This document shows positions 1-64,000 of a stretch of 64,000 bases of DNA, piece by piece; the stretch's first letter is position 1, and each line of letters begins with the position of its first letter. The position numbers and the translations under genes are program-made. This DNA comes from Jidongwangia harbinensis (GTDB lineage: Bacteria > Actinomycetota > Actinomycetes > Mycobacteriales > Micromonosporaceae): contig NZ_JAIWNC010000009.1 of NCBI RefSeq assembly GCF_020216025.1, positions 186,001 to 250,000 of the forward strand, given 5' to 3'. The notes beneath the pieces are model-generated. The model was not told the DNA's origin. It saw only the letters and a list, made by a program, of their open reading frames with translations, and did not search any database.

Positions 1-1
1 G

Positions 2-670
2 GTGTCGACGTTCACCACGTACTTCACCGGTGGCCGCCGGTCGCCGCGCAGCCAGAACATCATCACCATCGCCAAGGCGGTGGACGGCGCGGTGGTCCGG
101 CCCGGCGAGACGTTCTCGCTGAACGGCCACACCGGCGAACGGACCTACGCGAAGGGCTACCGGGACGCACCGGTGATCCTGAACGGCAAGCTCGAACCCG
201 GCGTGGGCGGCGGCGCGTCCCAGTTCACCACCACGCTGTTCAACGCGGCCTACTACGCCGGGCTGCAGGACGTCGAGCACAAGCCGCACTCGTTCTACTT
301 CTCCCGCTATCCGGCGGTCATCGAGGCCACCATCTTCTATCCGACGCTGGATCTGAAATTCAAGAACACCACGCCGTACGGGATCCTCGTCGACACGTCC
401 ACCACCGGCCGCTCGGTGACCGTGGCACTGTGGAGCACCAAGGTGTACGACAGCGTCAAGACCGAACGCAGCCCCCGCCGCAACATCACCTCGCCGCCGA
501 CCGTGCACCGCGAGCCCGGCCCCAAGTGCATCGCCACGGGCGGGCTCCCAGGATTCACCCAGGATGCGTGGCGCATCATCCGCAAGGACGGAAAAGTGGT
601 CAAGCGCGAGAAGTTCACCTGGCGCTACGATCCCGAACCGCGGTTCATCTGCGGTAAGAAACCGTCGTAG
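2..670 (+). CDS. VanW family protein, 3' part (5' end outside window)
   Basis: The reading frame is open from the left edge, so the true start lies upstream; the GTG at 2 is only the first possible start in view. The 222 residues seen match the VanW domain found at the C-terminus of larger actinobacterial wall-associated proteins. Hallmarks are a PGETFSLN stretch near residue 35, the GGGASQ motif near residue 70 followed by TTLFNAAYYAG, and a tail with two spaced cysteines. VanW was named from vancomycin-resistance clusters, but its biochemical role is not settled and resistance should not be inferred. A short membrane protein follows 21 bases downstream on the same strand, possibly co-transcribed. 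Confidence 0.85.
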   Translation: MSTFTTYFTGGRRSPRSQNIITIAKAVDGAVVRPGETFSLNGHTGERTYAKGYRDAPVILNGKLEPGVGGGASQFTTTLFNAAYYAGLQDVEHKPHSFYFSRYPAVIEATIFYPTLDLKFKNTTPYGILVDTSTTGRSVTVALWSTKVYDSVKTERSPRRNITSPPTVHREPGPKCIATGGLPGFTQDAWRIIRKDGKVVKREKFTWRYDPEPRFICGKKPS

Positions 671-691
671 GCGAACAATCAGGGAGGACGA

Positions 692-1159
692 GTGAGGCAT
701 CAGCGGTGGTTCCCGATCGCGGCGCTGGCGCTCGCACTGTTCGGGATCAATGTGGTGGCGCGGCTGGTCATCCGGCTGGGCTTCGACGGCGACGAGACCG
801 CGGAGAACCGTGCGTCCATCGTCATGTTCGCGGTCATCGGCCTGACCCTGGCCGGCGTGGCGTTCGTCCGGGCCCAACGGGTGCCACCGATGTCGTGGCT
901 GCCGGACCTCACCGCCGCGGCGCTGGCCGGCCTGCTGCTGACCGTCCTGGTGGGACCGTTCATCAGCGGCGACAGCCCGTTCGCCGCCGGTGCGGGCAGC
1001 TTCTTCGCACAGATCTGGCTGTACGGCGGCTTCGCGATCGTGGGCACTCTGCTCGGGTACTGGGTGGCTACGGCGCTGGGGCGGGACTACCGGTCACGGT
1101 CGCTGAGCGCGTTCGCCCAGAACCGGGCGACCAAGCCGCGCCGCCCCGTCCGCCGCTGA
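692..1159 (+). CDS. Small four-helix membrane protein, unknown function
   Basis: A 155-residue protein starts at GTG 692 behind a strong AGGGAGGA ribosome-binding site at 681-688. Four hydrophobic segments are visible, at about residues 5-25, 44-64, 70-92 and 105-128. The C-terminus is basic and ends in a run rich in Arg, Lys and Pro, which suggests a cytoplasmic tail. No catalytic motif or family signature is recognised. It lies 21 bases after the VanW-type gene, so the two are probably one transcript and this protein may support the VanW protein at the membrane. That partnership is inferred from position only. Confidence 0.7.
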   Translation: MRHQRWFPIAALALALFGINVVARLVIRLGFDGDETAENRASIVMFAVIGLTLAGVAFVRAQRVPPMSWLPDLTAAALAGLLLTVLVGPFISGDSPFAAGAGSFFAQIWLYGGFAIVGTLLGYWVATALGRDYRSRSLSAFAQNRATKPRRPVRR

Positions 1160-1303
1160 CGGCGTGACCGTCGGCCCGCGTCGGGCGGTGCGTTCCGCGG
1201 CGCCAGGGGTCGAGGAGTTCCGCAGAGGGCCCGGGTCGGCGTGCTGTGCGAGATGCCGCCGGCGGCGGTGAGGAAGCCTCCGGGAAGAGTAACTTCAGCG
1301 ATG

Positions 1304-1319
1304 GTATCGAGAGCGATAC
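1304..1319. promoter_or_regulatory. Short palindrome in the 1160-1431 intergenic gap
   Basis: The 272-base gap before the hydrolase gene holds a 6+6 inverted repeat, GTATCG-AGAG-CGATAC, with a less GC-rich flank. It lies about 113 bases upstream of the hydrolase start. The size suits a dimeric regulator operator, but no regulator gene is adjacent and arms this short can arise by chance. No convincing small gene was found in the gap. Confidence 0.25.
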
Positions 1320-1431
1320 TATTCTGGGCGTTGCTCCATGACATCTGTCATCGCCGGTCCGGGAACCGTGCACGAGAACCGGTGCGGAACGGCACTACGC
1401 CGGGGCGTTCCCGGTCCGCAGACTTCGGTGC

Positions 1432-2580
1432 ATGAGAAGGTTCCTGGTCACGGCGCTCCTCGCGGTACTCGCCGCCGCACCCGCCCCGGTCCACGCGACC
1501 CCACCGGTCCCCGCGACGGACGTCCGCCTGGTGCTGCCCGAGCCGACCGGCCCGTACCGGATCGGCACCGTGTCGGTGCACCTGGTCGACCGGTCGCGGG
1601 CCGATCCGTGGGTGCCGTCCGAGCCGGCCCGCGAGCTCATGGTGCAGTTCTGGTATCCGGCGCGGGACGTGCGTGCGTACCCTCGGGCGCCGTGGGTGTC
1701 GCCGGCCGTCGCGGCCCGCCTCAACCCGCCGGGTTCGGGCCTGGTTCTGCCGGTCACGCACGGGCATGTCGGGGCGCCGGCGCGGCCGGGACGGCATCCG
1801 GTCGTGGTGTACTCGCCCGGGCTGGGACTCGAGCGCACCAGCGGCACCGCGCTGGTGGAGGACCTGGCCAGCCACGGGTACGTGGTGGTGACGATCGACC
1901 ACACGCACGACGCCGGGCTGGTCGAGTTTCCCGACGGCCGGGTCGCCGAGCTGGCGATTCCGCAGCCGCCGGACCCGGCCGAGTTCGAGAAGGTGGTGGC
2001 GCGGGCGCTCGCGGTGCGGGTGGCGGACACCCGGTTCACGCTCGATCGGCTGCGGGCGATGGCCCGGGGCCGTCCGTCGTTGCCGCGAGGGCTGGCCGGG
2101 TCGCTCGATCTGGGCCGGGTCGGGATGTTCGGCGCGTCGTTGGGCGGTGCGACGGCGGCGGAGGTGATGGCCGAGGATCGCCGGGTGCGTGCGGGCGTGA
2201 ACCTCGACGGTTCGATCGCCGGGCGGGTCCTCGACGCCGGGCTGGACCGGCCGTTCCTGCAGTTCGGGTCGGAGCCCACCGACGACGGGCCGGACGAGAC
2301 GTGGGAGGCGTTCTGGGAGCGGCTGCGCGGGCCGCGCCGGGAGTTGGCGCTGACCGGGGCGGCGCATCTGAGCTTCACCGATCTGCACACGCTGGTGCAG
2401 CAGGGCGGGTTGCCGCCGGCGCAGGTTGCGGAGCTGTTCGGGCCGATCGACGGGGAGCGGTCGATCGCGGTGCAGCGGGCGTACGTCGGTGCGTTCTTCG
2501 ACCGGCATCTGCGCCATCGCGCCGGCGGGCTTCTGCGGGGGCCGTCGCCGCGGTTCCGGGAAGTCGTGTTCGTACGATGA
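1432..2580 (+). CDS. Secreted alpha/beta hydrolase (PAF-acetylhydrolase-like)
   Basis: A 382-residue protein starts at ATG 1432. An N-terminal signal peptide of about 22 residues ends near an Ala-rich VHA site, so it should be exported. The nucleophile elbow GASLGG places the catalytic serine at residue 236. A YSPGLG segment near residue 127 forms the oxyanion-hole region, and a late HLSFTD segment supplies the likely catalytic histidine. An early QFWYP motif is typical of the platelet-activating-factor acetylhydrolase/dienelactone-hydrolase-like family. The substrate is unknown; a lipid or polymer ester is likely. It ends 16 bases before the histidine kinase gene on the same strand, so co-transcription is likely. 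Confidence 0.82.
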   Translation: MRRFLVTALLAVLAAAPAPVHATPPVPATDVRLVLPEPTGPYRIGTVSVHLVDRSRADPWVPSEPARELMVQFWYPARDVRAYPRAPWVSPAVAARLNPPGSGLVLPVTHGHVGAPARPGRHPVVVYSPGLGLERTSGTALVEDLASHGYVVVTIDHTHDAGLVEFPDGRVAELAIPQPPDPAEFEKVVARALAVRVADTRFTLDRLRAMARGRPSLPRGLAGSLDLGRVGMFGASLGGATAAEVMAEDRRVRAGVNLDGSIAGRVLDAGLDRPFLQFGSEPTDDGPDETWEAFWERLRGPRRELALTGAAHLSFTDLHTLVQQGGLPPAQVAELFGPIDGERSIAVQRAYVGAFFDRHLRHRAGGLLRGPSPRFREVVFVR

Positions 2581-2596
2581 TCGGGGGGTGGCAGGG

Positions 2597-3787
2597 ATGA
2601 ACCCGGTCCGGTGGTGGCGATCGCGTGGCCGGGCGGCCCGGATCGACCTGTACGTGCGGATCTCGCTGTACTTCAACCTGGTGGCCGCGCCGGCGCTCAT
2701 CGTGGTCACGCTGCCCACCGTGGTCGACGGTCCCCGGGTCGGGCTGCTGATCGCCCTGGTCGCCGCGCACGCCGTGGTGTGCCTGCTGCTGCTGCATTCC
2801 GGCATCGCCCACCACCTGGGCCGTCGCGCCCGGCCGGTGGGATGGGCGGTGGCCGGCGGCGGGCTGACCGCCGCGGTCGGCGCCGTGATGGTGGCGGTGC
2901 TCGGTACCGACGCGGCGGGCGGGATCGCGCTGGTGATCCTGGTGCTGTCGTACGGTGCGGCGCTGGCCACCGCGGTGCGCCCGGCGGTGACCGGGCTGGC
3001 CGGGCTCGCCTGTCTGGCCCTGGTGTTCGGCCTGACCAGCCGGGCCGGCGTGCCGGGCGCGGCCGGCATGACCGGGCTGGGCGCGGTGATGCTGGTGTTC
3101 CTCGGCGGCACGTACGGCGTCTCGGTGTGGGTGCTGGCCATGGTGTGGGAGCTGGACCGGTCCCGCCGGGTGCAGGCCGGGCTGGCCGTCGCCGAGGAGC
3201 GGCTGCGGTTCGCCCGGGACCTGCACGACGTGCTGGGCCGTACCCTGTCGGTGGTCGGCCTGAAGGCGGAACTGGCGGCGCAGCTCGCCCGGCGGGGGCG
3301 GGACCAGGCGGTGGACGAGATGCTGGAGGTACGCCGGATCGCCCAGGAGTCGGTGGCCGAGCTGCGCACCGTGGTCGGCGGGTACCGGTCGGCCGATCTG
3401 GACGTGGAGCTGGCCGGCGCCCGGTCGCTGCTCGCCTCGGCGGGCGTCGCGTGCGCCGTGGTGGGCGACGGGGCCACGTTGCCCGAGCCGGTGCAGGGCA
3501 CGCTCGGCTGGGTGGTCCGGGAGGGCACCACGAACGTGCTGCGGCACAGCAACGCCCGTGGGTGCACGATCACGCTGGCCTCACCGTCGGCCGGGATGGT
3601 CGCCCTGACCATGGACAACGACGGGGTGCCGCCGGACGAGGGGCGGGTGCGGTTCGGCGGTGGCCTGGTCGGGCTGGCCGAGCGGATCGCCGGTCTGGGC
3701 GGGACGGTCGCCGCGGACCGGCCGGCGCCGGACCGGTTCCGGCTGGTGGCGTCGCTGCCGGTGCCGTCGGGGACGGTGACCGGGTGA
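2597..3787 (+). CDS. Sensor histidine kinase, DesK/NarL-partner type
   Basis: The 396-residue protein starts at ATG 2597; GTG 2588 is an alternative in the same frame. The first 180 residues contain five to six membrane helices with no large extracellular domain, so the signal is probably sensed in or at the membrane. A HisKA_3 dimerisation helix follows, with the phospho-acceptor His in RDLHDVLGRTL. The HATPase domain shows its N box (EGTTNVLRHSNA) and G boxes (DNDGVPP and GGGLVGLAERI). This domain order defines the class that phosphorylates LuxR-type regulators. The response-regulator gene overlaps its stop codon by four bases, so the two are a coupled two-component system. Ligand and target genes are unknown. 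Confidence 0.9.
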   Translation: MNPVRWWRSRGRAARIDLYVRISLYFNLVAAPALIVVTLPTVVDGPRVGLLIALVAAHAVVCLLLLHSGIAHHLGRRARPVGWAVAGGGLTAAVGAVMVAVLGTDAAGGIALVILVLSYGAALATAVRPAVTGLAGLACLALVFGLTSRAGVPGAAGMTGLGAVMLVFLGGTYGVSVWVLAMVWELDRSRRVQAGLAVAEERLRFARDLHDVLGRTLSVVGLKAELAAQLARRGRDQAVDEMLEVRRIAQESVAELRTVVGGYRSADLDVELAGARSLLASAGVACAVVGDGATLPEPVQGTLGWVVREGTTNVLRHSNARGCTITLASPSAGMVALTMDNDGVPPDEGRVRFGGGLVGLAERIAGLGGTVAADRPAPDRFRLVASLPVPSGTVTG

Positions 3788-4401
3788 CCGCGGAGCCGGT
3801 ACGGATTCTGCTGGCGGACGACGAACATCTGGTCCGCGGTGCGCTGGCGGCCCTGCTGGGGCTGGAGGACGACCTGGTGGTGGTGGCGCAGGCGGCCACC
3901 GGCGGGCAGGCGCTGGCGATGGCCCGGGCGCTGCGTCCCGAGGTGGCGATCGTCGACCTGCAGCTGCCGGACATCGACGGGGTGGCGGTCGCCGCGGCCC
4001 TGCGAACCGACCTGCCGGACTGCCGGACGATGGTGGTGACCAGCCACGGCCTGCCCGGTCATCTCAAGCGGGCCCTGGCCGCCGGGGTGCGCGGGTTCCT
4101 GCCCAAGACCGTGTCCGCGGAGGTGCTGGCCACGGTCGTCCGGATCGTGCACGGCGGGGGCCGGTACGTCGATCCGCAGCTCGCCGCGGAGGCGATCAGC
4201 GCCGGGGACAGCCCGCTGACCGTCCGCGAGGCGGAGGTGCTCGACCTGGCGGCGGGCGGCGCGCCGGTGGAGGACATCGCGCGGCTGGCGGCGCTGTCGC
4301 CGGGCACGGTGCGCAACTACCTGTCGTCGGCGGTGGGCAAGCTGGGTGCGGCCAACCGGCACGACGCGGTACGCATCGCCCGGGGTTACGGCTGGATCTG
4401 A
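3784..4401 (+). CDS. LuxR/NarL-family response regulator
   Basis: This 205-residue protein starts at GTG 3784 within the stop of the kinase gene (GTGA overlap), so it is translationally coupled to it. The receiver domain has the acidic pair D12-D13, the phospho-acceptor D58 in AIVDLQLPDIDG, the switch Thr in VVTSHG and the conserved Lys in LPKT. The C-terminal GerE-type helix-turn-helix spans about residues 140-200, with LTVREAEVL and a GTVRNYLSS recognition region. It resembles DesR-type regulators. Its 3' end overlaps the convergent dehydratase gene by 16 bases. Targets could be the upstream hydrolase or the neighbouring glycan cluster, but no operator was identified. Confidence 0.92.
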   Translation: MTAEPVRILLADDEHLVRGALAALLGLEDDLVVVAQAATGGQALAMARALRPEVAIVDLQLPDIDGVAVAAALRTDLPDCRTMVVTSHGLPGHLKRALAAGVRGFLPKTVSAEVLATVVRIVHGGGRYVDPQLAAEAISAGDSPLTVREAEVLDLAAGGAPVEDIARLAALSPGTVRNYLSSAVGKLGAANRHDAVRIARGYGWI

Positions 4402-6251
4402 AGCTGCAGCGGCACGGTGTCGTCGGGGGACTGGGCCGGGATCAGGGCGACGTCGCACAGCCGGGCCAGCTCGGCGGTCAGCGCGCCGGGATCCGCGTAC
4501 GGGTTGAGCAGCCGGACTCGGTCCGGGTCGAGCGGCGGCACCGGCACGTGCGAGATCGCGGGGTGCAGCGGCCGGACGTCCCGTTCCCCGGCGCCGAACA
4601 GGTCCTCGTGCAGCTTCTCGCCGGGCCGGAGCCGGCTGTACTCGATGGCCACCGGTTCGGGGGCGAGGTCGGCCATCTGCCGGGCCAGTTCGGCGATCCG
4701 GACCGGCTTGCCCATCTCCAGGACCAGCGCCTCGCCGTCGCGTCCGATGGCGGCGGCCTGGATCACCAGCTGCACGGCCTCCTGGACGGTCATCAGGTAC
4801 CGGGTGACGTCGGGGTGGGTGACGGTGATCGGCCCGCCCGCGCTGATCTGGGCGCTGAACGCGGTCAGGACCGAGCCCCGGCTGCCCAGTACGTTGCCGA
4901 ACCGGACACTGAGGAACGTGCCGGGGCTGACCCGGGCGGTGTGCGCGGTGAGCCGCTCGGTGATCCGCTTGGAGTAGCCGAGCACGCTGATCGGGTCGGC
5001 GGCCTTGTCGGTGGAGATGTTGACGAACTTCTCCACGGCGCGGGCCGCCTCCAGCACGTCGAGCGTGCCCCACACGTTGGTGCGCAGCGCCTCGGACGGG
5101 TAGCGCTCCAGCAGCGGCAGGTGTTTCAGCGCGGCGGCGTGGAAGACGACCTGCGGCCGCCGGGTCTCGAAGATCTGGTGAATGGTCTCGGCGTCGCGCA
5201 GGTCGGCCAGGATGATCGAGGCGTCGTCGAGCAGGGCGCGCCCGTGCAGGGAGAGCTGGACGGCGTGCAGGGCGGACTCGTCCCGGTCGAGCATCAGCAG
5301 CTCGGCCGGCCGCAGCCGGTGGATCTGCCGGCACAGCTCGGAACCGATCGAGCCGCCGGCGCCGAGGACGAGCACCCGCTTGCCGGTGAGGTAGCCGGCG
5401 ATGGCGTCCATGTCGGTGTCGATCTCGTGGCGTCCGAGCAGGTCGCTGATCTGGACGTCGCGTACGTCGGCGACGTCGGCCGGGCGGCTGATCAGCTCGC
5501 TGACCGACGGCACCATCTTGAACTCGGCGCCGGCCCGCAGGGTGCGGTCGCGGATGTCGCGGATCAGTGCCGCTTCCGCGTTGGCGACGCAGAAGACCAC
5601 CGTGGTGGCCCCGGTCGACTGGAGGCCGGCGGGCAGGTCGTGCCGGCCGCCCAGCACGGGTACGCCGTAGGCCCGCAGGTGTCGCTTGTCCGGGTCGTCG
5701 TCGATGAGCCCGACCGGCAGGTAGGCGCTCTGCGGGTGGGTCAGCATCGAGCGGAGCACGCTGACGCCGGCCGCTCCGGCCCCGTACAGCAGGACGGGCG
5801 TGGCGGTGCTCGGGTCGGGGCGGCGGGTCCGCTCCCGGTAGGCCCGGCGCAGGTAGCGCGCGCTGAGCATGAGGACGAGCGCGATGACGCCGCCGAGGAC
5901 GGGGGTGCTGGCGGGCACCAGCCGTTCCGGCGCCACGAGGTCGACGGCGAGCAGCGCGGCGGCGGCCAGCAGCACGGTGCCGGTGACCGCGCGGACCTCG
6001 TCGAAGCTGCCGTACCGGTACCGGCCGCGGTAGAGGTATTCGAGGTGGCCGAGGACGCCGTGCAGTCCGACCACGAGGCCGGCGGCCACGGCGGCGGCGG
6101 CCAGCTGGTCGCCGGTGAGGGTCAGCTCGTAGCGGGTGAGCACGGCGAGCAGGATTCCGGCCGTCCAGGCGGCCGCGTCGGTCACCAGGGGTACGAGGCG
6201 TCGCCACCGAGGCACCCGGGCCGGTGTGGACGTCGTGTCGTTGGCCGGCAC
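4386..6251 (-). CDS. Membrane NDP-sugar 4,6-dehydratase (PglF/CapD/WbpM family)
   Basis: The 621-residue protein starts at GTG 6251 behind AGGAG. Four N-terminal membrane helices (about residues 18-120) are followed by a CoA-binding-like Rossmann region. The catalytic extended SDR domain starts near residue 285 with the nucleotide motif GAGGSIGSE. The STDKA segment and GYSKR replace the classical YxxxK catalytic layout in the way this family does, and RFGNVLGSRGSV is diagnostic. Family members convert UDP-GlcNAc to a 4-keto-6-deoxy sugar at the membrane. Aminotransferase, PglC-like and PglD-like genes lie nearby, so it probably begins a UDP-diNAc-trideoxyhexose (bacillosamine-type) pathway. 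It is transcribed divergently from the tyrosine kinase gene. Confidence 0.88.
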   Translation of the reverse strand: MPANDTTSTPARVPRWRRLVPLVTDAAAWTAGILLAVLTRYELTLTGDQLAAAAVAAGLVVGLHGVLGHLEYLYRGRYRYGSFDEVRAVTGTVLLAAAALLAVDLVAPERLVPASTPVLGGVIALVLMLSARYLRRAYRERTRRPDPSTATPVLLYGAGAAGVSVLRSMLTHPQSAYLPVGLIDDDPDKRHLRAYGVPVLGGRHDLPAGLQSTGATTVVFCVANAEAALIRDIRDRTLRAGAEFKMVPSVSELISRPADVADVRDVQISDLLGRHEIDTDMDAIAGYLTGKRVLVLGAGGSIGSELCRQIHRLRPAELLMLDRDESALHAVQLSLHGRALLDDASIILADLRDAETIHQIFETRRPQVVFHAAALKHLPLLERYPSEALRTNVWGTLDVLEAARAVEKFVNISTDKAADPISVLGYSKRITERLTAHTARVSPGTFLSVRFGNVLGSRGSVLTAFSAQISAGGPITVTHPDVTRYLMTVQEAVQLVIQAAAIGRDGEALVLEMGKPVRIAELARQMADLAPEPVAIEYSRLRPGEKLHEDLFGAGERDVRPLHPAISHVPVPPLDPDRVRLLNPYADPGALTAELARLCDVALIPAQSPDDTVPLQLQIQP

Positions 6252-6408
6252 ATGTACTCCTCTGCGGTCGAACGGTCGCGGCAGCCCCTTTCAGGTGCGA
6301 CGTTATAGAACTACCGATTTATTGGTTATGAAATGGAGAAAGTATCCCGAGGACTGTTCGTCCGCTTATATGTTCGGTGCGAAGATTCGCCCCATCCGCG
6401 GAGGTCAC
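6252..6408. promoter_or_regulatory. Divergent promoter region of the glycan cluster
   Basis: These 157 bases separate the dehydratase (minus) and tyrosine-kinase (plus) genes. The middle part, around 6300-6350, is clearly richer in A/T than its surroundings, with TTATAGAACT and TTTATTGGTTATG stretches, as expected for divergent promoters. A GGAGG ribosome-binding site at 6400-6404 fixes the kinase start at 6409. Exact -35/-10 elements cannot be assigned with confidence. Confidence 0.4.
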
Positions 6409-7875
6409 ATGGAACTCAAGAACTACCTACGTGTGGCGCGGAAGCGATGGTGGATGCTGCTGCTCGGGGTGGTGGCGAGCTGCTCCCTGGTCGGCGTCGT
6501 CACCGCGCAGATGTCCCCGCAGTACGCGACGTCCGTGACGTTCTTCATCACCACCCCCAATTCCGGCGTGACCGATGCGTACCAGGGCGGGCTGTTCTCG
6601 CAGCAGCGGGTGAAGTCGTACGCCACGCTGCTCACCGGCGACCGGCTGGCCATCGCGGTCGCCGCCGAACCGGCGGTCGGGCTCACCGCGGCGGAGGTCC
6701 GGGACCGGGTCTCGGCCCGGGCGCTGCCCGAGACCGTGCTGCTGGAGGCCACCGTAACCGACGGTTCGGCCGCCCGGGCGGACCTCGTCGCCGCGGTGCT
6801 CGCCCGCCAGTTCACCACCATGGTGGAGTCGCTGGAGACCCCGCGCGGCAAGGCCGACTCGCCGGTCAAGGTGGAGGTGGTAGCCGGGCCGCAGAGCAGC
6901 GGCGGGCCGGTCTCGCCGCAGCCGGTCCGCAACCTGGTGCTGGCCGCGCTGTTCGGCCTGCTGGCCGGGGCGGCCGCCGCGACGCTGCGCGAGGTGCTCG
7001 ACACCACGGTGAAGTCGCCCGAGGCGCTGCACGACCTGGCCACCGCGCCGGTGCTGGCCCGGGTGCCGTTCGACGCGGACGCCCGGTCGCGGTCGCTGAC
7101 GTTCGGCACCGGTGGGCACTCCGCCCGCGCCGAGGCGCTGCGTCAGCTGCGCACCAATCTCCAGTTCGTGGACGTGGACCGGCCGGTGAAGACGCTGGTG
7201 GTGACCAGCGCCGTCCCGGGCGAGGGCAAGTCCTCGACGGCCTGCGGCCTGGCCATCCTGTTCGCCGAGGCCGGACAGCGGGTCCTGATCATCGACGCCG
7301 ACCTGCGCCGCCCGCGGATCGCCGAGTACCTCGACCTGGAGGGCGCGGTCGGGCTGACCACCGTGCTCGCCGGCCGGGCCTCCGCCGAGGACGTGCTGCA
7401 GCGCTGGGGCGACGGCCTGTGGGTGCTGCCCAGCGGCTCGCTGCCGCCGAACCCGAGCGAGCTGCTCGGCTCGAGGCACATGGGCGAGCTGCTGGACGCC
7501 TTCCGCGAGCAGTTCGACATGGTGATCGTGGACTGCCCGCCGCTGCTGCCGGTGACCGACGGCGCGGTCGTCGCGGCCCGCGCGGACGGTGCGTTGCTGC
7601 TCGCCCGGTCGCACAAGACGACCAGTTCGCAGGTGCAGACCGCGGTGCGGGCCCTGCAGTCCGTCGACGCCCGGCTGCTGGGCTGCGTCTTCAACATGGT
7701 CTCCACCAAGGGCCCCGAGGGCTACTACTACGAGCAGTACTCGGTGAAGACCCCGGCGGCCCGCCGCGGCGCGCACAGCCGGACCACCGACGACACCGCG
7801 CTGCGTGACCTGATGGCGGTCGCCGGCCGGCCCCCGGCCCAGCCGGCGGACACCGTCATCGGCGCGGGACGATGA
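6409..7875 (+). CDS. Polysaccharide co-polymerase fused to tyrosine autokinase (Wzc/CpsCD type)
   Basis: The 488-residue protein starts at ATG 6409, eight bases after GGAGG. A Wzz-type N-terminal half has membrane helices at about residues 14-36 and 172-192 around a short external loop. The C-terminal BY-kinase domain has Walker A PGEGKSS (K274), the Walker A' motif VLIIDADLRRPR and a Walker B MVIVDCPP. The tail carries a tyrosine cluster, EGYYYEQY, the usual autophosphorylation site. Such proteins control chain length and export of surface polysaccharide. The phosphatase gene on the other strand overlaps its last 20 bases and is its obvious counterpart. The start was chosen for its ribosome-binding site; the frame is open further upstream. 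Confidence 0.92.
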   Translation: MELKNYLRVARKRWWMLLLGVVASCSLVGVVTAQMSPQYATSVTFFITTPNSGVTDAYQGGLFSQQRVKSYATLLTGDRLAIAVAAEPAVGLTAAEVRDRVSARALPETVLLEATVTDGSAARADLVAAVLARQFTTMVESLETPRGKADSPVKVEVVAGPQSSGGPVSPQPVRNLVLAALFGLLAGAAAATLREVLDTTVKSPEALHDLATAPVLARVPFDADARSRSLTFGTGGHSARAEALRQLRTNLQFVDVDRPVKTLVVTSAVPGEGKSSTACGLAILFAEAGQRVLIIDADLRRPRIAEYLDLEGAVGLTTVLAGRASAEDVLQRWGDGLWVLPSGSLPPNPSELLGSRHMGELLDAFREQFDMVIVDCPPLLPVTDGAVVAARADGALLLARSHKTTSSQVQTAVRALQSVDARLLGCVFNMVSTKGPEGYYYEQYSVKTPAARRGAHSRTTDDTALRDLMAVAGRPPAQPADTVIGAGR

Positions 7876-8446
7876 TCGCCGCGAGGTCGGTGACCAGCCG
7901 GTCGATCTCCGTGCCGCAGCGCCGGAAGCCCTCGATCGGCTGGCGTACCGGGTCCGCGATCTCGTCCTGTCCGGCCGGCGGCGCCGGCAGCTGGCCGCGC
8001 ATCATCGGGATCCGCTCGACCAGCTCGCGCAGCCGCCCGGCCGGGTCGGTGGCGGCCAGCGGGCCGACCGCCACCACCTGCCCGGCGAGCCGGGCGAACT
8101 GGGGCAGCGTGAACGTCCGCTTCACCGCGGCCGGCTGCATCAGCACGGCTGCCGCGCGCTGCTCGCGGGCCGCGGTGAGCACCACGTCGGCGCGGGTGAC
8201 CGCCGCGGGGTTCAGCCGCCGGGTCCGGAAGTCGCTGACGTCGGCGCCGCGCTCCCGGAGGATGCCGATCGCGAACGGGTGCATCGGCTGGTCCGCCCAC
8301 GCATCGGTGCCGGCGCTCTGCACCTCGACGGCTCCGGCGCCGTCGTCCAGCCGGGCATCGACGGCGCGCCGGAACAGGTGTTCCGCCATGGGTGACCGGC
8401 ACAGGTTGGCGTGGCAGACGAACAGGACGGTGAGGCTGGCAGTCAC
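7856..8446 (-). CDS. Low-molecular-weight protein-tyrosine phosphatase
   Basis: The 196-residue protein starts at GTG 8446 behind GGAGAG. The active-site P-loop near the N-terminus reads VCHANLCRS, giving C11-X5-R17 as required for cysteine phosphatases. The SAGTDAW segment after it is typical of Wzb/Ptp-type enzymes. The family's C-terminal catalytic Asp-Pro is probably in the IADPV segment. It should dephosphorylate the tyrosine cluster of the adjacent autokinase, which resets polysaccharide assembly. At about 196 residues it is somewhat longer than the roughly 150-residue minimal family. It overlaps the kinase gene tail-to-tail by 20 bases and diverges from the aminotransferase gene. Confidence 0.9.
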   Translation of the reverse strand: MTASLTVLFVCHANLCRSPMAEHLFRRAVDARLDDGAGAVEVQSAGTDAWADQPMHPFAIGILRERGADVSDFRTRRLNPAAVTRADVVLTAAREQRAAAVLMQPAAVKRTFTLPQFARLAGQVVAVGPLAATDPAGRLRELVERIPMMRGQLPAPPAGQDEIADPVRQPIEGFRRCGTEIDRLVTDLAAIIVPRR

Positions 8447-8521
8447 GGGTGGCTCTCCTCTTGCCGCGGGGCTATGGGCCGACCATAGCGTTTTGTCCGG
8501 GTTGCGACGGGTCGTACCGCG

Positions 8522-9643
8522 ATGACCGACCTGGTGTATCTCTCCGCTCCGGACGTGGGCGCGCTGGAGGAGGAGTACGTCCTCGAGGCGCTGCGCTCCG
8601 GTTGGGTCGCGCCGCTGGGCCCGGCCGTCGACGCGTTCGAGGCCGAGGTCGCCGCGCGGGTGGACGTGCCGTACGCGGTGGCGCTGGGCTCCGGCACGGC
8701 GGCCCTGCACCTCGCGCTGCTCGGCCTCGGCGTCGGGCCGGGCGACGTCGTGCTGGTGCCCACGCTGACGTTCGCCGCCACCGCCAACGCGGTGGTGTAC
8801 ACCGGCGCGGAGCCGTACTTCGTGGACAGCGAGCCGGAGACCGGCAACGTCGACCCGGACCTGGTCGACGTGGCACTGCGCAGGTTGCGCCGGGCCGGCC
8901 GCCGGGTCGCCGCCGTGCTCACCGTGGACCTGTTCGGGCGGTGTGCCGACCACGCCCGGATCGAGGCCGCGGCGGCCCGGCACGGGGTGGCCGTGGTCGA
9001 GGACGCGGCCGAGTCGTTCGGGTCGGTCCGGGACGGCCGCGCGGCGGGCTCCTTCGGCCGCGCGGCCGTGCTGTCGTTCAACGGCAACAAGGTGATGACC
9101 ACGTCCGGCGGCGGGATGCTGCTGACCGGCGACGCCACGCTCGCCGCCCGGGTGCGCTACCTCGCCACCCAGGCCCGGCAGCCGGTGGCGCACTACGAGC
9201 ACACCGAGATCGGCTACAACTACCGGCTCAGCAACCTGCTCGCCGCGCTCGGGCGGGCCCAGCTCCGCCGCCTGGACGAGATGATCGCCCGCCGCCGGTC
9301 GCTGCGCGACCGGTACGCGAAGCTGTTCGCCGGGATTCCCGGGGTGCGCCTGCTGAGCGAGGACTCGACGGAGGACAACTGCTGGCTCACCGCCGTCCTG
9401 GTCGACCCGGGCGAGACCGGCTGGTCGGCCGCCGATCTGGGCGCGCACCTGGCGGCCCGGCGGGTGGAGAGCCGTCCGATGTGGAAACCCATGCATCTGC
9501 AGCCGGTCTTCGCCGGCAGCGCCGGGGTGGTGACCGGGGTGGCCGAGCGGTTGTTCGCCACCGGCCTGGTGCTGCCCAGCGGTTCCGCGCTGACCGAGGC
9601 TCAGGTGAGCCGGGTGCTGGACGAGATCGCCGGACTCCGGTGA
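8522..9643 (+). CDS. DegT/DnrJ/EryC1/StrS sugar aminotransferase (PglE-like)
   Basis: The 373-residue PLP enzyme starts at ATG 8522. The cofactor lysine is K190 in SFNGNKVMTTSGGG, a local sequence characteristic of PglE/PseC-like aminotransferases. The GSGTAALHLALLG phosphate-binding region near residue 57 and the VVEDAAESFG motif with its PLP-ring Asp are present. It would transfer an amino group to the 4-keto carbon made by the membrane dehydratase encoded at 4386-6251. Its stop overlaps the next gene by four bases, coupling it to the sugar-transferase and acetyltransferase genes. A TAGCGT element at 8486-8491 could be a -10 hexamer. The exact nucleotide-sugar substrate is inferred from context. 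Confidence 0.9.
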   Translation: MTDLVYLSAPDVGALEEEYVLEALRSGWVAPLGPAVDAFEAEVAARVDVPYAVALGSGTAALHLALLGLGVGPGDVVLVPTLTFAATANAVVYTGAEPYFVDSEPETGNVDPDLVDVALRRLRRAGRRVAAVLTVDLFGRCADHARIEAAAARHGVAVVEDAAESFGSVRDGRAAGSFGRAAVLSFNGNKVMTTSGGGMLLTGDATLAARVRYLATQARQPVAHYEHTEIGYNYRLSNLLAALGRAQLRRLDEMIARRRSLRDRYAKLFAGIPGVRLLSEDSTEDNCWLTAVLVDPGETGWSAADLGAHLAARRVESRPMWKPMHLQPVFAGSAGVVTGVAERLFATGLVLPSGSALTEAQVSRVLDEIAGLR

Positions 9644-10251
9644 GCGGCCGCCGTCACGACCGGGCCAAGCGGGTCGTCGACGTCGCCGGGGCGACCGCCG
9701 GGCTGCTGCTCGGCGCGCCGCTGCTGGCCGCCGTGGCGCTGACCGTCGCCGTCACCATGGGCCGCCCGGTGCTGTTCCGGCAGCCGCGGGCCGGACTGGG
9801 CGGGCGTACGTTCCGGTTGATGAAGTTCCGCACCATGCGGCTCGCCGCCGCGGGCGAGGGCGTGGCGGCCGACGCGGACCGGCTGACCGCGGTCGGGCGG
9901 TTCCTGCGGTCCACCAGCCTGGACGAGCTGCCGACGCTGTGGAACGTGCTCCGCGGCGAGATGAGCCTGGTCGGTCCCCGGCCGCTGTTCGTCGACTACC
10001 TCGATCGGTACTCGCCCGAGCAGGCCCGGCGGCACGAGGTTCGTCCCGGCGTGACCGGCCTGGCCCAGGTCCGCGGCCGCAACGAGCTGTCCTGGCCGGA
10101 ACGCTTCATGCTCGACGTCTGGTACGTCGACCACCGCACCCCGGCCCTGGACCTGTGGATCCTGCTGCGCACGGTCGGCGTGGTGCTGCGCCGCGAGGGC
10201 ATCTCCGCCGCCGGGGCCGCCACCGCGCCCGAGTTCACCGGCGACCGCTGA
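9640..10251 (+). CDS. Initiating phosphosugar transferase (PglC-like, bacterial sugar transferase)
   Basis: A 203-residue monotopic membrane enzyme starts at GTG 9640 and overlaps the aminotransferase stop (GTGA). One N-terminal hydrophobic hairpin (about residues 14-36) precedes the catalytic domain, so it is the small PglC form rather than the large WbaP/WcaJ form. Family motifs are KRVVDVAGA, LMKFRTMR, the SLDELPTLWNVLRGEMSLVG block (catalytic D-E pair) and RPGVTGLAQVRGRN. It should transfer a phosphosugar from an NDP-sugar to undecaprenyl phosphate and so start assembly of the repeat unit. Its length and the flanking PglE- and PglD-like genes support a bacillosamine-type donor. Confidence 0.92.
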   Translation: MSGRRHDRAKRVVDVAGATAGLLLGAPLLAAVALTVAVTMGRPVLFRQPRAGLGGRTFRLMKFRTMRLAAAGEGVAADADRLTAVGRFLRSTSLDELPTLWNVLRGEMSLVGPRPLFVDYLDRYSPEQARRHEVRPGVTGLAQVRGRNELSWPERFMLDVWYVDHRTPALDLWILLRTVGVVLRREGISAAGAATAPEFTGDR

Positions 10252-10252
10252 C

Positions 10253-10879
10253 GTGGACGGCGCCCTGGTGGTGGTCGGCTGTGGTGGGCACGGCCGGGAG
10301 ATCGCCGGTCTGGTCCGCGCCGAGGGCCGGTGGGAGCCCGCCGGGTTCGTCGACGACGGCCCGGCCCCGGACAACCTGGCCCGTCTCGCCCGGCTCGGCA
10401 TCCCCTTCCTGGGCGGACTGGACCGTCTGGCCCGGACCGGTCCGGACACCCGGTACGTGCTCGGCATCGGGGACCCGCGGGTGCGGCGCGCGGTGGCCGC
10501 CCGGGTGGACGCCCACGGCCTGCGCCCGGCCACGGTCGTGCATCCGGCCGCCACCGTCGGCGCGGAGGTGGACCTGGCCGAGGGTGTGGTGCTGTTCGCC
10601 GGTGCGCGGGTGACCACGAACGTGACGCTCGGCCGGCACACCCACCTCAACCAGAACGCCACCGTGGGGCACGACAGCGTGCTCGGCGCCTACGTGACCG
10701 TCGGCCCGCTGGCGGCCGTGTCCGGCACCTGCCGGATCGGCGACGGAGTGCTGATCGGCACCACGGCGGCGGTGTTGCAGGGGCTGACCGTCGGCGCGGA
10801 CGCCACGGTGGGCGCGGGCGCCTGCGTCACCCGGGACGTACCGCCCGGGGTCGTGGTGAAGGGCGTGCCGGCGCGCTGA
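10253..10879 (+). CDS. Sugar O/N-acetyltransferase (NeuD/PglD-like, left-handed beta-helix)
   Basis: The 208-residue protein starts at GTG 10253, one base after the preceding stop. Residues 1-85 form a small Rossmann-like domain with the GCGGHGREIAGL signature that binds the nucleotide sugar. Residues 90-208 show hexapeptide repeats of a left-handed parallel beta-helix. The NQNATVGHDSVLG stretch carries the histidine that acts as base in PglD. It most probably acetylates the new 4-amino group using acetyl-CoA, completing a UDP-2,4-diacetamido sugar. Its last 190 bases lie opposite the 3' extension of the convergent glycosyltransferase reading frame. Confidence 0.88.
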   Translation: MDGALVVVGCGGHGREIAGLVRAEGRWEPAGFVDDGPAPDNLARLARLGIPFLGGLDRLARTGPDTRYVLGIGDPRVRRAVAARVDAHGLRPATVVHPAATVGAEVDLAEGVVLFAGARVTTNVTLGRHTHLNQNATVGHDSVLGAYVTVGPLAAVSGTCRIGDGVLIGTTAAVLQGLTVGADATVGAGACVTRDVPPGVVVKGVPAR

Positions 10880-12030
10880 GCGGCGGTCCGCTCGATGTTC
10901 GCGGCCAGCCGGTCCGCCGCCCGGCGGCTGTCGAACAGCTCGACCGTGCGCCGCCGGACGCGGTGTCCCCGGGCGGCCAGGGTGCCCGCCGTGAACTCGG
11001 CGTGGGCCGCCTCCAGCGCGTCCACCAACGGGCCGGGGTCGCCCCGCGGCACCACCCAGCCGGTGTCGGAGTCCACGGTCTCGGGCAGGCCGCCGGCGTC
11101 GCTGACGATGCTCGGCAGGCCCATCGAACCGGCCTCGACGGCGGCGCCGTGCCCCTCCGACAGCGACGGGCTCACGCTGACGTCGGCGGCCGTGTACGGC
11201 AACCGGACGTCGGTGGTGGAGTCGAGCCAGACCACGTCGGTCCGGTGGTCGATGCCGAACCGCGCGATCAGCTCGGCCCGGTGTGCCTGGCCGGCCGGTC
11301 CCCATCCGCCGCCGACGAGCAGCAGCTGCGCCTCCGGATGCCGGGCGGCGAACGTGTCCCACGCGGTCAGCAGCACGTCGTGACCCTTGATGCCCCGGCC
11401 CCGGTGCACCAGTCCCCGGGGCGGATAGACGAACGCGACCAGGATGGCGACGAACGCGTCGGCGCGCAGGCCCAGTTCGGCGCGGGCGGCCCGGCGGGTG
11501 GTGGGCGGTCCGGCCGGGTCGAAGTGGTCGGTGTCCACGCCGTAGGTGATGACCGTCCGCTGGGCGGGCGGGCAGCCGATCTCCTGGTACAGCCGGGAGG
11601 TGGCCGCGGTGCCGCAGACGGTCAGGTCGTCGAGCCGCCAGAGGTGGCGCTCGACGGACCGGATCAGCGGGGACTCCAGGAAGAGCGGGCCGGCGATCAT
11701 GTGGACCCGGGCGGCGGGCAGGCCGAGCGTGGTGATCCGGGTGGCCAGCGCGGAGGCGTACAGGTGGTAGAGCACGGCGTCCGGGCGCAGCTCGCGGAGC
11801 AGCCGGCGCAGCCGCCACAGGCCGGTGACGGTGGACGGGGCGGGCCGGAAGGAGAAGCCGAACGGCGACTCGGCGATTGCCACGTCACGTTCGCGCAGCG
11901 CCCGGGTGAGCCGGCCGGGTCCGGGCGGCAGCACGACGGTGACGTCGTGCCCGCGGGCGCGCAGCGATTCGACCTGCGGGACGACCCACATGCCGCCGAC
12001 ATTGGTCTTGAGCACCACGGCAACTCGCAC
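10690..12030 (-). CDS. GT4-family glycosyltransferase with unusual 3' overlap
   Basis: The protein has 446 residues from GTG 12030, chosen because VRVAVVLKTNVGG begins the usual first beta strand; an in-frame ATG lies at 12060. The N-terminal half binds the acceptor. The C-terminal GT-B half has a GRGIKGHDVLL donor region and the EGHGAAVEAGSMGLPSIVSDAGG block with the E-x7-E pattern of GT4 retaining enzymes. Substrates are unknown. The recognisable domain stops near 10875. The frame then runs about 60 further residues (Pro, Thr and Ser rich) antisense to the acetyltransferase gene before the stop at 10690. Either the overlap is real or a frameshift hides an earlier stop. Confidence 0.82.
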   Translation of the reverse strand: MRVAVVLKTNVGGMWVVPQVESLRARGHDVTVVLPPGPGRLTRALRERDVAIAESPFGFSFRPAPSTVTGLWRLRRLLRELRPDAVLYHLYASALATRITTLGLPAARVHMIAGPLFLESPLIRSVERHLWRLDDLTVCGTAATSRLYQEIGCPPAQRTVITYGVDTDHFDPAGPPTTRRAARAELGLRADAFVAILVAFVYPPRGLVHRGRGIKGHDVLLTAWDTFAARHPEAQLLLVGGGWGPAGQAHRAELIARFGIDHRTDVVWLDSTTDVRLPYTAADVSVSPSLSEGHGAAVEAGSMGLPSIVSDAGGLPETVDSDTGWVVPRGDPGPLVDALEAAHAEFTAGTLAARGHRVRRRTVELFDSRRAADRLAANIERTAAQRAGTPFTTTPGGTSRVTQAPAPTVASAPTVSPCNTAAVVPISTPSPIRQVPDTAASGPTVT

Positions 12031-12084
12031 TCCAGCACGGTAGGCCGGAAAACGGATCAAAGTTCCTGAAACGGCTGATACCGC

Positions 12085-12090
12085 TACGGT
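12085..12090 (+). promoter_or_regulatory. Putative -10 hexamer TACGGT, leaderless start
   Basis: TACGGT lies six bases before the ATG at 12097, and a TTCCTG hexamer lies 16 bases further upstream at 12063-12068. This spacing fits an actinobacterial TANNNT -10 element feeding a leaderless mRNA. No Shine-Dalgarno sequence is seen. Confidence 0.4.
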
Positions 12091-12096
12091 GGGCTG

Positions 12097-13209
12097 ATGG
12101 GGAACAATTCACGAGCGGTCGGGGTCGTTCATGTGATCGGTTCCCTCGACCGCGGCGGCGCCGAGACCGCCACGCTGGATCTCTGCCGGGCGATTCCGCC
12201 GCGGCAGGCCGCGCAGACCTTCCTGACCCTGGCCGGGCGGGAGGGCGTGCTCGCCGAGGAGTTCCGGGCGACCGGCGCCGAGGTACGCGGCTGCCCGTTG
12301 CGGCCGCTGCCGTCGTTCCCCTGGCGGCTCTGGCGTGCCCTGCGCTCGGCGCGGCCCCGCGTGGTGGTCTCGCACGTGAGCCTGAGCAGCGCGGGGGTGC
12401 TGGCGGTGGCCCGGTCCGCGGGCGTGCCGATCCGGGTGGCCCGGATGTGGAGCGAGGCCGACGAGCGGTCCGACCGGTGGCCGCTGCGGGCCCGCCGCGC
12501 GGTGCTGCGCCGGGTGTTGCGCTGGGCCGCCACCGACGTGGTGGGCGTGACCGCGGCGGCGCTCGCCTTCGCCGGCCCGCGCCCGGGTGACGGCCGGTAC
12601 CGTCCGCTGTACAACGCCGTGGACGTCGACCGAGCCACCGGCGGCGACCGGCACGCCGCCCGCCGGCACCTGGGGATCGCCGGGACCGGGCCGGTGCTGG
12701 TGCACCTCGGGCGGGCGCATCCGGTGAAGAACCGTCCGTACCTGCTCGACGTGCACCGGGCGCTGCGCCGCGGCCGGCCGGACGCGGTGCTGCTGTTCGC
12801 CGGGCCGGGCGGGACGGCCGACCTGACCGCCGCCGATCCGCACCTGGCCGCCGATCCGTCGGTGCTGCTGGCCGGCGAGGTCCCGGCGATCGCCCCGGTG
12901 CTGGCCGCCGCGGACGTGCTGGTCCTGCCGTCGCGGCGGGAAGGGCTGCCGGGGGTGGTGCTGGAGGCGCTCGCCGCGGGCGTACCGGTGGTGGCGACCG
13001 ACCTGCCCTGCCTGGTCGAGGTGGCCGCGCTGGTGGACGGACTGCGGCTGCTGCCGCTGGCGGCCGGGCCGGAGCGGTGGGCCGACGCGGTGGCGGAGGC
13101 CGCGGCGGTCCCGGCGGCGCGCCGGGCGGACATCGCGGCGGCCCTGCGGGACTCGCCGTTCCGGCTGGACCGGGCGGCGGCACAGTGGACGGCGCTGTGG
13201 GCGCGCTGA
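12097..13209 (+). CDS. GT4-family glycosyltransferase
   Basis: The 370-residue protein starts at ATG 12097. It opens with VVHVIGSLDRGGAETA, the typical GT4 N-terminal glycine-rich acceptor loop. The donor-binding half shows LVHLGRAHPVKN near residue 205 and SRREGLPGVVLEALAAGVP with the E-x7-E pair near residue 290. It should add one sugar to the lipid-linked repeat unit; donor and linkage cannot be read from sequence. It diverges from the other glycosyltransferase gene at 12030, sharing a 66-base promoter gap, and overlaps the membrane-protein gene downstream. A leaderless start is likely because a TANNNT hexamer sits directly upstream. Confidence 0.9.
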   Translation: MGNNSRAVGVVHVIGSLDRGGAETATLDLCRAIPPRQAAQTFLTLAGREGVLAEEFRATGAEVRGCPLRPLPSFPWRLWRALRSARPRVVVSHVSLSSAGVLAVARSAGVPIRVARMWSEADERSDRWPLRARRAVLRRVLRWAATDVVGVTAAALAFAGPRPGDGRYRPLYNAVDVDRATGGDRHAARRHLGIAGTGPVLVHLGRAHPVKNRPYLLDVHRALRRGRPDAVLLFAGPGGTADLTAADPHLAADPSVLLAGEVPAIAPVLAAADVLVLPSRREGLPGVVLEALAAGVPVVATDLPCLVEVAALVDGLRLLPLAAGPERWADAVAEAAAVPAARRADIAAALRDSPFRLDRAAAQWTALWAR

Positions 13210-14492
13210 TCGCCGGAAGCCGGTCGGCGCTGGTCGGCCTGGCCGGCACGGGCGGGCTCCGCGCCGTACTGATCGCCACCGGTGCGGTGCTGGCCACCCG
13301 CCTGCTGGGACCGCACGAGCGGGGTCTCATGGTGATCGGCTCGGTGACCGCCGGAGTGGCCGCGCTGCTGGCGGGCCTCGGCACCGGCTCGGCGCTGCGG
13401 GCCCGGCTGCCCGGGGCGCAGGGCGCGGCCCGGCGCGACCTGATCGCCGCCTTCTCCTGGTGGACCGTGGTCGCGGCCGGGGCCGCGGGACTCCTGTCGA
13501 TGCTGGTCTCGGTGCTCACCGCGGTGCTGATCGACCCGGCCCTGGCGGCGCCCGCCTTCCTGCTGGCCGCGTTCGTCAACGCCGCCGGGGCGGTGGCCCT
13601 CACCCAGCTGCCCGACGTCTGGTACGCGGGCGGCCGGTTCGCCGCCGGCGGTGGCTGGGCCGTCGTGGTGGCCGCGGCCGGTACCGCGGGCGTGCTGGCC
13701 GGCGTCCTGCTCGGCGGCACGGCCTGGGCGGCGCTGCTGGCCCAGGGTGCGGCGATGGCGGTGGCCGGCGTGGCGCAGTCGGCCCGGCTGCGCGCGTCCG
13801 GCCTCGGTGCGCTGCGCCGCCTCCCCGGGCGGCGGGTCCTCGCGCTGCCCCGGGCGGGTGCCCGGGCGCTGGGTCTCACGCTCGGTCTGGTGCTGGCGTT
13901 GCGGGTGGACCGGTACGCCGTCGGCGCGCTCACCGATCCGGCCACGGTGGCGGTGTACGCGCTGGCGGTCACGGTGGCCGGCCTGCCGGGACTGGTGCCG
14001 ATCGCGGTCGGGCAGGTCGCGTTGCGGGAGATCGCCGCGGGCGCCGGCGTCGGGTACCTGCGCCGGGCCGTGCGCCGGGCGGTGCTCTGGTCGGCCGCGT
14101 CGGCCCTGCCGGTCGCGGCGGCGGGCTGGCTGCTCGTGGTGCCGGTGTTCGGCCCCGCCTTCGCCGGCGCCCGGCCGTTGCTGCTGGCGTTGCTGCTGGC
14201 CGGGGTGGCGTTCGCGCCGTTCGAGGTGGCCAGCCGGGCGCTGCTGGGCCGGGGCCGGCTGGGCACGGCCGGTGCGCTGGGACTGGCCGGGTGCGTGGCC
14301 GCCCTGGTGCTGTACCCGTTGCTGGTCGCGCTGTGCGGGGTGCCGGGCGCGGTGCTGGCCGGGTTGGTGGTGGCGGCCGGGTTGTCGGGCGCGGCGTGGC
14401 GGCTCGCGTGCCGGCACGTGGCGGTCCCGGCCGGAACAGCCGATCCAGCTAATAAAAACCATAAAAAGGACGCCAAGGTGCAAAGCGTGTAG
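13185..14492 (+). CDS. Flippase-like multispanning membrane protein (Wzx/MATE-type)
   Basis: About 435 residues from GTG 13185; GTG 13197 is equally possible, and both overlap the end of the glycosyltransferase gene. Twelve or so hydrophobic segments fill the sequence with short loops, and the LATRLLGPHERGLMVIGSV opening is typical of polysaccharide exporters of the MOP superfamily (lipopolysaccharide biosynthesis protein class). It is therefore the best candidate in the cluster for flipping the undecaprenyl-linked repeat unit across the membrane. The tail is lysine and asparagine rich (NKNHKKDAK), encoded by a short A-rich stretch at 14449-14470 unlike the gene body. No enzymatic motif is expected. 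Confidence 0.8.
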   Translation: MDGAVGALIAGSRSALVGLAGTGGLRAVLIATGAVLATRLLGPHERGLMVIGSVTAGVAALLAGLGTGSALRARLPGAQGAARRDLIAAFSWWTVVAAGAAGLLSMLVSVLTAVLIDPALAAPAFLLAAFVNAAGAVALTQLPDVWYAGGRFAAGGGWAVVVAAAGTAGVLAGVLLGGTAWAALLAQGAAMAVAGVAQSARLRASGLGALRRLPGRRVLALPRAGARALGLTLGLVLALRVDRYAVGALTDPATVAVYALAVTVAGLPGLVPIAVGQVALREIAAGAGVGYLRRAVRRAVLWSAASALPVAAAGWLLVVPVFGPAFAGARPLLLALLLAGVAFAPFEVASRALLGRGRLGTAGALGLAGCVAALVLYPLLVALCGVPGAVLAGLVVAAGLSGAAWRLACRHVAVPAGTADPANKNHKKDAKVQSV

Positions 14493-14495
14493 CGT
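14490..14495 (+). promoter_or_regulatory. Putative -10 hexamer TAGCGT, leaderless start
   Basis: TAGCGT ends seven bases before the ATG at 14503, and no ribosome-binding site is visible. An A/T-rich patch at 14449-14470 lies just upstream, within the end of the preceding gene. This suggests a separate leaderless promoter for the NDP-sugar gene block. Confidence 0.4.
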
Positions 14496-14502
14496 CCGGA
14501 AC

Positions 14503-15456
14503 ATGCGACTGCTGGTCACCGGTGGTGCCGGTTTCATCGGATCCAACCTGGTTCGCGCCGCAACCGCCGACGCGGCGATCAGCGACGTCCGGATCATCGA
14601 CGACTTCTCCACCGGGCTCGCGGCCAACCTGACCGGCCTCGACGCCGAACTGGTCACCGGGTCCATTCTGGACGATGCCGCACTGGACCGCGCGATGGCC
14701 GGATGCGACGCCGTCGTCCACCTCGCCGCCCTGCCGAGCGTGCCCCGGTCGGTGCGCGATCCGCTCGCCTCGCACGCCGCGAACGCCACCGGCACGCTGC
14801 GGGTGCTGGAGGCCGCCCGCCGGCACGACGCCGGCCACGTCGTGGTCGCCTCCTCGTCCTCGGTGTACGGCGCCAACCCGGTGCTGCCCAAGCCGGAACT
14901 GGCCTGGACCCGGCCGCTCAGCCCGTACTCGGTGAGCAAGCAGGCCACCGAGGCGTACGCGCTGGCGTACCAGAGCACATACGGTCTGGCCACGCTCGCG
15001 TTCCGGTTCTTCAACGTGTACGGCCCGGGCCAACGGCACGACCACCCGTACGCCGCCGTCATCCCGCGGTTCGTCCACGCGGCACTCACCGGCGCCCCGG
15101 CGACCGTGCAGGGCGACGGACTCCAGTCCCGCGACTTCACCTACATCGACACGGTCTGCGCCGTGCTCTGCGACGCGGTCCGCCGCCGGGTCAGCGCACC
15201 GCACCCGGTGAACCTGGCGTTCGGCGTCCGGACCGACCTGATCACCGTGCTGGCCGAGCTGGAGACCATCCTCGGCCGGCCGATCGCCCGCGAGTCCGCG
15301 CCGGTGCGCCCCGGCGACGTGCGGCACTCGCAGGCCGACAACGCGGCCCTGCGCGGGCTGTTCCCGGCGGCCGCCCCGCATCCGCTGGACGCCGGCCTGC
15401 GCGCCACCGTCGCCTGGTTCGAGGCCAACGTCGCGGTGGGCGCTCTCGCCGGCTAG
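14503..15456 (+). CDS. NAD-dependent NDP-sugar epimerase/dehydratase (GalE-like extended SDR)
   Basis: The 317-residue protein starts at ATG 14503. The NAD-binding motif is GGAGFIGSN at residues 7-15, followed by IIDDFSTG. Catalytic residues are the Ser in SSSSVYG and Y142-x3-K146 in [19 protein letters not shown] and the [10 protein letters not shown] segment match UDP-glucose/UDP-GlcNAc 4-epimerases and relatives. It would supply an epimerised nucleotide sugar for the polysaccharide. The start has no ribosome-binding site but sits behind a TANNNT hexamer. The exact substrate, and whether it epimerises or dehydrates, cannot be decided from sequence alone. Confidence 0.88.
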
Positions 15457-15488
15457 ACCGCGTTCCACACACGACAACGGGAGGCCCG

Positions 15489-16250
15489 ATGCACGTGGTC
15501 ATCATGGCCGGCGGCAAGGGAGTGCGGCTGCGGCCGTACACCACCACGCTACCCAAGCCGCTGGTTCCGATCGGCGACAACCACGCGATCCTGGAGATCG
15601 TCCTGCACCAGCTGGCGTCCCGCGGCTTCACCCACGTGACCCTGGCGATCAACCACATGGGCTCGCTGATCCGGGCCTTCGTCGGCGACGGTTCCCGGTT
15701 CGGGCTGCGGGTGGCGTACCTGGAGGAGCAGGCCGACCTGTCCACCGCCGGACCGCTCTTCTACGCCCGGGACCACCTGCCGGAGCACTTCCTGGTGATG
15801 CACGGCGACATCCTCACCGATCTGGACTACGGCGACGTGCTGCGGACCCACCAGGCGGGTACCGCCCCGCTCACGGTCGCCACGTTCCGGCGCAGCGTGC
15901 AGATCGACTTCGGGGTGCTGGAGATCGAGGGCGGCCGGGTCGTCGAGTTCCACGAGAAGCCGACCCTCGACTACCGGGTCAACATGGGCGTCTACGGCAT
16001 CTCCCGGAGCACCATCGCGGGCTACCCGGCGGGACGGCGGTACGGCTTCGACGAACTCGTGCTGGACCTCATCGCCCGCGGCCGGATGCCCGCCGACTAC
16101 CCGTACGACGGCTACTGGCTCGACATCGGCCGGCCCGAGGACTACGACGAGGCGAACCGCTCGTTCCACCGGCTGGAGCCGTTGCTGCTGCCCACCGCGC
16201 CGCGCCCGCGCCCGGCCGGCGCGCAGCCGTCGGTGCCGGAGCCGGTGTGA
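15489..16250 (+). CDS. Sugar-1-phosphate nucleotidyltransferase
   Basis: The 253-residue protein starts at ATG 15489 behind GGGAGG. It opens with [20 protein letters not shown], the pyrophosphorylase signature that binds NTP and magnesium; the PKPLVPIGD lysine is the usual sugar-phosphate contact. Further motifs are [14 protein letters not shown] (metal-binding Asp) and a [11 protein letters not shown] segment. It lacks the long C-terminal beta-helix of GlmU-type enzymes and matches the short glucose-1-phosphate or mannose-1-phosphate nucleotidyltransferases. It should make the NDP-hexose used by the flanking epimerase genes. The next gene starts inside its stop codon, indicating coupled translation. 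Confidence 0.9.
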
Positions 16251-17239
16251 GGCGGGTCCTGCTGTTCGGCGCGTCCGGCTTCCTCGGTGCCCGGGTCCGG
16301 GCCGCGCTCGCCCCGCACGCCGAACTGACCTGTCCCGGCCGGGCCGCGTGCGACCTGCTCACCGCCGGGCCGGACGAGGTGGCCGGACTGATCCGGGCCG
16401 CCGCCCCCGACGCGGTGGTCAGCTGTGCCGGGGCGCTCGGCGGCACCCCCACCCATCTGGTGCGGGCGAACACGCTGGCCACCGCGACCCTGCTGGAGGC
16501 GATCGGCCAGGCCGCGCCGGGCGCCCGGTTCGTGCGCATCGGATCGGCCGGCGAGTACGGCCCGGTCCCGCGCGGCGCGGCGGTGTCCGAGGACGACGAC
16601 ACCCGGCCGGTCGGCCCGTACGGCGTCAGCCACCTGGCCGCGACCCGGCTGGTCGCCCTGGCCGCCGCGGCCGGTCAGGTGGACGGTGTGGCGCTGCGCG
16701 TGTTCAACCCGATCGGGCCGGGCCTGTCCGCGGAGAACGTGCTGGGCCGCGCGGCGCAGCTGCTGCGCCGGGCGCTGGCGGCCGGCGACGACCACATCGC
16801 ACTCGGCCCGCTGGACGCGTACCGCGACTTCGTGGACGTGCGCGACGTGGCCGCCGCGGTCGCGGCCGCGGTGCTCGTCCCGGCCGTGCCCCGGGCGGTC
16901 TACAACGTCGGCAGTGGGTCGGCGGTGTGCACCCGCGACGCGGTACGGCAGCTGTCCGTGATCGCCGGTTTCCCGGGCGCGGTCCGCGAGGCGGCGCCGG
17001 TGGCGGCGGCCGCGCGGTCCGCGGGCGTGCCGTGGATCCGGGCCGACGTGTCCGCGGCGGCGCGCGACCTCGGCTGGCGGCCCCGGCACGTGCTGGCCGA
17101 CACCCTGGCGGCGCTGTGGGCGGCCGCCGACCCCGGACCCGAGCAGGCCGTGCCACGGCCCGCCGCTGCAGGATTCGAAGAGAAGGAGCCGGCGTGCATT
17201 CGAGAATCGGCGTCGTGGGGCTCGGCTACGTCGGCCTGA
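16247..17239 (+). CDS. NDP-sugar SDR with Lys-to-His change at the YxxxK site
   Basis: The 330-residue protein starts at GTG 16247, overlapping the previous stop by four bases. The Rossmann motif is GASGFLGAR. The body matches NAD-dependent epimerase/dehydratases ([36 protein letters not shown]). At the catalytic site it reads YGVSH: Y125 is present but the conserved Lys is His129, which should impair classical SDR proton transfer. It may therefore be a reductase or epimerase with altered chemistry, a regulatory homolog or a decayed enzyme. The last 46 bases overlap the dehydrogenase gene. The C-terminal 25 residues lack domain character and look like read-through past the ancestral end. Confidence 0.82.
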
Positions 17240-18507
17240 CCCTGGCCGCGGTCCTGGCCGACCGGGGGTACCGGGTGCACGGCGTGGACGCCGACCCGGC
17301 CGTGCTGGACGCGCTCCGGCGCGGCCGCGCCCACAAGTTCGAACCGGGCGTCGAACAGGTCCTGGCGGCGAGCCTGGGCCGGAACTTCACGCTGGGCAGC
17401 AGCCTCTCCGCGGACCTGGACGCGGTGGTGCTCTGCGTCTCCACGCCGGTGGACCCGGTCACCCGTACCGCCGATCTGGGCAATCTGGCCGCGGCCGCCG
17501 CTGAGGTGGCGCGGTCCTGCGTGCCCGGCACCCTGGTGGTGGTGCGCAGCACGGTCCCGGTGGGCACCAGCCGCGCCGTGGTGCTGCCGCCGCTGGCCGC
17601 GGCCTGGGGGACGGTGCGCCTGGTGATGGCGCCCGAGCGCACCATCCAGGGGCAGGCGCTGCGCGAGCTGGTCGAGCTGCCGCAGGTCGTCGGCGGGCTG
17701 GACGAGGAGAGCCGGGCCGCCGGGCTGGAGCTGTTCGGCGGCGTGGCCCGCTCGGTCGTGCCGGTGTCCAGCCTGGAGACCGCCGAGCTGATCAAGCTGT
17801 CGAACAACTGCCACACCGACCTGATCTACTCGTTCGGCAACGAGGTCGCGCTGATCGCGGAGCGGCACGGGCTGGATCCGCTGGAGGTCATCCGCGGCGC
17901 CAACCTGGACTATCCGCGGCCGGACCTGGCCCGGCCCGGGTACGTCGGCGGCGGCTGCCTGTCCAAGGACCCGTACCTGATGATCGAGAGCGCGGGCGAG
18001 CGGGCGCCGTTCCTGGTGGGCGCGGCCCGCCGGCTCAACGAGTACCTGCCCGGGCACGTCGCCGACCGGGTGGTGGACCTGGTCCGGCAGGAGCGCGGGG
18101 ACGCGGCCGGCGCCCGGCTCGCCGTCCTCGGCTGGGCCTACAAGGGCTGGCCGCCCACCGACGACACCCGCGGCGCCCCGGCACCGGCGATGCTGCCGGT
18201 CTTCCGGCACGCCGGGATGACCGTGCTGGGCCACGACCCGATGGTGCCGGACGAGGTGCTGCTCGCCCAGGGCGTCCAGCCGGTCGGCCTGGACCGGGCG
18301 TTCCGCGACGCGGACGCGGTGCTGATCGTCAACGACCACCCCGACTACCGGGCCCTGCGGGTGGAGTCCTGGGTCGGCGGGGACCGGCCCGCGGTGGTCT
18401 TCGACTCGTGGCGCGTCCTCGACGAGGCGGCCGTCACCGCGGCCGGCATCCGCTACGCGGGTCTGGGGTACGCCGCCCCGCGGACCGCCGCGCGGGTGGT
18501 GGCGTGA
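17194..18507 (+). CDS. Nucleotide-sugar dehydrogenase (UDP-glucose/UDP-ManNAc DH family)
   Basis: The 437-residue enzyme starts at GTG 17194, five bases after AAGGAG, inside the 3' end of the preceding gene. Domains in order are an NAD Rossmann fold with [10 protein letters not shown], a helical dimer domain with the ELIKLSNNCHTDLIYSFGNE block, and the C-terminal sugar-binding domain. The catalytic Cys255 lies in YVGGGCLSKDP, and the assisting Lys is in LIKLSNN. It oxidises C6 of an NDP-hexose to the uronic acid in two NAD-dependent steps, so the polymer probably contains an acidic sugar. GGGCLSKD and the NNCHTD segment lean towards the WecC/WbpA-like branch, but this is not certain. Confidence 0.9.
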   Translation: MHSRIGVVGLGYVGLTLAAVLADRGYRVHGVDADPAVLDALRRGRAHKFEPGVEQVLAASLGRNFTLGSSLSADLDAVVLCVSTPVDPVTRTADLGNLAAAAAEVARSCVPGTLVVVRSTVPVGTSRAVVLPPLAAAWGTVRLVMAPERTIQGQALRELVELPQVVGGLDEESRAAGLELFGGVARSVVPVSSLETAELIKLSNNCHTDLIYSFGNEVALIAERHGLDPLEVIRGANLDYPRPDLARPGYVGGGCLSKDPYLMIESAGERAPFLVGAARRLNEYLPGHVADRVVDLVRQERGDAAGARLAVLGWAYKGWPPTDDTRGAPAPAMLPVFRHAGMTVLGHDPMVPDEVLLAQGVQPVGLDRAFRDADAVLIVNDHPDYRALRVESWVGGDRPAVVFDSWRVLDEAAVTAAGIRYAGLGYAAPRTAARVVA

Positions 18508-19460
18508 TGCGGGTGCTCGTGCTCGGCGGCGCCGGGTTCATCGGCCTGCACCTGTGCCGGCGGCTGGTCGCCGACGGGCACGCGGTGACCGTGGTGGACG
18601 ACTTCTCCCGGGGCGCCGACGACCGGGACGTGGCCGCGTTGCGGGCGGCGCCGGGCGTGCGGATCGTGTCCGCCGACCTGACCGATCCGGCCGCCTGGTC
18701 CGCCCTGTCGCCCGGCCACGACCAGGTGTACCTGCTCGCCGCGGTGGTCGGGGTGCGCAACGTCGAGGCCGACCCGGCCCGGGTGATCCGGGTCAACACG
18801 CTCACCGCGCTGCACCTGCTCGACTGGCTCCCGCCGGGCCGGCGGGTGTTCTTCAGTTCGACCAGTGAGGTGTACGCCGGCGGCGTCTCCGCCGGGGTGG
18901 TACCGGTGCCGACCGACGAGCGGGTGCCGATGCTGGTGCGCGACGTGGCCGAGCCGCGGTTCGCGTACGGGATCAGCAAGCTGCTCGGCGAGGCCGCCCT
19001 GCTGCACGGGGTGGCGGCGGCCGGCGGCACCGCGGTCGTCGGCCGGTTCCACAACGTGTACGGCCCGCGGATGGGCGCGGACCACGTGATCCCGGAGATG
19101 TCGCTGCGCGCGCTGGCCGGGGAGGATCCGTTCCGAGTGTGGGGCGCCGACCAGTCCCGCGCGTTCTGCTACGTCGACGACGCGGTGGAGGCGATGCTGC
19201 GGCTGATGGCGAACCCGGCCGCTCAGGGCGTGGTGAACATCGGCGACGACACCGCGGAGACCAACATCGGTGACCTGGCCAAGCTGGTGCTGCGGGTGGC
19301 CGGTGCGCACGCGGACCTGGTCACCCGCCCGGCGCCGGCCGGTTCGGTGACGCGCCGCTGCCCGGACCTGACCCGGCTGCGCGAGCTGACCGGCTTCGAG
19401 CCGGCGGTACCGCTGGAGGACGGCCTGGCCCGCACGTTCGCCTGGTACCGCGACCGATGA
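18507..19460 (+). CDS. NAD-dependent NDP-sugar epimerase/dehydratase (extended SDR)
   Basis: The 317-residue protein starts at ATG 18507, sharing one base with the previous stop. It has the GGAGFIGLH cofactor motif and VVDDFSRG, the catalytic Ser in FSSTSEVYAG, and an intact Y154-x3-K158 in YGISKLLGE. RFHNVYGPRMG, followed by VIPEMSLRAL and a SRAFCYVDD segment, resembles UDP-glucuronate decarboxylases and dTDP-glucose dehydratase-like enzymes. Coming directly after the NDP-sugar dehydrogenase, a decarboxylase or C4/C5 epimerase of the uronic acid is plausible but unproven. It is translationally coupled to the FkbM methyltransferase gene by an ATGA overlap. Confidence 0.87.
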   Translation: MRVLVLGGAGFIGLHLCRRLVADGHAVTVVDDFSRGADDRDVAALRAAPGVRIVSADLTDPAAWSALSPGHDQVYLLAAVVGVRNVEADPARVIRVNTLTALHLLDWLPPGRRVFFSSTSEVYAGGVSAGVVPVPTDERVPMLVRDVAEPRFAYGISKLLGEAALLHGVAAAGGTAVVGRFHNVYGPRMGADHVIPEMSLRALAGEDPFRVWGADQSRAFCYVDDAVEAMLRLMANPAAQGVVNIGDDTAETNIGDLAKLVLRVAGAHADLVTRPAPAGSVTRRCPDLTRLRELTGFEPAVPLEDGLARTFAWYRDR

Positions 19461-20278
19461 GCACGCGGCAGCGGGCGGCGCGGGCGCTGCAGCGCCGGGC
19501 CGGGCCGCGGGTGGTCGCCGGACTGGGGTCGCTGGTGCTGTCCGTGCGGGGCGGCGCGTGGTGCGCGGTGCGGCACGACGACGGCCTCTGGATCCACCGG
19601 TACCGCGACGGCGTGCTGGTCGACACCCGGCTGGGCGGGCCCACGCCGGCCCGGCAGGACCGCTATGCCCGGGACGTCTTCCTGTGGGACTACGTGCCCC
19701 GGGTGGGCGACACGGTGGTCGACGTGGGCGCCGGGGTGGGCGGCGAGGTGCGCCTGTTCTCCCGGCTGGTCGGCCCGCTCGGACGGGTGATCAGCGTCGA
19801 GGCGCACCCGCGTACGGCCCGCGCCCTGGCCCGGACCGTCGCGGAGAACGGCCTGCGCAACGTGGCGGTGGTCGCCTGCGCCGTGGTGGAGCGATCCGGC
19901 CCGGTGCACCTGGAGGACGGTGCCGACCACATCCGCAACGGGGTGTCGGCCACCGGCGTCGCGGTGCCCGGCCGGACGCTGGACGACCTGGTGGCGGAGT
20001 TCCGGCTGGAGCGCATCGACCTGTTGAAGATGAACATCGAGGGCGCCGAGCGGGCCGTGCTGTCGGCCGCGCCGGAGACGCTGGCCCGGGTGCGCCACCT
20101 GACCGTGTCGTGTCACGACTTCCTCGCCGGCCCGTCCGGCCGCCCCGGGCAGCGCACCTTCGACGCGGTCGCCGAGCTGCTGCGCGGCGCCGGGTTCGCG
20201 GTACGCACCCGGCCGGACGACGCGCGGCCGTGGATCCCGTACTACGTGTACGCGGCGGCGCGCGGCGGAACCGCGTGA
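19457..20278 (+). CDS. FkbM-family SAM-dependent methyltransferase
   Basis: The 273-residue protein starts at ATG 19457 in the preceding stop. After about 75 residues of lead-in it shows the SAM-binding motif VVDVGAGVGGEVRLF and an acidic strand end, ISVEAHP. A DLLKMNIEGAERAVL block follows, which is the FkbM signature with its conserved Asn/Ile-Glu-Gly. These enzymes O-methylate sugars or other hydroxyls; a methyl cap or decoration on the glycan repeat unit is the likely role here. The next gene starts inside its stop codon. No membrane segment or signal peptide is seen, so it acts in the cytoplasm before export. Confidence 0.88.
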   Translation: MSTRQRAARALQRRAGPRVVAGLGSLVLSVRGGAWCAVRHDDGLWIHRYRDGVLVDTRLGGPTPARQDRYARDVFLWDYVPRVGDTVVDVGAGVGGEVRLFSRLVGPLGRVISVEAHPRTARALARTVAENGLRNVAVVACAVVERSGPVHLEDGADHIRNGVSATGVAVPGRTLDDLVAEFRLERIDLLKMNIEGAERAVLSAAPETLARVRHLTVSCHDFLAGPSGRPGQRTFDAVAELLRGAGFAVRTRPDDARPWIPYYVYAAARGGTA

Positions 20279-21798
20279 GCACCGTGGCCGGGCCGGCCAC
20301 CCGCGACGGTTCCGGCGACATGCTGGTGTCCGCCTGCCTGGTGGGGGCGGGCACGCTCGCGGCGGTGACGCTGGACGCCCGGCTGTGGCACTGGTTCGTG
20401 GTCCCGGTGGCGGCGTGCGGCGTGCTGATCGGCGCGGACGTGGTGGCGTGGCTGCGCGGCCGGCTGGACACCTTCGACCCGCGTGGCGTGCTGGCGGTGC
20501 TGGGCTTCCACTTCTTCTACCTGGCCCCCCTGCTGCACGTCCTGCTCGACTACTGGCCCACGCGGATCGTCCCGTCGGTGAGCTGGCCGGACGCGCTGGG
20601 CACGATGGCCGTGCTGAACGTCGCCGGCCTGATCCTCTACCGCTGGGTGGTCGCGCTGCCCGGACGTTCCGCGCCGCCGCGGGCGCGTTTCCGGGTCCGG
20701 CTGGACGAGCGCCGGTTCGTCCGGATCGTCGGCGCCGGCGTGGCGATCGGGATGCTGGCCTTCGTCGTCGTGGTGCTCCGGTTCGGCGGCGTGCTCGGGT
20801 TCCTGGCCACGGTGACCAGCGACCGGGAGGCGCTGACCGGGCTGGGCTGGCTGCTGATGACCGCCGAGATGTTCCCGATGCTGATCTTCGTGCTGATCGT
20901 GGTGCACCGGCGGCGGGCGCTGGCCGGCCGCCCGGAACTGGTGCTCCTGCTGCTGGCCGGCTTCGCGCTGGTGCAGTTCCTGGTGGGTGGCCTGCGCGGC
21001 AGCCGCAGCAACACGGTCTGGCCGGTGCTGCTCGGGCTGATGCTGGTCCACCTGCTGGTGGCCCGGGTGTCCCGCAAGGCGCTGGTGATCTTCGCGCTGG
21101 TGTTCGGGTCGTTCATGTACATCTACGGCCTGTACAAGAGCGCCGGCACGGACGTGCTGGACATCGCCCGGGGCACCCGCACGGTGGCCGAGGTCTCCGC
21201 GGAGACCGGCCGGGACGTGCCCACGATGCTGCTCGGCGACCTGGGCCGGTCGGACATCCAGGCGATCGTCCTGGATCGCAAGCGGCAGGGGCAGGGCGAT
21301 CTCGGGTACGGCCGCTCGTACGTGGGCGACGTGCTGGTGCTGGTGCCGAACCGGCTCCTGCCGGAGCGCCCGCCGAGCAAGGCGGTGTACGGCACCGAGG
21401 TCCTGATGGGCGTGGGCGCGTACGACCACCAGGCCAGCGTCGGGGCGAGCCGCATCTACGGCATCGCCGGCGAGGCCATGCTGAACTTCGGGCCGCTCGG
21501 TGCGGTGCTGTCGTTCGGCGTGCTGGGCCTGGTGATCCGCGGCGCGCAGAGGCTCTACCGCCGGGCCCGGTACGGCGACGAGCTGGGCCCGAAGATCCTC
21601 GCGCCCGCGCTGTGCCTGGCGTCGGTGCTGACGCTGACCAGCGACCTGGACAACGTGGTGGTGATGCTGGTGACCCGGTTCCTGCCGGTCGGCCTGGCGG
21701 CGTTGCTGGCCTGCGCCGTGGTGCGTCAGCCCCCGGCGGCCACCGTGGTCCGGCCGCGGGCGGCGGCGTCCCCGGTCGCCCGGCGCAACGCCCGGTAG
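20275..21798 (+). CDS. Wzy-like O-antigen/oligosaccharide repeat-unit polymerase
   Basis: About 507 residues from GTG 20275, overlapping the methyltransferase stop by four bases. The sequence is dominated by some ten to twelve membrane helices, with one large polar stretch at about residues 295-400 containing LGYGRSYVGDVLVLVPNRLLPERPP-like content. Placing the bulky loop late in the protein fits O-antigen polymerases. GGLRGSRSNT is an arginine-rich loop of the kind implicated in sugar contacts. In this cluster it is the only polymerase candidate and would join flipped repeat units outside the membrane. Its end overlaps the convergent glycosyltransferase gene by 73 bases. Confidence 0.82.
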   Translation: MSTVAGPATRDGSGDMLVSACLVGAGTLAAVTLDARLWHWFVVPVAACGVLIGADVVAWLRGRLDTFDPRGVLAVLGFHFFYLAPLLHVLLDYWPTRIVPSVSWPDALGTMAVLNVAGLILYRWVVALPGRSAPPRARFRVRLDERRFVRIVGAGVAIGMLAFVVVVLRFGGVLGFLATVTSDREALTGLGWLLMTAEMFPMLIFVLIVVHRRRALAGRPELVLLLLAGFALVQFLVGGLRGSRSNTVWPVLLGLMLVHLLVARVSRKALVIFALVFGSFMYIYGLYKSAGTDVLDIARGTRTVAEVSAETGRDVPTMLLGDLGRSDIQAIVLDRKRQGQGDLGYGRSYVGDVLVLVPNRLLPERPPSKAVYGTEVLMGVGAYDHQASVGASRIYGIAGEAMLNFGPLGAVLSFGVLGLVIRGAQRLYRRARYGDELGPKILAPALCLASVLTLTSDLDNVVVMLVTRFLPVGLAALLACAVVRQPPAATVVRPRAAASPVARRNAR

Positions 21799-22949
21799 AA
21801 CGCGTCCCGGCGGGCGGTCAGCACGTGGTCCGCGAAGTCCCGGGCCCGGGCCAGGTTGCGGGCCGACGCGGCGGCGGCCCGCCGGGGACTGGTCAGGTGG
21901 CCGGCGACCACCCAGGCGAGGGCGGCGTCGTCGCCGGGCGGCACCAGGTCGCCGGGCGGCAGGAGTTCCGGGATGCCGCCGGCGGTGGTGCCGACGGCGG
22001 GCAGGCCGCGGGCCATCGCCTCGATCAGCGCCCGCGGCAGGCCCTCGGTGCGGGACGGCATGACGAACAGGTCGGCCGCGTCCAGGTGACGGCGGACCGG
22101 CTCGCCCGCCGGAAGCATCCCGGCGAAGTGCACCTGACCGCCGAGGCCGAGGTCGGCGGCGAGCCGCTCCAGCCCGGGACGGCAGCGTCCGTCGCCGACG
22201 TGCACCAGCCGCGCGGGCGTCCCGGTGGCGTGCAGCCGGGCCAGTGCGCGCAGCAGCGTGTCGACGCCCTTGTACGGCTGCTCCAGGCTGCCGACCGAGA
22301 CCAGCGTCGGCGGGCCGGGCACGGTGCGGGCGCCGCGCGGCCGGCGGACGTAGGCGTCCGGGGCGAGGTCGACGCTGGAGTACACGGCGGTGCGGGCGCC
22401 CGGCGCGGCCGGGTAGCGGCGCTGCAGGTACCCCTCGGTGACGTAGGCGACGGCGGCGGCGTCGCGGCACTGCCGCCGCAGCGCCGCGGTGAGGTGCCGC
22501 CGCAGCACCGGGCGCAGCGGGTGCCGGACGACGCCGGGCGCGAACACGTCGTACGGGTCGCCGGTGACCTCGACCGCGTACGGCCGGCCGGTGGCGTGCC
22601 GGGCACCGGCGAGCAGGGCGCCGAGCGGGGACGGGGCGCGTACCACCACGGCGTCGCCGGGGGCGGCCGCGGCCCGGGCCGCCCGGACCACGGCCGGACG
22701 CCGCCGCAGGTACTGCCGGGGTCCCAGGTAGTGGGGCACCGGCCAGACCGCGACGGCGGGGCCGTCCACCCGCCGGGCGCCGGGGTCCGGGATGGCGGTG
22801 TCGGCGACCCGGGCCACGACCCGCACCTCGTCGAACGCGGCGAGGTAGCGGGCGAAGAACGATGCGGCCGGCCCTTCCCGGGTCCACACCGCACCGTCCG
22901 GCGTTCGGGTGAACCGGGATTCAGTGGCGACGACGACTCTCACAATCAT
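21726..22949 (-). CDS. GT4-family glycosyltransferase
   Basis: The 407-residue protein starts at ATG 22949; ATG 22955 adds two residues and cannot be excluded. The start MIVRVVVATESRF is the expected first strand. The donor half carries LVSVGSLEQPYKGVD near residue 200 and MPSRTEGLPRALIEAMARG with the E-x7-E pattern near residue 310, followed by TTAGGIPELL. It should transfer one NDP-sugar onto the growing lipid-linked oligosaccharide. It runs against the rest of the block and diverges from the DUF4012 gene across a 72-base gap, so it may have its own promoter. Its tail overlaps the polymerase gene antisense by 73 bases. Confidence 0.88.
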   Translation of the reverse strand: MIVRVVVATESRFTRTPDGAVWTREGPAASFFARYLAAFDEVRVVARVADTAIPDPGARRVDGPAVAVWPVPHYLGPRQYLRRRPAVVRAARAAAAPGDAVVVRAPSPLGALLAGARHATGRPYAVEVTGDPYDVFAPGVVRHPLRPVLRRHLTAALRRQCRDAAAVAYVTEGYLQRRYPAAPGARTAVYSSVDLAPDAYVRRPRGARTVPGPPTLVSVGSLEQPYKGVDTLLRALARLHATGTPARLVHVGDGRCRPGLERLAADLGLGGQVHFAGMLPAGEPVRRHLDAADLFVMPSRTEGLPRALIEAMARGLPAVGTTAGGIPELLPPGDLVPPGDDAALAWVVAGHLTSPRRAAAASARNLARARDFADHVLTARRDAFYRALRRATGDAAARGRTTVAAGG

Positions 22950-23021
22950 GGACATTAAGGACCGGGGTGCCCGGCTTCCCGGGAACCGCGATTGTTCATC
23001 GTCACGAGGGGCGGGGCCGAC

Positions 23022-24836
23022 GTGCCGGAGACCGAAGCTGTCCAGACGCCGGCCCGGCCGGTGCGGCGCCGCCGCCGCTGGTTCGTCGTGCTCGCCGCCG
23101 GTCTGGTGCTGGTGCTGTTCGCCGCGGGCACGCTGTGGGTCGGCGTGCGCGCCCGCAACGCCCGGGACCACCTGGTGCGGGCGGCCGCGCTGGTGCAGCA
23201 GTTGCGGGGTCAGCTGGTGACCGGTGATCCGGCGGCGACCGGCACCCTGGCCGCGCTGCAGCGGTCCACCGCGGCGGCCCGCGCCGAGACCGCGGACCCC
23301 GGCTGGTCGATCGGCGGCCGGCTGCCGGTGGTGGGCGACGAGTTCACGGCCGTGCGGACCGTCGCGGCCGCTCTCGACGATCTCGCCCGGGACGGGCTTC
23401 CGCCGCTGGTGGCGACGGCCGCGACGACGAACCCGGCCGCGCTCACCCCGCGGAACGGCCGGATCGATCTGGCGCCGTTGCAGGCGGCGGCGCCCCGGCT
23501 GCGCGCGGCCGACACGGCGGTGCGGGCGGCCCTGGACCGGGTCACCGCGATCCCGGCCGGCGGGTTGAGCGAGCCGGTCCGGTCGGCGGTGGCCGAACTG
23601 ACCGCCAAACTCGGCGAGGCGGCGGCGGTGACCACGACCGCGAACCGCAGCGCCGCGGCGCTGCCCACCATGCTCGGTGCGTACGGTGCCCGGACCTATC
23701 TGGTGCTGTTCCAGAATCCGGCCGAGATCCGCGCCACCGGCGGGCTGTCCGGCGCGTACGTCGTGGTCCGCGCGGACCGCGGCGCGGTGGCGATCGTGGA
23801 CCAGGGCGCGCCGTCGGAATGGGTGAGCTGGAAACGGCCGGTGCTGCCGCTGACCGCGTCCGACCGGACCCTGTGGACCGACCGGCTCGGCACGTTCTTC
23901 GGCAACGTGAACCTCACCCCGCACTTCCCGACGGCGGCCGCGCTGGCCCGGGAGATGTACCGGCGGCGCTCGGGGCGGGCGGTCGACGGTGTGCTCACCA
24001 CCGATCCGGTCGCCCTGTCCTACCTGCTGGGCGCGGTCGGCACGGTGCCGGTGCCGGGCGGGCCGGCGCTGACCGCCGAGGCCGCCGTGCCGATCCTGCT
24101 GTCCCGGATGTACCGCCGCGACGTCACGCTCGAGCAGCAGGACGCGTTCTTCGCCCGGGCGGCGCGGGCCGCGTTCGAGGCGGTGACGAGCCGCCGGTGG
24201 GACGCCGCACAGCTGCTGGCGGCGCTGGCCCGGGCGGCCGGGGAGCGCCGGCTGCTGGTGTGGAGTGCCCGGCCGGCGGAGAACCGCTGGGTGGCCGGCA
24301 CGGTGCTGTCCGGGGTGCTGCCGGCCGACGACGGCGAGCGCCCGACCGTGGGGGTGTTCCTGAACGACGGCAGCGGCGCGAAGCTCGGCTACTACCTGCG
24401 GCAGGCGGCGCGGGTGACGGCCGGCCGGTGCCGCGGGGACGGGCGTCGCGAGCTGACCGTCCGCGTCGAGCTGCGGTCGACGGCGCCCCGCTCGGGGCTG
24501 TCCCGGGCGGTGACCGGGCTCGGGCTGGCGGGCGACCCGTACACGGTGCGGACGGTGGTGGCGGTGTACAGCCCGGCCGGTGGCTCGCTGGAGCGGATGC
24601 ACCTGGACGGCGAGCAGCACCCGTTCGGATCCGGGCTGGACCGGGGGCGCGCGGTGGGCCAGGTGGTGGTGGACGTGCCGCCCGGCGGCCACCGCACGCT
24701 CGACGTCACGCTGGTGACCGGCGTCTACCCGGCCGGGCGGCAGAGCGCGCTGGTGCCGCGCCTGTGGACCACACCGGCGGTCGCTCCCTGGGAGCAATCG
24801 GTCGAAACGCCGGACGGATGCAAATCAGGACGATAG
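23022..24836 (+). CDS. DUF4012 membrane-anchored extracellular protein
   Basis: The start was placed at GTG 23022, eight to nine bases after GAGGGG; a TTG at 22992 is in frame but lacks such a site. The 604-residue protein has one membrane helix at about residues 20-42 after a basic stretch (RRRRRW), giving a large external domain. The DUF4012 core begins near residue 215 with RTYLVLFQNPAEIRATGG and continues through a long region with a DGVLTTDPVALSYLLG segment. The biochemical function is unknown. Such proteins are common next to actinobacterial polysaccharide genes, so a role in assembly or wall attachment of the polymer is plausible. It is followed by a small LPxTG-like protein gene. Confidence 0.85.
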   Translation: MPETEAVQTPARPVRRRRRWFVVLAAGLVLVLFAAGTLWVGVRARNARDHLVRAAALVQQLRGQLVTGDPAATGTLAALQRSTAAARAETADPGWSIGGRLPVVGDEFTAVRTVAAALDDLARDGLPPLVATAATTNPAALTPRNGRIDLAPLQAAAPRLRAADTAVRAALDRVTAIPAGGLSEPVRSAVAELTAKLGEAAAVTTTANRSAAALPTMLGAYGARTYLVLFQNPAEIRATGGLSGAYVVVRADRGAVAIVDQGAPSEWVSWKRPVLPLTASDRTLWTDRLGTFFGNVNLTPHFPTAAALAREMYRRRSGRAVDGVLTTDPVALSYLLGAVGTVPVPGGPALTAEAAVPILLSRMYRRDVTLEQQDAFFARAARAAFEAVTSRRWDAAQLLAALARAAGERRLLVWSARPAENRWVAGTVLSGVLPADDGERPTVGVFLNDGSGAKLGYYLRQAARVTAGRCRGDGRRELTVRVELRSTAPRSGLSRAVTGLGLAGDPYTVRTVVAVYSPAGGSLERMHLDGEQHPFGSGLDRGRAVGQVVVDVPPGGHRTLDVTLVTGVYPAGRQSALVPRLWTTPAVAPWEQSVETPDGCKSGR

Positions 24837-24891
24837 CTTCACATCAGAACCTATTAGACCTTCCCGTTGATCCCTCTCCGAAGGGGCGGTT

Positions 24892-25413
<522 letters not shown>

Positions 25414-25436
25414 AAGACCCTTCGTACGACCACGGC

Positions 25437-25470
25437 GCTGCCCGGCGATCCGATCGCCGGGCAGCGCTTT
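25437..25470 (+). terminator. Rho-independent-type hairpin after the LPxTG gene
   Basis: A near-perfect inverted repeat, left arm 25437-25449 and right arm 25453-25465 with a very short loop, is followed by GCTTT. It lies 23 bases after the stop of the surface-protein gene and probably ends the glycan-cluster transcript. Confidence 0.7.
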
Positions 25471-25550
25471 GCCACGTCGTCGATGCGGCCCGGGACCGTG
25501 AACCGCCCGCGGTCGGTGTTCGTTGTGGTGGGCACCAGGAAGGGGTGGAC

Positions 25551-26564
25551 ATGGCCGAGGACAGGCACTTCTCCGTGCCGTACGACGACACGCGGGACGT
25601 CCAGATCAGGTATCAGGTGATCCAGCACAATCTGAAGGTCTTCATCCCGGCGAGTCTCCCTGAGGCAAGCAGGATGTGGATTCCCAACCGGCTCCAGGAG
25701 GCGGAGCCCACCGTCAGCGGACCGAACGTCGTCTACACCAACGAGATCTCCAACACGTTGAACTTCACCGACGGCACCAGTTGGACGCCCGACCACCAGG
25801 ACAAGGTGGGGTATGCGAAACAGGCGGTCCAGTCATATCTGGACACGCACCACGTCAACACGCCCGAGCTTCAGTCGACCTTGTCCTCCGCGTCGATCAG
25901 CGGTGATCCGATGCAGTTCGCGGCGCAGTACACGCAGGGCCAGAGGCCGGGCAACATGGGGCAGATGGCCGCCACGGAGGGCATCACCACTCCGGGGGAC
26001 CGAGGTGCGCGGCAGGTGCTGATGAACGGATTCGACCAGCCCGCACCCGCTTACGTCCACGAATCCTGGCACACCCTGGAGAGCAACGTCTTCCAAGGTG
26101 CGCTGCGGTCGCCGCTGAGCAAGGACGCCATCGAGGGAATGACGGAGTACCTCACTCAGCAGACGACCGGCCTGGATTTCCGACGTGCCCTGGACTCCGA
26201 GCACAAGCCGTCCACGCTGTACTCGAGGGAGACGTCCGCCCTGGAGCTGGCGATGAAGAACGGCGAACTCAGCCAGAACGACGTCCATCGTTCCTATCTG
26301 CGAGGCAGCGAGAGCCCGACCGGGCGGGTCGAAGCGGCTCATCGGCACTACTTCCCGGACACCACCCGGAAGGACGTCGGCGCCGGCGTGCCGCTGACCC
26401 AGGCGCCCGGATACGACTCGAACCCGTTCAGTTTCTCGGCGTCACAGGGCCACGACACGTCATCACCGGGCCAGTACGTTCCGCCACAGAGTCAGTACAC
26501 GCCATACCCGCAGCGGCCGTCGACCCCGAGGGCCAAGTCGCCGGGCAGGTCGGCCGGCGGGTGA
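25551..26564 (+). CDS. Orphan HExxH protein, putative zinc metallopeptidase-like
   Basis: The 337-residue protein starts at ATG 25551 behind AAGGGGTGG. No family is recognised overall. The centre holds AYVHESWHTLES, an HExxH at residues 170-174, followed 21-25 residues later by IEGMTEYLTQ with acidic residues E195 and E199. This spacing and sequence are what a gluzincin-type zinc peptidase would need. There is no signal peptide or membrane helix. The N-terminal 60 residues contain beta-like YDDTRDVQIRYQVIQ, and the C-terminal 60 residues are Pro, Ser, Gln and Tyr rich and probably disordered. It could be a self-contained effector or toxin-like protein exported by a non-Sec route, but no secretion genes are adjacent. 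Confidence 0.7.
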   Translation: MAEDRHFSVPYDDTRDVQIRYQVIQHNLKVFIPASLPEASRMWIPNRLQEAEPTVSGPNVVYTNEISNTLNFTDGTSWTPDHQDKVGYAKQAVQSYLDTHHVNTPELQSTLSSASISGDPMQFAAQYTQGQRPGNMGQMAATEGITTPGDRGARQVLMNGFDQPAPAYVHESWHTLESNVFQGALRSPLSKDAIEGMTEYLTQQTTGLDFRRALDSEHKPSTLYSRETSALELAMKNGELSQNDVHRSYLRGSESPTGRVEAAHRHYFPDTTRKDVGAGVPLTQAPGYDSNPFSFSASQGHDTSSPGQYVPPQSQYTPYPQRPSTPRAKSPGRSAGG

Positions 26565-26579
26565 TCGGCGGATGCCGGC

Positions 26580-27551
26580 TCACGTCGCGGGCTGCGGCTG
26601 CTCGCGGGTCAGATAGGTGTGGTGGGTGGTGAAGCCGAGCCGCCCGTACAGCGTGACCGCCGCCGTGTTCCGCTCCTCGACCTGCAGATAGGCCCGGCCC
26701 GCGCCGTGCTGCCGCGCCCAGTGGGCCAGCGCCCGGGTGACGTGTGCGCCCAGCCCTTGCCGGCGCGCGGCCGGGGTGGTCTGCAGCAGTGCCACGCCGA
26801 GCCAGCGGTCGGGCCCGGTCACCGCGCCCCGGGCGACCGCGAGCAGGCCGCCGTCGGCGTCGCGGACGTGGGCGAACACCGCGGTGGGTACGCCGGTCAG
26901 CACCCGCACCGCGGCGTCCGGCAGGGTGCCCTTGTGCTCGGCGACCATGGCGTACCAGTCGTCGGCGGGGGAGTCGGCCAACTCGACCGGCGGCAGGTCG
27001 GCCCGGGCCGGGACGGCGGCCAGCAGGGTGGCCAGCGGCGCGGTCTGCATCAGGGTCAGCGGCCGGGCGGTCCAGCCGCGCTCGTCGAGGGCGGAGTTCA
27101 CCGGTGCGGCCAACGGCATCGGCGCATTGATCAGCGCGGTCTGGCCGTGGTCGGCATACCACCTGGTCACCGCGTCGATGGCGGCCTCGAGCGGACGGTC
27201 CGGGTCGCCCGCCGCCAGGGCCGAGTTGGCCCGGCCGGTCCAGTTCTGCGCGGCCCGCAGGATCCAGTGGCCCAGCCGGGCCTGGACCGGCGCCGGCCAG
27301 CCGTCGTTCGCGGCGAGTTCCAGCGCGATCACGTCGGCGGCGCGCGGGCGGCGCGCAGGCGGCACCCGTTTGGCCCGGTGCACCTCCCGCAGGGGTACGC
27401 GCAGCGTGCCGTTCGCGGTCGCGATAGTGAGGTCCGTCTCGGTGAGGTCGACCAGCTCACCCAGCGCGTCCGAGAAGAGCGGGCGATCGGCGGAAACGCC
27501 TACAATTCGGCGTACCACCACCCGGTGTCCCACATCCTGCCGTCGGAGCAC
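26580..27551 (-). CDS. GNAT-family N-acetyltransferase
   Basis: The 323-residue protein starts at GTG 27551, seven to eight bases after GGAGGGAGG. The first 90 residues include a small beta-rich region ([19 protein letters not shown]) followed by Ala-rich helices. The C-terminal 120 residues form the GNAT fold, with the acetyl-CoA loop [13 protein letters not shown] and a final [13 protein letters not shown] strand-helix. It acetylates an amine of an unknown substrate. It runs towards the HExxH gene, 15 bases away, and diverges from fdxA. The same order of acetyltransferase, ferredoxin and dapC is common in actinobacteria as far as I recall, so this is probably a conserved neighbourhood. Confidence 0.88.
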
Positions 27552-27552
27552 G

Positions 27553-27580
27553 TGTGACCTCCCTCCGGCTGGGATACTAG
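27553..27580 (+). promoter_or_regulatory. Putative fdxA promoter
   Basis: TGTGAC at 27553-27558 and TACTAG at 27575-27580 are separated by 16 bases, a plausible sigma-70-type -35/-10 pair. The predicted transcript would start near 27587, about 50 bases before the ferredoxin start. The -35 part overlaps the ribosome-binding region of the divergent GNAT gene. Confidence 0.4.
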
Positions 27581-27636
27581 GCTCTGCCCGTGCCGTCGCG
27601 GTTGCCGCGGCGTGGCTTGCCGGAAGGGAAAGACCC

Positions 27637-27963
27637 GTGACTTACATCATCGCTGAGCCCTGCGTCGATGTGCTTGACAAGGCATGCATCGAGGAATGCC
27701 CGGTCGACTGCATCTATGAGGGCAACCGGATGCTCTACATCCACCCCGATGAGTGTGTCGACTGCGGGGCCTGTGAACCGGTCTGCCCGGTCGAGGCGAT
27801 CTTCTACGAGGACGACGTCCCGGAGCAGTGGAAGGACTACACGAACGCGAACTACGAGTTCTTCGAGGATCTGGGCTCACCGGGCGGCGCCTCCAAGGTC
27901 GGCAAGATCGAGAAGGACGCGACGTTCGTGGCCGCCCAGCCGCCCGGTCTGAACGAGCACTGA
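27637..27963 (+). CDS. fdxA: Ferredoxin, 7Fe type (3Fe-4S and 4Fe-4S)
   Basis: The 108-residue protein starts at GTG 27637 behind GGAAGGGA. The N-terminal half contains the two cluster motifs: C9 and C17 with C-x3-C-x3-C spacing in [10 protein letters not shown], and [12 protein letters not shown] later. The pattern matches actinobacterial and thermophile FdxA, with one 3Fe-4S and one 4Fe-4S cluster and an acidic C-terminal extension. It carries electrons in the cytoplasm for redox enzymes that cannot be named from sequence. dapC follows four bases after the stop, the standard actinobacterial fdxA-dapC arrangement, so the pair is co-transcribed. Confidence 0.95.
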
Positions 27964-27966
27964 CCG

Positions 27967-29064
27967 GTGCGCGCACCGCTCTCATCGGGTCTGCCGGACT
28001 TCGCGTGGGACGTGATCGCACCGATCAAGGCCACCGCGGCGACGCATCCTGACGGGCTGGTGGATCTCTCCATCGGGTCGCCGGTGGACCCGGTCCCGTC
28101 CGCGGTGCGCGCCGCGCTGGACTCGGCGGCGGACCAGCCGGGCTATCCGCTGACCGCCGGCTCGGCCGCGCTGCGCGCGGCCATGTCCGCCTGGGTGGCC
28201 GCCGCGTGCGGCGCCGGCGGGCCGGTCGGCGTGCTCCCCACCATCGGTTCCAAGGAACTGGTGGCGTGGCTGCCCACGCTGCTCGGCATCGGCCCCGGCG
28301 ACGTGGTGGCGATCCCCGCGGTCTGCTACCCGACCTACGAGGTGGGCGTGCGGCTGGCCGGCGCGACCGCGGTGCGCGCCGACTCGCTGACCGCGCTGGG
28401 CCCGGACCGGCGGGTCCGGATGATCTGGGTCAACTCGCCGTCGAACCCGACCGGCCGGGTGCTGCCGGTCGACCATCTCCGCAAGGTGGTGACCTGGGCG
28501 CGGGAACGCGGCGTCCTGGTGGTCAGCGACGAGTGCTACCTGTCGTTCGGCTGGGCGGAGAACCCGGTCTCAGTGCTCTCCGACGCGGTCTGCGGCGGCG
28601 ACTACACCGGAATCCTGGCGCTGCACTCGTTGTCCAAGCGCTCCAATCTGGCCGGCTACCGGGCCGGCCTGGTCAGCGGCGACCCCGCCCTGGTGGCCGA
28701 GCTGCTCGCGGTACGCAAGCACGCCGGCATGATCGTGCCGGCCCCGGTGCAGGCCGCGATGGTCGCCGCGCTGACCGACGAGGAGCACGTCGAAGAGCAG
28801 CGGGCGCGATACCGCAGGCGCCGCGCCACCCTGCGTGCCGCGCTGGAGAAGGCGGAGTTCACGGTCGACCACTCGGAGGCCGGGATCTACCTCTGGGCCA
28901 CCCGCGACGAGGACTGCTGGGACACCATGAACTGGCTGGCCGCCCGCGGGATGCTCGGGTCGGCCGGAGCGTTCTACGGTCCGGCCGGCGGCCGGCACGT
29001 GCGCCTGGCGCTGACCGCGACCGATGAGCGGATCGACGCGGCGGCCGATCGGCTGACGAGCTGA
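27967..29064 (+). CDS. dapC: Succinyldiaminopimelate aminotransferase
   Basis: The 365-residue class I/II aminotransferase starts at GTG 27967, four bases after fdxA. The PLP lysine is K224 in LHSLSKRSNLAGYRAG. WVNSPSNPTGR contains the substrate carboxylate-binding Asn and Pro-Thr-Gly, and SDECYLSFGW holds the Asp that pairs with the pyridine nitrogen. It converts N-succinyl-2-amino-6-ketopimelate to succinyl-diaminopimelate in the lysine and peptidoglycan pathway. The assignment rests on the SKRSNLAGYR motif and on the fdxA linkage; closely related aminotransferases of other specificity would look similar in isolation. Confidence 0.92.
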   Translation: MRAPLSSGLPDFAWDVIAPIKATAATHPDGLVDLSIGSPVDPVPSAVRAALDSAADQPGYPLTAGSAALRAAMSAWVAAACGAGGPVGVLPTIGSKELVAWLPTLLGIGPGDVVAIPAVCYPTYEVGVRLAGATAVRADSLTALGPDRRVRMIWVNSPSNPTGRVLPVDHLRKVVTWARERGVLVVSDECYLSFGWAENPVSVLSDAVCGGDYTGILALHSLSKRSNLAGYRAGLVSGDPALVAELLAVRKHAGMIVPAPVQAAMVAALTDEEHVEEQRARYRRRRATLRAALEKAEFTVDHSEAGIYLWATRDEDCWDTMNWLAARGMLGSAGAFYGPAGGRHVRLALTATDERIDAAADRLTS

Positions 29065-29072
29065 GCCTGCCG

Positions 29073-30083
29073 ATGACGAACCGGGCGATCGGTCGGGCGG
29101 TCGGTGTGGTCGGCACCGGCCTGATCGGCGGTTCGGTCCTGATGCGGCTGCACGAGTCCGGCGCCGACGTGGTGGGCTGGGACCCGGACCCGGCGACCCG
29201 GGAGTTCGGCCGGTCCGCCGGACTGTCGTTCGCCGAGCGGCTGTCCGACGCGGTGGCCGGCCGGGATCTGGTCTTCCTCTGCGGTCCGCTGGTGTCCCTG
29301 CCGGACGCGCTGAGCGAGGTGGTCAAGCACACCTCCGACGAGTGCGTCGTCACCGACGTCGGCAGCACCAAGGCGGCGGTCGCGGCGGTCGCGGAGCACG
29401 ACCGGCTGCGGCGGTTCGTGCCGGGCCACCCGATGGCCGGAACGGAGCACGCCGGCCTGACCGCGGCCAGCGCCACGCTGTTCCAGGGGGCGCCGTGGGT
29501 GCTGTGCCCGGATCAGCCGGTGGCGTTGCCGCACTTCCGGGCACTGGTGGCCACGGTGAGCACGGTGTTCGAGGCGCGGGTGGTGCCGATGCCGGCGGTG
29601 TGGCACGACGACGTGGTGGCGCTCTCCTCGCACCTGCCGCACGTGGTGGCCGGCGCTCTCGCCGGTGCGGTGGCGCGTTCGTCCGTGCGCGACGGGGTCC
29701 TCGCGCTGGCGGCCGGCAGCTTCCGGGACGGCACCCGGGTGGCCGGCGCGCCGAGCCGGCGGACCGCCGACATGGTCACCGAGAACCGCGCCGCGGTCCT
29801 GCGCCAGGTCCGGCTGCTGCGGGACAGCCTGGACGGCATCGTCGACCGGCTGGAACGCGCGGACGACCCGGCGCTGCGGCAGGAGTTCGAGATCGGCCGG
29901 CAGCTCCGCGCCGAGCTGCTGCACCGCCGGTTGGAGCCGGCCGAGCGGCGCTTCGCGGCGGATGACGAGGCGGAGCGGGCCTTCCTGCTCGACCTGGGCC
30001 GCGCCGGCGGGCATCTGACGGGCTGCGAGGTGGGGCCGGACGCGGTCGTCTACCGGGCGCTGGTGCCGGCCGGCGTGGCGTGA
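29073..30083 (+). CDS. tyrA: Prephenate dehydrogenase
   Basis: The 336-residue protein starts at ATG 29073, eight bases after dapC. The NAD-binding motif is VGVVGTGLIGGSV at the N-terminus. VTDVGSTKAAV and the RFVPGHPMAGTEHAGL block are the family's diagnostic segments, the latter with a catalytic His. The C-terminal helical dimerisation domain follows, with HDDVVALSSHLPHVVAGAL. It oxidatively decarboxylates prephenate to 4-hydroxyphenylpyruvate in tyrosine synthesis. About 70 residues after the dehydrogenase core carry no recognised ACT signature, though a small regulatory part is possible. It is followed by a strong hairpin that ends the fdxA-dapC-tyrA transcript. Confidence 0.9.
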   Translation: MTNRAIGRAVGVVGTGLIGGSVLMRLHESGADVVGWDPDPATREFGRSAGLSFAERLSDAVAGRDLVFLCGPLVSLPDALSEVVKHTSDECVVTDVGSTKAAVAAVAEHDRLRRFVPGHPMAGTEHAGLTAASATLFQGAPWVLCPDQPVALPHFRALVATVSTVFEARVVPMPAVWHDDVVALSSHLPHVVAGALAGAVARSSVRDGVLALAAGSFRDGTRVAGAPSRRTADMVTENRAAVLRQVRLLRDSLDGIVDRLERADDPALRQEFEIGRQLRAELLHRRLEPAERRFAADDEAERAFLLDLGRAGGHLTGCEVGPDAVVYRALVPAGVA

Positions 30084-30092
30084 ACGGCGGCC

Positions 30093-30124
30093 GGGCCGCG
30101 TCGACCGGGGTGTCGACGCGGCCC
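30093..30124. terminator. Bidirectional hairpin between tyrA and a convergent gene
   Basis: A perfect 13-base inverted repeat (30093-30105 and 30112-30124) encloses a six-base CGGGGT loop. It sits between two convergent genes, nine bases after the tyrA stop. There is no U tract on either side, which is common for actinobacterial terminators. Confidence 0.65.
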
Positions 30125-30137
30125 ACGGTCCGGACCG

Positions 30138-30569
30138 TCAGCAGCGGGTCCGCACGTCGACCGTGAGGGGTATGGTCTGCCGCACCGAACCATCCGCGGC
30201 GTAGATCGCCCCCTGGTACGTCCCCGGCGGGCTCGGCGGGATGTCCCACAGCATGCCGGTGGCGCGGCTGCCTTCGCTTGGTTGGGGTGCCACCGGGGTG
30301 ACCGTGCTCGTCGAACCGGGCGGGAGGTCCTCGACCCCGACCTCCAGGGTCGTGTGCCAGGTCCCGTCGATCCACACAATGAAGTAGCCCCCGCGGCCGA
30401 CCTCCGCGTCGACGCAGATGCGGGTGTGGAATTCCGCAAGCTTCCAGGTGGTCGGGGCCGGGGGCGTGCTGGTGGCGGCCGCGGCGGGCGGGCTGCCGAG
30501 CAGGGACAGCGTCAGGACGCCGGACAGGATGCTGAGACTCCAGGTGACGGCTCGGGGGGTCGATCTCAC
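30138..30569 (-). CDS. Small secreted protein, unknown function
   Basis: The 143-residue protein starts at GTG 30569, five bases after a GGAGG site at 30575-30579; an in-frame ATG at 30581 overlaps that site and is less likely. A signal peptide of about 33 residues ends near AAAA. The mature part is about 110 residues, beta rich, with two cysteines (one in FHTRICVDAEVG and one at the C-terminus) that could form a disulfide. Near the end a GTYQGAIYAADGS segment looks like a strand-turn-strand. No family is recognised. It is convergent with tyrA and diverges from the ClpN-repeat gene. Confidence 0.65.
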   Translation of the reverse strand: MRSTPRAVTWSLSILSGVLTLSLLGSPPAAAATSTPPAPTTWKLAEFHTRICVDAEVGRGGYFIVWIDGTWHTTLEVGVEDLPPGSTSTVTPVAPQPSEGSRATGMLWDIPPSPPGTYQGAIYAADGSVRQTIPLTVDVRTRC

Positions 30570-30723
30570 ACTGGCCTCCAAAACTGGTCATTGGACGAAA
30601 GTGGACCCTCCGTCCTATCCGGACAGTATTGTTGAGCCTTCAACGGATTGCTAGCCCTTCTATGCCCGAGGTTGGAGACGACGATCCCTCGGCGGACCGA
30701 AGCGCCGGCCGGGCGCCGGCACC

Positions 30724-30729
30724 TACCTT
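30724..30729 (+). promoter_or_regulatory. Putative -10 hexamer TACCTT, leaderless start
   Basis: TACCTT ends seven bases before the ATG at 30737. No Shine-Dalgarno sequence is present, so the ClpN-repeat gene is probably translated from a leaderless mRNA. Confidence 0.35.
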
Positions 30730-30736
30730 GACTCGC

Positions 30737-31723
30737 ATGCCTGTTGAATTCGCCGGAGACACCGAGACCGCCAACGCGGTCCACTACGCGCGCTGCATGG
30801 GCCGGGAGGAGATCGGCACCGATCTTCTCCTGGCCGGCCTGGTCATGGCCGCTCCCCGGGTCGCCCGCCTGCTCGACGCCTTCGACATCACCGGACCGGT
30901 CCTGCGCGCCGTGATCCGGGACCATCACCACCACGGACGCTGGGCGGTGCCGGACGGCCCGGCACATCCGGACACCGACGTCACCGTCGCGGGCCTGACC
31001 GGGCCTACCCCGTTCACCGGCGGAGCGGCGGCGGCGCTGATCCGCTGCCGGGAGCTGCCCGGCGCGAATCCCCGCCGGCCGGAGGACCTGCTCGCCGCGC
31101 TCCTGCAGGACCACGATTGCCGGGCCGCGGCGGTGCTGCGCGACTGCGGCGCCGACGTCGACGAGGTGGCACGGGCCGCCCGCACCCGGGAACGACCGCA
31201 CCGCGAGGAGCGGGTCGCTCCGGCCCTGCGCGTCACCCGGGACATGCTGATCGGCCGGCAACGGTACCGGGGGCGGGGCCTGCGGGACCGGCTGCTCTCC
31301 TTCGCCGTCCGAGTGCAGATCAACTATGCGGTGACCCCGGTGATGTGGGTGTCGCTGGAGGTGGACGAGATCGCCAAGCGCCGGGGCGGCAGGCCGCGTA
31401 CCGACGACATCCTGCTCGCCATGCTGGCCACCTACGAGGTCGGCCTCGCCTACCCGCACCTGTCCGCCGGCGCGGCCGACAAGTACCACGGCAGCCGGCT
31501 GCTCGCCGCCACCGGCTTCGACCACCAACGGCTCGCCGCCGCGGTCGACGTCTACGACCTGGGCACCGACGGTGTGTCCCCGAAGGCCATCCTCCGGCGC
31601 GGCGACGAGCAGTGGCCCCAGGACACCGCCGAGTTGCTGAGCCGGCTGCTGGCCCACGACAACACCCGGGCCGCACGCCTGCTGGACAAGCTCGGCGTCG
31701 ATCTGCGGGAGCTGGCGCGCTGA
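30737..31723 (+). CDS. ClpN-repeat protein without ATPase domain
   Basis: The 328-residue protein starts at ATG 30737. It contains two Clp N-terminal-like modules. Residues about 8-140 hold ARCMGREEIGTDLLLAGLV and RRPEDLLAALLQDHDCRAA. Residues about 200-328 hold GRPRTDDILLAMLAT and DTAELLSRLLAHDNTRAAR, ending in LLDKLGVDLRELAR. In ClpA/ClpC such repeats bind adaptors or substrates and are followed by AAA+ domains. Here no Walker motif follows. It could be a stand-alone adaptor or substrate-binding protein for ClpC, like ClpS- or ClpX-independent N-domain proteins known in actinobacteria. That role is inference from domain content only. Confidence 0.7.
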   Translation: MPVEFAGDTETANAVHYARCMGREEIGTDLLLAGLVMAAPRVARLLDAFDITGPVLRAVIRDHHHHGRWAVPDGPAHPDTDVTVAGLTGPTPFTGGAAAALIRCRELPGANPRRPEDLLAALLQDHDCRAAAVLRDCGADVDEVARAARTRERPHREERVAPALRVTRDMLIGRQRYRGRGLRDRLLSFAVRVQINYAVTPVMWVSLEVDEIAKRRGGRPRTDDILLAMLATYEVGLAYPHLSAGAADKYHGSRLLAATGFDHQRLAAAVDVYDLGTDGVSPKAILRRGDEQWPQDTAELLSRLLAHDNTRAARLLDKLGVDLRELAR

Positions 31724-31804
31724 GCGCACCGGCCGGACGGTCAGATTCCGGTTGCGGGCCGGATCCACGCTCAACCGGGACCGGGCGCTTCCGATCCCTT
31801 GCGC

Positions 31805-32575
31805 ATGACGTCTCGACGCAATCGGATGGCCCGCCTCGCCGGTGGCATGTCGGCGGTCCTGGCGGTGCTGGCCGGCGTCGTCTGCACCGTCTCGCCGGCC
31901 GCCGTGGACGCGTCCGGTGACGGGCCGGCCCAGGCCGGCGCACCACTGCGGATCATGCCGCTGGGCGACTCGATCACCTTCGGCTCAGGGTCGCGGACGA
32001 AAAGCTCGTACCGGGTCGACCTGTACCGCCGGCTGGTCCGCGCGGGGATGGCGGTGGACTTCGTGGGATCGGTCCGGTCCGGTCCGGCCGGCGCCGGTGC
32101 GGACCTGGACCACGAGGGCCACCCGGGGTGGCGCATCGGCCAGATCGCCGAGCGGCTCGACGGCTGGCTGGCCATCTATCGGCCGGACGTGGTGCTGCTG
32201 CACATCGGCACCAACGACATGCACACCGATGCGCGGGCGGCCGGCGCCGCCGACCGGCTGTCGGCGCTGATCGGCCAGATCACCGCGGCCCGCCCGGAGG
32301 CCCACGTCTTCGTCGGCCGGATCGTCGGTGCGCAGGACGCCCCGGACCACGGCGCGCAGCAGCGGCGCGTCAACGCCTTCAACGCCGCCGTCCCGGGCAT
32401 CGTCGCCGCCCGGGGCCCGCGGGTGCACCTGGTCGACCACAGCCTGGTCGACGAGGCGGACCTCGCCGACAAGCTGCACCCCGACGACGGCGGCTACGCC
32501 AAGATGTCCGCGCTGTGGTGCCGGGCGCTGCTCCGGGTCCGGCCCGGCGCAGAGCCGTCACCGGCAACTTCTTAG
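31805..32575 (+). CDS. Secreted SGNH/GDSL hydrolase
   Basis: The 256-residue protein starts at ATG 31805 (a TTG six bases upstream is in frame). A signal peptide of about 38 residues with a basic start precedes the hydrolase domain. Block I is MPLGDSITFGSG with the nucleophile Ser, block III is GTNDMHTD, and block V is DKLHPDDGGY with the catalytic Asp and His. An SSYRVDLYRRL segment matches the rhamnogalacturonan-acetylesterase/lysophospholipase-like branch. It acts outside the cell on an ester of a lipid or an acetylated polysaccharide. No neighbouring gene fixes the substrate. Confidence 0.88.
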   Translation: MTSRRNRMARLAGGMSAVLAVLAGVVCTVSPAAVDASGDGPAQAGAPLRIMPLGDSITFGSGSRTKSSYRVDLYRRLVRAGMAVDFVGSVRSGPAGAGADLDHEGHPGWRIGQIAERLDGWLAIYRPDVVLLHIGTNDMHTDARAAGAADRLSALIGQITAARPEAHVFVGRIVGAQDAPDHGAQQRRVNAFNAAVPGIVAARGPRVHLVDHSLVDEADLADKLHPDDGGYAKMSALWCRALLRVRPGAEPSPATS

Positions 32576-32605
32576 GCCGGCGGGCCGGTTGCCGATCGGA
32601 GCCAT

Positions 32606-34831
32606 ATGGGCCAGGTATCCCGGTTGCGCGGCCGGCTGCGCGGGTGGATCCCCACCGGCGGCGGCGTACGCCCGGAGGACTGGGCGCGGCGGCACCGGCT
32701 GCTGACGTTGCTGCTGGCCTCGACGGTCGTCGGGCTGACCGGGCTGGGCGCGGCGCTCGGCGGGCTGGACCTGGTCTGGCTGGTGACCGTCCTGCTGATC
32801 CTGCCGTGTGTGCTGGGCGCGGTGCGGCTGCGCGGGCGCCGGCTCGCCTCGATCCTGGTGGCGCTCGGCTTCACCGTGGCGTGCGGCGGCTTCGTCGCCA
32901 TGCTGGACGGGCTCACCGAGGCGCACTTCAGCTTCTTCATCGCGGTCGCCGCGCTGGCCCTGTACCGGGACTGGGCCCCGTTCGGCGCCTTCCTCGTCGC
33001 CACTACGCTGCACCACGCCGCGTTCGGCGCGGTCGCCAGCGAGCAGACGTACGGCCACCACGGCGCGGTCACGAACCCGCTGATGTGGGCGGTGCTGCAC
33101 GGCGTGGCGGTACTGATGGCGGCCGGCCTGCAGACCGTCGCGTGGCGGCTCACCGAGTCCGAGGAACAGCGTGCCCAGGCCGATCTGGACGAGAGCGAAG
33201 CCCACCTGAGCATCGCGTTCGACCAGACGCCGGTGCCGATGGCGATCCTCACGCCGGACGGCGCGATCCGGCGGGTCAACCCCGCGTACCGTCGCTGGTT
33301 GGATCTGCCCGAGACGCTGCCGGACGGATTCAACGTGCGGGACCTGCCGCTGGTACCGACCGACCCGAACTCGCTCTCGCTCCTGGAGGAACAGGCCCGG
33401 ACCGGGAGCGCGGTCGCGTTCACCCGGGAGTACCACCGGCCCGACGGCTCGTCGGTCTGGGTGGAGGTGCACAGCAACGGCCTGCGAGACCGGCAGGACC
33501 GGCTGCGACTGATCTTCGTGCACTGCCTGGACGTCACCGAGGTGCAGCGTCAGGTACGGCAGGACGCGCTGACCGGTCTGCTGTCGCGGGCCGGCTTCGA
33601 GGAGGAACTGGCCCGGACCGCGGCGGGCGGCGAGCCGGTCAGCGTGCTCTACCTGGACGTGGACCGGTTCAAGGCGGTCAACGACGGATCCGGGCACAGT
33701 GCCGGCGACGAGGCGCTGCGGGTCCTGGCCGGCCGCCTGACCCGGTGTGTGCCGGCCGGATCGCTGATCGCGCGGTTCGGCGGCGACGAGTTCGTGGCCG
33801 CGCTGCCCGGTCCGACGGAGGTGGCCGTACGGGCCGGCCGGGCCGTGGTGGCGGCGTTCGCCGAGCCGGTGCCGGTGGCCGGCGGCCGGCTGCAACTGGC
33901 CGCCAGCGTCGGCGTCGCCACGGTGTCGGACCCGGGCCAGGCGGAACAGGCGGTGCTGGCGGCGGACACCGCCATGTACGCGGCGAAGCGGGCCGGCGGC
34001 AACCGGCTGGAGATCTTCAGCGAGCAGATGCGGGTCGCCGTGCGGCAGCGGATCGTGGCCGAGGCCCGGCTGCGGGAGGCCCTGGCCGGGGACCGCGACG
34101 TCACGCTGCCGGTGGTCTTCCAGCCGATCGTCTCGGTCAGCACCGGACACATCGTCGGGGCGGAGGCACTGGTCCGGATGCGCGCCGCGGACGGGCTGCT
34201 GCGCGGGCCCGGCGAGTTCATCGGCCCGGCCGAGGAGACCGGCCTGATCGTGCCGCTCGGCGAGCACGTGCTCTGCTCGGCGCTGCGCCAGCTGCGGCGC
34301 TGGGGGCAGGATCTGGACTACGTCTCGGTCAACGTGAGCCCGCGCCAGCTGTCCGAGGCGGACTTCGTGCCGACGCTGGCCCGGCTGCTGGCGGAGACCG
34401 GCCTGGACGACCCGGCCCGGCTGGTCCTGGAGATCACCGAGACCGCGCTGCTGTCCACGATCGCCGACCTGCCGGCCCGGCTGGACGCGATCAAGGCCCT
34501 CGGGGTACGCCTGGCGCTGGACGACTTCGGCACCGGGTACAGCTCGCTGACGTGGCTGCAGTCCGTACCCGCGGATGTGGTGAAGCTGGACCGGTCGTTC
34601 GTGGCCGGCCTGGCCCGCGACGCCCGCAAGGCGTCGATCATCTCGGCGGTGCTCTGGCTGGCCCGGTCGCTGGGGATGACCGTGGTGGCCGAGGGTGTCG
34701 AGGAGGCGGAGGACTGGGACGCGCTGCGGGCGGTGGACTGCCCGGCGATCCAGGGCTACTACTTCAGCCCGCCGGTGCCGGTGGCCGACTTCGAGGCGCT
34801 GCTGCGGACATCCGCGTTCGTCCATCGCTGA
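32606..34831 (+). CDS. PAS-GGDEF-EAL cyclic-di-GMP protein with membrane sensor
   Basis: The 741-residue protein starts at ATG 32606 behind a weak CGGAG. About five membrane helices (residues 30-185) are followed by a PAS domain (about 195-315), a GGDEF domain (about 320-470) and an EAL domain (about 485-740). The cyclase motif is intact as RFGGDEF. No RxxD inhibitory site is found at the usual position, so product feedback is probably absent. The phosphodiesterase motif is EALVRM, with DDFGTGYSSL and the later EGVEE both present. It may therefore both make and degrade c-di-GMP, switched by the membrane or PAS input. Expected outputs are envelope, development or polysaccharide control. Confidence 0.93.
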   Translation: MGQVSRLRGRLRGWIPTGGGVRPEDWARRHRLLTLLLASTVVGLTGLGAALGGLDLVWLVTVLLILPCVLGAVRLRGRRLASILVALGFTVACGGFVAMLDGLTEAHFSFFIAVAALALYRDWAPFGAFLVATTLHHAAFGAVASEQTYGHHGAVTNPLMWAVLHGVAVLMAAGLQTVAWRLTESEEQRAQADLDESEAHLSIAFDQTPVPMAILTPDGAIRRVNPAYRRWLDLPETLPDGFNVRDLPLVPTDPNSLSLLEEQARTGSAVAFTREYHRPDGSSVWVEVHSNGLRDRQDRLRLIFVHCLDVTEVQRQVRQDALTGLLSRAGFEEELARTAAGGEPVSVLYLDVDRFKAVNDGSGHSAGDEALRVLAGRLTRCVPAGSLIARFGGDEFVAALPGPTEVAVRAGRAVVAAFAEPVPVAGGRLQLAASVGVATVSDPGQAEQAVLAADTAMYAAKRAGGNRLEIFSEQMRVAVRQRIVAEARLREALAGDRDVTLPVVFQPIVSVSTGHIVGAEALVRMRAADGLLRGPGEFIGPAEETGLIVPLGEHVLCSALRQLRRWGQDLDYVSVNVSPRQLSEADFVPTLARLLAETGLDDPARLVLEITETALLSTIADLPARLDAIKALGVRLALDDFGTGYSSLTWLQSVPADVVKLDRSFVAGLARDARKASIISAVLWLARSLGMTVVAEGVEEAEDWDALRAVDCPAIQGYYFSPPVPVADFEALLRTSAFVHR

Positions 34832-34838
34832 CCCGGAG

Positions 34839-34844
34839 TAGCGT
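34839..34844 (+). promoter_or_regulatory. Putative -10 hexamer TAGCGT, leaderless start
   Basis: TAGCGT ends six bases before the ATG at 34851 and just after the stop of the GGDEF-EAL gene. No ribosome-binding site is visible, which points to a leaderless transcript. Confidence 0.35.
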
Positions 34845-34850
34845 CGGGGC

Positions 34851-35495
34851 ATGGTGGATCAACCGATGGTCGTGGTCCGTGGCGAGGCGCTCCGGGAGTT
34901 GCCGCCCGACCTCGCCGTGTTCTCGGTGACCGTGTCCGCCGGCGGCAGGGACCGGCAGGCCACGCTGACCCGGCTCACCGACCGGGCGGCGGGGCTGCGG
35001 TCCGCGCTGGACGACTACCCGGACGCGGTGGAACGCCGGGAGACCGGCGCGGTCCAGATCTATCCGGAGATCAAGCGGGGCGAGCGGGTGACGGGGTACG
35101 TCGGCACCGTGACCACCCTGGTGACCGTGACCGACTTCGCGGTCCTCGGCGACCTGCTGCTGCGCCTGGGCAATCAGGACCAGACCACGGTGTCCGGCCC
35201 GTGGTGGCAGCTGCGGCCGGGCAGCCGGGCCGGTGCGGACGTGCGCCGGGAGGCGGTGACCGACGCGCTGCGCCGGGCCCGGGAGTACGCCGAGGCGGTC
35301 GGTGCCGAGGTGGACCGGCTCGTCGAGATCGTCGACGAGGGCGCGGGGCAGTCGCTGATGCGGGCCTCGTTCGGCGCGGCCGAGGCGGCGTCCGCGCCGA
35401 TGCACCTGGAGATCGACCCGCAGCGGCAGACCGTGCACGCCGCGGTGACCGTCCGGGTGGCGATCACCGAGCCCACCAGGCTGCGGTCGGACTGA
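34851..35495 (+). CDS. SIMPL-domain (DUF541) protein
   Basis: The 214-residue protein starts at ATG 34851; ATG 34866 is an in-frame alternative. It opens with MVVVRGEALRELPPDLAVFS, the first strand pair of the SIMPL fold, followed by TVSAGGRDRQATLTRLTDRAAG. A middle GYVGTVTTLVTVTD strand and a DALRRAREYAEAVGAEVDRLVEI helix match the rest. There is no signal peptide, unlike many Gram-negative members, so it is cytoplasmic. Family function is poorly defined. Its 3' end overlaps the convergent regulator gene by 32 bases. Confidence 0.82.
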   Translation: MVDQPMVVVRGEALRELPPDLAVFSVTVSAGGRDRQATLTRLTDRAAGLRSALDDYPDAVERRETGAVQIYPEIKRGERVTGYVGTVTTLVTVTDFAVLGDLLLRLGNQDQTTVSGPWWQLRPGSRAGADVRREAVTDALRRAREYAEAVGAEVDRLVEIVDEGAGQSLMRASFGAAEAASAPMHLEIDPQRQTVHAAVTVRVAITEPTRLRSD

Positions 35496-36366
35496 ACCCG
35501 CGCCCGACCGCCACCTGGGTGTTCCAGGACAGGTCGGCGGTGCGGGTGCGCAACGCGGTGTCCGAGTTGATGTGCCGGTTGGTGTCGGCCGCGACGGCGT
35601 CCACGGCCGGATGCCCGAGGAGGATCCGGCGGTGCAGCTCGCGCAGCCGGGTGCCGGGCTCGACGCCCAGCTCGTCGACGAGCCGGCGCCGGGCCCACTG
35701 GTAGTGGGCGAGCGCGTCGGCCTGGCGGCCGCTGCGGTACAGCGCCGTCATGAACAGTTCGTGCAGCGGTTCCCACAGCGGGTGTTCGGCGACCTTGGCC
35801 GCCAGGTCCGCCAGGATCGCCCGGTGCGAGCCCATCGCCAGCTCCGCGGTGAGCAGGTCCAGCTCGGTGGTGCGGATCAGTTCGTGCAGGCGGCTGCGCT
35901 GCGCCTCGGCGTACGGTCCGGCCGCCCCGGCCAGCGGCGGGCCGTGCCGCAGCGCGAGCGCCGCGGACAGGTGGGTGGCGGCACCGGCGAAGTCGCCGCG
36001 CCCGGAGGCCTCCGCGCCCCGGGCGGCGTACCGCCGGAAGCGCGTGACGTCCAGCGCGTCCTCCGGTACGGCCAGCGCGTAGCCGCCGCCCGCGGACCGG
36101 ATCCGTGCGCCGGGCACCAGCCGGGGCTCGGCCAGCACCTGCCGCAGCCGGGACACGTAGGTGCGGGCCACGGTCGCGGCCGTCGAGGGCCGGTTCTCGC
36201 CCCAGATGGCGCGGAGCAGCGCGCCGCTCTCCACCACCGCACCCTCGTGCAGCAGCAGGACGGCGAGCAGCGTGCGTTGCTGCGGTGACCCGAGGTCGAT
36301 CTCGGCGCCGGCCCGCCAGGCGCGGATCGGGCCCAGTACGGAATAGCGGACGGTGTCCGTCGGCAT
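35464..36366 (-). CDS. SARP-like transcriptional regulator (winged helix plus BTAD)
   Basis: The 300-residue protein starts at ATG 36366 behind AAGGAG. Residues 5-95 form an OmpR-type winged helix with LGSPQQRTLLAVLLLHEG, ALLRAIWGENRP and TVARTYVSRLRQVL. Residues about 100-245 form the bacterial transcriptional activation (BTAD) domain of TPR-like helices, with LHELFMTALYRSGRQADALAHY and ELGVEPGTRLRELH. There is no NB-ARC ATPase, so it is a short SARP. Such proteins activate secondary-metabolite or other clusters, but no such cluster lies next to it. The last 50 residues are less typical. It diverges from the DUF4407 gene. Confidence 0.9.
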   Translation of the reverse strand: MPTDTVRYSVLGPIRAWRAGAEIDLGSPQQRTLLAVLLLHEGAVVESGALLRAIWGENRPSTAATVARTYVSRLRQVLAEPRLVPGARIRSAGGGYALAVPEDALDVTRFRRYAARGAEASGRGDFAGAATHLSAALALRHGPPLAGAAGPYAEAQRSRLHELIRTTELDLLTAELAMGSHRAILADLAAKVAEHPLWEPLHELFMTALYRSGRQADALAHYQWARRRLVDELGVEPGTRLRELHRRILLGHPAVDAVAADTNRHINSDTALRTRTADLSWNTQVAVGRGFSPTAAWWAR

Positions 36367-36533
36367 GGTCGCTCCTTCGCGGTCGGTTGCCCTGGGTGAC
36401 GGCCGACCGTGACGGGACCCTACGGACGCGGGACCGGAGATTCTCTGAACAAAGACTGGACGTGCACCGATGCTGCCCCCGAATCCTTGCGAATCACCTT
36501 CATGTCCCGCTGGGATGGGAGAGACTCGGCTGC

Positions 36534-37799
36534 ATGCCGAGGCGTCGCGATCTGCTGCTCCGGGTAGCAAACGTCAACCCGGCGAGCGTGACCACCCACT
36601 CCGACCGGGTGCTGTACAGCGCCATCGGCGTGTTCATCCTCCTCTACTTCGTGTACGCGACGGTCGGCGGCGCGGCGTTCGTGGACGCCAGCGCCAACTA
36701 CACGCACCCGTGGTACCAGTGGCTGGTCGGTCCGCTGGTCGCCACCGGCGTGGTGGCCTACGACCGGGCGGTGGTGGGCCGGGTGTCGATCAGCTACGAA
36801 CGCCTGGACTCCGCGGACCCGCACCACCTGCTGCGCCGGCCCACGTTCTCGCTGTACGCCGGCCGGATCGGGCTGGCGCTGCTGTTCGCGGTGATCATCA
36901 CCGAGCCGCTGATGCTGGCCCGCTACCAGGGCGAGATCGACGCCCGGCTCAACCAGGTGCACAACGAGCAGATCGGCACGATGGCGTCGGGCGGGGCGAT
37001 CGCGGCGTACGACGCGCGGCTGGCGGACCTGAAGAAGGCGACCGCCGACGAGGACCGGGCGGTGGCGGCGCTCAACGCGCGGGCCGCGGACAAGCGCCGG
37101 GACGCCCGCACGCTGTACCGCCAGGCCATCTCCGACTCGGTCGGCTCCGGGGTGTCCCGGCGGCCCGGCTGCCCGGACGGCGGGTACTGCGACACGCTGG
37201 TGCGGCGGTCCCGGGCGCTGGACGACCAGGCCGCGGCGCTGGACACGCAGGCCGGGAACCTGCTCCAGACGCAGCGGCCGGGCCGGGTCGCGCGGGCCGC
37301 GGAGGAAGCCGACCTGACCCGCATGATCGCCGAGCAGCGCGTGCTGAACGCCGAGGCGATCCGGGCCGATGCCGGCTTCGGCGCCCGGACCAAGGCGATG
37401 GCCTACCTGATCGCCTCGGACTTCTGGGGCATCGGCCTGTTCTATCTGGGCATCGCGCTGCTGCTGGTGGCGCTGGACTGCGCCGCGGTGGGACTGAAGT
37501 TCGTCTCGCACGGCAATGCCTACGAGCGGACCGAGGCGCGGATCGCGCGCAGCCGGGAACATGCCGCGGCGATCGCGTACGAGCGCGGGATGGAGGACGC
37601 GCGCACGTACGGCGAGGCCACGGCGCGGGTGATCGCGGACGGCATCGACGCGGCCACGCACGACGACCAGCTGGCCCGGGCGGCGGCGGCACGGGCCCGG
37701 GTGGTCCTGCACACCGCGGTCATCGGGGAACCGGAGGACGAGCCCGAGGGTGAAACCGGTCCGCGGATAGTGCAACTTGCACATTCGGAGTTACCATGA
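36534..37799 (+). CDS. DUF4407 membrane protein with central coiled coil
   Basis: The 421-residue protein starts at ATG 36534 after GGGAGAG. Membrane helices lie at about residues 29-50, 62-82, 108-130 and 295-320. Between the third and fourth is a long, charged, Ala-rich, probably coiled-coil segment (about 135-285) that contains two cysteines in RRPGCPDGGYCDTL. This order (TM, large coiled region, TM, short tail) is the DUF4407 pattern. The function is unknown. The C-terminal region contains further helical Arg/Glu-rich sequence. A strong UUCG hairpin follows the gene. No operon partner is evident. Confidence 0.85.
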   Translation: MPRRRDLLLRVANVNPASVTTHSDRVLYSAIGVFILLYFVYATVGGAAFVDASANYTHPWYQWLVGPLVATGVVAYDRAVVGRVSISYERLDSADPHHLLRRPTFSLYAGRIGLALLFAVIITEPLMLARYQGEIDARLNQVHNEQIGTMASGGAIAAYDARLADLKKATADEDRAVAALNARAADKRRDARTLYRQAISDSVGSGVSRRPGCPDGGYCDTLVRRSRALDDQAAALDTQAGNLLQTQRPGRVARAAEEADLTRMIAEQRVLNAEAIRADAGFGARTKAMAYLIASDFWGIGLFYLGIALLLVALDCAAVGLKFVSHGNAYERTEARIARSREHAAAIAYERGMEDARTYGEATARVIADGIDAATHDDQLARAAAARARVVLHTAVIGEPEDEPEGETGPRIVQLAHSELP

Positions 37800-37848
37800 C
37801 AGCGGCGCACCGCGTGCCCACGCTCTGTTGATGCGGTCGCGCCGGATC

Positions 37849-37886
37849 GCGGAACGGGCCTCTCCTTCGGGGGAGGCCCGTTCCGC
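37849..37886. terminator. UUCG-loop hairpin terminator
   Basis: A 17-base stem (37849-37865 pairing with 37870-37886, with one G-U) closes a TTCG tetraloop, an exceptionally stable form. It lies 50 bases after the DUF4407 stop and 40 bases from the convergent reductase gene stop, so it can serve both. Confidence 0.8.
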
Positions 37887-37926
37887 GTTCGGGCGGTCCC
37901 GGCCCGGCGCCGCCGCGCCCGCCGGG

Positions 37927-38535
37927 TCAGCCGGCCGGATACGGCCGTTCCGCCAGCAGGTGCGCCAGGTGGGCGGCGTTGGCGGCGAGGGTCCTGGTGG
38001 CGCTGCCGGTGGTGTCCGGCTTGGGCCCGGCGTCGCGGTAGTCGACCTTGCCCATCGCCTCGCCGACCCAGTAGGTCGACCCGTTGGCGGCGACCGTGAA
38101 GCCGACGTCGTTGAGCGCCTGCAGGACCTCCGCGGTGACGTGGTGGGCGCCGTCCTCGTTGCCGACCACCGCCACGGCCGCGACCTTGCCGAACGTCCGC
38201 AGCCGGCCTTCGTCGTCGGTCTCGGACAACTCCGCGTCGAGGCGTTCCAGCACCATCTTGCACACGCTCGACGGCTGTCCCATCCAGATGGGCGTCGCGA
38301 TGACCAGCAGGTGTGCCGCCATCAGCCTGGTCCGGATGGACGGCCAGGCGTCGCCGTCGCCCTCGTCGACGGAGACGCCGAACCGGACGTCGTGGTCGAC
38401 GACGCGGATCACCTCGCCATCGACGTCGTGGTCGGCCAGCGCGGCGAGGACCTCACGGCCGAGCAGTTCCGCACTGGACTCGGCGGGCGACGGCTTGAGC
38501 GTGCAACACAACACGACGGCGCGCAGGGTGCTCAC
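37927..38535 (-). CDS. Flavodoxin-like NADPH-dependent FMN reductase family protein
   Basis: The 202-residue protein starts at GTG 38535 behind AGGAG. It opens with TLRAVVLCCTLKPSPAESS, the first strand and the FMN-phosphate loop of the flavodoxin-like fold. LLVIATPIWMGQPSSVCKM is the second flavin-binding segment, with the Trp that often stacks on the flavin. A VVGNEDGAHHVTAEVLQAL helix follows. Members reduce FMN or quinones or act as NADPH-dependent oxidoreductases; the precise reaction is unknown. The frame is open 36 codons upstream, but the GTG has the ribosome-binding site and begins the fold. Confidence 0.85.
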   Translation of the reverse strand: MSTLRAVVLCCTLKPSPAESSAELLGREVLAALADHDVDGEVIRVVDHDVRFGVSVDEGDGDAWPSIRTRLMAAHLLVIATPIWMGQPSSVCKMVLERLDAELSETDDEGRLRTFGKVAAVAVVGNEDGAHHVTAEVLQALNDVGFTVAANGSTYWVGEAMGKVDYRDAGPKPDTTGSATRTLAANAAHLAHLLAERPYPAG

Positions 38536-38680
38536 GGGTCCGGCTCCTGACTGATCGGCGATACGGTATCGGGGGGCATACCCGCATGATCGCGGTACAA
38601 CCACGGGCGACCGGCACTCGCTGATCCGGTCGCTTTGACACACTGCCTGGCCTTTGTCACGCAGCCCGTACCGGACAAAG

Positions 38681-38759
38681 AGCTTAAAAGTTGGCGTACA
38701 TACGCAGCAAAGCCGTACCGATACAGACAGTATGGTTGCCGCATTACAACCTTTAAGCT
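38681..38759. repeat. Inverted repeat upstream of the small membrane-protein pair
   Basis: AGCTTAAAAGTTG at 38681-38693 and CAACCTTTAAGCT at 38747-38759 are complementary over 13 bases with one mismatch, separated by 53 bases. The downstream arm ends seven bases before the ATG at 38766. The segment is much richer in A/T than its surroundings and includes TATGGT at 38731-38736, a possible -10. It may be a looped operator or an mRNA leader structure. Confidence 0.4.
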
Positions 38760-38765
38760 TCGAAC

Positions 38766-39002
38766 ATGTCCACTGCCATCCAGGTCGCGCTGGCCGTCGC
38801 CATCGTGATCTTCACCGCGTACGCCGCGGGCCGCGTGCACCAGTGGTACCGGCACGGCTTCGAGCGCGAGGTGGCCTACCGCGAGGGGTACAACGAGGCG
38901 TCCCACGCCCTGTTCCACCTGGCGATCCGCACGCTCCCCGGCACGTCCTCGCCGGAGCCCGCCGCGGCAACCACCCGCCTGGACCACACCGGCGTGCTCT
39001 GA
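38766..39002 (+). CDS. Small single-pass membrane protein, tandem paralog 1
   Basis: The 78-residue protein starts at ATG 38766 with no clear ribosome-binding site. One membrane helix spans residues 4-24, then a conserved cytoplasmic-looking motif reads GRVHQWYRHGFEREVAYREG followed by YNEASHALFHLA. The tail is short and Pro/Ala rich. The family is unrecognised. The next gene encodes a clear paralog with the same motif, so this is a tandem duplication. The motif is rich in aromatic, His, Arg and Glu residues, which suggests protein or lipid head-group contact rather than catalysis. That is speculation from composition. Confidence 0.65.
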   Translation: MSTAIQVALAVAIVIFTAYAAGRVHQWYRHGFEREVAYREGYNEASHALFHLAIRTLPGTSSPEPAAATTRLDHTGVL

Positions 39003-39052
39003 CGCCGCATCCGCCTCCCCACGCACGACGACAGTCAGGAACGACGAGAAGC

Positions 39053-39409
39053 ATGACGGCACCGGGTAACAACCTGCTCCAGATCGCCTTGGCGCTTGCC
39101 TTCGTCATCGCCAGTGGCTACGCCTCCGGTCGCATCCACCAGTGGTACCGGCACGGCCTGGAACGCGACCACGCCTACCGCGAGGGGTACAACCACGCCT
39201 CGCACTCGATGTTCACGATGGCCCTGCAGGCCCGGAGCACCCCGGCGGCGGCCGACCTGGCCCCGGCCGAGGCGGAGACCGGCCCGCCGCTCGCGGTCGG
39301 GACCGGCTCCGCGTCCCGTACGGTCGGCGTGTCCCGACGCCGCATTCTGGCGGCGAACCAGCGTCCCACCCCGGAGGCGGTGGTGGGCCGCAGCCGCCAC
39401 GCGGCCTGA
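39053..39409 (+). CDS. Small single-pass membrane protein, tandem paralog 2
   Basis: The 118-residue protein starts at ATG 39053, 50 bases after paralog 1; a CAGGAACGACGAGAA stretch may supply a weak ribosome-binding site. The membrane helix (residues 8-27) is followed by GRIHQWYRHGLERDHAYREG and YNHASHSMFTMA, nearly the same as in the neighbour. The C-terminal 65 residues are an extra Pro/Ala/Ser and Arg-rich, probably disordered tail, ending RSRHAA. Function unknown. It is convergent with the SDR gene, only four bases away, and no terminator is seen between them. Confidence 0.65.
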   Translation: MTAPGNNLLQIALALAFVIASGYASGRIHQWYRHGLERDHAYREGYNHASHSMFTMALQARSTPAAADLAPAEAETGPPLAVGTGSASRTVGVSRRRILAANQRPTPEAVVGRSRHAA

Positions 39410-39413
39410 CCGC

Positions 39414-40415
39414 TCAGGCCCGCCGCCCGAAGCGCCAGGCGGCGCCGGCTGCCACCAGCCCGCCGCCGACCGCCGCCAGCACGCCGTGGTGCTGCGACGC
39501 CCACAGCTGCCAGCTCCGCGCCTTGGCCTGATCGTCGAAGTCGCCGTGCGCGCCCCGGTCCGCGCCCTCGCCGTCGGCCGGCTCCCACAGGTTCGCCGGC
39601 TGGTCCGGTTCCCGGGGCTCGTCGGTCTGCTGACCGTCGTACCCGGTCCGGGCCAGGTAGCGGTCCAGCAGGCCGGGCACCACCGCGTTGGCGAGCAGCG
39701 TGCCGGCCGTCGAACCGCCCACCCAGTACTCCCGCCGGCGCGGATGGTCGGCCGCGTACAGCACCGCGGACGCGGCCAGCTCGGGCTGGTAGATCGGGGC
39801 GACCGGCTGCGCCTTGCGCGGCAGCCGGGACAGCACCCAGGAGAACTGCGGCGTGTTCACCGCCGGCATCTGCACCATGGTCACCCGGACGTTGCTCCGC
39901 TCGTGCAGCAACTCGGCGCGCAACGATTCGTGGAAGCCCTGGATCGCGTGTTTGGCGCCGCAGTACGCGGTCTGCAACGGCACCCCGCGGTACGCCAGCG
40001 CGGAACCGATCTGCACGATCGTCCCCCGGTCACGCGGCAGCATCCGGTCCAGCGCGGCCCGGGTGCCGTGCACGAACCCGAGATACGTGACCTCGGTGGT
40101 GCGCTTGAACTCGTCCATGGTCATCTCGATGAACGGCGCGAACACCGAACTGAACGCGTTGTTGATCCACAGGTCGATCGGGCCGAGTTCCTTCTCCACC
40201 CGGGCGGCCGCGTCGTCCACCGCGGCATAGTCGGCCACGTCCACCACGATCGGCAGCGGCGTGCCGCCCCGCCGCCGCACGTCCTCGGCCGCCGCGTCCA
40301 GCCCCTCTTCGCCGCGGGCCAGCAGCGCCACCGCGTCGCCGCGGTCGGCCAGCTTGCGTGCCACGGCCCGGCCGATGCCGCCACTGGCGCCGGTGACCAC
40401 CGAGATCCTCGTCAT
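39414..40415 (-). CDS. SDR-family oxidoreductase with C-terminal membrane helix
   Basis: The 333-residue protein starts at ATG 40415 behind GAAAGGGGG. The cofactor motif is VTGASGGIGRAVA at residues 7-19, the NNAFSSVF segment contains the structural Asn, the catalytic Ser is in IVQIGSALAYRG, and Tyr-x3-Lys is in YCGAKHAIQGF. The classical domain ends near residue 240. A linker and a charged stretch follow, then one hydrophobic helix (about residues 308-325) and an Arg tail, so the enzyme is probably membrane tethered. The substrate is unknown. Related actinobacterial proteins are often annotated simply as short-chain dehydrogenases. Confidence 0.9.
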   Translation of the reverse strand: MTRISVVTGASGGIGRAVARKLADRGDAVALLARGEEGLDAAAEDVRRRGGTPLPIVVDVADYAAVDDAAARVEKELGPIDLWINNAFSSVFAPFIEMTMDEFKRTTEVTYLGFVHGTRAALDRMLPRDRGTIVQIGSALAYRGVPLQTAYCGAKHAIQGFHESLRAELLHERSNVRVTMVQMPAVNTPQFSWVLSRLPRKAQPVAPIYQPELAASAVLYAADHPRRREYWVGGSTAGTLLANAVVPGLLDRYLARTGYDGQQTDEPREPDQPANLWEPADGEGADRGAHGDFDDQAKARSWQLWASQHHGVLAAVGGGLVAAGAAWRFGRRA

Positions 40416-40454
40416 GCCCCCTTTCTTCACCGATCGCCGCCGCGGGAAACCTCG

Positions 40455-40460
40455 TAGCCT
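40455..40460 (+). promoter_or_regulatory. Putative -10 hexamer TAGCCT, leaderless start
   Basis: TAGCCT ends six bases before the ATG at 40467 and no Shine-Dalgarno sequence is present. The gap to the divergent SDR gene is only 51 bases. Confidence 0.35.
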
Positions 40461-40466
40461 CGCGGT

Positions 40467-40946
40467 ATGCGCACCGTCGAGCTGCTGTTGGACGACGAGC
40501 TGGAGGGTGCCGTGCGCGCGGTGTGGAGCCGGCTCATTCAGGCGGGCCTGCCGAGCCTGGCCACCCATCCGCATCCGACGAACCGTCCGCACGTCACACT
40601 GGCGGGCGCGGCGGCCGTACCCGAGCTGGATTTCTCCGTGCTGCCCCTGCCGGTCACGCTGGACGGCCTGATCTTCTTCGACGGCCGGCTGGGCATGCTG
40701 GTCTGGCGGGTGGTGCCGGACGCGGCCCTGCTCGCCCTGCAGTCCGCGGTCTGGCGGGTGCTGGACGATCCGAACCCGCTGCACGCCCCGGACGTGTGGG
40801 TGCCGCACGTGAGCCTGGCCCGGCGGGTCCGCCCGGCCGACCGGGCCCGGGTGACGGACTTCCTGTCGGGACTGCGGGCCCGGCGCGGATGGCTGGTCGC
40901 GGCCCGCAGCTACGACACCGAAAGCCGTACCGTCACTCGTCTGTGA
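40467..40946 (+). CDS. 2'-5' RNA ligase/2H phosphoesterase family protein
   Basis: The 159-residue protein starts at ATG 40467. The two family tetrapeptides are present with proper spacing: HVTL in NRPHVTLAGAA near residue 45, and HVSL in VWVPHVSLARR near residue 112. They give the paired catalytic histidines of the 2H superfamily. Total length matches the family. Members hydrolyse 2',3'-cyclic phosphates or ligate RNA 2'-5' ends, but the natural substrate here is unknown. Its end overlaps the convergent envelope-protein gene by 14 bases. Confidence 0.83.
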   Translation: MRTVELLLDDELEGAVRAVWSRLIQAGLPSLATHPHPTNRPHVTLAGAAAVPELDFSVLPLPVTLDGLIFFDGRLGMLVWRVVPDAALLALQSAVWRVLDDPNPLHAPDVWVPHVSLARRVRPADRARVTDFLSGLRARRGWLVAARSYDTESRTVTRL

Positions 40947-41739
40947 CGGCCGGCAGTTCCTTCTCCACCGGCTCCAGGTCGGGTACCGGCGCGGGCAGCT
41001 CGATCGGACCGGGCCGGTCCTGACCGGGGTCCCGGCCGGATTCCTTCGCCGGCTCGCCGGGTGTCCCATGGCCCGGCGGTGCCGGTGGGCGGACGACCGG
41101 CGGCACCACCGCGCCGGCCGCCGGTTCCGAGGGTTGGGGCTCCGGCTCGATGCCCGGCGCCGCCGGCGGGCCGGACACGGCGGCGCTCGGACGGGTCCGC
41201 GCGGCGGGTGGTGCGGTGCGCACGACGATCGGGGTACCGGCGGCGCCCGGCAGGATGGTCGCCCCGGCGATCGCGATCGGCACGGGTACGCCGGGCGTCT
41301 CGACCATCCGGCTGGGTTCGCTGGCCGGCCCCACCCAGGACGGACCGTAGGTGGCGGCCACCGTGTACGTGGCGCGGTACCCGGCCGGCGCGTGGACGTC
41401 GGTGCACCGCGGTCCCGCGGCGGCCGGCACGTTGCAGGCGAGCTGGGCGACCGATCCGAGATGGCGGGTCACCAGGTACCGCTGGGCCGGCCGGTCCGGG
41501 GCGATCTCGACGGACGTCCAGGAGATGCGCGGCTGGGTGTGGCGGTACACCCGGGGCTTGGCGACCCGGGGAACCTTCCCGGCGTACACCGTGAAGGTTT
41601 CGGGCGGCGACCCGGTCGCCCAGCCGGTCAACCGGCCGACGCCGCCGCCGGCCGCCAGCGCCACCGCGACACCCAGCGCGAGCAGGAGCGGCTGCAGGAA
41701 CCGGCGCCGCCCCGCCGGCCCGGCGGACCGGCCCCTCAC
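40933..41739 (-). CDS. Membrane-anchored extracellular protein with Pro-rich tail
   Basis: The 268-residue protein starts at GTG or ATG near 41739 and overlaps the upstream gene by four bases. After a basic start (RRRF) one membrane helix or signal anchor covers residues 16-38. Residues 45-150 look like a beta sandwich of fibronectin type III character (KPRVYRHTQPRISWTSVE, YRATYTVAATYGPSWVG) with two cysteines. The last 110 residues are Pro, Ala, Glu rich and disordered. It is the fourth gene of an operon with three paralogous secreted proteins and may scaffold or anchor them. Function unknown. Confidence 0.7.
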   Translation of the reverse strand: MRGRSAGPAGRRRFLQPLLLALGVAVALAAGGGVGRLTGWATGSPPETFTVYAGKVPRVAKPRVYRHTQPRISWTSVEIAPDRPAQRYLVTRHLGSVAQLACNVPAAAGPRCTDVHAPAGYRATYTVAATYGPSWVGPASEPSRMVETPGVPVPIAIAGATILPGAAGTPIVVRTAPPAARTRPSAAVSGPPAAPGIEPEPQPSEPAAGAVVPPVVRPPAPPGHGTPGEPAKESGRDPGQDRPGPIELPAPVPDLEPVEKELPAVTDE

Positions 41740-42212
41740 CGGGCGTCCCGGGTGGCGTCGGCGTGCACGGCGAACGTGAAACCGGCCCGCTGGCAGTCGT
41801 CCACCACGGTGTTCGGCATGTGCAGGGCGACCGCTCCGGTCTCCCGTTCGGCCCCGGCCCCGATCCGGACCGGCAGGTCACCGGCGTACGCCCGGACGAC
41901 CAGGTTGGCCGGCACCGGCGCGCAGCCCGGCCGGGTGGTGCTCACCAGGTCGGCGCGGACCGCGGTCACCAGCAGATCGAATCCGTACGGGTTCGTCATG
42001 GTCAGGGCGAGCCGGCGTTCGGCACCCGGATACAGGTCGTCCACCGGCGTGGACCGGACGGCGAACGTGTACTGCGCGGCGGTGCCCTGCCGGGCCACGA
42101 GCGTCATCGCGTCCTCCGCCGTTTCCCCGGGACGCAGCCCGGTGCCCCAGGCGGCCGCGCCGGCCAGTATCGCGCCGGCGGCCACCGTCCTCTGCCATCG
42201 ATGCACGGTCAC
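41736..42212 (-). CDS. Secreted Ig-like protein, paralog C of three
   Basis: The 158-residue protein has its start at 42212, six bases after the upstream paralog. A signal peptide covers about residues 1-25. The mature part is a single beta domain with LYPGAERRLALTMTNPYGF and a pair of conserved cysteines, the second in DDCQRAGFTFAVHADA. The framework LYPG, then TN-x3-F, then C-x3-FT is shared with the two upstream paralogs. The family is not recognised by name. It overlaps the downstream gene by four bases, which indicates coupled translation and a joint function at the cell surface. Confidence 0.7.
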   Translation of the reverse strand: MTVHRWQRTVAAGAILAGAAAWGTGLRPGETAEDAMTLVARQGTAAQYTFAVRSTPVDDLYPGAERRLALTMTNPYGFDLLVTAVRADLVSTTRPGCAPVPANLVVRAYAGDLPVRIGAGAERETGAVALHMPNTVVDDCQRAGFTFAVHADATRDAR

Positions 42213-42218
42213 CGGCGG

Positions 42219-42719
42219 TCAGGTGGCCGCACTGACGCCGGTCGCCCGCACCGGAATCGTGAACGTGGCGCCCTGGCACGCCGAGTCGGAGTTGTTGGTC
42301 ATCTTCAGCCCGTCCGGCACGGTGAAGACGCCGATCGTGTTCCGCGGTACCTCCCACGCCACCGGCAGCACCTCGGCGGCGATCACCACGCCGGTGGTCC
42401 GGCAGCCGCCCGCGCGATGGTCCGGGTCCGCGGACACCGCGCCGTCGCCGGCCACCACCGACGTGATCTTGATGGGGAAGTCGTTCTGGTTGGTGACCTC
42501 GACCGTCAGGTTCGTGGTGCCGCCGGGGTAGAGCGGCCGACTGTCGTCCGACCGGCCCTGCAGCTTGAGTTCGATCGCGGTCCCCGCCACGGCGACGCCG
42601 GTGCCGGCGCCGTTGAGTCTCCAGTACGCGTAGGCGGCGCCCGCGTTGACCAGCACGGCCGCCGCGGCGGCCAGGCTGAGGACCACCTTGCTGCGGCGGT
42701 CCAGCTTCCGCTTCCTCAT
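42219..42719 (-). CDS. Secreted Ig-like protein, paralog B of three
   Basis: The 166-residue protein starts at ATG 42719. It has a Lys/Arg-rich N-terminus and a signal peptide or anchor (about residues 11-32) ending near AYAYWRLNGAGTG. The beta domain includes LYPGGTTNLTVEVTNQNDF and two cysteines (GGCRTTG and SACQGATFTIPVRA), matching paralogs A and C. The post-signal AYWRLNGAG segment resembles that of secreted proteins of the TasA/camelysin type, but that similarity is loose. It lies 84 bases after paralog A and six bases before paralog C. Confidence 0.7.
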   Translation of the reverse strand: MRKRKLDRRSKVVLSLAAAAAVLVNAGAAYAYWRLNGAGTGVAVAGTAIELKLQGRSDDSRPLYPGGTTNLTVEVTNQNDFPIKITSVVAGDGAVSADPDHRAGGCRTTGVVIAAEVLPVAWEVPRNTIGVFTVPDGLKMTNNSDSACQGATFTIPVRATGVSAAT

Positions 42720-42802
42720 GTTGCTCGCTTTCGGTTGCGGGTGGTCCGGCGCCGGCAGCGGCGGGACGACGCCGGTGCCCCCGCCTCGCCCCACCACCGT
42801 CA

Positions 42803-43300
42803 TCAGGCGGCCGCGCTGACGGCGTCGAGGCGGACGTCGAACGTGAACGGGGCACCCTGGCACTCGTTCGCCGGGTCCGCCTTCATCTGCAGGGGACCGG
42901 CCCAGGTGATCGTCGCGATGGCCGGCGCGTCCTCGCTGCCGGCCGGCACGGTCGCGGCCGCCGCCGGTGGCAACGGTGCGGTGTTGACGACGTCGACGTT
43001 GTCGCCGGCCACGCAACCGGGCTTCGGCGAACTCAACCGGCTCAGTTCGATCCGGGTGATGCGGACCGGGAACCGGTTCCGGTTCTCCACCGTCAACCTG
43101 ACCGCGGTCGGGTTGCCCGGGGTCAGGCCGCCCGGCGGCAGCCCGGCGCTGGTCACCTTGAGCGCCACCACCGAACCCGCGCGGGCCTCGGCGTTGCCGG
43201 ACCCGGTGAGCGTCCACGCCGCCCAGGCGATCCCGGCGGCACCGACCGCGACGGCCGAGGACGCGACAATGGCGGTGGACCGTCTGGTGACTCGGCGCAT
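42803..43300 (-). CDS. Secreted Ig-like protein, paralog A of three
   Basis: The 165-residue protein starts at ATG 43300 behind a strong AGGAGGAA. A signal peptide (about residues 10-28) ends near AWAAWTLTGSG, the same layout as paralog B. The beta domain contains LTPGNPTAVRLTVENRNRF and cysteines in PKPGCVAGDN and NECQGAPFTFDVRL. It is the first gene of the minus-strand operon 43300-40933 and has the best ribosome-binding site, so the operon promoter should lie in the 658-base gap upstream. Function unknown; extracellular structural or adhesive roles are possible. Confidence 0.72.
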   Translation of the reverse strand: MRRVTRRSTAIVASSAVAVGAAGIAWAAWTLTGSGNAEARAGSVVALKVTSAGLPPGGLTPGNPTAVRLTVENRNRFPVRITRIELSRLSSPKPGCVAGDNVDVVNTAPLPPAAAATVPAGSEDAPAIATITWAGPLQMKADPANECQGAPFTFDVRLDAVSAAA

Positions 43301-43958
43301 GCGCGTGTTCCTCCTGCGAAGGCTAGGTGCGCCCCGGGTCCGTCGGGACCACGGCCCGGGGCGCGGGAAAGAGACGCGGCACCGTCCCGGTGGAGGCGGT
43401 TCGGTGCCGACACCACATTCCCCGACTTCGAACGGGCCTGAGATCGGGTGTCCGTGCGCCGTTTCGGGCGCATGCATCCGACCTTTGGGTCCGTCCGGGC
43501 TAACCCGCGCGGGGTAGACGTAGCACCGGAATGCGCGAGGGATCGATGTGCCGGTGAAGCATCGTTTCTTCACAGAACCGCCCCATCCGGCGCAAACGCG
43601 GTGCTACCACTTTCCTGCGGGCCGACCAAATGCGTCGTCGTCAAAGCCTTCGTACGTGGGGGCTCCGCCGACTGGCGGGCCGACGTCACCCCCGTCCGTG
43701 ACCCTCACGGGCCCCGGTTCTCCGCACCGTCCGGCCGCCGGCGGACCGCCGGGTAAGGGCCAGGACGACACGGCCCGGGCCGGCAGGATTGCACCGGTCC
43801 GGGCGAGGCGCGGTCATGTGGAGGACAACCGCGCTTCACCAGAAGAAACGCGGTTGTGGGCGGGGCGGCGATCGGGCGTCCATCTGTGCTCGGACGGAAT
43901 TCGATCAAGATCGGCCGGACGTCCGGGCGATCCCGTTCAGGTTCGCCCGTTCGTCCGA
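43301..43958. other. Gene-poor stretch upstream of the secreted operon
   Basis: No convincing gene is seen in these 658 bases. Open frames on the plus strand (such as 43448-43756) lack a ribosome-binding site and read like chance high-GC frames. A nine-base-stem hairpin (43825-43833 with 43849-43857) is the clearest structure. The part nearest 43300 presumably holds the operon promoter. The region between two minus-strand genes may also carry regulatory or non-coding RNA, but nothing specific is supported. Confidence 0.4.
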
Positions 43959-44522
43959 TCAGTTCTTCTCGCTGTTGTACCTCTCGACGCTTTCCTTGAA
44001 CGCCACCCGCTGGCATTCCTGCTCGTCGTCGTAGGCTTCGTTGGCGCTGGTGTTGTCGCCGTACATCAGCGCCACCGGGTCGCCGCCCACGGTCACCTTG
44101 TGGCCCTTGCCCTTCAGGCACTTGGCGGTGTCCCGGAGCCGGTCCACGTAGTCCGGGTTGGTCCGGGCCTCCCGCTCCATCCAGTTCTCCGGGTACAGGT
44201 GGTCGCACTTCTTCATGGCGGCCTTGCCCTTGGCGTCGTCCCTGATCCGCGGCTTCAGGCCGCTGTCCTTGGTGGCACCCTCGTCGCGCAGGCACTTCGC
44301 CCAGACCTCGACGTACCGCTCGAACTCCTCCTTGCCCTCGTCCGGGCGGACCACCGGGCGCTCCCGCGGCTCGGCCGACGGGGGCGCGGCCGACGTGGGG
44401 CTCGCGGTCTGCAGGGTGGCGACGTCCGTGTTCTTCTTCTCGGTCGGCTCGTCCGAGCAGCCGGCCAGCAGGGCCAGCGACAGCACGGTGCCGGCCATCG
44501 CGCCGAGGATCTTGATCCGCAT
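43959..44522 (-). CDS. Lipoprotein, unknown function
   Basis: The 187-residue protein starts at ATG 44522 behind GAGAGTGA; an in-frame ATG at 44555 adds 11 residues ahead of the signal peptide and is less likely. The signal ends in a lipobox, LLAGCS, with the lipidated Cys near residue 22. A Pro/Ser/Thr linker of about 35 residues precedes a charged domain with four cysteines (AKCLRDEG, KKCDHLYPENW, AKCLKGKGHKV and QECQRVAF), which suggests two disulfides. It is probably exposed on the outer face of the membrane. The family is not recognised. It is divergent from the large LPxTG-like protein gene. Confidence 0.75.
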   Translation of the reverse strand: MRIKILGAMAGTVLSLALLAGCSDEPTEKKNTDVATLQTASPTSAAPPSAEPRERPVVRPDEGKEEFERYVEVWAKCLRDEGATKDSGLKPRIRDDAKGKAAMKKCDHLYPENWMEREARTNPDYVDRLRDTAKCLKGKGHKVTVGGDPVALMYGDNTSANEAYDDEQECQRVAFKESVERYNSEKN

Positions 44523-44661
44523 GCGGTCACTCTCGAACAGAGTTGTCAGGAACACGTGAGGACGCCGGCTACTTCGAAGGTGTTCGAGATCGGCGTTCCC
44601 TCTCCGATATCACCCTTTCGTCCTATATTGCGGTGGACTGACAGCCGAGGAAGGGCGCGAT

Positions 44662-46950
44662 ATGGACTACGTCAAGCGCAGACGGTCGGCGGCCCTGGCT
44701 GCCGCGACCGTTCTGGCGGTGCTGGCGGGCCTCGGGGTGGCCGGCCAACCGGCGGCGGCCGCGGGCACGGTTTCCGTGGCGGGGAAGGCTGCGGCGGGCG
44801 GGCAGGCTGAGGCCGGTGCCCACGTGAAGGCCGAGCAGAAGGCCGAAAAGAAGGCCGAACGGAAGGCCGAACGGAAGGCTGCGGAGAAGGCGGCCAAGAA
44901 GGCTCAGAAGAAGGCCGCCAAGGCCGAGAAGAAGGCGGCGAAGAAGGCAGCCAAGAAGGCCGAGAAGGCAGCCAAGAAGGCGGCGGAGAAGGCGGCCAGG
45001 AAAGCTGCTAAGGCGGCGGCGAAGGCGGCGAAGGCGGAGAAGAAGGCCGCGCAGCGGTTGACGGCGGCGGCTGCCAAAGCGACCGCTGTCAAGCCCGCGC
45101 CCGCCAAGGCGCTGACGTCGAAAGCCGAGCCCGCGGTCGCCGAGCCCGCGGTCCCCGTGGTGTCCGCCCGGAACGGATTCGCGACCTACCTGCGGGCGGA
45201 ATTCGCGAAGACCTCGATCCGCAACCCCGAGACGACGAACCTGGTCCTGACGATCCAGCGCATGCCGTTGATCTCCACCAGCGACGTCCCCGGCCTCGGC
45301 TTCACCGTCGACCTGCCCGACAACATGTGGATCGCCTCGGACGGCGCGGTCAAGACCTGCGCCGGTGACGTCAGCGCCGACGAGGGCAGCGGCCAGATCG
45401 TCGTGTCCAACGCCGAGCTGTTCTCCCAGCAGCAGCAGTGCACCATCACCGTCGCCGTGACGTCGCGCCACTCCGGCACGTACACCCTCGACAACAGCTG
45501 GGTGACCAACAGCGACGGCGACATCGGGGAAGGCATCACCACCGACACGCTCACCGTCCTGCCCCGCTACCCGAACCTGGTCGGCTGGTTCAAGGACGAC
45601 GACATCCAGGTCGGCGAGACGTCGAGCCTGAGGCTCAGCCTGTACCGGTGGGACGACAACCTCTCCGTCGGCACGACCGGCGTCGCCTGGCGGCTGACGC
45701 TACCGGTGGGCCTGCAGGTCGCGTCGGTCGACGAGAACGAGTGCGGCGGCACCGTCACCGCCCCGGTGGGCGGCCGGCTCATCACCCTCACCGGCGGCAC
45801 GCTTCCGGCCAACGAGCACCACTGCGAGGTACGGGTGGACGTGCTCGGTGCGGCCGGCGGCGAGTACTCCCTCCTGGACGGCTCACTGAGCCAGCTCGCC
45901 AACGTGGAAGCCGGATTCGGTGCCTGCCTCGCGTCGGTGCCGGTCGACTCACCCGCCGCGCAGGCGTCGTGCAACCCGCGCCTCGACGTCGCCAAGCTGG
46001 CCCAGACCATCACGTTCGCCCAGCCGGCACCGCGCAAGGTCGGCACCAGCACGCTGGCCGCCACGGCGTCGTCCGGCCTGACCGTGGGCTTCGTCGGCGC
46101 TCCCGCCAACGTCTGCACGGTCAGCGGCAACGTGCTGACCGTCCTGACCGAGGGCTCCTGCAAGGTCACCGCCGTCCAGGCCGGCAACGGACAGTACGAA
46201 GCGGCCGAACCGGTGGCGCAGGCGGTCGAGATCCTGCCCCGGCCGCCGGCGCCGCCCACGGTCGCCGGCACGCCCGGCGAATCCTCCATCCTGGTGACCT
46301 GGACGGCGCCGGCGGAGACGAGCGGAATCACCGACTACGTGGCCACCGCACGATCGGGCGCCATCGAGACGTCCTGCGCCACCACCACACTGAGCTGTGT
46401 GGTCGGGGCGGTGGCCGACCGCCCGTACACGTTGACGGTCGTGTCGCGCGGCCCGAACGGCACCTCCTTGGTGACCACCGGCGCCGGCACCGTGACCGCG
46501 ACGGCGCCGGTGATCCCGCCGGCGCCGCCGGAAACCGATCTGGACCTGACCACCACGGACGGCCCGATCACCCGGGCCGAACCCGGCCAGGACATCACGT
46601 TCGTGGGTACCGGCTTCGCGCCGTTCTCCACCGTCCTGATCACCATCTACTCCGAGCCGGTGCTCCTCGGTACGGCGATCACCGACGCGGCCGGCGACTT
46701 CCGCAAACTCGTCACCGTGCCGGCGAACCTGGCCGCGGGTGCACACACCGCGGTGGCCCAGGGCGTGGCGCCGGACGGCACCGCGCGGGCGATGGCACTC
46801 GACATCACCGTCCAGGCGGACGGCGGGGGCGGCGGCCTGCCGGTCACCGGGCCCGGGGTGGCGACGCTGTTGCTGCTCGGTGTGGGTGCGGTGGTGAGCG
46901 GTGGGACGCTGGTGCTGGCCGGACGGCCGCGCCGGCGGGTTCTCGGATAA
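44662..46950 (+). CDS. Large LPxTG-like surface protein with histone-like Lys/Ala tract
   Basis: The 762-residue protein starts at ATG 44662 behind AGGAAGGG. After a signal peptide (about residues 1-34), residues 54-133 consist almost only of Lys, Ala and Glu in AEKKA-type repeats, resembling histone H1 or heparin-binding mycobacterial tails. A beta-rich region with paired cysteines follows (about 165-440). Next come a fibronectin type III domain (about 530-613) and a final Ig-like domain (about 627-719) akin to that of the small surface protein encoded at 24892. The sorting signal LPVTG lies at about 726-730, followed by a membrane helix and RRR. Probably a wall-anchored adhesin or polyanion-binding protein. 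Confidence 0.82.
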   Translation: MDYVKRRRSAALAAATVLAVLAGLGVAGQPAAAAGTVSVAGKAAAGGQAEAGAHVKAEQKAEKKAERKAERKAAEKAAKKAQKKAAKAEKKAAKKAAKKAEKAAKKAAEKAARKAAKAAAKAAKAEKKAAQRLTAAAAKATAVKPAPAKALTSKAEPAVAEPAVPVVSARNGFATYLRAEFAKTSIRNPETTNLVLTIQRMPLISTSDVPGLGFTVDLPDNMWIASDGAVKTCAGDVSADEGSGQIVVSNAELFSQQQQCTITVAVTSRHSGTYTLDNSWVTNSDGDIGEGITTDTLTVLPRYPNLVGWFKDDDIQVGETSSLRLSLYRWDDNLSVGTTGVAWRLTLPVGLQVASVDENECGGTVTAPVGGRLITLTGGTLPANEHHCEVRVDVLGAAGGEYSLLDGSLSQLANVEAGFGACLASVPVDSPAAQASCNPRLDVAKLAQTITFAQPAPRKVGTSTLAATASSGLTVGFVGAPANVCTVSGNVLTVLTEGSCKVTAVQAGNGQYEAAEPVAQAVEILPRPPAPPTVAGTPGESSILVTWTAPAETSGITDYVATARSGAIETSCATTTLSCVVGAVADRPYTLTVVSRGPNGTSLVTTGAGTVTATAPVIPPAPPETDLDLTTTDGPITRAEPGQDITFVGTGFAPFSTVLITIYSEPVLLGTAITDAAGDFRKLVTVPANLAAGAHTAVAQGVAPDGTARAMALDITVQADGGGGGLPVTGPGVATLLLLGVGAVVSGGTLVLAGRPRRRVLG

Positions 46951-46956
46951 CCGCGT

Positions 46957-46999
46957 AACGCACGGCGCGCCCCGGCTTTCGGCCGGGGCGCGCTGCGTT
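46957..46999 (+). terminator. Strong hairpin terminator after the surface-protein gene
   Basis: A perfect 12-base stem (46965-46976 with 46982-46993) closes a five-base TTTCG loop. It is extended by a six-base outer stem (46957-46962 with 46994-46999) after a two-base bulge. It begins seven bases after the stop codon. Confidence 0.8.
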
Positions 47000-47040
47000 G
47001 GTGCCACACGTCTGCGGCGCCGTCAGCTCGCGGGGCCGAT

Positions 47041-47190
47041 CCGATCTTGGCGGCGTGCGGGAAATCTCGGAGCGGGGTGGGAGATCTTGGAGCGGGGTGG
47101 GAGATCTTGGAGGCGTGGGCAGATCTTGGAGGGCCCGGGCCCCTCTGGGGGCGTTGCGGCTCCAAGGTTCGCCAGCGCCTCCAAGATCTC
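47041..47190. repeat. 20-base tandem repeats with inverted copies
   Basis: Five adjacent units of about 20 bases run from 47041 to 47140, with consensus GAGATCTTGGAGCGGGGTGG; units 2 and 3 differ at only two positions. An inverted copy follows: 47101-47115 is perfectly complementary to 47176-47190 over 15 bases, and a weaker inverted match lies near 47158-47167. The array is intergenic, just after the terminator. It has no spacers, so it is not a CRISPR array. Possible roles are a protein-binding array or a structured RNA. Confidence 0.7.
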
Positions 47191-47605
47191 GACAGGACAA
47201 GGGCGCGTATTGGGGCAAAGTCGCGTGGCGGACCCGACCGTGAGTCGGGACAAAGCCGCGTTTCGGGCAGCGTAGGGGTCGCCGACTCGTCGTACCCGCG
47301 ACCTTCGGCATCCGGGCCGGGTAGCCCGCTAGCACGGAGCCGTTCCCGCTGACCGAAGCCGTGCCGGCTGCCCGAACCGGGCCCGCCGGACGTCCGCCCT
47401 TGCGGACAACGGTGGCCGGATTCGGACGTCGCTCATGTCGCGCGCCATGAACCTCATGACCACCCCTGGGATGAAACGCGAAACGTAGTTGGGGCGACCG
47501 ATTTGTGCCACGGAATTCCGTTCGTGGTGGCCGGCTGTGACGTCGGTTTACAGAAGTATCGGCGGACATCTACTGTCCTCGCATCGATCTGCTGCAACAC
47601 GGGGG
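47191..47605. other. Intergenic region upstream of the LamG/RHS locus
   Basis: No gene is supported here. From 47196 to 47267 there are three loosely similar copies of a GACAAAGCCGCGT-like element (near 47196, 47214 and 47249). The last 100 bases before 47606 are less GC rich (GAAACGTAGTTGGGG, TTTACAGAAGTATCGG, TACTGTCCTCGC) and probably contain the promoter of the LamG gene; the precise elements are unclear. Confidence 0.4.
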
Positions 47606-50600
47606 ATGGCGTTGTTCGCCGATACACGCATGCGCTCTGTCCGGGTCCTCATTGGACCAATACTGGTATCGGCGTTGACAGCGTCGTCGCTGACCGTCGG
47701 CCCGCCCGCCGCGGCCGCACCGGCCGCACCGGCCGCGCTGCCACCCGCGGCCCGCACCGCCCCCGACGAGCGGTCCGCTCTGGCGCTGGCGAAGGCGTCC
47801 GACGAGCGGGTCGAGGTCCTCGACGAGCGCACCGAGGTCAGCCAGATGTTCGCCGAGCCGACCGGCCGCCTGACGTACGAGGCGACCGCGGTGCCGCAAC
47901 GTGTCCGGCGGGGCGGGGACTCGTGGGCGGACGTGGACCTGAACCTGGCGCCCGGTCCCGACGGTGCTCTGCGGCCGCGGGCGTCGGTGTCGGACGTGCG
48001 GTTCTCGCCGGACGGATCCGGTCCGCTGGTCACCGCGGTGCGGCACGGTAAGACGTTGACGCTGACCTGGCCGGGGCGGGCGTTGCTGCCGCCGTCGGTG
48101 GACCGGGACACCGCGACGTACCCGGAAGTGCTGCCCGGGGTGGACCTGGCCGTGCGGGCCACGCCCACCGGCTTCTCGCACGTGCTCAAGGTGAAGACGG
48201 CGGCCGCGGCGGCAAACCCGGAGCTGCGCCGGATCACGTTCGAGCTGGGCGGAGACGCCCGGGTGCAGCGGCTGACCGGCGGCGCGCTCAGCGCGGTGGC
48301 CGACGGGGTGCTGGTGGCCAGCGCACCCGCTCCGGCGATGTGGGACTCCCAGGTTCCGCCGGTGGCGGCCCGCGCCGCCGCGCCGCGTGGTGCGCTCGGC
48401 GATCCGTCCAGCCCGTCGGCGCCGGGCGACGCCGCCCGGGTGGCCGAGGTGGAGACCGAGGTGACGCCCGCCGGTGATCTGGTGCTCAAGCCGGACGCCG
48501 GGATGCTGTCCGGGCAGGCGACGTTCCCGCTGTTCATCGATCCGGCCTGGAGCACCGGCAAGGCCCGCTGGGCGTACGCGACGAACAACAACAGCAACAA
48601 CACCGACACCTCGGTCGCCCGGGTCGGGCGGGACCCGAACAGCAGCAAGGTGTACCGCTCGTTCTTCGAGTTCGCGACGAAGAAGCTGGCGGCCAAGCAC
48701 ATCGAGTCCGCGTACGTGCAGATGAAGATCGACCACTCGTACACCTGCGAGATGTCGTGGACGCACATGTACCGATCCGGTTCGCTGAGCGCCACGCCGC
48801 GCACCAAGTGGTCGACGAAGCTGCTCACCCGGGTGTCGGCCGCGGAGTCGCACGCCAACGAGGGACGCGGCTGCCCGGACTCGCCGCAGAACGACATGTG
48901 GGTCAACTTCACCGGCGGCGGGGTCACGTCGATGCTGGCGAACGCCGCGAGCAAGGGCAACGCGACGGTGACGGTCGGCTTCAGTGCCGGCAACGAGGAC
49001 GGCGAGTACGAGACCGAGAAGAAGCGCTGGAAGAAGTTCCTGCCCGGCAACGCCAAGTTGATCGCCGACGTGGACGCCAAGCCGGGCAAGCCGAACTACG
49101 TACAGATCAACGGGGTGGCCTGCACCACGGCCGGGATCCGGATCGGCCTGACCAACCCGTACTTCTCGGCGAACTTCCCGGACGCCGACAAGAGCCAGTC
49201 GATCAGCGGCACCTGGGAATGGGGCGAGGTGACCGCGTCGGGCACCGTGGCCCTGAAGACCGCGCCGCCCCGGACGTCGGCCGCGGCGAACAGCAGGGCC
49301 ACCACGGCGCGGGTGTCCGGTGCGGCCAACGGCAAGAGATATGCGGTACGCGTGCGGGGCACGGATCCCGCGCCGTACAACATTCCGACGGACTTCACCG
49401 ACTGGTGCTACTTCACCGTCGACACCGCGGTTCCGGACATCACGGTGACGGAACTTTCGAAGCCGGCGGGGCCCGGTAAGCCCGGCGAATACCTGCTGGC
49501 GTCGAGGGCCACCGATACCGTCACCTTCCAGTACGGCTGGGAGGAGGTGCCGGAGTTCCAGGTTCCGGCAGGCACGGTGGCGGGCGTGGCGGGAAAGGCA
49601 GCGAAGGTGACGGTGACGGCACCGAGCTACGGCATCAACGTCCTCCACGCGCAGGCAATCGACTCCACGAAGAACAAGGGCTACGGCTCCTGGGAGACGA
49701 ACGTCGGCCGGCCCACGCCCGCCGTGGCCCAGTGGGGGCTGGAGACTTACCCCGGGGTGAGTCAGGACGTCGCGCTGGCCGACAGCGCACCCGCGCTCGG
49801 CGGCGATTCGCCGTTGGCGCCGACGAACGTGGGTTGGGCCGGCAACGCGCGCATGGTGGGCGCACAGAGCGCCGCCTTCGGCGGCTCCTCGCATCTCACG
49901 ACGACAGGTCCGGTTGTGGACACCATGCAGTCGTTCAGCGTGGCTGCGTGGGTACGCCTGGGCACGCTCCCCACGGCGGTCGACATGGTGGCGATGAGCC
50001 AGAACGGGGCGCAGATGTCGGGCTTCGTGCTGGGAACTCGCCTGATGGGCTCGCCGGCGACACCGCGGTGGGCGTTCACGATGAGGGACAGCGACCAGGC
50101 TGCGACCCCCGCTGCCACTGCATATGCCGCCTCCGCGCTCACCTCCTCCGATGTCGGCCGGTGGACCCATTTGGTCGGCGTCTACGACAAGGCGACGAAG
50201 CGGCTCAACCTGTACGTCAACGGCAAACTCGTCACGGAGACGGCCCGTACCGGGGGTCCCTGGGCGGCGAACGGATCACTCGTCGTCGGCCGCGGCCTCG
50301 CCAACGGCCAGCCGGCGAACTGGTTCAACGGCAACGTCGTCGACGCCCAGGTGTTCGACCGGGTACTCGTCGGCCACGACTTCACCGGTCAACTCGCGTC
50401 GGAGGAAACCTCGGAGGGCGCTGATCTGGCAGGAGCTTTCGAGCCGGTCCAGGTGGGCTCCTGGAACTTCAACCAGGCGGTGTCATGTGAAAACCCCATG
50501 ATCGAATTCACCTGCGAAGCGATGGACAGCAGCACGTGGGGGCGTCGCTTGCAGCTGAGCCCGGGCGTCGCCATCGGGGGCAGCAGCACTCACGGATTGG

Positions 50601-51262
50601 GCGCCTGGCTCGACGATACGCACGACGTCGATCCCGGGCACCCGCTCTACGGCACGACAACCCGGGAGTACGCGATATCGCAGCACAACGCTGCCCCACC
50701 AGCCGAGTCGGCCCAATGGCAAGACGCGCCAGTGCTGCGAACCGACCGGTCCTTCACTGTGTCGACCTGGGTGCACGTCGACTCGATTGGCCGGACGATG
50801 ACCGCGATCGCGCCGAAGGGCAACAAACAGTCACCGTTCTATCTCGGGACACGGCAGACGACGGTCAACGGAGCGACCGGTACCCACTTCGTAGCCATGA
50901 CGGTTAGCGTCGATCAGGACCTCGGAGAGACCTACAGCGCTCTGATCGCGCCCACTCCGCTCGACATCGACGATGAGGGTTCCTGGTCCCTCCTGACGCT
51001 GGTCCACGACGCCGAAGCCAAGTCGCTCACCCTCTACGTGAACGGCAAGCGAGCGGCTCCGCCGAAGACCGGAGTCAGCATGTGGAATGCGAGCGGTCCC
51101 CTCCTCATCGGTGGTGCCTGGTACTCGGGTGACAACAACGCCGGGAACATGACCGACCGTTGGTTCGGGGGAATCGACGAGGTGCTCGTCTATCAGGGCG
51201 CCTTGACGGCCCCGCGCGTTTCGATGCTGTACGACGAGCAGGCGCCGCCCGAAGTGGACTGA
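47606..51262 (+). CDS. Secreted DNRLRE/LamG-domain protein
   Basis: The 1218-residue protein starts at ATG 47606, close to a GGGGG run; ATG 47630 is an alternative. A signal peptide is followed by an N-terminal beta region (about 60-300). A DNRLRE-type domain (about 305-475) starts at FIDPAWSTGKARWAYA and continues with RSFFEFATKKLAAKHIESA. Fibronectin-like strands come next, then two LamG/concanavalin-like domains (about 747-930, with WTHLVGVYDKATKRLNLYVN, and about 942-1210, with LTLVHDAEAKSLTLYVNGK). Proteins of this layout often precede RHS genes in actinobacteria and may help display or release them. Here the RHS gene follows after 62 bases, so they are probably one operon. Confidence 0.88.
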   Translation: MALFADTRMRSVRVLIGPILVSALTASSLTVGPPAAAAPAAPAALPPAARTAPDERSALALAKASDERVEVLDERTEVSQMFAEPTGRLTYEATAVPQRVRRGGDSWADVDLNLAPGPDGALRPRASVSDVRFSPDGSGPLVTAVRHGKTLTLTWPGRALLPPSVDRDTATYPEVLPGVDLAVRATPTGFSHVLKVKTAAAAANPELRRITFELGGDARVQRLTGGALSAVADGVLVASAPAPAMWDSQVPPVAARAAAPRGALGDPSSPSAPGDAARVAEVETEVTPAGDLVLKPDAGMLSGQATFPLFIDPAWSTGKARWAYATNNNSNNTDTSVARVGRDPNSSKVYRSFFEFATKKLAAKHIESAYVQMKIDHSYTCEMSWTHMYRSGSLSATPRTKWSTKLLTRVSAAESHANEGRGCPDSPQNDMWVNFTGGGVTSMLANAASKGNATVTVGFSAGNEDGEYETEKKRWKKFLPGNAKLIADVDAKPGKPNYVQINGVACTTAGIRIGLTNPYFSANFPDADKSQSISGTWEWGEVTASGTVALKTAPPRTSAAANSRATTARVSGAANGKRYAVRVRGTDPAPYNIPTDFTDWCYFTVDTAVPDITVTELSKPAGPGKPGEYLLASRATDTVTFQYGWEEVPEFQVPAGTVAGVAGKAAKVTVTAPSYGINVLHAQAIDSTKNKGYGSWETNVGRPTPAVAQWGLETYPGVSQDVALADSAPALGGDSPLAPTNVGWAGNARMVGAQSAAFGGSSHLTTTGPVVDTMQSFSVAAWVRLGTLPTAVDMVAMSQNGAQMSGFVLGTRLMGSPATPRWAFTMRDSDQAATPAATAYAASALTSSDVGRWTHLVGVYDKATKRLNLYVNGKLVTETARTGGPWAANGSLVVGRGLANGQPANWFNGNVVDAQVFDRVLVGHDFTGQLASEETSEGADLAGAFEPVQVGSWNFNQAVSCENPMIEFTCEAMDSSTWGRRLQLSPGVAIGGSSTHGLGAWLDDTHDVDPGHPLYGTTTREYAISQHNAAPPAESAQWQDAPVLRTDRSFTVSTWVHVDSIGRTMTAIAPKGNKQSPFYLGTRQTTVNGATGTHFVAMTVSVDQDLGETYSALIAPTPLDIDDEGSWSLLTLVHDAEAKSLTLYVNGKRAAPPKTGVSMWNASGPLLIGGAWYSGDNNAGNMTDRWFGGIDEVLVYQGALTAPRVSMLYDEQAPPEVD
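48533..48601 (+). repeat. 69-base segment duplicated in the orphan RHS cassette
   Basis: These 69 bases, coding for the start of the DNRLRE domain in the LamG gene, are identical to 58600-58668. In the second location they are out of frame with the RHS-like sequence that follows. Confidence 0.9.
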
Positions 51263-51324
51263 CCCGTCTCCCTCCTCACCCTTCCCGTGGCTGCCTGCTC
51301 CACCCGACTCGGAGAGAACGACCG

Positions 51325-54300
51325 ATGACCCCTGCACACCAGCCGTCCTCGAAGTGCTTCCGCCTCCTTCTCAGCACCGCCCTCGTGACGACGCTCGCCG
51401 CGTCCTGCGTGGCTGTCACTCCGGCAGCGCAAGCCGATCCGGCCGATCCGGGCCTTGTGCCGCAGGTGGAGGAAATCGACTCGGACGGCGGTGAGGTCCG
51501 AGGCCTCGGGTGGCAGCCCAAGCCGATTCCGGAAACCGTGCTGCCCGCCCCGGTGTGGCCGAAGCCGGGGAAGGCCGCCGCGGTCGCGGTGTCACCGAAG
51601 GTACGTGCCGCGAGTGCGTCTGCCGCGGTGGAGACCGAAGTGATTGATCGGTCCTCGGTTCCGCCCCGATGGCAAGGCGGGGTGGTGGCCCGGTTGTCGG
51701 CTCCGTCGGCGAGCGCGGCGGCGGTGGCGATGAACTACAGCGGGTTCGAGCACGCGTACGGCGGAAGTTGGGCCTCGCGCCTCCGGCTGTGGCGGTTGCC
51801 GGAGTGCGCATTGACCACGCCGGACAAGGCCGGTTGTACGGCCACGCCCCTCCGTTCACGCAATGACGTGGCGGCGAAGACGGTCACCGCCGATGTCTCG
51901 GTTGCCGGTGCGTCGGCGCAGAGCCTTGCCCGGACCTCGGCCGGCACGCTGGTCGCACTGGCGGCGGATCCGGCCGGCGACTCGGGCGACTATTCGGCGA
52001 CCTCGTTGTCGCCCTCGTCCACCTGGTCGGCGGGTGGCTCCACCGGAGGCTTCAACTGGTCGTATCCGATGCGCACTCCGCCGCCCATCGGCGGGTTGCA
52101 GCCCGAGGTGGCGCTGTCGTATTCGTCGGCCAGTGTCGACGGGCGGTCCTCTGCGACAAATAATCAGCCGTCCTGGGTCGGCGAGGGTTTCGACTACTCA
52201 CCCGGCTTCATCGAACGCCAGTATGTGCCGTGCTCCGACGACAAGGCCGGATCGGACAACAACCCGGAGCGGACGGGCGACCTCTGCTGGCGCTCGGACA
52301 ACGCCGTCATGTCCCTCGGCGGATCGAGCGCGGAACTGGTCTACCAGGAAGGCAAGGGCTGGCACGCCCGATCCGAGGGCGGCTCCACGATCGAGAAGCT
52401 GACCGGCGCCGGCAACGGCGACCACAACGGCGAACACTGGAAGGTCACCACCACCGACGGCACGCAGTACTTCTTCGGCCGTGACGACCTCCCGGGTCAG
52501 TCCGCGGACACGGCGTCGACCTGGACCGTCCCGGTCTACGGCAACCACGCGGGCGAACCCGGGCACGCGTCCACCTTCGCCGACTCCCGTGAGACGCAGG
52601 CATGGCGTTGGAACCTCGACTACGTCATCGATGTGCGAGGCAACACGATGTCGTACTGGTACGACAAGGAGACCAACCAGTACGCGGCCGAGGCGTCGGA
52701 GAGTAAGAACGTCTCGTATGTGCGGGGCGGCAGCCTGGCCCGGATCGACTACGGCACGTGGGACCGAGGCGCCGATGACCGATCGGTCACCCCGCTCGCA
52801 CGCGTCGTCTTCGATCGCGCGAACCGGTGCCTGTCCGACTGCTCGGAGCACGACGGCTCGCACTGGCCGGACACCCCGTGGGACCAGGAGTGCAAAAGCG
52901 ACGCCACCTCCTGCCAGGACTTCTCACCGACGTTCTGGTCGACCAAGCGCCTTACGAAGGTCACCACGAAGGTCTGGGACCTGAAGAAGTCACCCGCGGA
53001 TTGGCAGGACGTCGACTCCTACAAGTTCGAGCACGGCTTCCCTTCTCCCGGCGACGGTCAGAAGGGCGGCTTGTGGCTCAAGTCGATCGTGCATGCCGGC
53101 CACGTGGGCGGCACGGTGACAATGCCTCCGGTGACATTGGAGCCGGTGGCCATGCCCAACCGGGTTCTGACCAAGACGAACACCACAAACAACTGGCAGC
53201 GGCTGTCGGACATCTACACCGAGACCGGTGCCCGCATCCAGGTCACGTACTCGCTTCCGGAGTGCACGTCGAAAGACCTGCCGTCGGCCCCGCACACCAA
53301 CACCAAGCTGTGCTACCCGGTGATCGGCCCCGACCCGTACGACCTGGACGGTCCGGACATCACCGAGTGGTGGCACAAGTATGTAGTCCGGAAGATCTCT
53401 GAGACCGATGTGCAGCTCACCGGCGGGCATCAGGGACCAACCATCAACACCTACTACACCTACGAGGGCGATCCGGCCTGGCACTATGCCGACGACGACG
53501 GCCTCATCAAACCCAGGCGCAAGACGTGGAGTCAGTTCCGCGGCTACCGAACCGTCAAGGTCCAGGTCGGTGACACCAGTAAGACCCTGACCAAGACCAC
53601 GTACTTGCGCGGCATGCATGGTGACCGCGAGGCGCCGAGCGGCGGCACCCGTGAGGTGACCGTGAATGCCTCGGTCGGCTCCGAGACCGTCTACGACCAC
53701 GACGAGTTCGCGGGAATGGTGCGCGAAGAAGCGGTTTACAACGGCACCGAGGACAAGCCGGTCAGCAAGACCGTGAACGTGCCATGGCGGTCGGACGCAA
53801 CCGCGTCGCGGACCATCAACGGCGACACTGTGACCGCCCGGTTTGTAGACACCGCGACCACCTACACCGGAACGGCGCTCGGCGTCGACGGCGCCCGGGG
53901 CTGGCGGGTCACCGGTAAGAAGACCACGTTCAACGACACTTACGGCACCGTCGACTCCGTCCAGGACAGCGGCGACACGTCGAAAAACGGTGATGAGAAA
54001 TGTACGTCGTACCTCTATGCCCGTAACACCGACAGGAATGTCGTTACCCGGCCCAAGCGGGTGACGACCACAGCGCTGCCGTGCGGCACCCCGGCGACCA
54101 GCGCAGGCCATATGATCTCGGACCTCCGTACGTTCTACGACGGCGCAACGAGCATCGACACCGACCCGGTGCGGGGTGAGGCCACCCGAATCGACGGACT
54201 CAAGGATTGGACCGCGGCCGGCGGGACCACCTGGCTGACCTCGTCCACCGCGCGGTTCGACGCTTTCGGCAGGCAGACGCTCGCCACCGATCACAAGGGC

Positions 54301-57300
54301 AATGCCACCAGCACCAGCTTCGCTCCCAGTGCGGGCCTGGTCACGAAGATCACCGAGACGAACTCGCTCGACTGGACCACGGTTACCGGCATCACGCCGT
54401 ACTGGGGCCTCCCGACCAAGGTGGAGGATCCCAACCAGCGGGTCACCGAGATCGGGTACGACGCTCTTGGCCGCACCGAGAAGGTGTGGGAGGTGGGCTG
54501 GGCGCGCCAGACCGCGGAGGGAACCGAGCGCCGGGCGTCGAAGCATTACAGCTACGTATACGCGCCGGACCGGAATGCCTATCCGTACGTCAGGACCGAG
54601 GCGCTCAACTCCGGCGGTGGCGTGGACGTCTCGTACCAGATCTTCGACGGTCTGCTGCGGGCGCGACAGGCGCAGAAGAGCGGAGTCGGTGGAGAGCGGG
54701 TGGTGACCGACACGCTGTACGACGCGTGGGGTCGTCCGGAGTTGACGTTCGGCGCGCACGTGGAGCGGGGAGAGCCATCCGGTGCGTTGTGGCAGGAACC
54801 GGAGTGGTCGGTTCCGACCCAGGACCGGACCATCTACGACCGGGCTGGGCGCGCGACAGAGGTCATTTTCCGCTCCGGTGACGGCGTCACGAACGTCGTG
54901 GACAAGTGGAAGACCACCACGGTGTACGAGGGTGACCGGACCACCGTGATCCCGCCGAAGGGCGGCACGACCACCACGACGGTGGTAGATGCCCAGGGCC
55001 GGACCGTGGAGGGACGGCAGTACACCACGGCGGCCGGTGCCAGCGGGGCGTTCGACGCCACCAAATACACCTACAACGCGAAGGACCAGCTCACCAAGGT
55101 GGTCGACGCGGGCCTGAACGAATGGACGTACACCTACGACATTCGAGGCCGACAGGTGGAGACCCACGACCCTGACAGAGGCAGGACAACTCTGGTCTAC
55201 AACGACACCAACGAGTTGGTGCAAACCCGGGATGCCCGTGAGGAGACGCTGGCCTACACGTACGACTCGCTCGGCCGCAGAACAGCGGTCTACGACGACT
55301 CGGTCGCCGACGCCAACAAACGAGCGGAGTGGAAATACGACGTTACCGTCGGCAATATCAAGGTCCGTGGACAACGGACCGAGTCGATCCGCTATGACGG
55401 CGGCCATGCCTACAAATGGCAGGCCATCTCATTCACCGACCGGTACCAGACTCTCGCCGAACGCTGGATCATCCCGAGTGCCGAAACTGGACTGGCCGGC
55501 GCTCACTCCTACAGCTACGGCTACTCCCCCTACACGGGCGCCCCGACGACCATGTCGTACCCGACCGGCGGTGGCTTGGTCCCCGAGACCGTCACGACCC
55601 GCTACGACGAGGCGTCCGGACTTCCCACCAAGCTTGAGACCAACATGGTCAACATCGGCACCTACGTGACGGGCCGGACCTACAACGTCTACGGCGAACC
55701 CACCGTCACCAAACTCGGCATCGCCGGCGGCGTCTACACCCAGGAAGCCACTTCCTACGAGCGGGATACCCGTCGGGTACATCAAGTGAAGGTCGTGCCG
55801 GAGACAGCGGCGGGATCGGTGTCCGAGCGCACCTACAACTGGGAGCACAACGGCAACCTGCTGTCGATCGCCGACGCGCCAGCGGTCGGAGACCCCGACA
55901 CCCAGTGTTTCGACTACGACAGCCAGCAGCGGCTCACGTCGGCGTGGACGCCCAAGGCCGGTATCACCTGCAGCACCGCACCTACGACGGCGAATCTGGG
56001 TGGTCCGGCGCCGTACTGGCTGGACTGGACGATCGACAAGGTCGGCAACCGTACCAAGGAGGTTTCGCACGGCTCGGGAGGTGACACGACGCGGTCCTTC
56101 ACCTACCCGGCCTCGGGCGCCGGGGCCGTGCGCCCGCACGCCTTGACGACCACGACCACCACCGCGCCGGGCCAGTCGCTCGGCTCTACCGCGGCATTCG
56201 GTTACGACGCGACTGGAAACATGACCACCCGGCCCGGCCCGACCGCCGGCCAGACGCTGACGTGGGACGCCGAGGGCCGCCCAGTCAAGGTGGAGGAGAG
56301 CGGCCAGGCCATCACGAACCTGTTCGACGCCGACGGAAACCGTCTGCTCCGTCGGGACAGCAAGGGAACCACACTCTTCCTGCCGGGCCAGGAGATCCGC
56401 CGGACACTGACGGGCGGGACTACGGCGACGATGTCGGGCACCCGTTACTACTCGTTCGCGGGCGGTACGGTCGCCACCCGGACCATGCCGGGCACGCAGA
56501 CACTGAGCTGGTTGTTCGGCGACCACCAAGGAACGCAGCACGTCAGCGTCAACGCGTACAGCCAGAAGGTCACCGTCCGCCGGCAGAGCCCGTACGGCGT
56601 TCCGCGGGGTGCCCAGGTGGCGTGGCCGACGATGAAGGGCTTCGTCAACGGTGACCTCGATCCGACGGGGCTGACCCATATCGGTGCGCGCGAATATGAT
56701 CCCGTGCTGGGCCGGTTCATTTCTGTCGACCCGCTCATGAACCTGGAGGACGCGGAGTCCTGGAACGGCTACGCCTACGCTGACAACAATCCGATCGCCA
56801 AGTCCGACCCCAGCGGGCTCAGCTGCATCATGGACGACGGCAGCCAGTGCGGGCCAGCGCAACGCACCACGCCCAGCAAGGGCGATCTTCCCGGCGGGAC
56901 CGTCAACCACGGCGGAAGCGGCGGCCAGAGCGGTGGCCGCGTCACGATCGAACAGGTGGTTCGAGACAAGAGGTACGCCTGTGATCGCAATGACCCGAAC
57001 TGCTCGTCAAGCGCTACGCAGTGGTACCGCGATCAGACGTTCGCCCAGCTGCAACTTACTCAGCAAGTCGCCGTGCTGCGGCACGTTCTTTGCGGCAACG
57101 ACCGCGAGCTGTGCAAAAGAATCCAGGAAGCGGAAGATGCTGCAGGCGTCGCGTTCTTTGCGGAGCTAACCGGCATCGCCGATGCCAAGGACTGTTATGA
57201 CGGCTCGGTAAGTGGCTGTCTGTGGACGGCCATCGGGTTCGTCGGCCCAGGCAAGCTCAAGGCGCTGAAACTCGGCGACGACGTCATCGACCTCGTCCGT

Positions 57301-58056
57301 ACAGGTCACGACAACCCGCTCAACGATCTCGTTGCGGCCTGTGCTCGAAAGAGTTTCGGCGAAGACACCCACGTCCTTCTGGCCGACGGCAGCACGAAGG
57401 CCATCAAGGACCTCCGTGTCGGTGACCTGGTCATGGCGGAGGACCCGGAAACCGGCGAACGTGGGCCTCGGAAGATCCTGCACGTCTGGGTCCACGACGA
57501 CGATCTTTATGAACTCGACGTCAACGGCAGCCGGCTAGTCACCACCGAGGACCACCCGTTCTGGAACGAGACCGACCGGCGCTGGGAACGCGCGGACGAG
57601 TTGGACCGAGGCGATCGGCTCCGGGCCTCGACCGGTGGTGGCGCCATCGTCGGCGTGCTGACCGGCCCGCCTCGGGTGGCCGCGGCCTACAACCTGACGG
57701 TCGATGGCATCCACACGTACTATGTGCTCGCCGGCAACACCCCGGTGCTTGTGCATAACGATGACCCCAACTGGTTTCCAGACAGAGAACTGCCCCGTGC
57801 CCCTGGGGGGCATCCAATGCCAGACCCGGATGCTGCGGGATACGAACACACACAACTAGGTACTAAAAGCGGGCGGCGTGGCTCCTATCCACAAGCACGC
57901 GAATTCGATGCGCAAGGCCGACCTGTACGTGACATTGATTTTACTGATCATGGGCGGCCGGCGAATCACACCAATCCTCACGAGCATCCATATCTTGAGA
58001 ACTCAACCGGAGGCACCCCCCAGCGGGGACCGGCTCAACCCATGAGGGCATGCTAA
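51325..58056 (+). CDS. RHS-repeat polymorphic toxin with HINT domain and C-terminal toxin tip
   Basis: The 2243-residue protein starts at ATG 51325 behind GGAGAG. A signal peptide ends near AQA-D (about residue 36). An N-terminal SpvB-like shell region (about 240-310) is followed by YD/RHS repeats (e.g. YDALGRTEKVWE near 1045, YDIRGRQVETHD near 1271). The RHS core end block YDPVLGRFISVDP lies near 1791. A HINT self-cleavage domain (about 2005-2146) starts near CARKSFGEDTHVLLADGS and ends VLVHN. The last 98 residues are the variable toxin tip, rich in His and Asp (DIDFTDHGRP, NPHEHPY), possibly a nuclease. The probable immunity gene overlaps the stop by one base. Confidence 0.93.
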   Translation: MTPAHQPSSKCFRLLLSTALVTTLAASCVAVTPAAQADPADPGLVPQVEEIDSDGGEVRGLGWQPKPIPETVLPAPVWPKPGKAAAVAVSPKVRAASASAAVETEVIDRSSVPPRWQGGVVARLSAPSASAAAVAMNYSGFEHAYGGSWASRLRLWRLPECALTTPDKAGCTATPLRSRNDVAAKTVTADVSVAGASAQSLARTSAGTLVALAADPAGDSGDYSATSLSPSSTWSAGGSTGGFNWSYPMRTPPPIGGLQPEVALSYSSASVDGRSSATNNQPSWVGEGFDYSPGFIERQYVPCSDDKAGSDNNPERTGDLCWRSDNAVMSLGGSSAELVYQEGKGWHARSEGGSTIEKLTGAGNGDHNGEHWKVTTTDGTQYFFGRDDLPGQSADTASTWTVPVYGNHAGEPGHASTFADSRETQAWRWNLDYVIDVRGNTMSYWYDKETNQYAAEASESKNVSYVRGGSLARIDYGTWDRGADDRSVTPLARVVFDRANRCLSDCSEHDGSHWPDTPWDQECKSDATSCQDFSPTFWSTKRLTKVTTKVWDLKKSPADWQDVDSYKFEHGFPSPGDGQKGGLWLKSIVHAGHVGGTVTMPPVTLEPVAMPNRVLTKTNTTNNWQRLSDIYTETGARIQVTYSLPECTSKDLPSAPHTNTKLCYPVIGPDPYDLDGPDITEWWHKYVVRKISETDVQLTGGHQGPTINTYYTYEGDPAWHYADDDGLIKPRRKTWSQFRGYRTVKVQVGDTSKTLTKTTYLRGMHGDREAPSGGTREVTVNASVGSETVYDHDEFAGMVREEAVYNGTEDKPVSKTVNVPWRSDATASRTINGDTVTARFVDTATTYTGTALGVDGARGWRVTGKKTTFNDTYGTVDSVQDSGDTSKNGDEKCTSYLYARNTDRNVVTRPKRVTTTALPCGTPATSAGHMISDLRTFYDGATSIDTDPVRGEATRIDGLKDWTAAGGTTWLTSSTARFDAFGRQTLATDHKGNATSTSFAPSAGLVTKITETNSLDWTTVTGITPYWGLPTKVEDPNQRVTEIGYDALGRTEKVWEVGWARQTAEGTERRASKHYSYVYAPDRNAYPYVRTEALNSGGGVDVSYQIFDGLLRARQAQKSGVGGERVVTDTLYDAWGRPELTFGAHVERGEPSGALWQEPEWSVPTQDRTIYDRAGRATEVIFRSGDGVTNVVDKWKTTTVYEGDRTTVIPPKGGTTTTTVVDAQGRTVEGRQYTTAAGASGAFDATKYTYNAKDQLTKVVDAGLNEWTYTYDIRGRQVETHDPDRGRTTLVYNDTNELVQTRDAREETLAYTYDSLGRRTAVYDDSVADANKRAEWKYDVTVGNIKVRGQRTESIRYDGGHAYKWQAISFTDRYQTLAERWIIPSAETGLAGAHSYSYGYSPYTGAPTTMSYPTGGGLVPETVTTRYDEASGLPTKLETNMVNIGTYVTGRTYNVYGEPTVTKLGIAGGVYTQEATSYERDTRRVHQVKVVPETAAGSVSERTYNWEHNGNLLSIADAPAVGDPDTQCFDYDSQQRLTSAWTPKAGITCSTAPTTANLGGPAPYWLDWTIDKVGNRTKEVSHGSGGDTTRSFTYPASGAGAVRPHALTTTTTTAPGQSLGSTAAFGYDATGNMTTRPGPTAGQTLTWDAEGRPVKVEESGQAITNLFDADGNRLLRRDSKGTTLFLPGQEIRRTLTGGTTATMSGTRYYSFAGGTVATRTMPGTQTLSWLFGDHQGTQHVSVNAYSQKVTVRRQSPYGVPRGAQVAWPTMKGFVNGDLDPTGLTHIGAREYDPVLGRFISVDPLMNLEDAESWNGYAYADNNPIAKSDPSGLSCIMDDGSQCGPAQRTTPSKGDLPGGTVNHGGSGGQSGGRVTIEQVVRDKRYACDRNDPNCSSSATQWYRDQTFAQLQLTQQVAVLRHVLCGNDRELCKRIQEAEDAAGVAFFAELTGIADAKDCYDGSVSGCLWTAIGFVGPGKLKALKLGDDVIDLVRTGHDNPLNDLVAACARKSFGEDTHVLLADGSTKAIKDLRVGDLVMAEDPETGERGPRKILHVWVHDDDLYELDVNGSRLVTTEDHPFWNETDRRWERADELDRGDRLRASTGGGAIVGVLTGPPRVAAAYNLTVDGIHTYYVLAGNTPVLVHNDDPNWFPDRELPRAPGGHPMPDPDAAGYEHTQLGTKSGRRGSYPQAREFDAQGRPVRDIDFTDHGRPANHTNPHEHPYLENSTGGTPQRGPAQPMRAC

Positions 58057-58523
58057 TGGTGGAAACCAGATTCCCGGCATTCATGCCGGACGGGGCAGCG
58101 GTAACGCTCAAGCAGGTTTTGGACCAGGTGGGCGACCAGTCTTGGATTTGGAGGCTCCTGACTTTCGAGGCTACCTCCCTGGCCGACTCTGGCTTGGATG
58201 TAATCAATCTTGAGCGTAGGGCTGAGGGCGCTGAAGAAGGCATTGAGTTAAGCTCGACTAGCCTGGGAGAACTAGCCGGAAAAGTTGACCAAACTATCAA
58301 TATCCACCTGGTCGCGTATGCGGCTTCCGGCGAAGCTGTATTCGTTGTGCAAGCTTTCGACAGCACTGAGTGGGAGGTCTCGGCCGAGGATTCCGACGCG
58401 GTAGCGGTTGGTGCATTCTCTCGAGTCCGCGAAGCTGCCCAAATTGGGGTATGGCGTCCCGGGCCGGGGGATGAATCCGTGGTCAACTCGGCTACGACGG
58501 AGGCGGGTGACGACTTCGGATAG
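58056..58523 (+). CDS. Probable immunity protein for the RHS toxin
   Basis: The 155-residue protein starts at ATG 58056, sharing one base with the RHS stop, with GAGGG seven bases upstream. It is acidic (many Asp and Glu), with no signal peptide or membrane helix, and of alpha/beta look (HLVAYAASGEAVFVVQAFDSTEW). Codon choice is visibly less GC-biased than in neighbouring genes, typical of exchanged toxin/immunity pairs. No named family is recognised. Its role as cognate antitoxin is inferred from its position directly behind the toxin tip, its size, acidity and coupling. Confidence 0.75.
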   Translation: MVETRFPAFMPDGAAVTLKQVLDQVGDQSWIWRLLTFEATSLADSGLDVINLERRAEGAEEGIELSSTSLGELAGKVDQTINIHLVAYAASGEAVFVVQAFDSTEWEVSAEDSDAVAVGAFSRVREAAQIGVWRPGPGDESVVNSATTEAGDDFG

Positions 58524-58599
58524 TGACGGATGCCCCGCTCGGTCGGTGGTTGTCGGCCGGGGTTGCCGTCGGGATGCGCGTTACATCTAGGATTACCGA

Positions 58600-58668
58600 T
58601 TCATCGATCCGGCCTGGAGCACCGGCAAGGCCCGCTGGGCGTACGCGACGAACAACAACAGCAACAAC
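58600..58668 (+). repeat. 69-base copy of LamG-gene sequence
   Basis: This segment is identical to 48533-48601 of the LamG gene and forms the left end of the orphan RHS mosaic. It joins RHS sequence homologous to 52913 onwards directly at 58669. Confidence 0.9.
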
Positions 58669-59781
58669 GCCAGGACTTCTCGCCGACGTTCTGGTCGACC
58701 AAGCGGCTGAAGAAGGTCACCACGCAGATCTGGGACCTCAGCAAGTCGCCGGCGGCCTGGCAGCCGGTCGACTCGTACACTTTCGAGCACGGTTTCCCAT
58801 CACCTGGCGACGGTCAGAAGGGCGGCCTGTGGCTGAAGTCGATCGTGCATGCCGGTCACGTCGGCGGCACGGTGACCATGCCGCCGGTGACCCTGGAGGG
58901 CGAGCCCAAGCCGAACCGGGTGCTCACCAAGAACAACACCACCAACAACCTGCCCCGGCTCACGGACATCTACACCGAGACGGGCGCCCGCATTCAGGTG
59001 ACGTACTCGGAACCCGAGTGCTCCGGCGCCAAGCCCGCCGACCCGGACAACAACACGAAGCTCTGCTATCCGGTCATCACCCCCGATCCGTACGACCGGG
59101 ACGGCCCGGAGATCACCGAGTGGTGGCACAAGTACGTCGTCCGCAAGGTCTCCGAGAACGATGTCCAGCTGAGCGGCGGCCATCAGGCTCCCGCGATCAA
59201 CACCTATTACACGTACGAAGGCGACCCGGCGTGGCACTACGCCGATGACGACGGTCTGATCAAGCCGAAACGCAAGACGTGGAACCAGTTCCGTGGTTAC
59301 AAGACCGTCGCGGTGCAGGTCGGTGAGACCAGCAAGACCCTCACCAGGACGACGTACCTGCGGGGCATGCACGGTGACCGGGCGTCCTCGAGTGGCGGAA
59401 CCCGCACGGTCACCGTCGGCGCGTCGGTGGGTTCGGAAACCGTGTACGACCACGACGAGTTCGCGGGCATGGTGCGCGAGGAGGTCGTCTACAACGGCAC
59501 CGAGGACAAGCCGGTCAGCAAGACCGTCAACGTGCCGTGGCGCTCGTCGGAGACCGCGTCGCGCACCATCAACGGCGACACCGTCACGGCCCGATTCGTC
59601 GATGTCGCCGCCACCTACACCGGCACGGCTCTGGGGCCTCGGAAAGTCACCCACGTCTGGGTCCACGACGACGATCTCTACGAACTCGACGTCAACGGCA
59701 GCCGGCTCGTCACCACCGAGGACCACCCGTTCTGGAACGAGTCGGACCGTCGCTGGGAGCGCACCGACGAACTCGACCGGG

Positions 59782-60198
59782 ATGATCGGCTGCGTACGTC
59801 GACGGGTGGCGGGGGCAAAAGTCGGCGACCTGACCGGCCCGGTACGGGTTGCTACGGCCTACAACCTCACCGTGGACGGCATCCACACGTACTGTGTGCT
59901 TGCCGGCGAAACGCCGGTTCTCGTGCACAATTGCGAGAAGGACCAAGGTGTCTACATTTTCAACGAAAAGGTCACCGGTCAGCCTTACGTTGGCCAGGCC
60001 GCAGGTTTCGATGATCGACTGGGGAAGCGCGCGCGGCGAGGAAGGCGCGATCCTGATGGCCACGTCCTCTGCATCCATGTCTGCGGTGATCAGGCTGCAC
60101 GCGAAGCTGTGGAAGCGGATGTCATTGACCTGCTCGGCGGTAAGGAAAACCTAGCTAATGAGAGAAACTCGCCAGGCATGAAGAGAAGGGTTTCCTAA
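59782..60198 (+). CDS. HINT end plus GIY-YIG-like nuclease toxin tip (orphan)
   Basis: In the frame after the G-run shift, 138 codons are open from ATG 59782. They encode the end of a HINT domain (YNLTVDGIHTYCVLAGETPV, then LVHN) and from 59932 a new 88-residue tip unrelated to that of the intact RHS gene. The tip reads GVYIFNEKVTGQPYVGQAAG, then DDRL, a helix with AVEADVIDLLGG, and NERNSPG. This gives the GVY and YVG strands, Arg, Glu and Asn expected of a GIY-YIG nuclease. It is followed after two bases by a likely immunity gene. Whether it is translated on its own is unknown; it may act only after recombination onto an intact RHS gene. Confidence 0.55.
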   Translation: MIGCVRRRVAGAKVGDLTGPVRVATAYNLTVDGIHTYCVLAGETPVLVHNCEKDQGVYIFNEKVTGQPYVGQAAGFDDRLGKRARRGRRDPDGHVLCIHVCGDQAAREAVEADVIDLLGGKENLANERNSPGMKRRVS

Positions 60199-60200
60199 GC

Positions 60201-60650
60201 ATGGATTCCGAAACATTCTGGAATCTCGTTGGATTGGTAGGTGGCTACCCGCCCTCGGACGAAGTTTCGTCTTTCGCTGGATTAGAAGCGGCGCTCATGG
60301 ACTTAGATCGCGGCGAGATCCTCTCCTTCGAGGATAAGCTGGCGGAATGTCTGTATGTGCTGGATCGCAGATCTTTTGCAGATGTGCAAACCATCGATAC
60401 CGGCAGGGCGCAGTCCAACGATTCGTTCCTTTACAACCGCTGTGCGGTGGTCGTTGCCGGTGAGGTTGCTTACAACGAGGTTCTGAGCAGTGTTCGCTCG
60501 TTTCAAGACTTCACGCATTCGCACGTTCCCAGCTCGGAAGGACTCCTCTACGTTGCGCAAAAGGCGTATGAGCGAGCTGTCGGCGAGCCGTGGCAACATA
60601 ATTCACCGCATGACTACGAGACTGGCTCGAATGAAGAAGGTTGGACGTAG
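60201..60650 (+). CDS. DUF4240-like immunity protein of the orphan cassette
   Basis: The 149-residue protein starts at ATG 60201, two bases after the toxin-tip stop, with AGAAGGG upstream. The MDSETFWNLVGLV start, the central EILSFEDKLAECLYVL helix and the SNDSFLYNRCAVVVAGEVAY block match DUF4240 proteins, which are known as immunity-type partners in polymorphic toxin loci. It is acidic, cytoplasmic and of markedly lower GC than the chromosome average. It should neutralise the GIY-YIG-like tip. The coding sequence is intact although its toxin is displaced, as expected if it still protects the cell against kin that carry the active toxin. Confidence 0.75.
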   Translation: MDSETFWNLVGLVGGYPPSDEVSSFAGLEAALMDLDRGEILSFEDKLAECLYVLDRRSFADVQTIDTGRAQSNDSFLYNRCAVVVAGEVAYNEVLSSVRSFQDFTHSHVPSSEGLLYVAQKAYERAVGEPWQHNSPHDYETGSNEEGWT

Positions 60651-60740
60651 GGGAATTAGCTCAGATCTATCGAGAAGCGCGTCCGCCGTGGCCCTGAACG
60701 ACGACGCCGGCCTGCCATCAGGATGACAGGGATTGACCGT

Positions 60741-60863
60741 TCACCTCACGGCATAGTCGCTCCCGGCATCCTTAAGGAGTGCAGCTAAGTCGGTAACGGC
60801 AGACTCGTCCTGGACGTTATACGCATCGAGCCCGAGTCCATGCGCGTGAAGCGTCCCCAGCTC
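60741..60863 (-). pseudogene. Tail of a decayed XRE/HipB-like gene
   Basis: Read on the minus strand, 40 codons encode ELGTLHAHGLGLDAYNVQDE and then a DLAALLKDAG helix before a TGA at 60741-60743. The first part is clearly similar to RTLHALGLGFNALT in the neighbouring XRE gene. No start or helix-turn-helix precedes it, so only the 3' end of a second copy survives, overlapping the tail of the XRE frame in another register. The remaining bases from 60651 to 60740 show nothing recognisable. Confidence 0.5.
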
Positions 60864-61191
60864 TGAGTACGAATCTACCGTCCTCTAGACGCGCGTAAGT
60901 CCGACGTTCTCCTGAGTCGCTGGGCATGAAGGGCATCGATGATCGGTTTGTGAAGACTGACATCAACACCCTTCTGACCGCACTGTACGTGAGCGCGTTG
61001 AACCCGAGTCCCAAGGCGTGCAGCGTCCTCAGCACGAGCCCCACTTCTGCGGTGGCTTTGCCGGCCTCCAGGTCGGAGAGCCGACGACGGCCCACGCCGG
61101 CCTTGGCGGCAAGCTGCGCTTGCGTTTGACCGCGGTCTCGCCTGCTCTGGCGGATGACGAGACCAAGGTCCCGAGCGGTGGCGATTCTCAT
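60817..61191 (-). CDS. XRE-family regulator, HipB-like antitoxin (tail altered)
   Basis: A 124-residue frame starts at ATG 61191 behind AAAGGTGG. Residues 5-65 form a Cro/C1 helix-turn-helix: LGLVIRQSRRDRGQTQAQLA, then KAGVGRRRLSDLEAGKATAE. The TLHALGLG segment after it is the usual end of HipB-type antitoxins. The last 55 residues do not resemble a family tail and read through sequence that contains a second, truncated copy of the same gene in a different frame. No hipA-like toxin gene is present beside it. It is probably a remnant or an orphan regulator. Confidence 0.65.
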   Translation of the reverse strand: MRIATARDLGLVIRQSRRDRGQTQAQLAAKAGVGRRRLSDLEAGKATAEVGLVLRTLHALGLGFNALTYSAVRRVLMSVFTNRSSMPFMPSDSGERRTYARLEDGRFVLRAGDASRAWTRARCV

Positions 61192-61371
61192 CAGCCACCT
61201 TTCATGTGCACGTACCCGTTCACAAAGCCCATGTGCACGTACGCGCACGCGAGGAGGCGCGGCCCATGACGGATGACGGGCCGGAAAGGTTGCGCTGAGC
61301 TGGGGCAACTTCCTCGGCCAGGCGCGCGTCCCTCCCTATGCAGCACCACTCCAAGGTGCGAGGGGAGAGCC

Positions 61372-62127
61372 ATGTCCGTCCGTCGTTGCATCGCCGGTGC
61401 CGTCCTCGGGGCCATCACGCTCTCCGGTTGCGGCACGGCCGCCTCCGGCACCGTGGCACCGGTAGTGCCGTCGAAGTCGCCGGCGCGCTCGTCGCCGAAA
61501 CCGAAGCCGAAACCGGTCCGCGTCACCTACCCGGCCGACGGCGGCGGCGCGTTCGCCGCCGCGAAGGGCGAGCGGGCGCCGCAGGGCCGGGGCCGGGTGC
61601 TGCGCTACCGGGTGCTGGTCGAGAAGGACATCAAGGGGATCAAGCCGGCCGCGTTCGCCTCCACCGTTCGCGCCACGTTGGCCGATTCGCGTGGGTGGAC
61701 CGCGAGCGGCGATGTGTCGTTTCGCCGGGTGGGCCGTGACGAGGTGCGTGATTTCACGATCTACCTGGTGACGCCGGGGACGCGGGACGAGCTGTGCCAG
61801 GGCGGTCGGGACGGGTACACGTCGTGCCGCAACGGGGACCGGGTGGTGCTGAACGTGGCGCGCTGGGTGAAGGGTGTGCCGCGGTACGGCGCGCCGTTGT
61901 CGGTGTATCGGCAGTATCTGGTGAATCACGAGGTGGGGCACCGGCTGGGGAACGGGCACGAGAAGTGTCCGGACAAGGGTGGGCCGGCGCCGGTGATGCA
62001 GCAGCAGACGCTCGGCCTGCACGGGTGCCGGGCGAACCCGTGGCCGTACCTCGACGGCGAACGTCTCCGCGGCGCGTCGGGTGTGTATGACGATCCGGTT
62101 CCGGAGCCGGACCGCGGAGTCGCCTAG
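61372..62127 (+). CDS. DUF3152 lipoprotein with metzincin-like zinc motif
   Basis: The 251-residue protein starts at ATG 61372 behind GGGGAGAG. A lipobox, TLSGCG, marks lipidation near residue 20, followed by a Pro/Ser/Lys linker. The DUF3152 domain (about 65-240) contains YLVNHEVGHRLGNGHEKC. This is a full HExxHxxGxxH zinc signature with H186, E187, H190 and H196, and a VMQQQTLGLHGC Met-turn-like segment follows. Four or more cysteines suggest disulfides. It is therefore probably a surface-exposed zinc peptidase, although substrates are unknown for the family. It is not evidently linked to the toxin locus. Confidence 0.88.
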   Translation: MSVRRCIAGAVLGAITLSGCGTAASGTVAPVVPSKSPARSSPKPKPKPVRVTYPADGGGAFAAAKGERAPQGRGRVLRYRVLVEKDIKGIKPAAFASTVRATLADSRGWTASGDVSFRRVGRDEVRDFTIYLVTPGTRDELCQGGRDGYTSCRNGDRVVLNVARWVKGVPRYGAPLSVYRQYLVNHEVGHRLGNGHEKCPDKGGPAPVMQQQTLGLHGCRANPWPYLDGERLRGASGVYDDPVPEPDRGVA

Positions 62128-62190
62128 ACGAATATCGAACAACTTGCACGAACCGGATAGACAGGTCCCCAACGATGTAAGGGGACGCGC

Positions 62191-64000
62191 ATGCGCAAAA
62201 TCGTTGCCGCCGTGACGCTCACGGCTGCGATCACCATAGGACTGGAAGCACCGGCGACCGCCGCACCACCGGACCCGGTTCCCCCGGTCCGGCTGACCGA
62301 CGGCAACACGTTGACCTGGACCGCCCCGGAGCTGCTGATGGGCGACGCCCCGGTCGAGTTCTACGCCGGCAAGCAGAGCCTGGGCCGCGCCACCACCACC
62401 GACCACCGCACGTTCAGCCTGACGGTGCCCCGCCCGCCCAAGGCCGGCACGGTGCAGGTCCGGGCGGGCGGTAAGCGCCTGGACCGGCCGGAGTCCCGCC
62501 GGGGCCGGATCGCCGCCGTCGCACCGGCGCCCGCGCCGGCCGAGCCGGGTGACGTCGACCCGGGGTTGCCGGGCCCGTACCGGACGGTGAGCGGTGAGTA
62601 CACGTTGGACAGTGTGCCGTTGCCCGGACTGGAGCGGCCGGTGGAGATGCAGGGCGTGGTGGTCGCTCCGCAGGGCGCCGAGGGCCCGCGGCCGTTCGCG
62701 CTGTTCCTGCACGGCATGCACGGCACCTGTTACCGGGTGGCGGAGCCGGAGGATGTCACCGGCGAGTGGCCGTGCCCGTCCGGGTTCGCGTCGGTGCCCA
62801 GCTACCGCGGTTACCTCGAGGCGCAGCAACTGCTCGCCTCCCAGGGGTACGTGACCGTGTCGATCTCGGCCAACGGGGTCAACTCGCTGGACGGCGACGA
62901 GGATGCCGGTGCGCAGTCCCGGTCGTCGCTCGTACGTCTGCATCTGGCGCGGTGGGCGCAGTGGGCGGCCGACGGCCGCGCGACCGCCCCGGACGTGGTC
63001 CGGCAGGCGCCGCCGGCGGACCTGTCCCGGGTGCTGCTGGTCGGGCACTCGCGCGGCGGTGAGGGTGTGAACCGGGCGGCGATGGACAGCCTGAGCCCGC
63101 CGCCGAAGGACCGGGACGGCTACGCCGGCGCGGTGGACTGGACGATCCGCGGCACGCTGATGATCGGGCCGACCATCTTCGGGCAGAACCCGGTGCCGGA
63201 CGTGCCGTCGGTGACGATTCTGCCGGGATGTGACGGTGACGTCTCGGACCTGCAGGGCCAGGTGTACCTGGACGAGACCGTGGGCGTGAGCCGCGGCCGG
63301 GCTCTGCACAGCGCGGTGTTCATGGCCGGCGCGAACCACAACTTCTTCAATACCGAGTGGACGCCGGGACAGGCGGTGTCCGGCACGTCCGACGACACCG
63401 AGTGGCTGGAGGACGGGCCGTGTACGGCGGGCCGGCCGTTGCGGGTGACCGCGGCGCAGCAGCAGAAGGCCGGTGCCACCTACATCGCGGCGGCGGCGCG
63501 GGTGTTCGTGGACGGCGACGACCGGGTGCGGCCGCTGCTGGACGGCAGCGGGGTGCGGGCACCGTCGGCGGATCCGGTGCGGGTGCTGACCCAGGCCGTC
63601 GGCGGTAACCGTACGCCGCTGGTCGTGCCGGACCGGAACGTGCGGGTCGGCGGGTCCGGGCGGTTGTGCGACGAGGTCAGCGAGGACCGGGCGAAGGCCT
63701 GCATGGTGACCGAGTCGTGGGGTACGTCGCCGCACTTCGTGTCGCTGGAATATCTGCGGAACGAGCCGGGGCGACGGGCGGTGGCGATGCGGTGGACGGC
63801 GCCGGGACAGGCGGTCTCGATGCGTCCGGCGCGGCCGGTGCAGGTCAGCGGCGCGGTGACGATGCGGGTCGCCGTACCCGCGAATGCCCGTGGGGTTGAG
63901 TTCGGGGTGGCCGTGACCGACGACGCGGGGCGGCGCACCGAACTCGGCGAGGTGTCGGTGGACGGTGCGCCGACGCACAGCGCGGAGATGGCCTGGGCGC
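62191..64000 (+). CDS. Secreted alpha/beta hydrolase, 3' end outside window
   Basis: The gene starts at ATG 62191 behind AAGGGGA and is open to the right edge, giving 603 residues without a stop. A signal peptide ends near ATAAPP (about residue 25). A small N-terminal Ig-like region (about 30-125) precedes the hydrolase domain: FALFLHGMHGTCYR is the oxyanion loop and LLVGHSRGGEGVN contains the nucleophile Ser287. HNFFNTEW later may carry the catalytic His. The last 150 residues are beta rich. It resembles large secreted actinobacterial lipase/esterase-like proteins with accessory domains. The substrate is unknown. Confidence 0.85.
   Translation, partial: MRKIVAAVTLTAAITIGLEAPATAAPPDPVPPVRLTDGNTLTWTAPELLMGDAPVEFYAGKQSLGRATTTDHRTFSLTVPRPPKAGTVQVRAGGKRLDRPESRRGRIAAVAPAPAPAEPGDVDPGLPGPYRTVSGEYTLDSVPLPGLERPVEMQGVVVAPQGAEGPRPFALFLHGMHGTCYRVAEPEDVTGEWPCPSGFASVPSYRGYLEAQQLLASQGYVTVSISANGVNSLDGDEDAGAQSRSSLVRLHLARWAQWAADGRATAPDVVRQAPPADLSRVLLVGHSRGGEGVNRAAMDSLSPPPKDRDGYAGAVDWTIRGTLMIGPTIFGQNPVPDVPSVTILPGCDGDVSDLQGQVYLDETVGVSRGRALHSAVFMAGANHNFFNTEWTPGQAVSGTSDDTEWLEDGPCTAGRPLRVTAAQQQKAGATYIAAAARVFVDGDDRVRPLLDGSGVRAPSADPVRVLTQAVGGNRTPLVVPDRNVRVGGSGRLCDEVSEDRAKACMVTESWGTSPHFVSLEYLRNEPGRRAVAMRWTAPGQAVSMRPARPVQVSGAVTMRVAVPANARGVEFGVAVTDDAGRRTELGEVSVDGAPTHSAEMAWA

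What the first reader, a model, noticed from the sequence alone, without database searches (positions are those of the whole stretch)
4386..10879. Set of PglF-, PglE-, PglC- and PglD-like genes: a possible bacillosamine-type pathway in an actinomycete
The membrane 4,6-dehydratase (4386-6251), the aminotransferase with SFNGNK (8522-9643), the small PglC-type initiating transferase (9640-10251) and the beta-helix acetyltransferase with GHD (10253-10879) are exactly the steps that make and load UDP-2,4-diacetamido-2,4,6-trideoxyhexose. The last three are coupled by overlap. This would make a diNAc-trideoxyhexose the first sugar of the repeat unit.
Basis: partly seen in the sequence, partly recalled or inferred. 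Interest (0 to 1): 0.55.

Follow-up and report, generated by a model that had tools for sequence, protein, structure and literature searches.

The report
Bacillosamine-type exopolysaccharide starter gene set
An actinomycete carries the four enzymes that most likely make the rare sugar bacillosamine and load it onto the membrane as the first sugar of an exopolysaccharide, as already shown in Bacillus subtilis, and much the same set recurs in other actinobacteria.

Summary
The four genes are real and well assigned. Two corrections: the dehydratase (4386-6251) lies on the minus strand, and only the aminotransferase/transferase pair overlaps (4 nt; the next junction has a 1-nt gap). The aminotransferase falls in one 100/100 clade with C. 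jejuni PglE, apart from PerA, ArnB, WecE and the genome's PseC- and WecE-like enzymes. The small initiating transferase groups with C. concisus PglC (100/95), apart from the genome's four other transferases. The dehydratase's best solved relative is C. jejuni PglF. The acyltransferase is NeuD/PglB/VioB family, nearer VioB than C. jejuni PglD. In 100 genomes the close aminotransferase and transferase orthologues co-occur: 28 of 29 against 0 of 71. Best reading: UDP-diNAc-bacillosamine synthesis and loading onto undecaprenyl phosphate, starting a Wzx/Wzy-type exopolysaccharide. The precedent is B. subtilis EpsC/N/M/L, so this is a new member of a known kind. New here: of 7 relatives lacking the acyltransferase, 4 carry an ATP-grasp ligase and 1 a GNAT/FemAB-like protein, so the 4-amine cap may be exchangeable. 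No enzyme activity or sugar was shown.

The parts
4386..6251 (-). Membrane UDP-GlcNAc 4,6-dehydratase, PglF/EpsC-like (621 aa)
   Evidence: PF02719 308.7 bits; best solved relative C. jejuni PglF/WlaL 5bju, 233 bits, against CapE 3vvb 136 and 2gn4 110; GAGGSIGSE and STDK kept
6409..7875 (+). BY-type tyrosine autokinase with an N-terminal chain-length-determinant-like region
   Evidence: scanned as 6337-7875: TIGR01007 162.7 bits over cut-off 108.05; chain-length model TIGR01006 48.7 bits, under its cut-off of 296; start
7856..8446 (-). Low-molecular-weight protein tyrosine phosphatase
   Evidence: PF01451 84.7 bits
8522..9643 (+). UDP-4-keto sugar C4-aminotransferase, PglE/EpsN-like (373 aa)
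   Evidence: in the 60-row 100/100 clade with C. jejuni PglE; SFNGNK, TQAR..HYEH and RPMWKPMH against SYNGNK, TQAR..HYEH and RPLWKAMH in C. jejuni PglE
9640..10251 (+). Small monotopic phosphoglycosyl transferase, PglC/EpsL-like (203 aa)
   Evidence: C. concisus PglC 182 bits over residues 3-201; 35-row clade 100/95; SLDELP and GPRP kept, tail GISAAGAATAPEFTG
10253..10879 (+). NeuD/PglB/VioB-family sugar N-acyltransferase, in the PglD/EpsM role (208 aa)
   Evidence: TIGR03570 206.5 bits over cut-off 160.8; PglD_N domain; VioB 117 bits, PerB 99, 4m98 93, C. jejuni PglD 49
10690..12060 (-). GT4 glycosyltransferase; its 3' end overlaps the acyltransferase gene tail to tail
   Evidence: PF13692 71.8 bits
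12097..13209 (+). GT4 glycosyltransferase
   Evidence: PF13692 87 bits
13077..14492 (+). Wzx-type flippase candidate (this ORF start overlaps the preceding gene; true start not settled)
   Evidence: PF01943 31.4 bits over cut-off 28.2
20320..21798 (+). Wzy-type polymerase candidate, 492 aa
   Evidence: no Pfam match; position and a hydrophobic look of the sequence only: inference; start chosen by me

Best explanation
The set makes UDP-N,N'-diacetylbacillosamine (or a close 4-N-acyl analogue) and loads it onto undecaprenyl phosphate. The membrane dehydratase turns UDP-GlcNAc into the 4-keto-6-deoxy sugar; the PLP enzyme aminates C4; the hexapeptide acyltransferase acylates that amine, most likely with acetyl-CoA; the small monotopic transferase moves sugar-1-phosphate to undecaprenyl phosphate. 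GT4 enzymes extend the unit, which is exported by a Wzx/Wzy-type machine controlled by the BY kinase and phosphatase. Shown here: family, clade, motifs, gene linkage and co-occurrence. Inferred: every substrate and product, and the Wzx/Wzy machine.
For: Aminotransferase tree: window and C. jejuni PglE in one 60-row clade, 100/100; motifs. Transferase tree with C. concisus PglC 100/95, outside the genome's four other PF02397 proteins. PglF as best solved relative. Co-occurrence in 100 genomes (window's own included): close aminotransferase orthologue (E at most 6e-141) in 29; transferase orthologue (E 1e-50) in 28 of these 29 and in 0 of 71 others; acyltransferase orthologue (at least 49% identity) in 22 of 29 and 0 of 71; dehydratase family (E 1e-80) in 29 of 29, and in 32 of 71 others. 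In 18 actinobacterial loci of named records the dehydratase lies in the same locus in 17, directly upstream of the aminotransferase in 13, and the transferase in 17. Separate PseB, PseC-like and PseI genes exist on contig C11. The window transferase is the only PF02397 match on its 302-kb contig. B. subtilis precedent: EpsL loads diNAcBac, for which EpsC/N/M are the proposed makers (PMC10653937; abstract, sections 3 and 9 and passages read).
Against: The acyltransferase is closer to VioB and PerB, which act on other nucleotide sugars (recalled), than to C. jejuni PglD. By raw score the aminotransferase is as near PerA (238 bits) and 7b0m (243) as PglE (239); only tree and motifs separate them. 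It stays under the LegC-family cut-off (352 against 420). Membership of the PglE clade does not always bring a PglC-type transferase: in six non-actinobacterial loci with such an aminotransferase (L075, L076, L080, L081, L087, L088) the PF02397 protein found lacks the tail and falls outside the 35-row clade, and the five same-genus group B loci (L043-L047) show no PglC, PglD or PglF match. The dehydratase is divergent and not in one transcription unit with the rest. Seven of 29 relatives with the aminotransferase lack the acyltransferase orthologue. The transferase tree has no small transferase with another known sugar as reference.
Confidence: 0.75

Rival explanations
1. Same core, but the 4-amine carries an acyl group other than acetyl (for example 3-hydroxybutyryl), so the first sugar is a bacillosamine analogue.
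For: Acyltransferase is not of the C. jejuni PglD type by score. Of 7 relatives with the same aminotransferase but no acyltransferase orthologue, 4 have an ATP-grasp ligase and 1 a GNAT/FemAB-like protein, so the cap may vary in this lineage.
Against: TIGR03570-family members with known function mostly use acetyl-CoA (recalled). The window genome has the acyltransferase and no match to the ligase at E 1e-20.
Confidence: 0.12
2. UDP-FucNAc4N (AATGal) pathway: the aminotransferase makes the axial 4-amine and the transferase is WcfS-like.
For: A dehydratase, a DegT aminotransferase and a small PglC-family transferase also start that pathway (partly recalled); WcfS uses UDP-FucNAc4N (PMC12550135, passages).
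Against: The proposed AATGal aminotransferase Spr1654 (PDB 6EWJ, PMC5936713, passages) scores 104 bits against 239 for PglE. Its His196 (His185 in ArnB, Phe in 3DR7 by that paper) falls, by the ArnB and 3DR7 rows, at the Asn of SFNGNK in the window; Spr1654 itself was not aligned. A linked N-acyltransferase is not expected for a free amine (recalled).
Confidence: 0.06
3. GDP-perosamine- or TDP-viosamine-type pathway, with the acyltransferase as a PerB/VioB.
For: VioB and PerB are the acyltransferase's best solved relatives; PerA scores as high as PglE by phmmer.
Against: Tree places PerA outside the 100/100 clade; PerA lacks the HYEH and WK.MH motifs. The linked dehydratase's best solved relative, PglF, acts on UDP-GlcNAc (substrate recalled).
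Confidence: 0.03
4. The set feeds legionaminic acid.
For: Aminotransferase's best NCBIfam model is the LegC family, 352 bits, under its cut-off of 420.
Against: The only NeuB-family match in the genome is on another contig, passes as PseI, and lies about 15 kb from PseB and a PseC-like gene. A linked PglC-type transferase takes a hexose-phosphate, not a CMP-nonulosonate (recalled).
Confidence: 0.02

Closest known systems
Bacillus subtilis EpsC/EpsN/EpsM/EpsL (epsA-O exopolysaccharide)
   Same: Same four enzyme types in a Gram-positive exopolysaccharide cluster; EpsL loads UDP-diNAcBac (PMC10653937)
   Different: No Eps protein sequence was at hand for a direct comparison; window dehydratase is divergent and separated; different downstream sugar genes. 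EpsA/EpsB as kinase pair is recalled
Campylobacter PglF/PglE/PglD/PglC (protein N-glycosylation)
   Same: C. jejuni PglF is the best solved relative of the dehydratase; same aminotransferase clade; transferase grouped with C. concisus PglC
   Different: Window cluster looks like Wzx/Wzy exopolysaccharide; no PglB oligosaccharyltransferase was looked for; acyltransferase is distant from PglD
Neisseria PglB (transferase fused to acetyltransferase; recalled)
   Same: Acyltransferase 93 bits to 4m98 'pilin glycosylation protein', which I recall as its acetyltransferase domain
   Different: Separate genes in the window; in six of 17 actinobacterial relatives the transferase has a C-terminal extension, GNAT by Pfam in two of four scanned
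Actinoplanes missouriensis wps-2 and wps-3 clusters
   Same: DegT aminotransferases in Wzx/Wzy-type clusters of what is probably the same genus; wps-3 gene order resembles that around the second aminotransferase group (L047) (PMC13390465 passages)
   Different: In the passages seen, neither cluster has this dehydratase-aminotransferase-transferase-acyltransferase set; the word dehydratase does not occur in that paper's main text

Membership tests
diNAcBac biosynthesis and loading (PglF/E/D/C; EpsC/N/M/L) | Non-inverting membrane UDP-GlcNAc 4,6-dehydratase family | tested here: met
   PF02719 over cut-off, best solved relative PglF 233 bits, well under the PseB (150 of 407.75) and FnlA (131 of 730) cut-offs. 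By score, no tree
diNAcBac biosynthesis and loading (PglF/E/D/C; EpsC/N/M/L) | C4-aminotransferase of the PglE clade | tested here: met
   100/100 clade with C. jejuni PglE; motifs shared
diNAcBac biosynthesis and loading (PglF/E/D/C; EpsC/N/M/L) | 4-N-acetyltransferase of PglD type | tested here: inconclusive
   NeuD/PglB/VioB subfamily over cut-off; nearer VioB than C. jejuni PglD
diNAcBac biosynthesis and loading (PglF/E/D/C; EpsC/N/M/L) | Small monotopic transferase with DE dyad, PRP motif and the PglC-like C-terminal tail | tested here: met
   tail absent from the genome's four other PF02397 proteins. That this tail helps predict UDP-diNAcBac is recalled; the paper (PMC10186338) was not held; a citing passage on fingerprints was read in PMC10653937
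diNAcBac biosynthesis and loading (PglF/E/D/C; EpsC/N/M/L) | Product is UDP- and Und-PP-linked diNAcBac | not testable with these tools
   needs biochemistry
AATGal/FucNAc4N pathway | Spr1654/WbgX/WcfR-type aminotransferase | tested here: not met
   104 bits to Spr1654 against 239 to PglE; Asn at the place of His196, by the ArnB and 3DR7 rows. WbgX and WcfR were not compared
GDP-perosamine pathway | Aminotransferase in the PerA clade | tested here: not met
   PerA outside the clade
Legionaminic acid pathway | Linked NeuB-type synthase | tested here: not met
   Single NeuB-family match, on contig C11, over the PseI cut-off

The most novel reading that the evidence does not exclude
In actinobacteria a fixed core (PglF-, PglE- and PglC-type enzymes) starts exopolysaccharides, while the enzyme that caps the sugar's 4-amine is an exchangeable slot: PglD-like acyltransferase, a GNAT domain fused to the transferase, a GNAT/FemAB-like protein, or an ATP-grasp ligase that could attach an amino acid. 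The starter sugar would then be a family of 4-N-acylated bacillosamines rather than diNAcBac alone.
Probability: 0.35. Interest if true: 0.6.

Novelty: new member of a known kind. Interest (0 to 1): 0.4.

Why it matters
Bacillosamine is described from Gram-negative glycans and, by enzymology and genetics, from the B. subtilis exopolysaccharide (PMC10653937). A conserved set in actinobacteria would extend it to another large Gram-positive phylum and name the first sugar of otherwise uncharacterised exopolysaccharides. The swapped capping enzymes give a direct, testable way to look for new 4-N-acyl variants.

Tried and rejected
Perosamine, AATGal and legionaminic readings were tested by tree, motifs, scores and gene content and rejected. 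The raw PDB score of the aminotransferase does not separate PglE from PerA, and SFNGNK alone does not either (7b0m has it); I relied on the tree and the other motifs. Whether bacillosamine is already reported from actinobacteria: searches for bacillosamine + actinobacteria (5 papers), for transferase network terms with Actinobacteria (15 of 265 listed), mixed terms with Actinoplanes (5 papers) and bacillosamine + Streptomyces (9 papers) listed none whose title or abstract start is about it. The library holds open-licence papers only. PMC7725333 predicts sugar pathways, bacillosamine among them, over 12,939 genomes; I saw passages only, with no per-phylum count, so predicted actinobacterial cases may already be in its tables. 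A search for ATP-grasp with QuiNAc4N or phosphoglycosyl terms showed nothing on point in the 10 of 78 listed. The A. missouriensis imp cluster, as described in passages of PMC12691653, has glycosyltransferases and membrane proteins and no such set. No structure prediction was run: sequence evidence was already strong and substrate could not be read from a fold. Two genomes with the core (G016, G031) have no capping enzyme that I could identify. The transferase tree gives no starred small set for the window.

Rows dropped: 2 of 76 aminotransferase hits by length; then 7 of 80 rows before the tree (two duplicates of E. coli ArnB and WecE, one fragment, four distant or secondary hits). For the transferase tree 3 of 46 hits (one fragment, one duplicate, one from a short contig). 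Of 19 actinobacterial loci I counted 18 (L083, a 4.8-kb contig, left out); several of the 18 are metagenome bins. Cut-offs in the co-occurrence table were set after seeing the lists. Matches under them: more distant acyltransferases (36-45% identity) bring the genomes with any match at E 1e-20 to 45 of 100; the ATP-grasp query also matches 5 of the 71 genomes without the aminotransferase orthologue, at 31-36% identity; G011 misses the transferase cut-off but has a 52% identical one beside its aminotransferase.
Full report
What is there. The window lies in a 9.74-Mb genome, contig C109, and is 71.7% G+C. The dehydratase at 4386-6251 reads on the minus strand; divergent from it is a BY-type kinase gene with a chain-length-like N-terminal region (6409-7875), then, on the minus strand, a phosphatase gene (7856-8446). 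On the plus strand follow aminotransferase 8522-9643, sugar transferase 9640-10251 (4-nt overlap) and acyltransferase 10253-10879 (1-nt gap). Further on lie two GT4 genes, a flippase candidate, three SDR epimerase-type genes (14503-15456, 16247-17239, 18507-19460), a nucleotidyltransferase (15489-16250), a UDP-glucose/GDP-mannose dehydrogenase (scanned as 17212-18507), a FkbM methyltransferase (19457-20278) and a Wzy candidate (20320-21798). By content this is a Wzx/Wzy-type exopolysaccharide cluster; Wzy has no Pfam match and is inferred.

Dehydratase. Best solved relatives are the C. jejuni PglF chains (233 bits), then CapE (136). The GAGGSIGSE and STDK motifs are kept. Where PglF has a methionine (the classical SDR tyrosine position, recalled), all 30 actinobacterial membrane-type rows with that stretch, the window included, have leucine; the 10 membrane-type rows from other phyla and C. 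jejuni PglF have methionine. The family alone does not fix the pathway: the genome has a 64% identical paralogue on C85 near a PIG-L deacetylase, a formyltransferase, an SDR-like protein, another BY kinase and a different PF02397 transferase.

Aminotransferase. Phmmer gives PglE 239, PerA 238 and 7b0m 243 bits. The tree (73 rows, IQ-TREE) separates them: a 60-row clade, 100/100, holds C. jejuni PglE and the window; 7b0m, PerA, WecE, ArnB and three paralogues of this genome (PseC-like, WecE-type and one unassigned) are outside. Within it C. jejuni PglE sits in a 23-row part (94/90) and the window in a 37-row part (93/86), so the window is kin to, not nested in, the PglE part; the tool flags C. 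jejuni PglE for unusual composition. C. jejuni PglE and the window share NGNK, TQAR..HYEH and RP.WK.MH; PerA, ArnB, WecE and the PseC-like paralogue lack the last two. 7b0m has SFNGNK but not the other two; several same-genus rows have F for the W. The proposed AATGal aminotransferase Spr1654 (6EWJ, identified in PMC5936713) gets 104 bits and has a histidine at the column where the window has asparagine, judged through ArnB and 3DR7.

Transferase and acyltransferase. C. concisus PglC aligns over residues 3-201 with 182 bits. The tree groups window, C. concisus PglC and other aminotransferase-linked transferases (35 rows, 100/95), away from the genome's four other PF02397 proteins. The PglC-like tail (GIS..G..T...F.G) is present in the window and most linked actinobacterial relatives and absent from those four; L062 lacks it. 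Against a strict pairing, six PglE-clade loci from other phyla (L075, L076, L080, L081, L087, L088) gave only PF02397 proteins outside that clade and without the tail. The acyltransferase passes the NeuD/PglB/VioB cut-off (206.5 against 160.8); best solved relatives are VioB 117, PerB 99, 4m98 93, 4m9c 88, 7l7z 72 and C. jejuni PglD 49 bits.

Linkage. In 100 genomes (the window's own, 59 others of the genus and 40 of the order) the close aminotransferase orthologue (E at most 6e-141) occurs in 29. The transferase orthologue is in 28 of these and 0 of 71 others (Fisher p 6e-24); the acyltransferase orthologue in 22 of 29 and 0 of 71 (p 2e-16). These p values ignore relatedness and the cut-offs were set after looking. 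In some genomes the acyltransferase lies far from the pair yet is present (G010, G035, G045, G051). The dehydratase family (E 1e-80) is in 61 of 100 genomes, all 29 among them, so other pathways use it too. In 18 actinobacterial loci of named records (Propionicicella, Blastococcus, Frigoribacterium, Glutamicibacter, Cryobacterium, Knoellia, Cellulomonas and others), 17 hold the dehydratase and 17 the transferase; 6 hold the acyltransferase directly beside the transferase, one of them (L051) a weak 64-bit match.

The cap slot. Of the 7 genomes with the aminotransferase but no acyltransferase orthologue, 4 have a PylC-like ATP-grasp ligase (G042, the query's own genome; G040 95%, G096 45% and G061 37% identical to it), found in 0 of the 22 with the acyltransferase (p 0.0015); 5 of the 71 other genomes have more distant matches (31-36%). 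In G042 and G096 it directly follows the transferase, in G040 one gene lies between, in G061 it is about 3 kb away. Its best solved relative is 2pn1, named 'carbamoylphosphate synthase large subunit' (108 bits), then weak D-Ala-D-Ala ligase hits. G011 has an Acetyltransf_6/FemAB-like protein downstream of its transferase. G016 and G031 show no candidate. Enteractinococcus (L060) has the ligase directly after the aminotransferase. In six of 17 actinobacterial relatives (L056, L061, L064, L065, L067, L073) the transferase is 345-374 aa; of four scanned, two have a GNAT domain over cut-off, one a sub-threshold GNAT hit and one none. That these enzymes act on the 4-amine is inference from position and mutual exclusion.

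Where it stands against the known. B. subtilis EpsL loads UDP-diNAcBac as first sugar of an exopolysaccharide; the authors call it the first evidence of bacillosamine in an exopolysaccharide of a Gram-positive (PMC10653937: abstract, sections 3 and 9, passages). The window is the same kind of system in an actinomycete. I hold the mechanism 75% likely as stated; every substrate is inferred.

Noticed in passing
L032 10964-11932; L041 11249-12223; L060 11116-12219: PylC-like ATP-grasp ligase next to the aminotransferase or transferase; for L032 and L041 the whole genomes lack the acyltransferase orthologue. Possible aminoacyl cap.
   Followed up: partly
L067 and L064 (transferases at about 11146 + and 9260 -); also L056, L061, L065, L073: Initiating transferase carries a C-terminal extension, a GNAT acetyltransferase domain over cut-off in two of four scanned.
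   Followed up: partly
L098 451-6880 and L050 14507-19800 (own contig C85): Second cluster of the same genome: 64% identical dehydratase, BY kinase, a phosphatase-like gene (by look), another PF02397 transferase, PIG-L deacetylase, formyltransferase and SDR-like protein; suggests a deacetylated or formylated 6-deoxy amino sugar.
   Followed up: partly
L097 902-1912 and 16862-18966 (own contig C11): PseI and PseB over their cut-offs, plus a PseC-like aminotransferase just under its own (399 of 423.5): a separate pseudaminic acid pathway.
   Followed up: yes
L043, L044, L045, L046, L047: Second PglE-clade aminotransferase group (54-56% identical) with no PglC-, PglD- or PglF-type match in the loci fetched; L047 has a polysaccharide deacetylase, Acetyltransf_6 and FAD-binding genes in an order resembling A. 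missouriensis wps-3.
   Followed up: partly
window 4386-6251 (-): Actinobacterial membrane dehydratases have leucine where C. jejuni PglF and other phyla have methionine (30 of 30 against 0 of 11 rows).
   Followed up: partly
window 10690-10879: The minus-strand GT4 reading frame overlaps the acyltransferase gene tail to tail by 190 nt.
   Followed up: no
window 22992-24836: DUF4012 protein (162.7 bits) just past the exopolysaccharide cluster.
   Followed up: no
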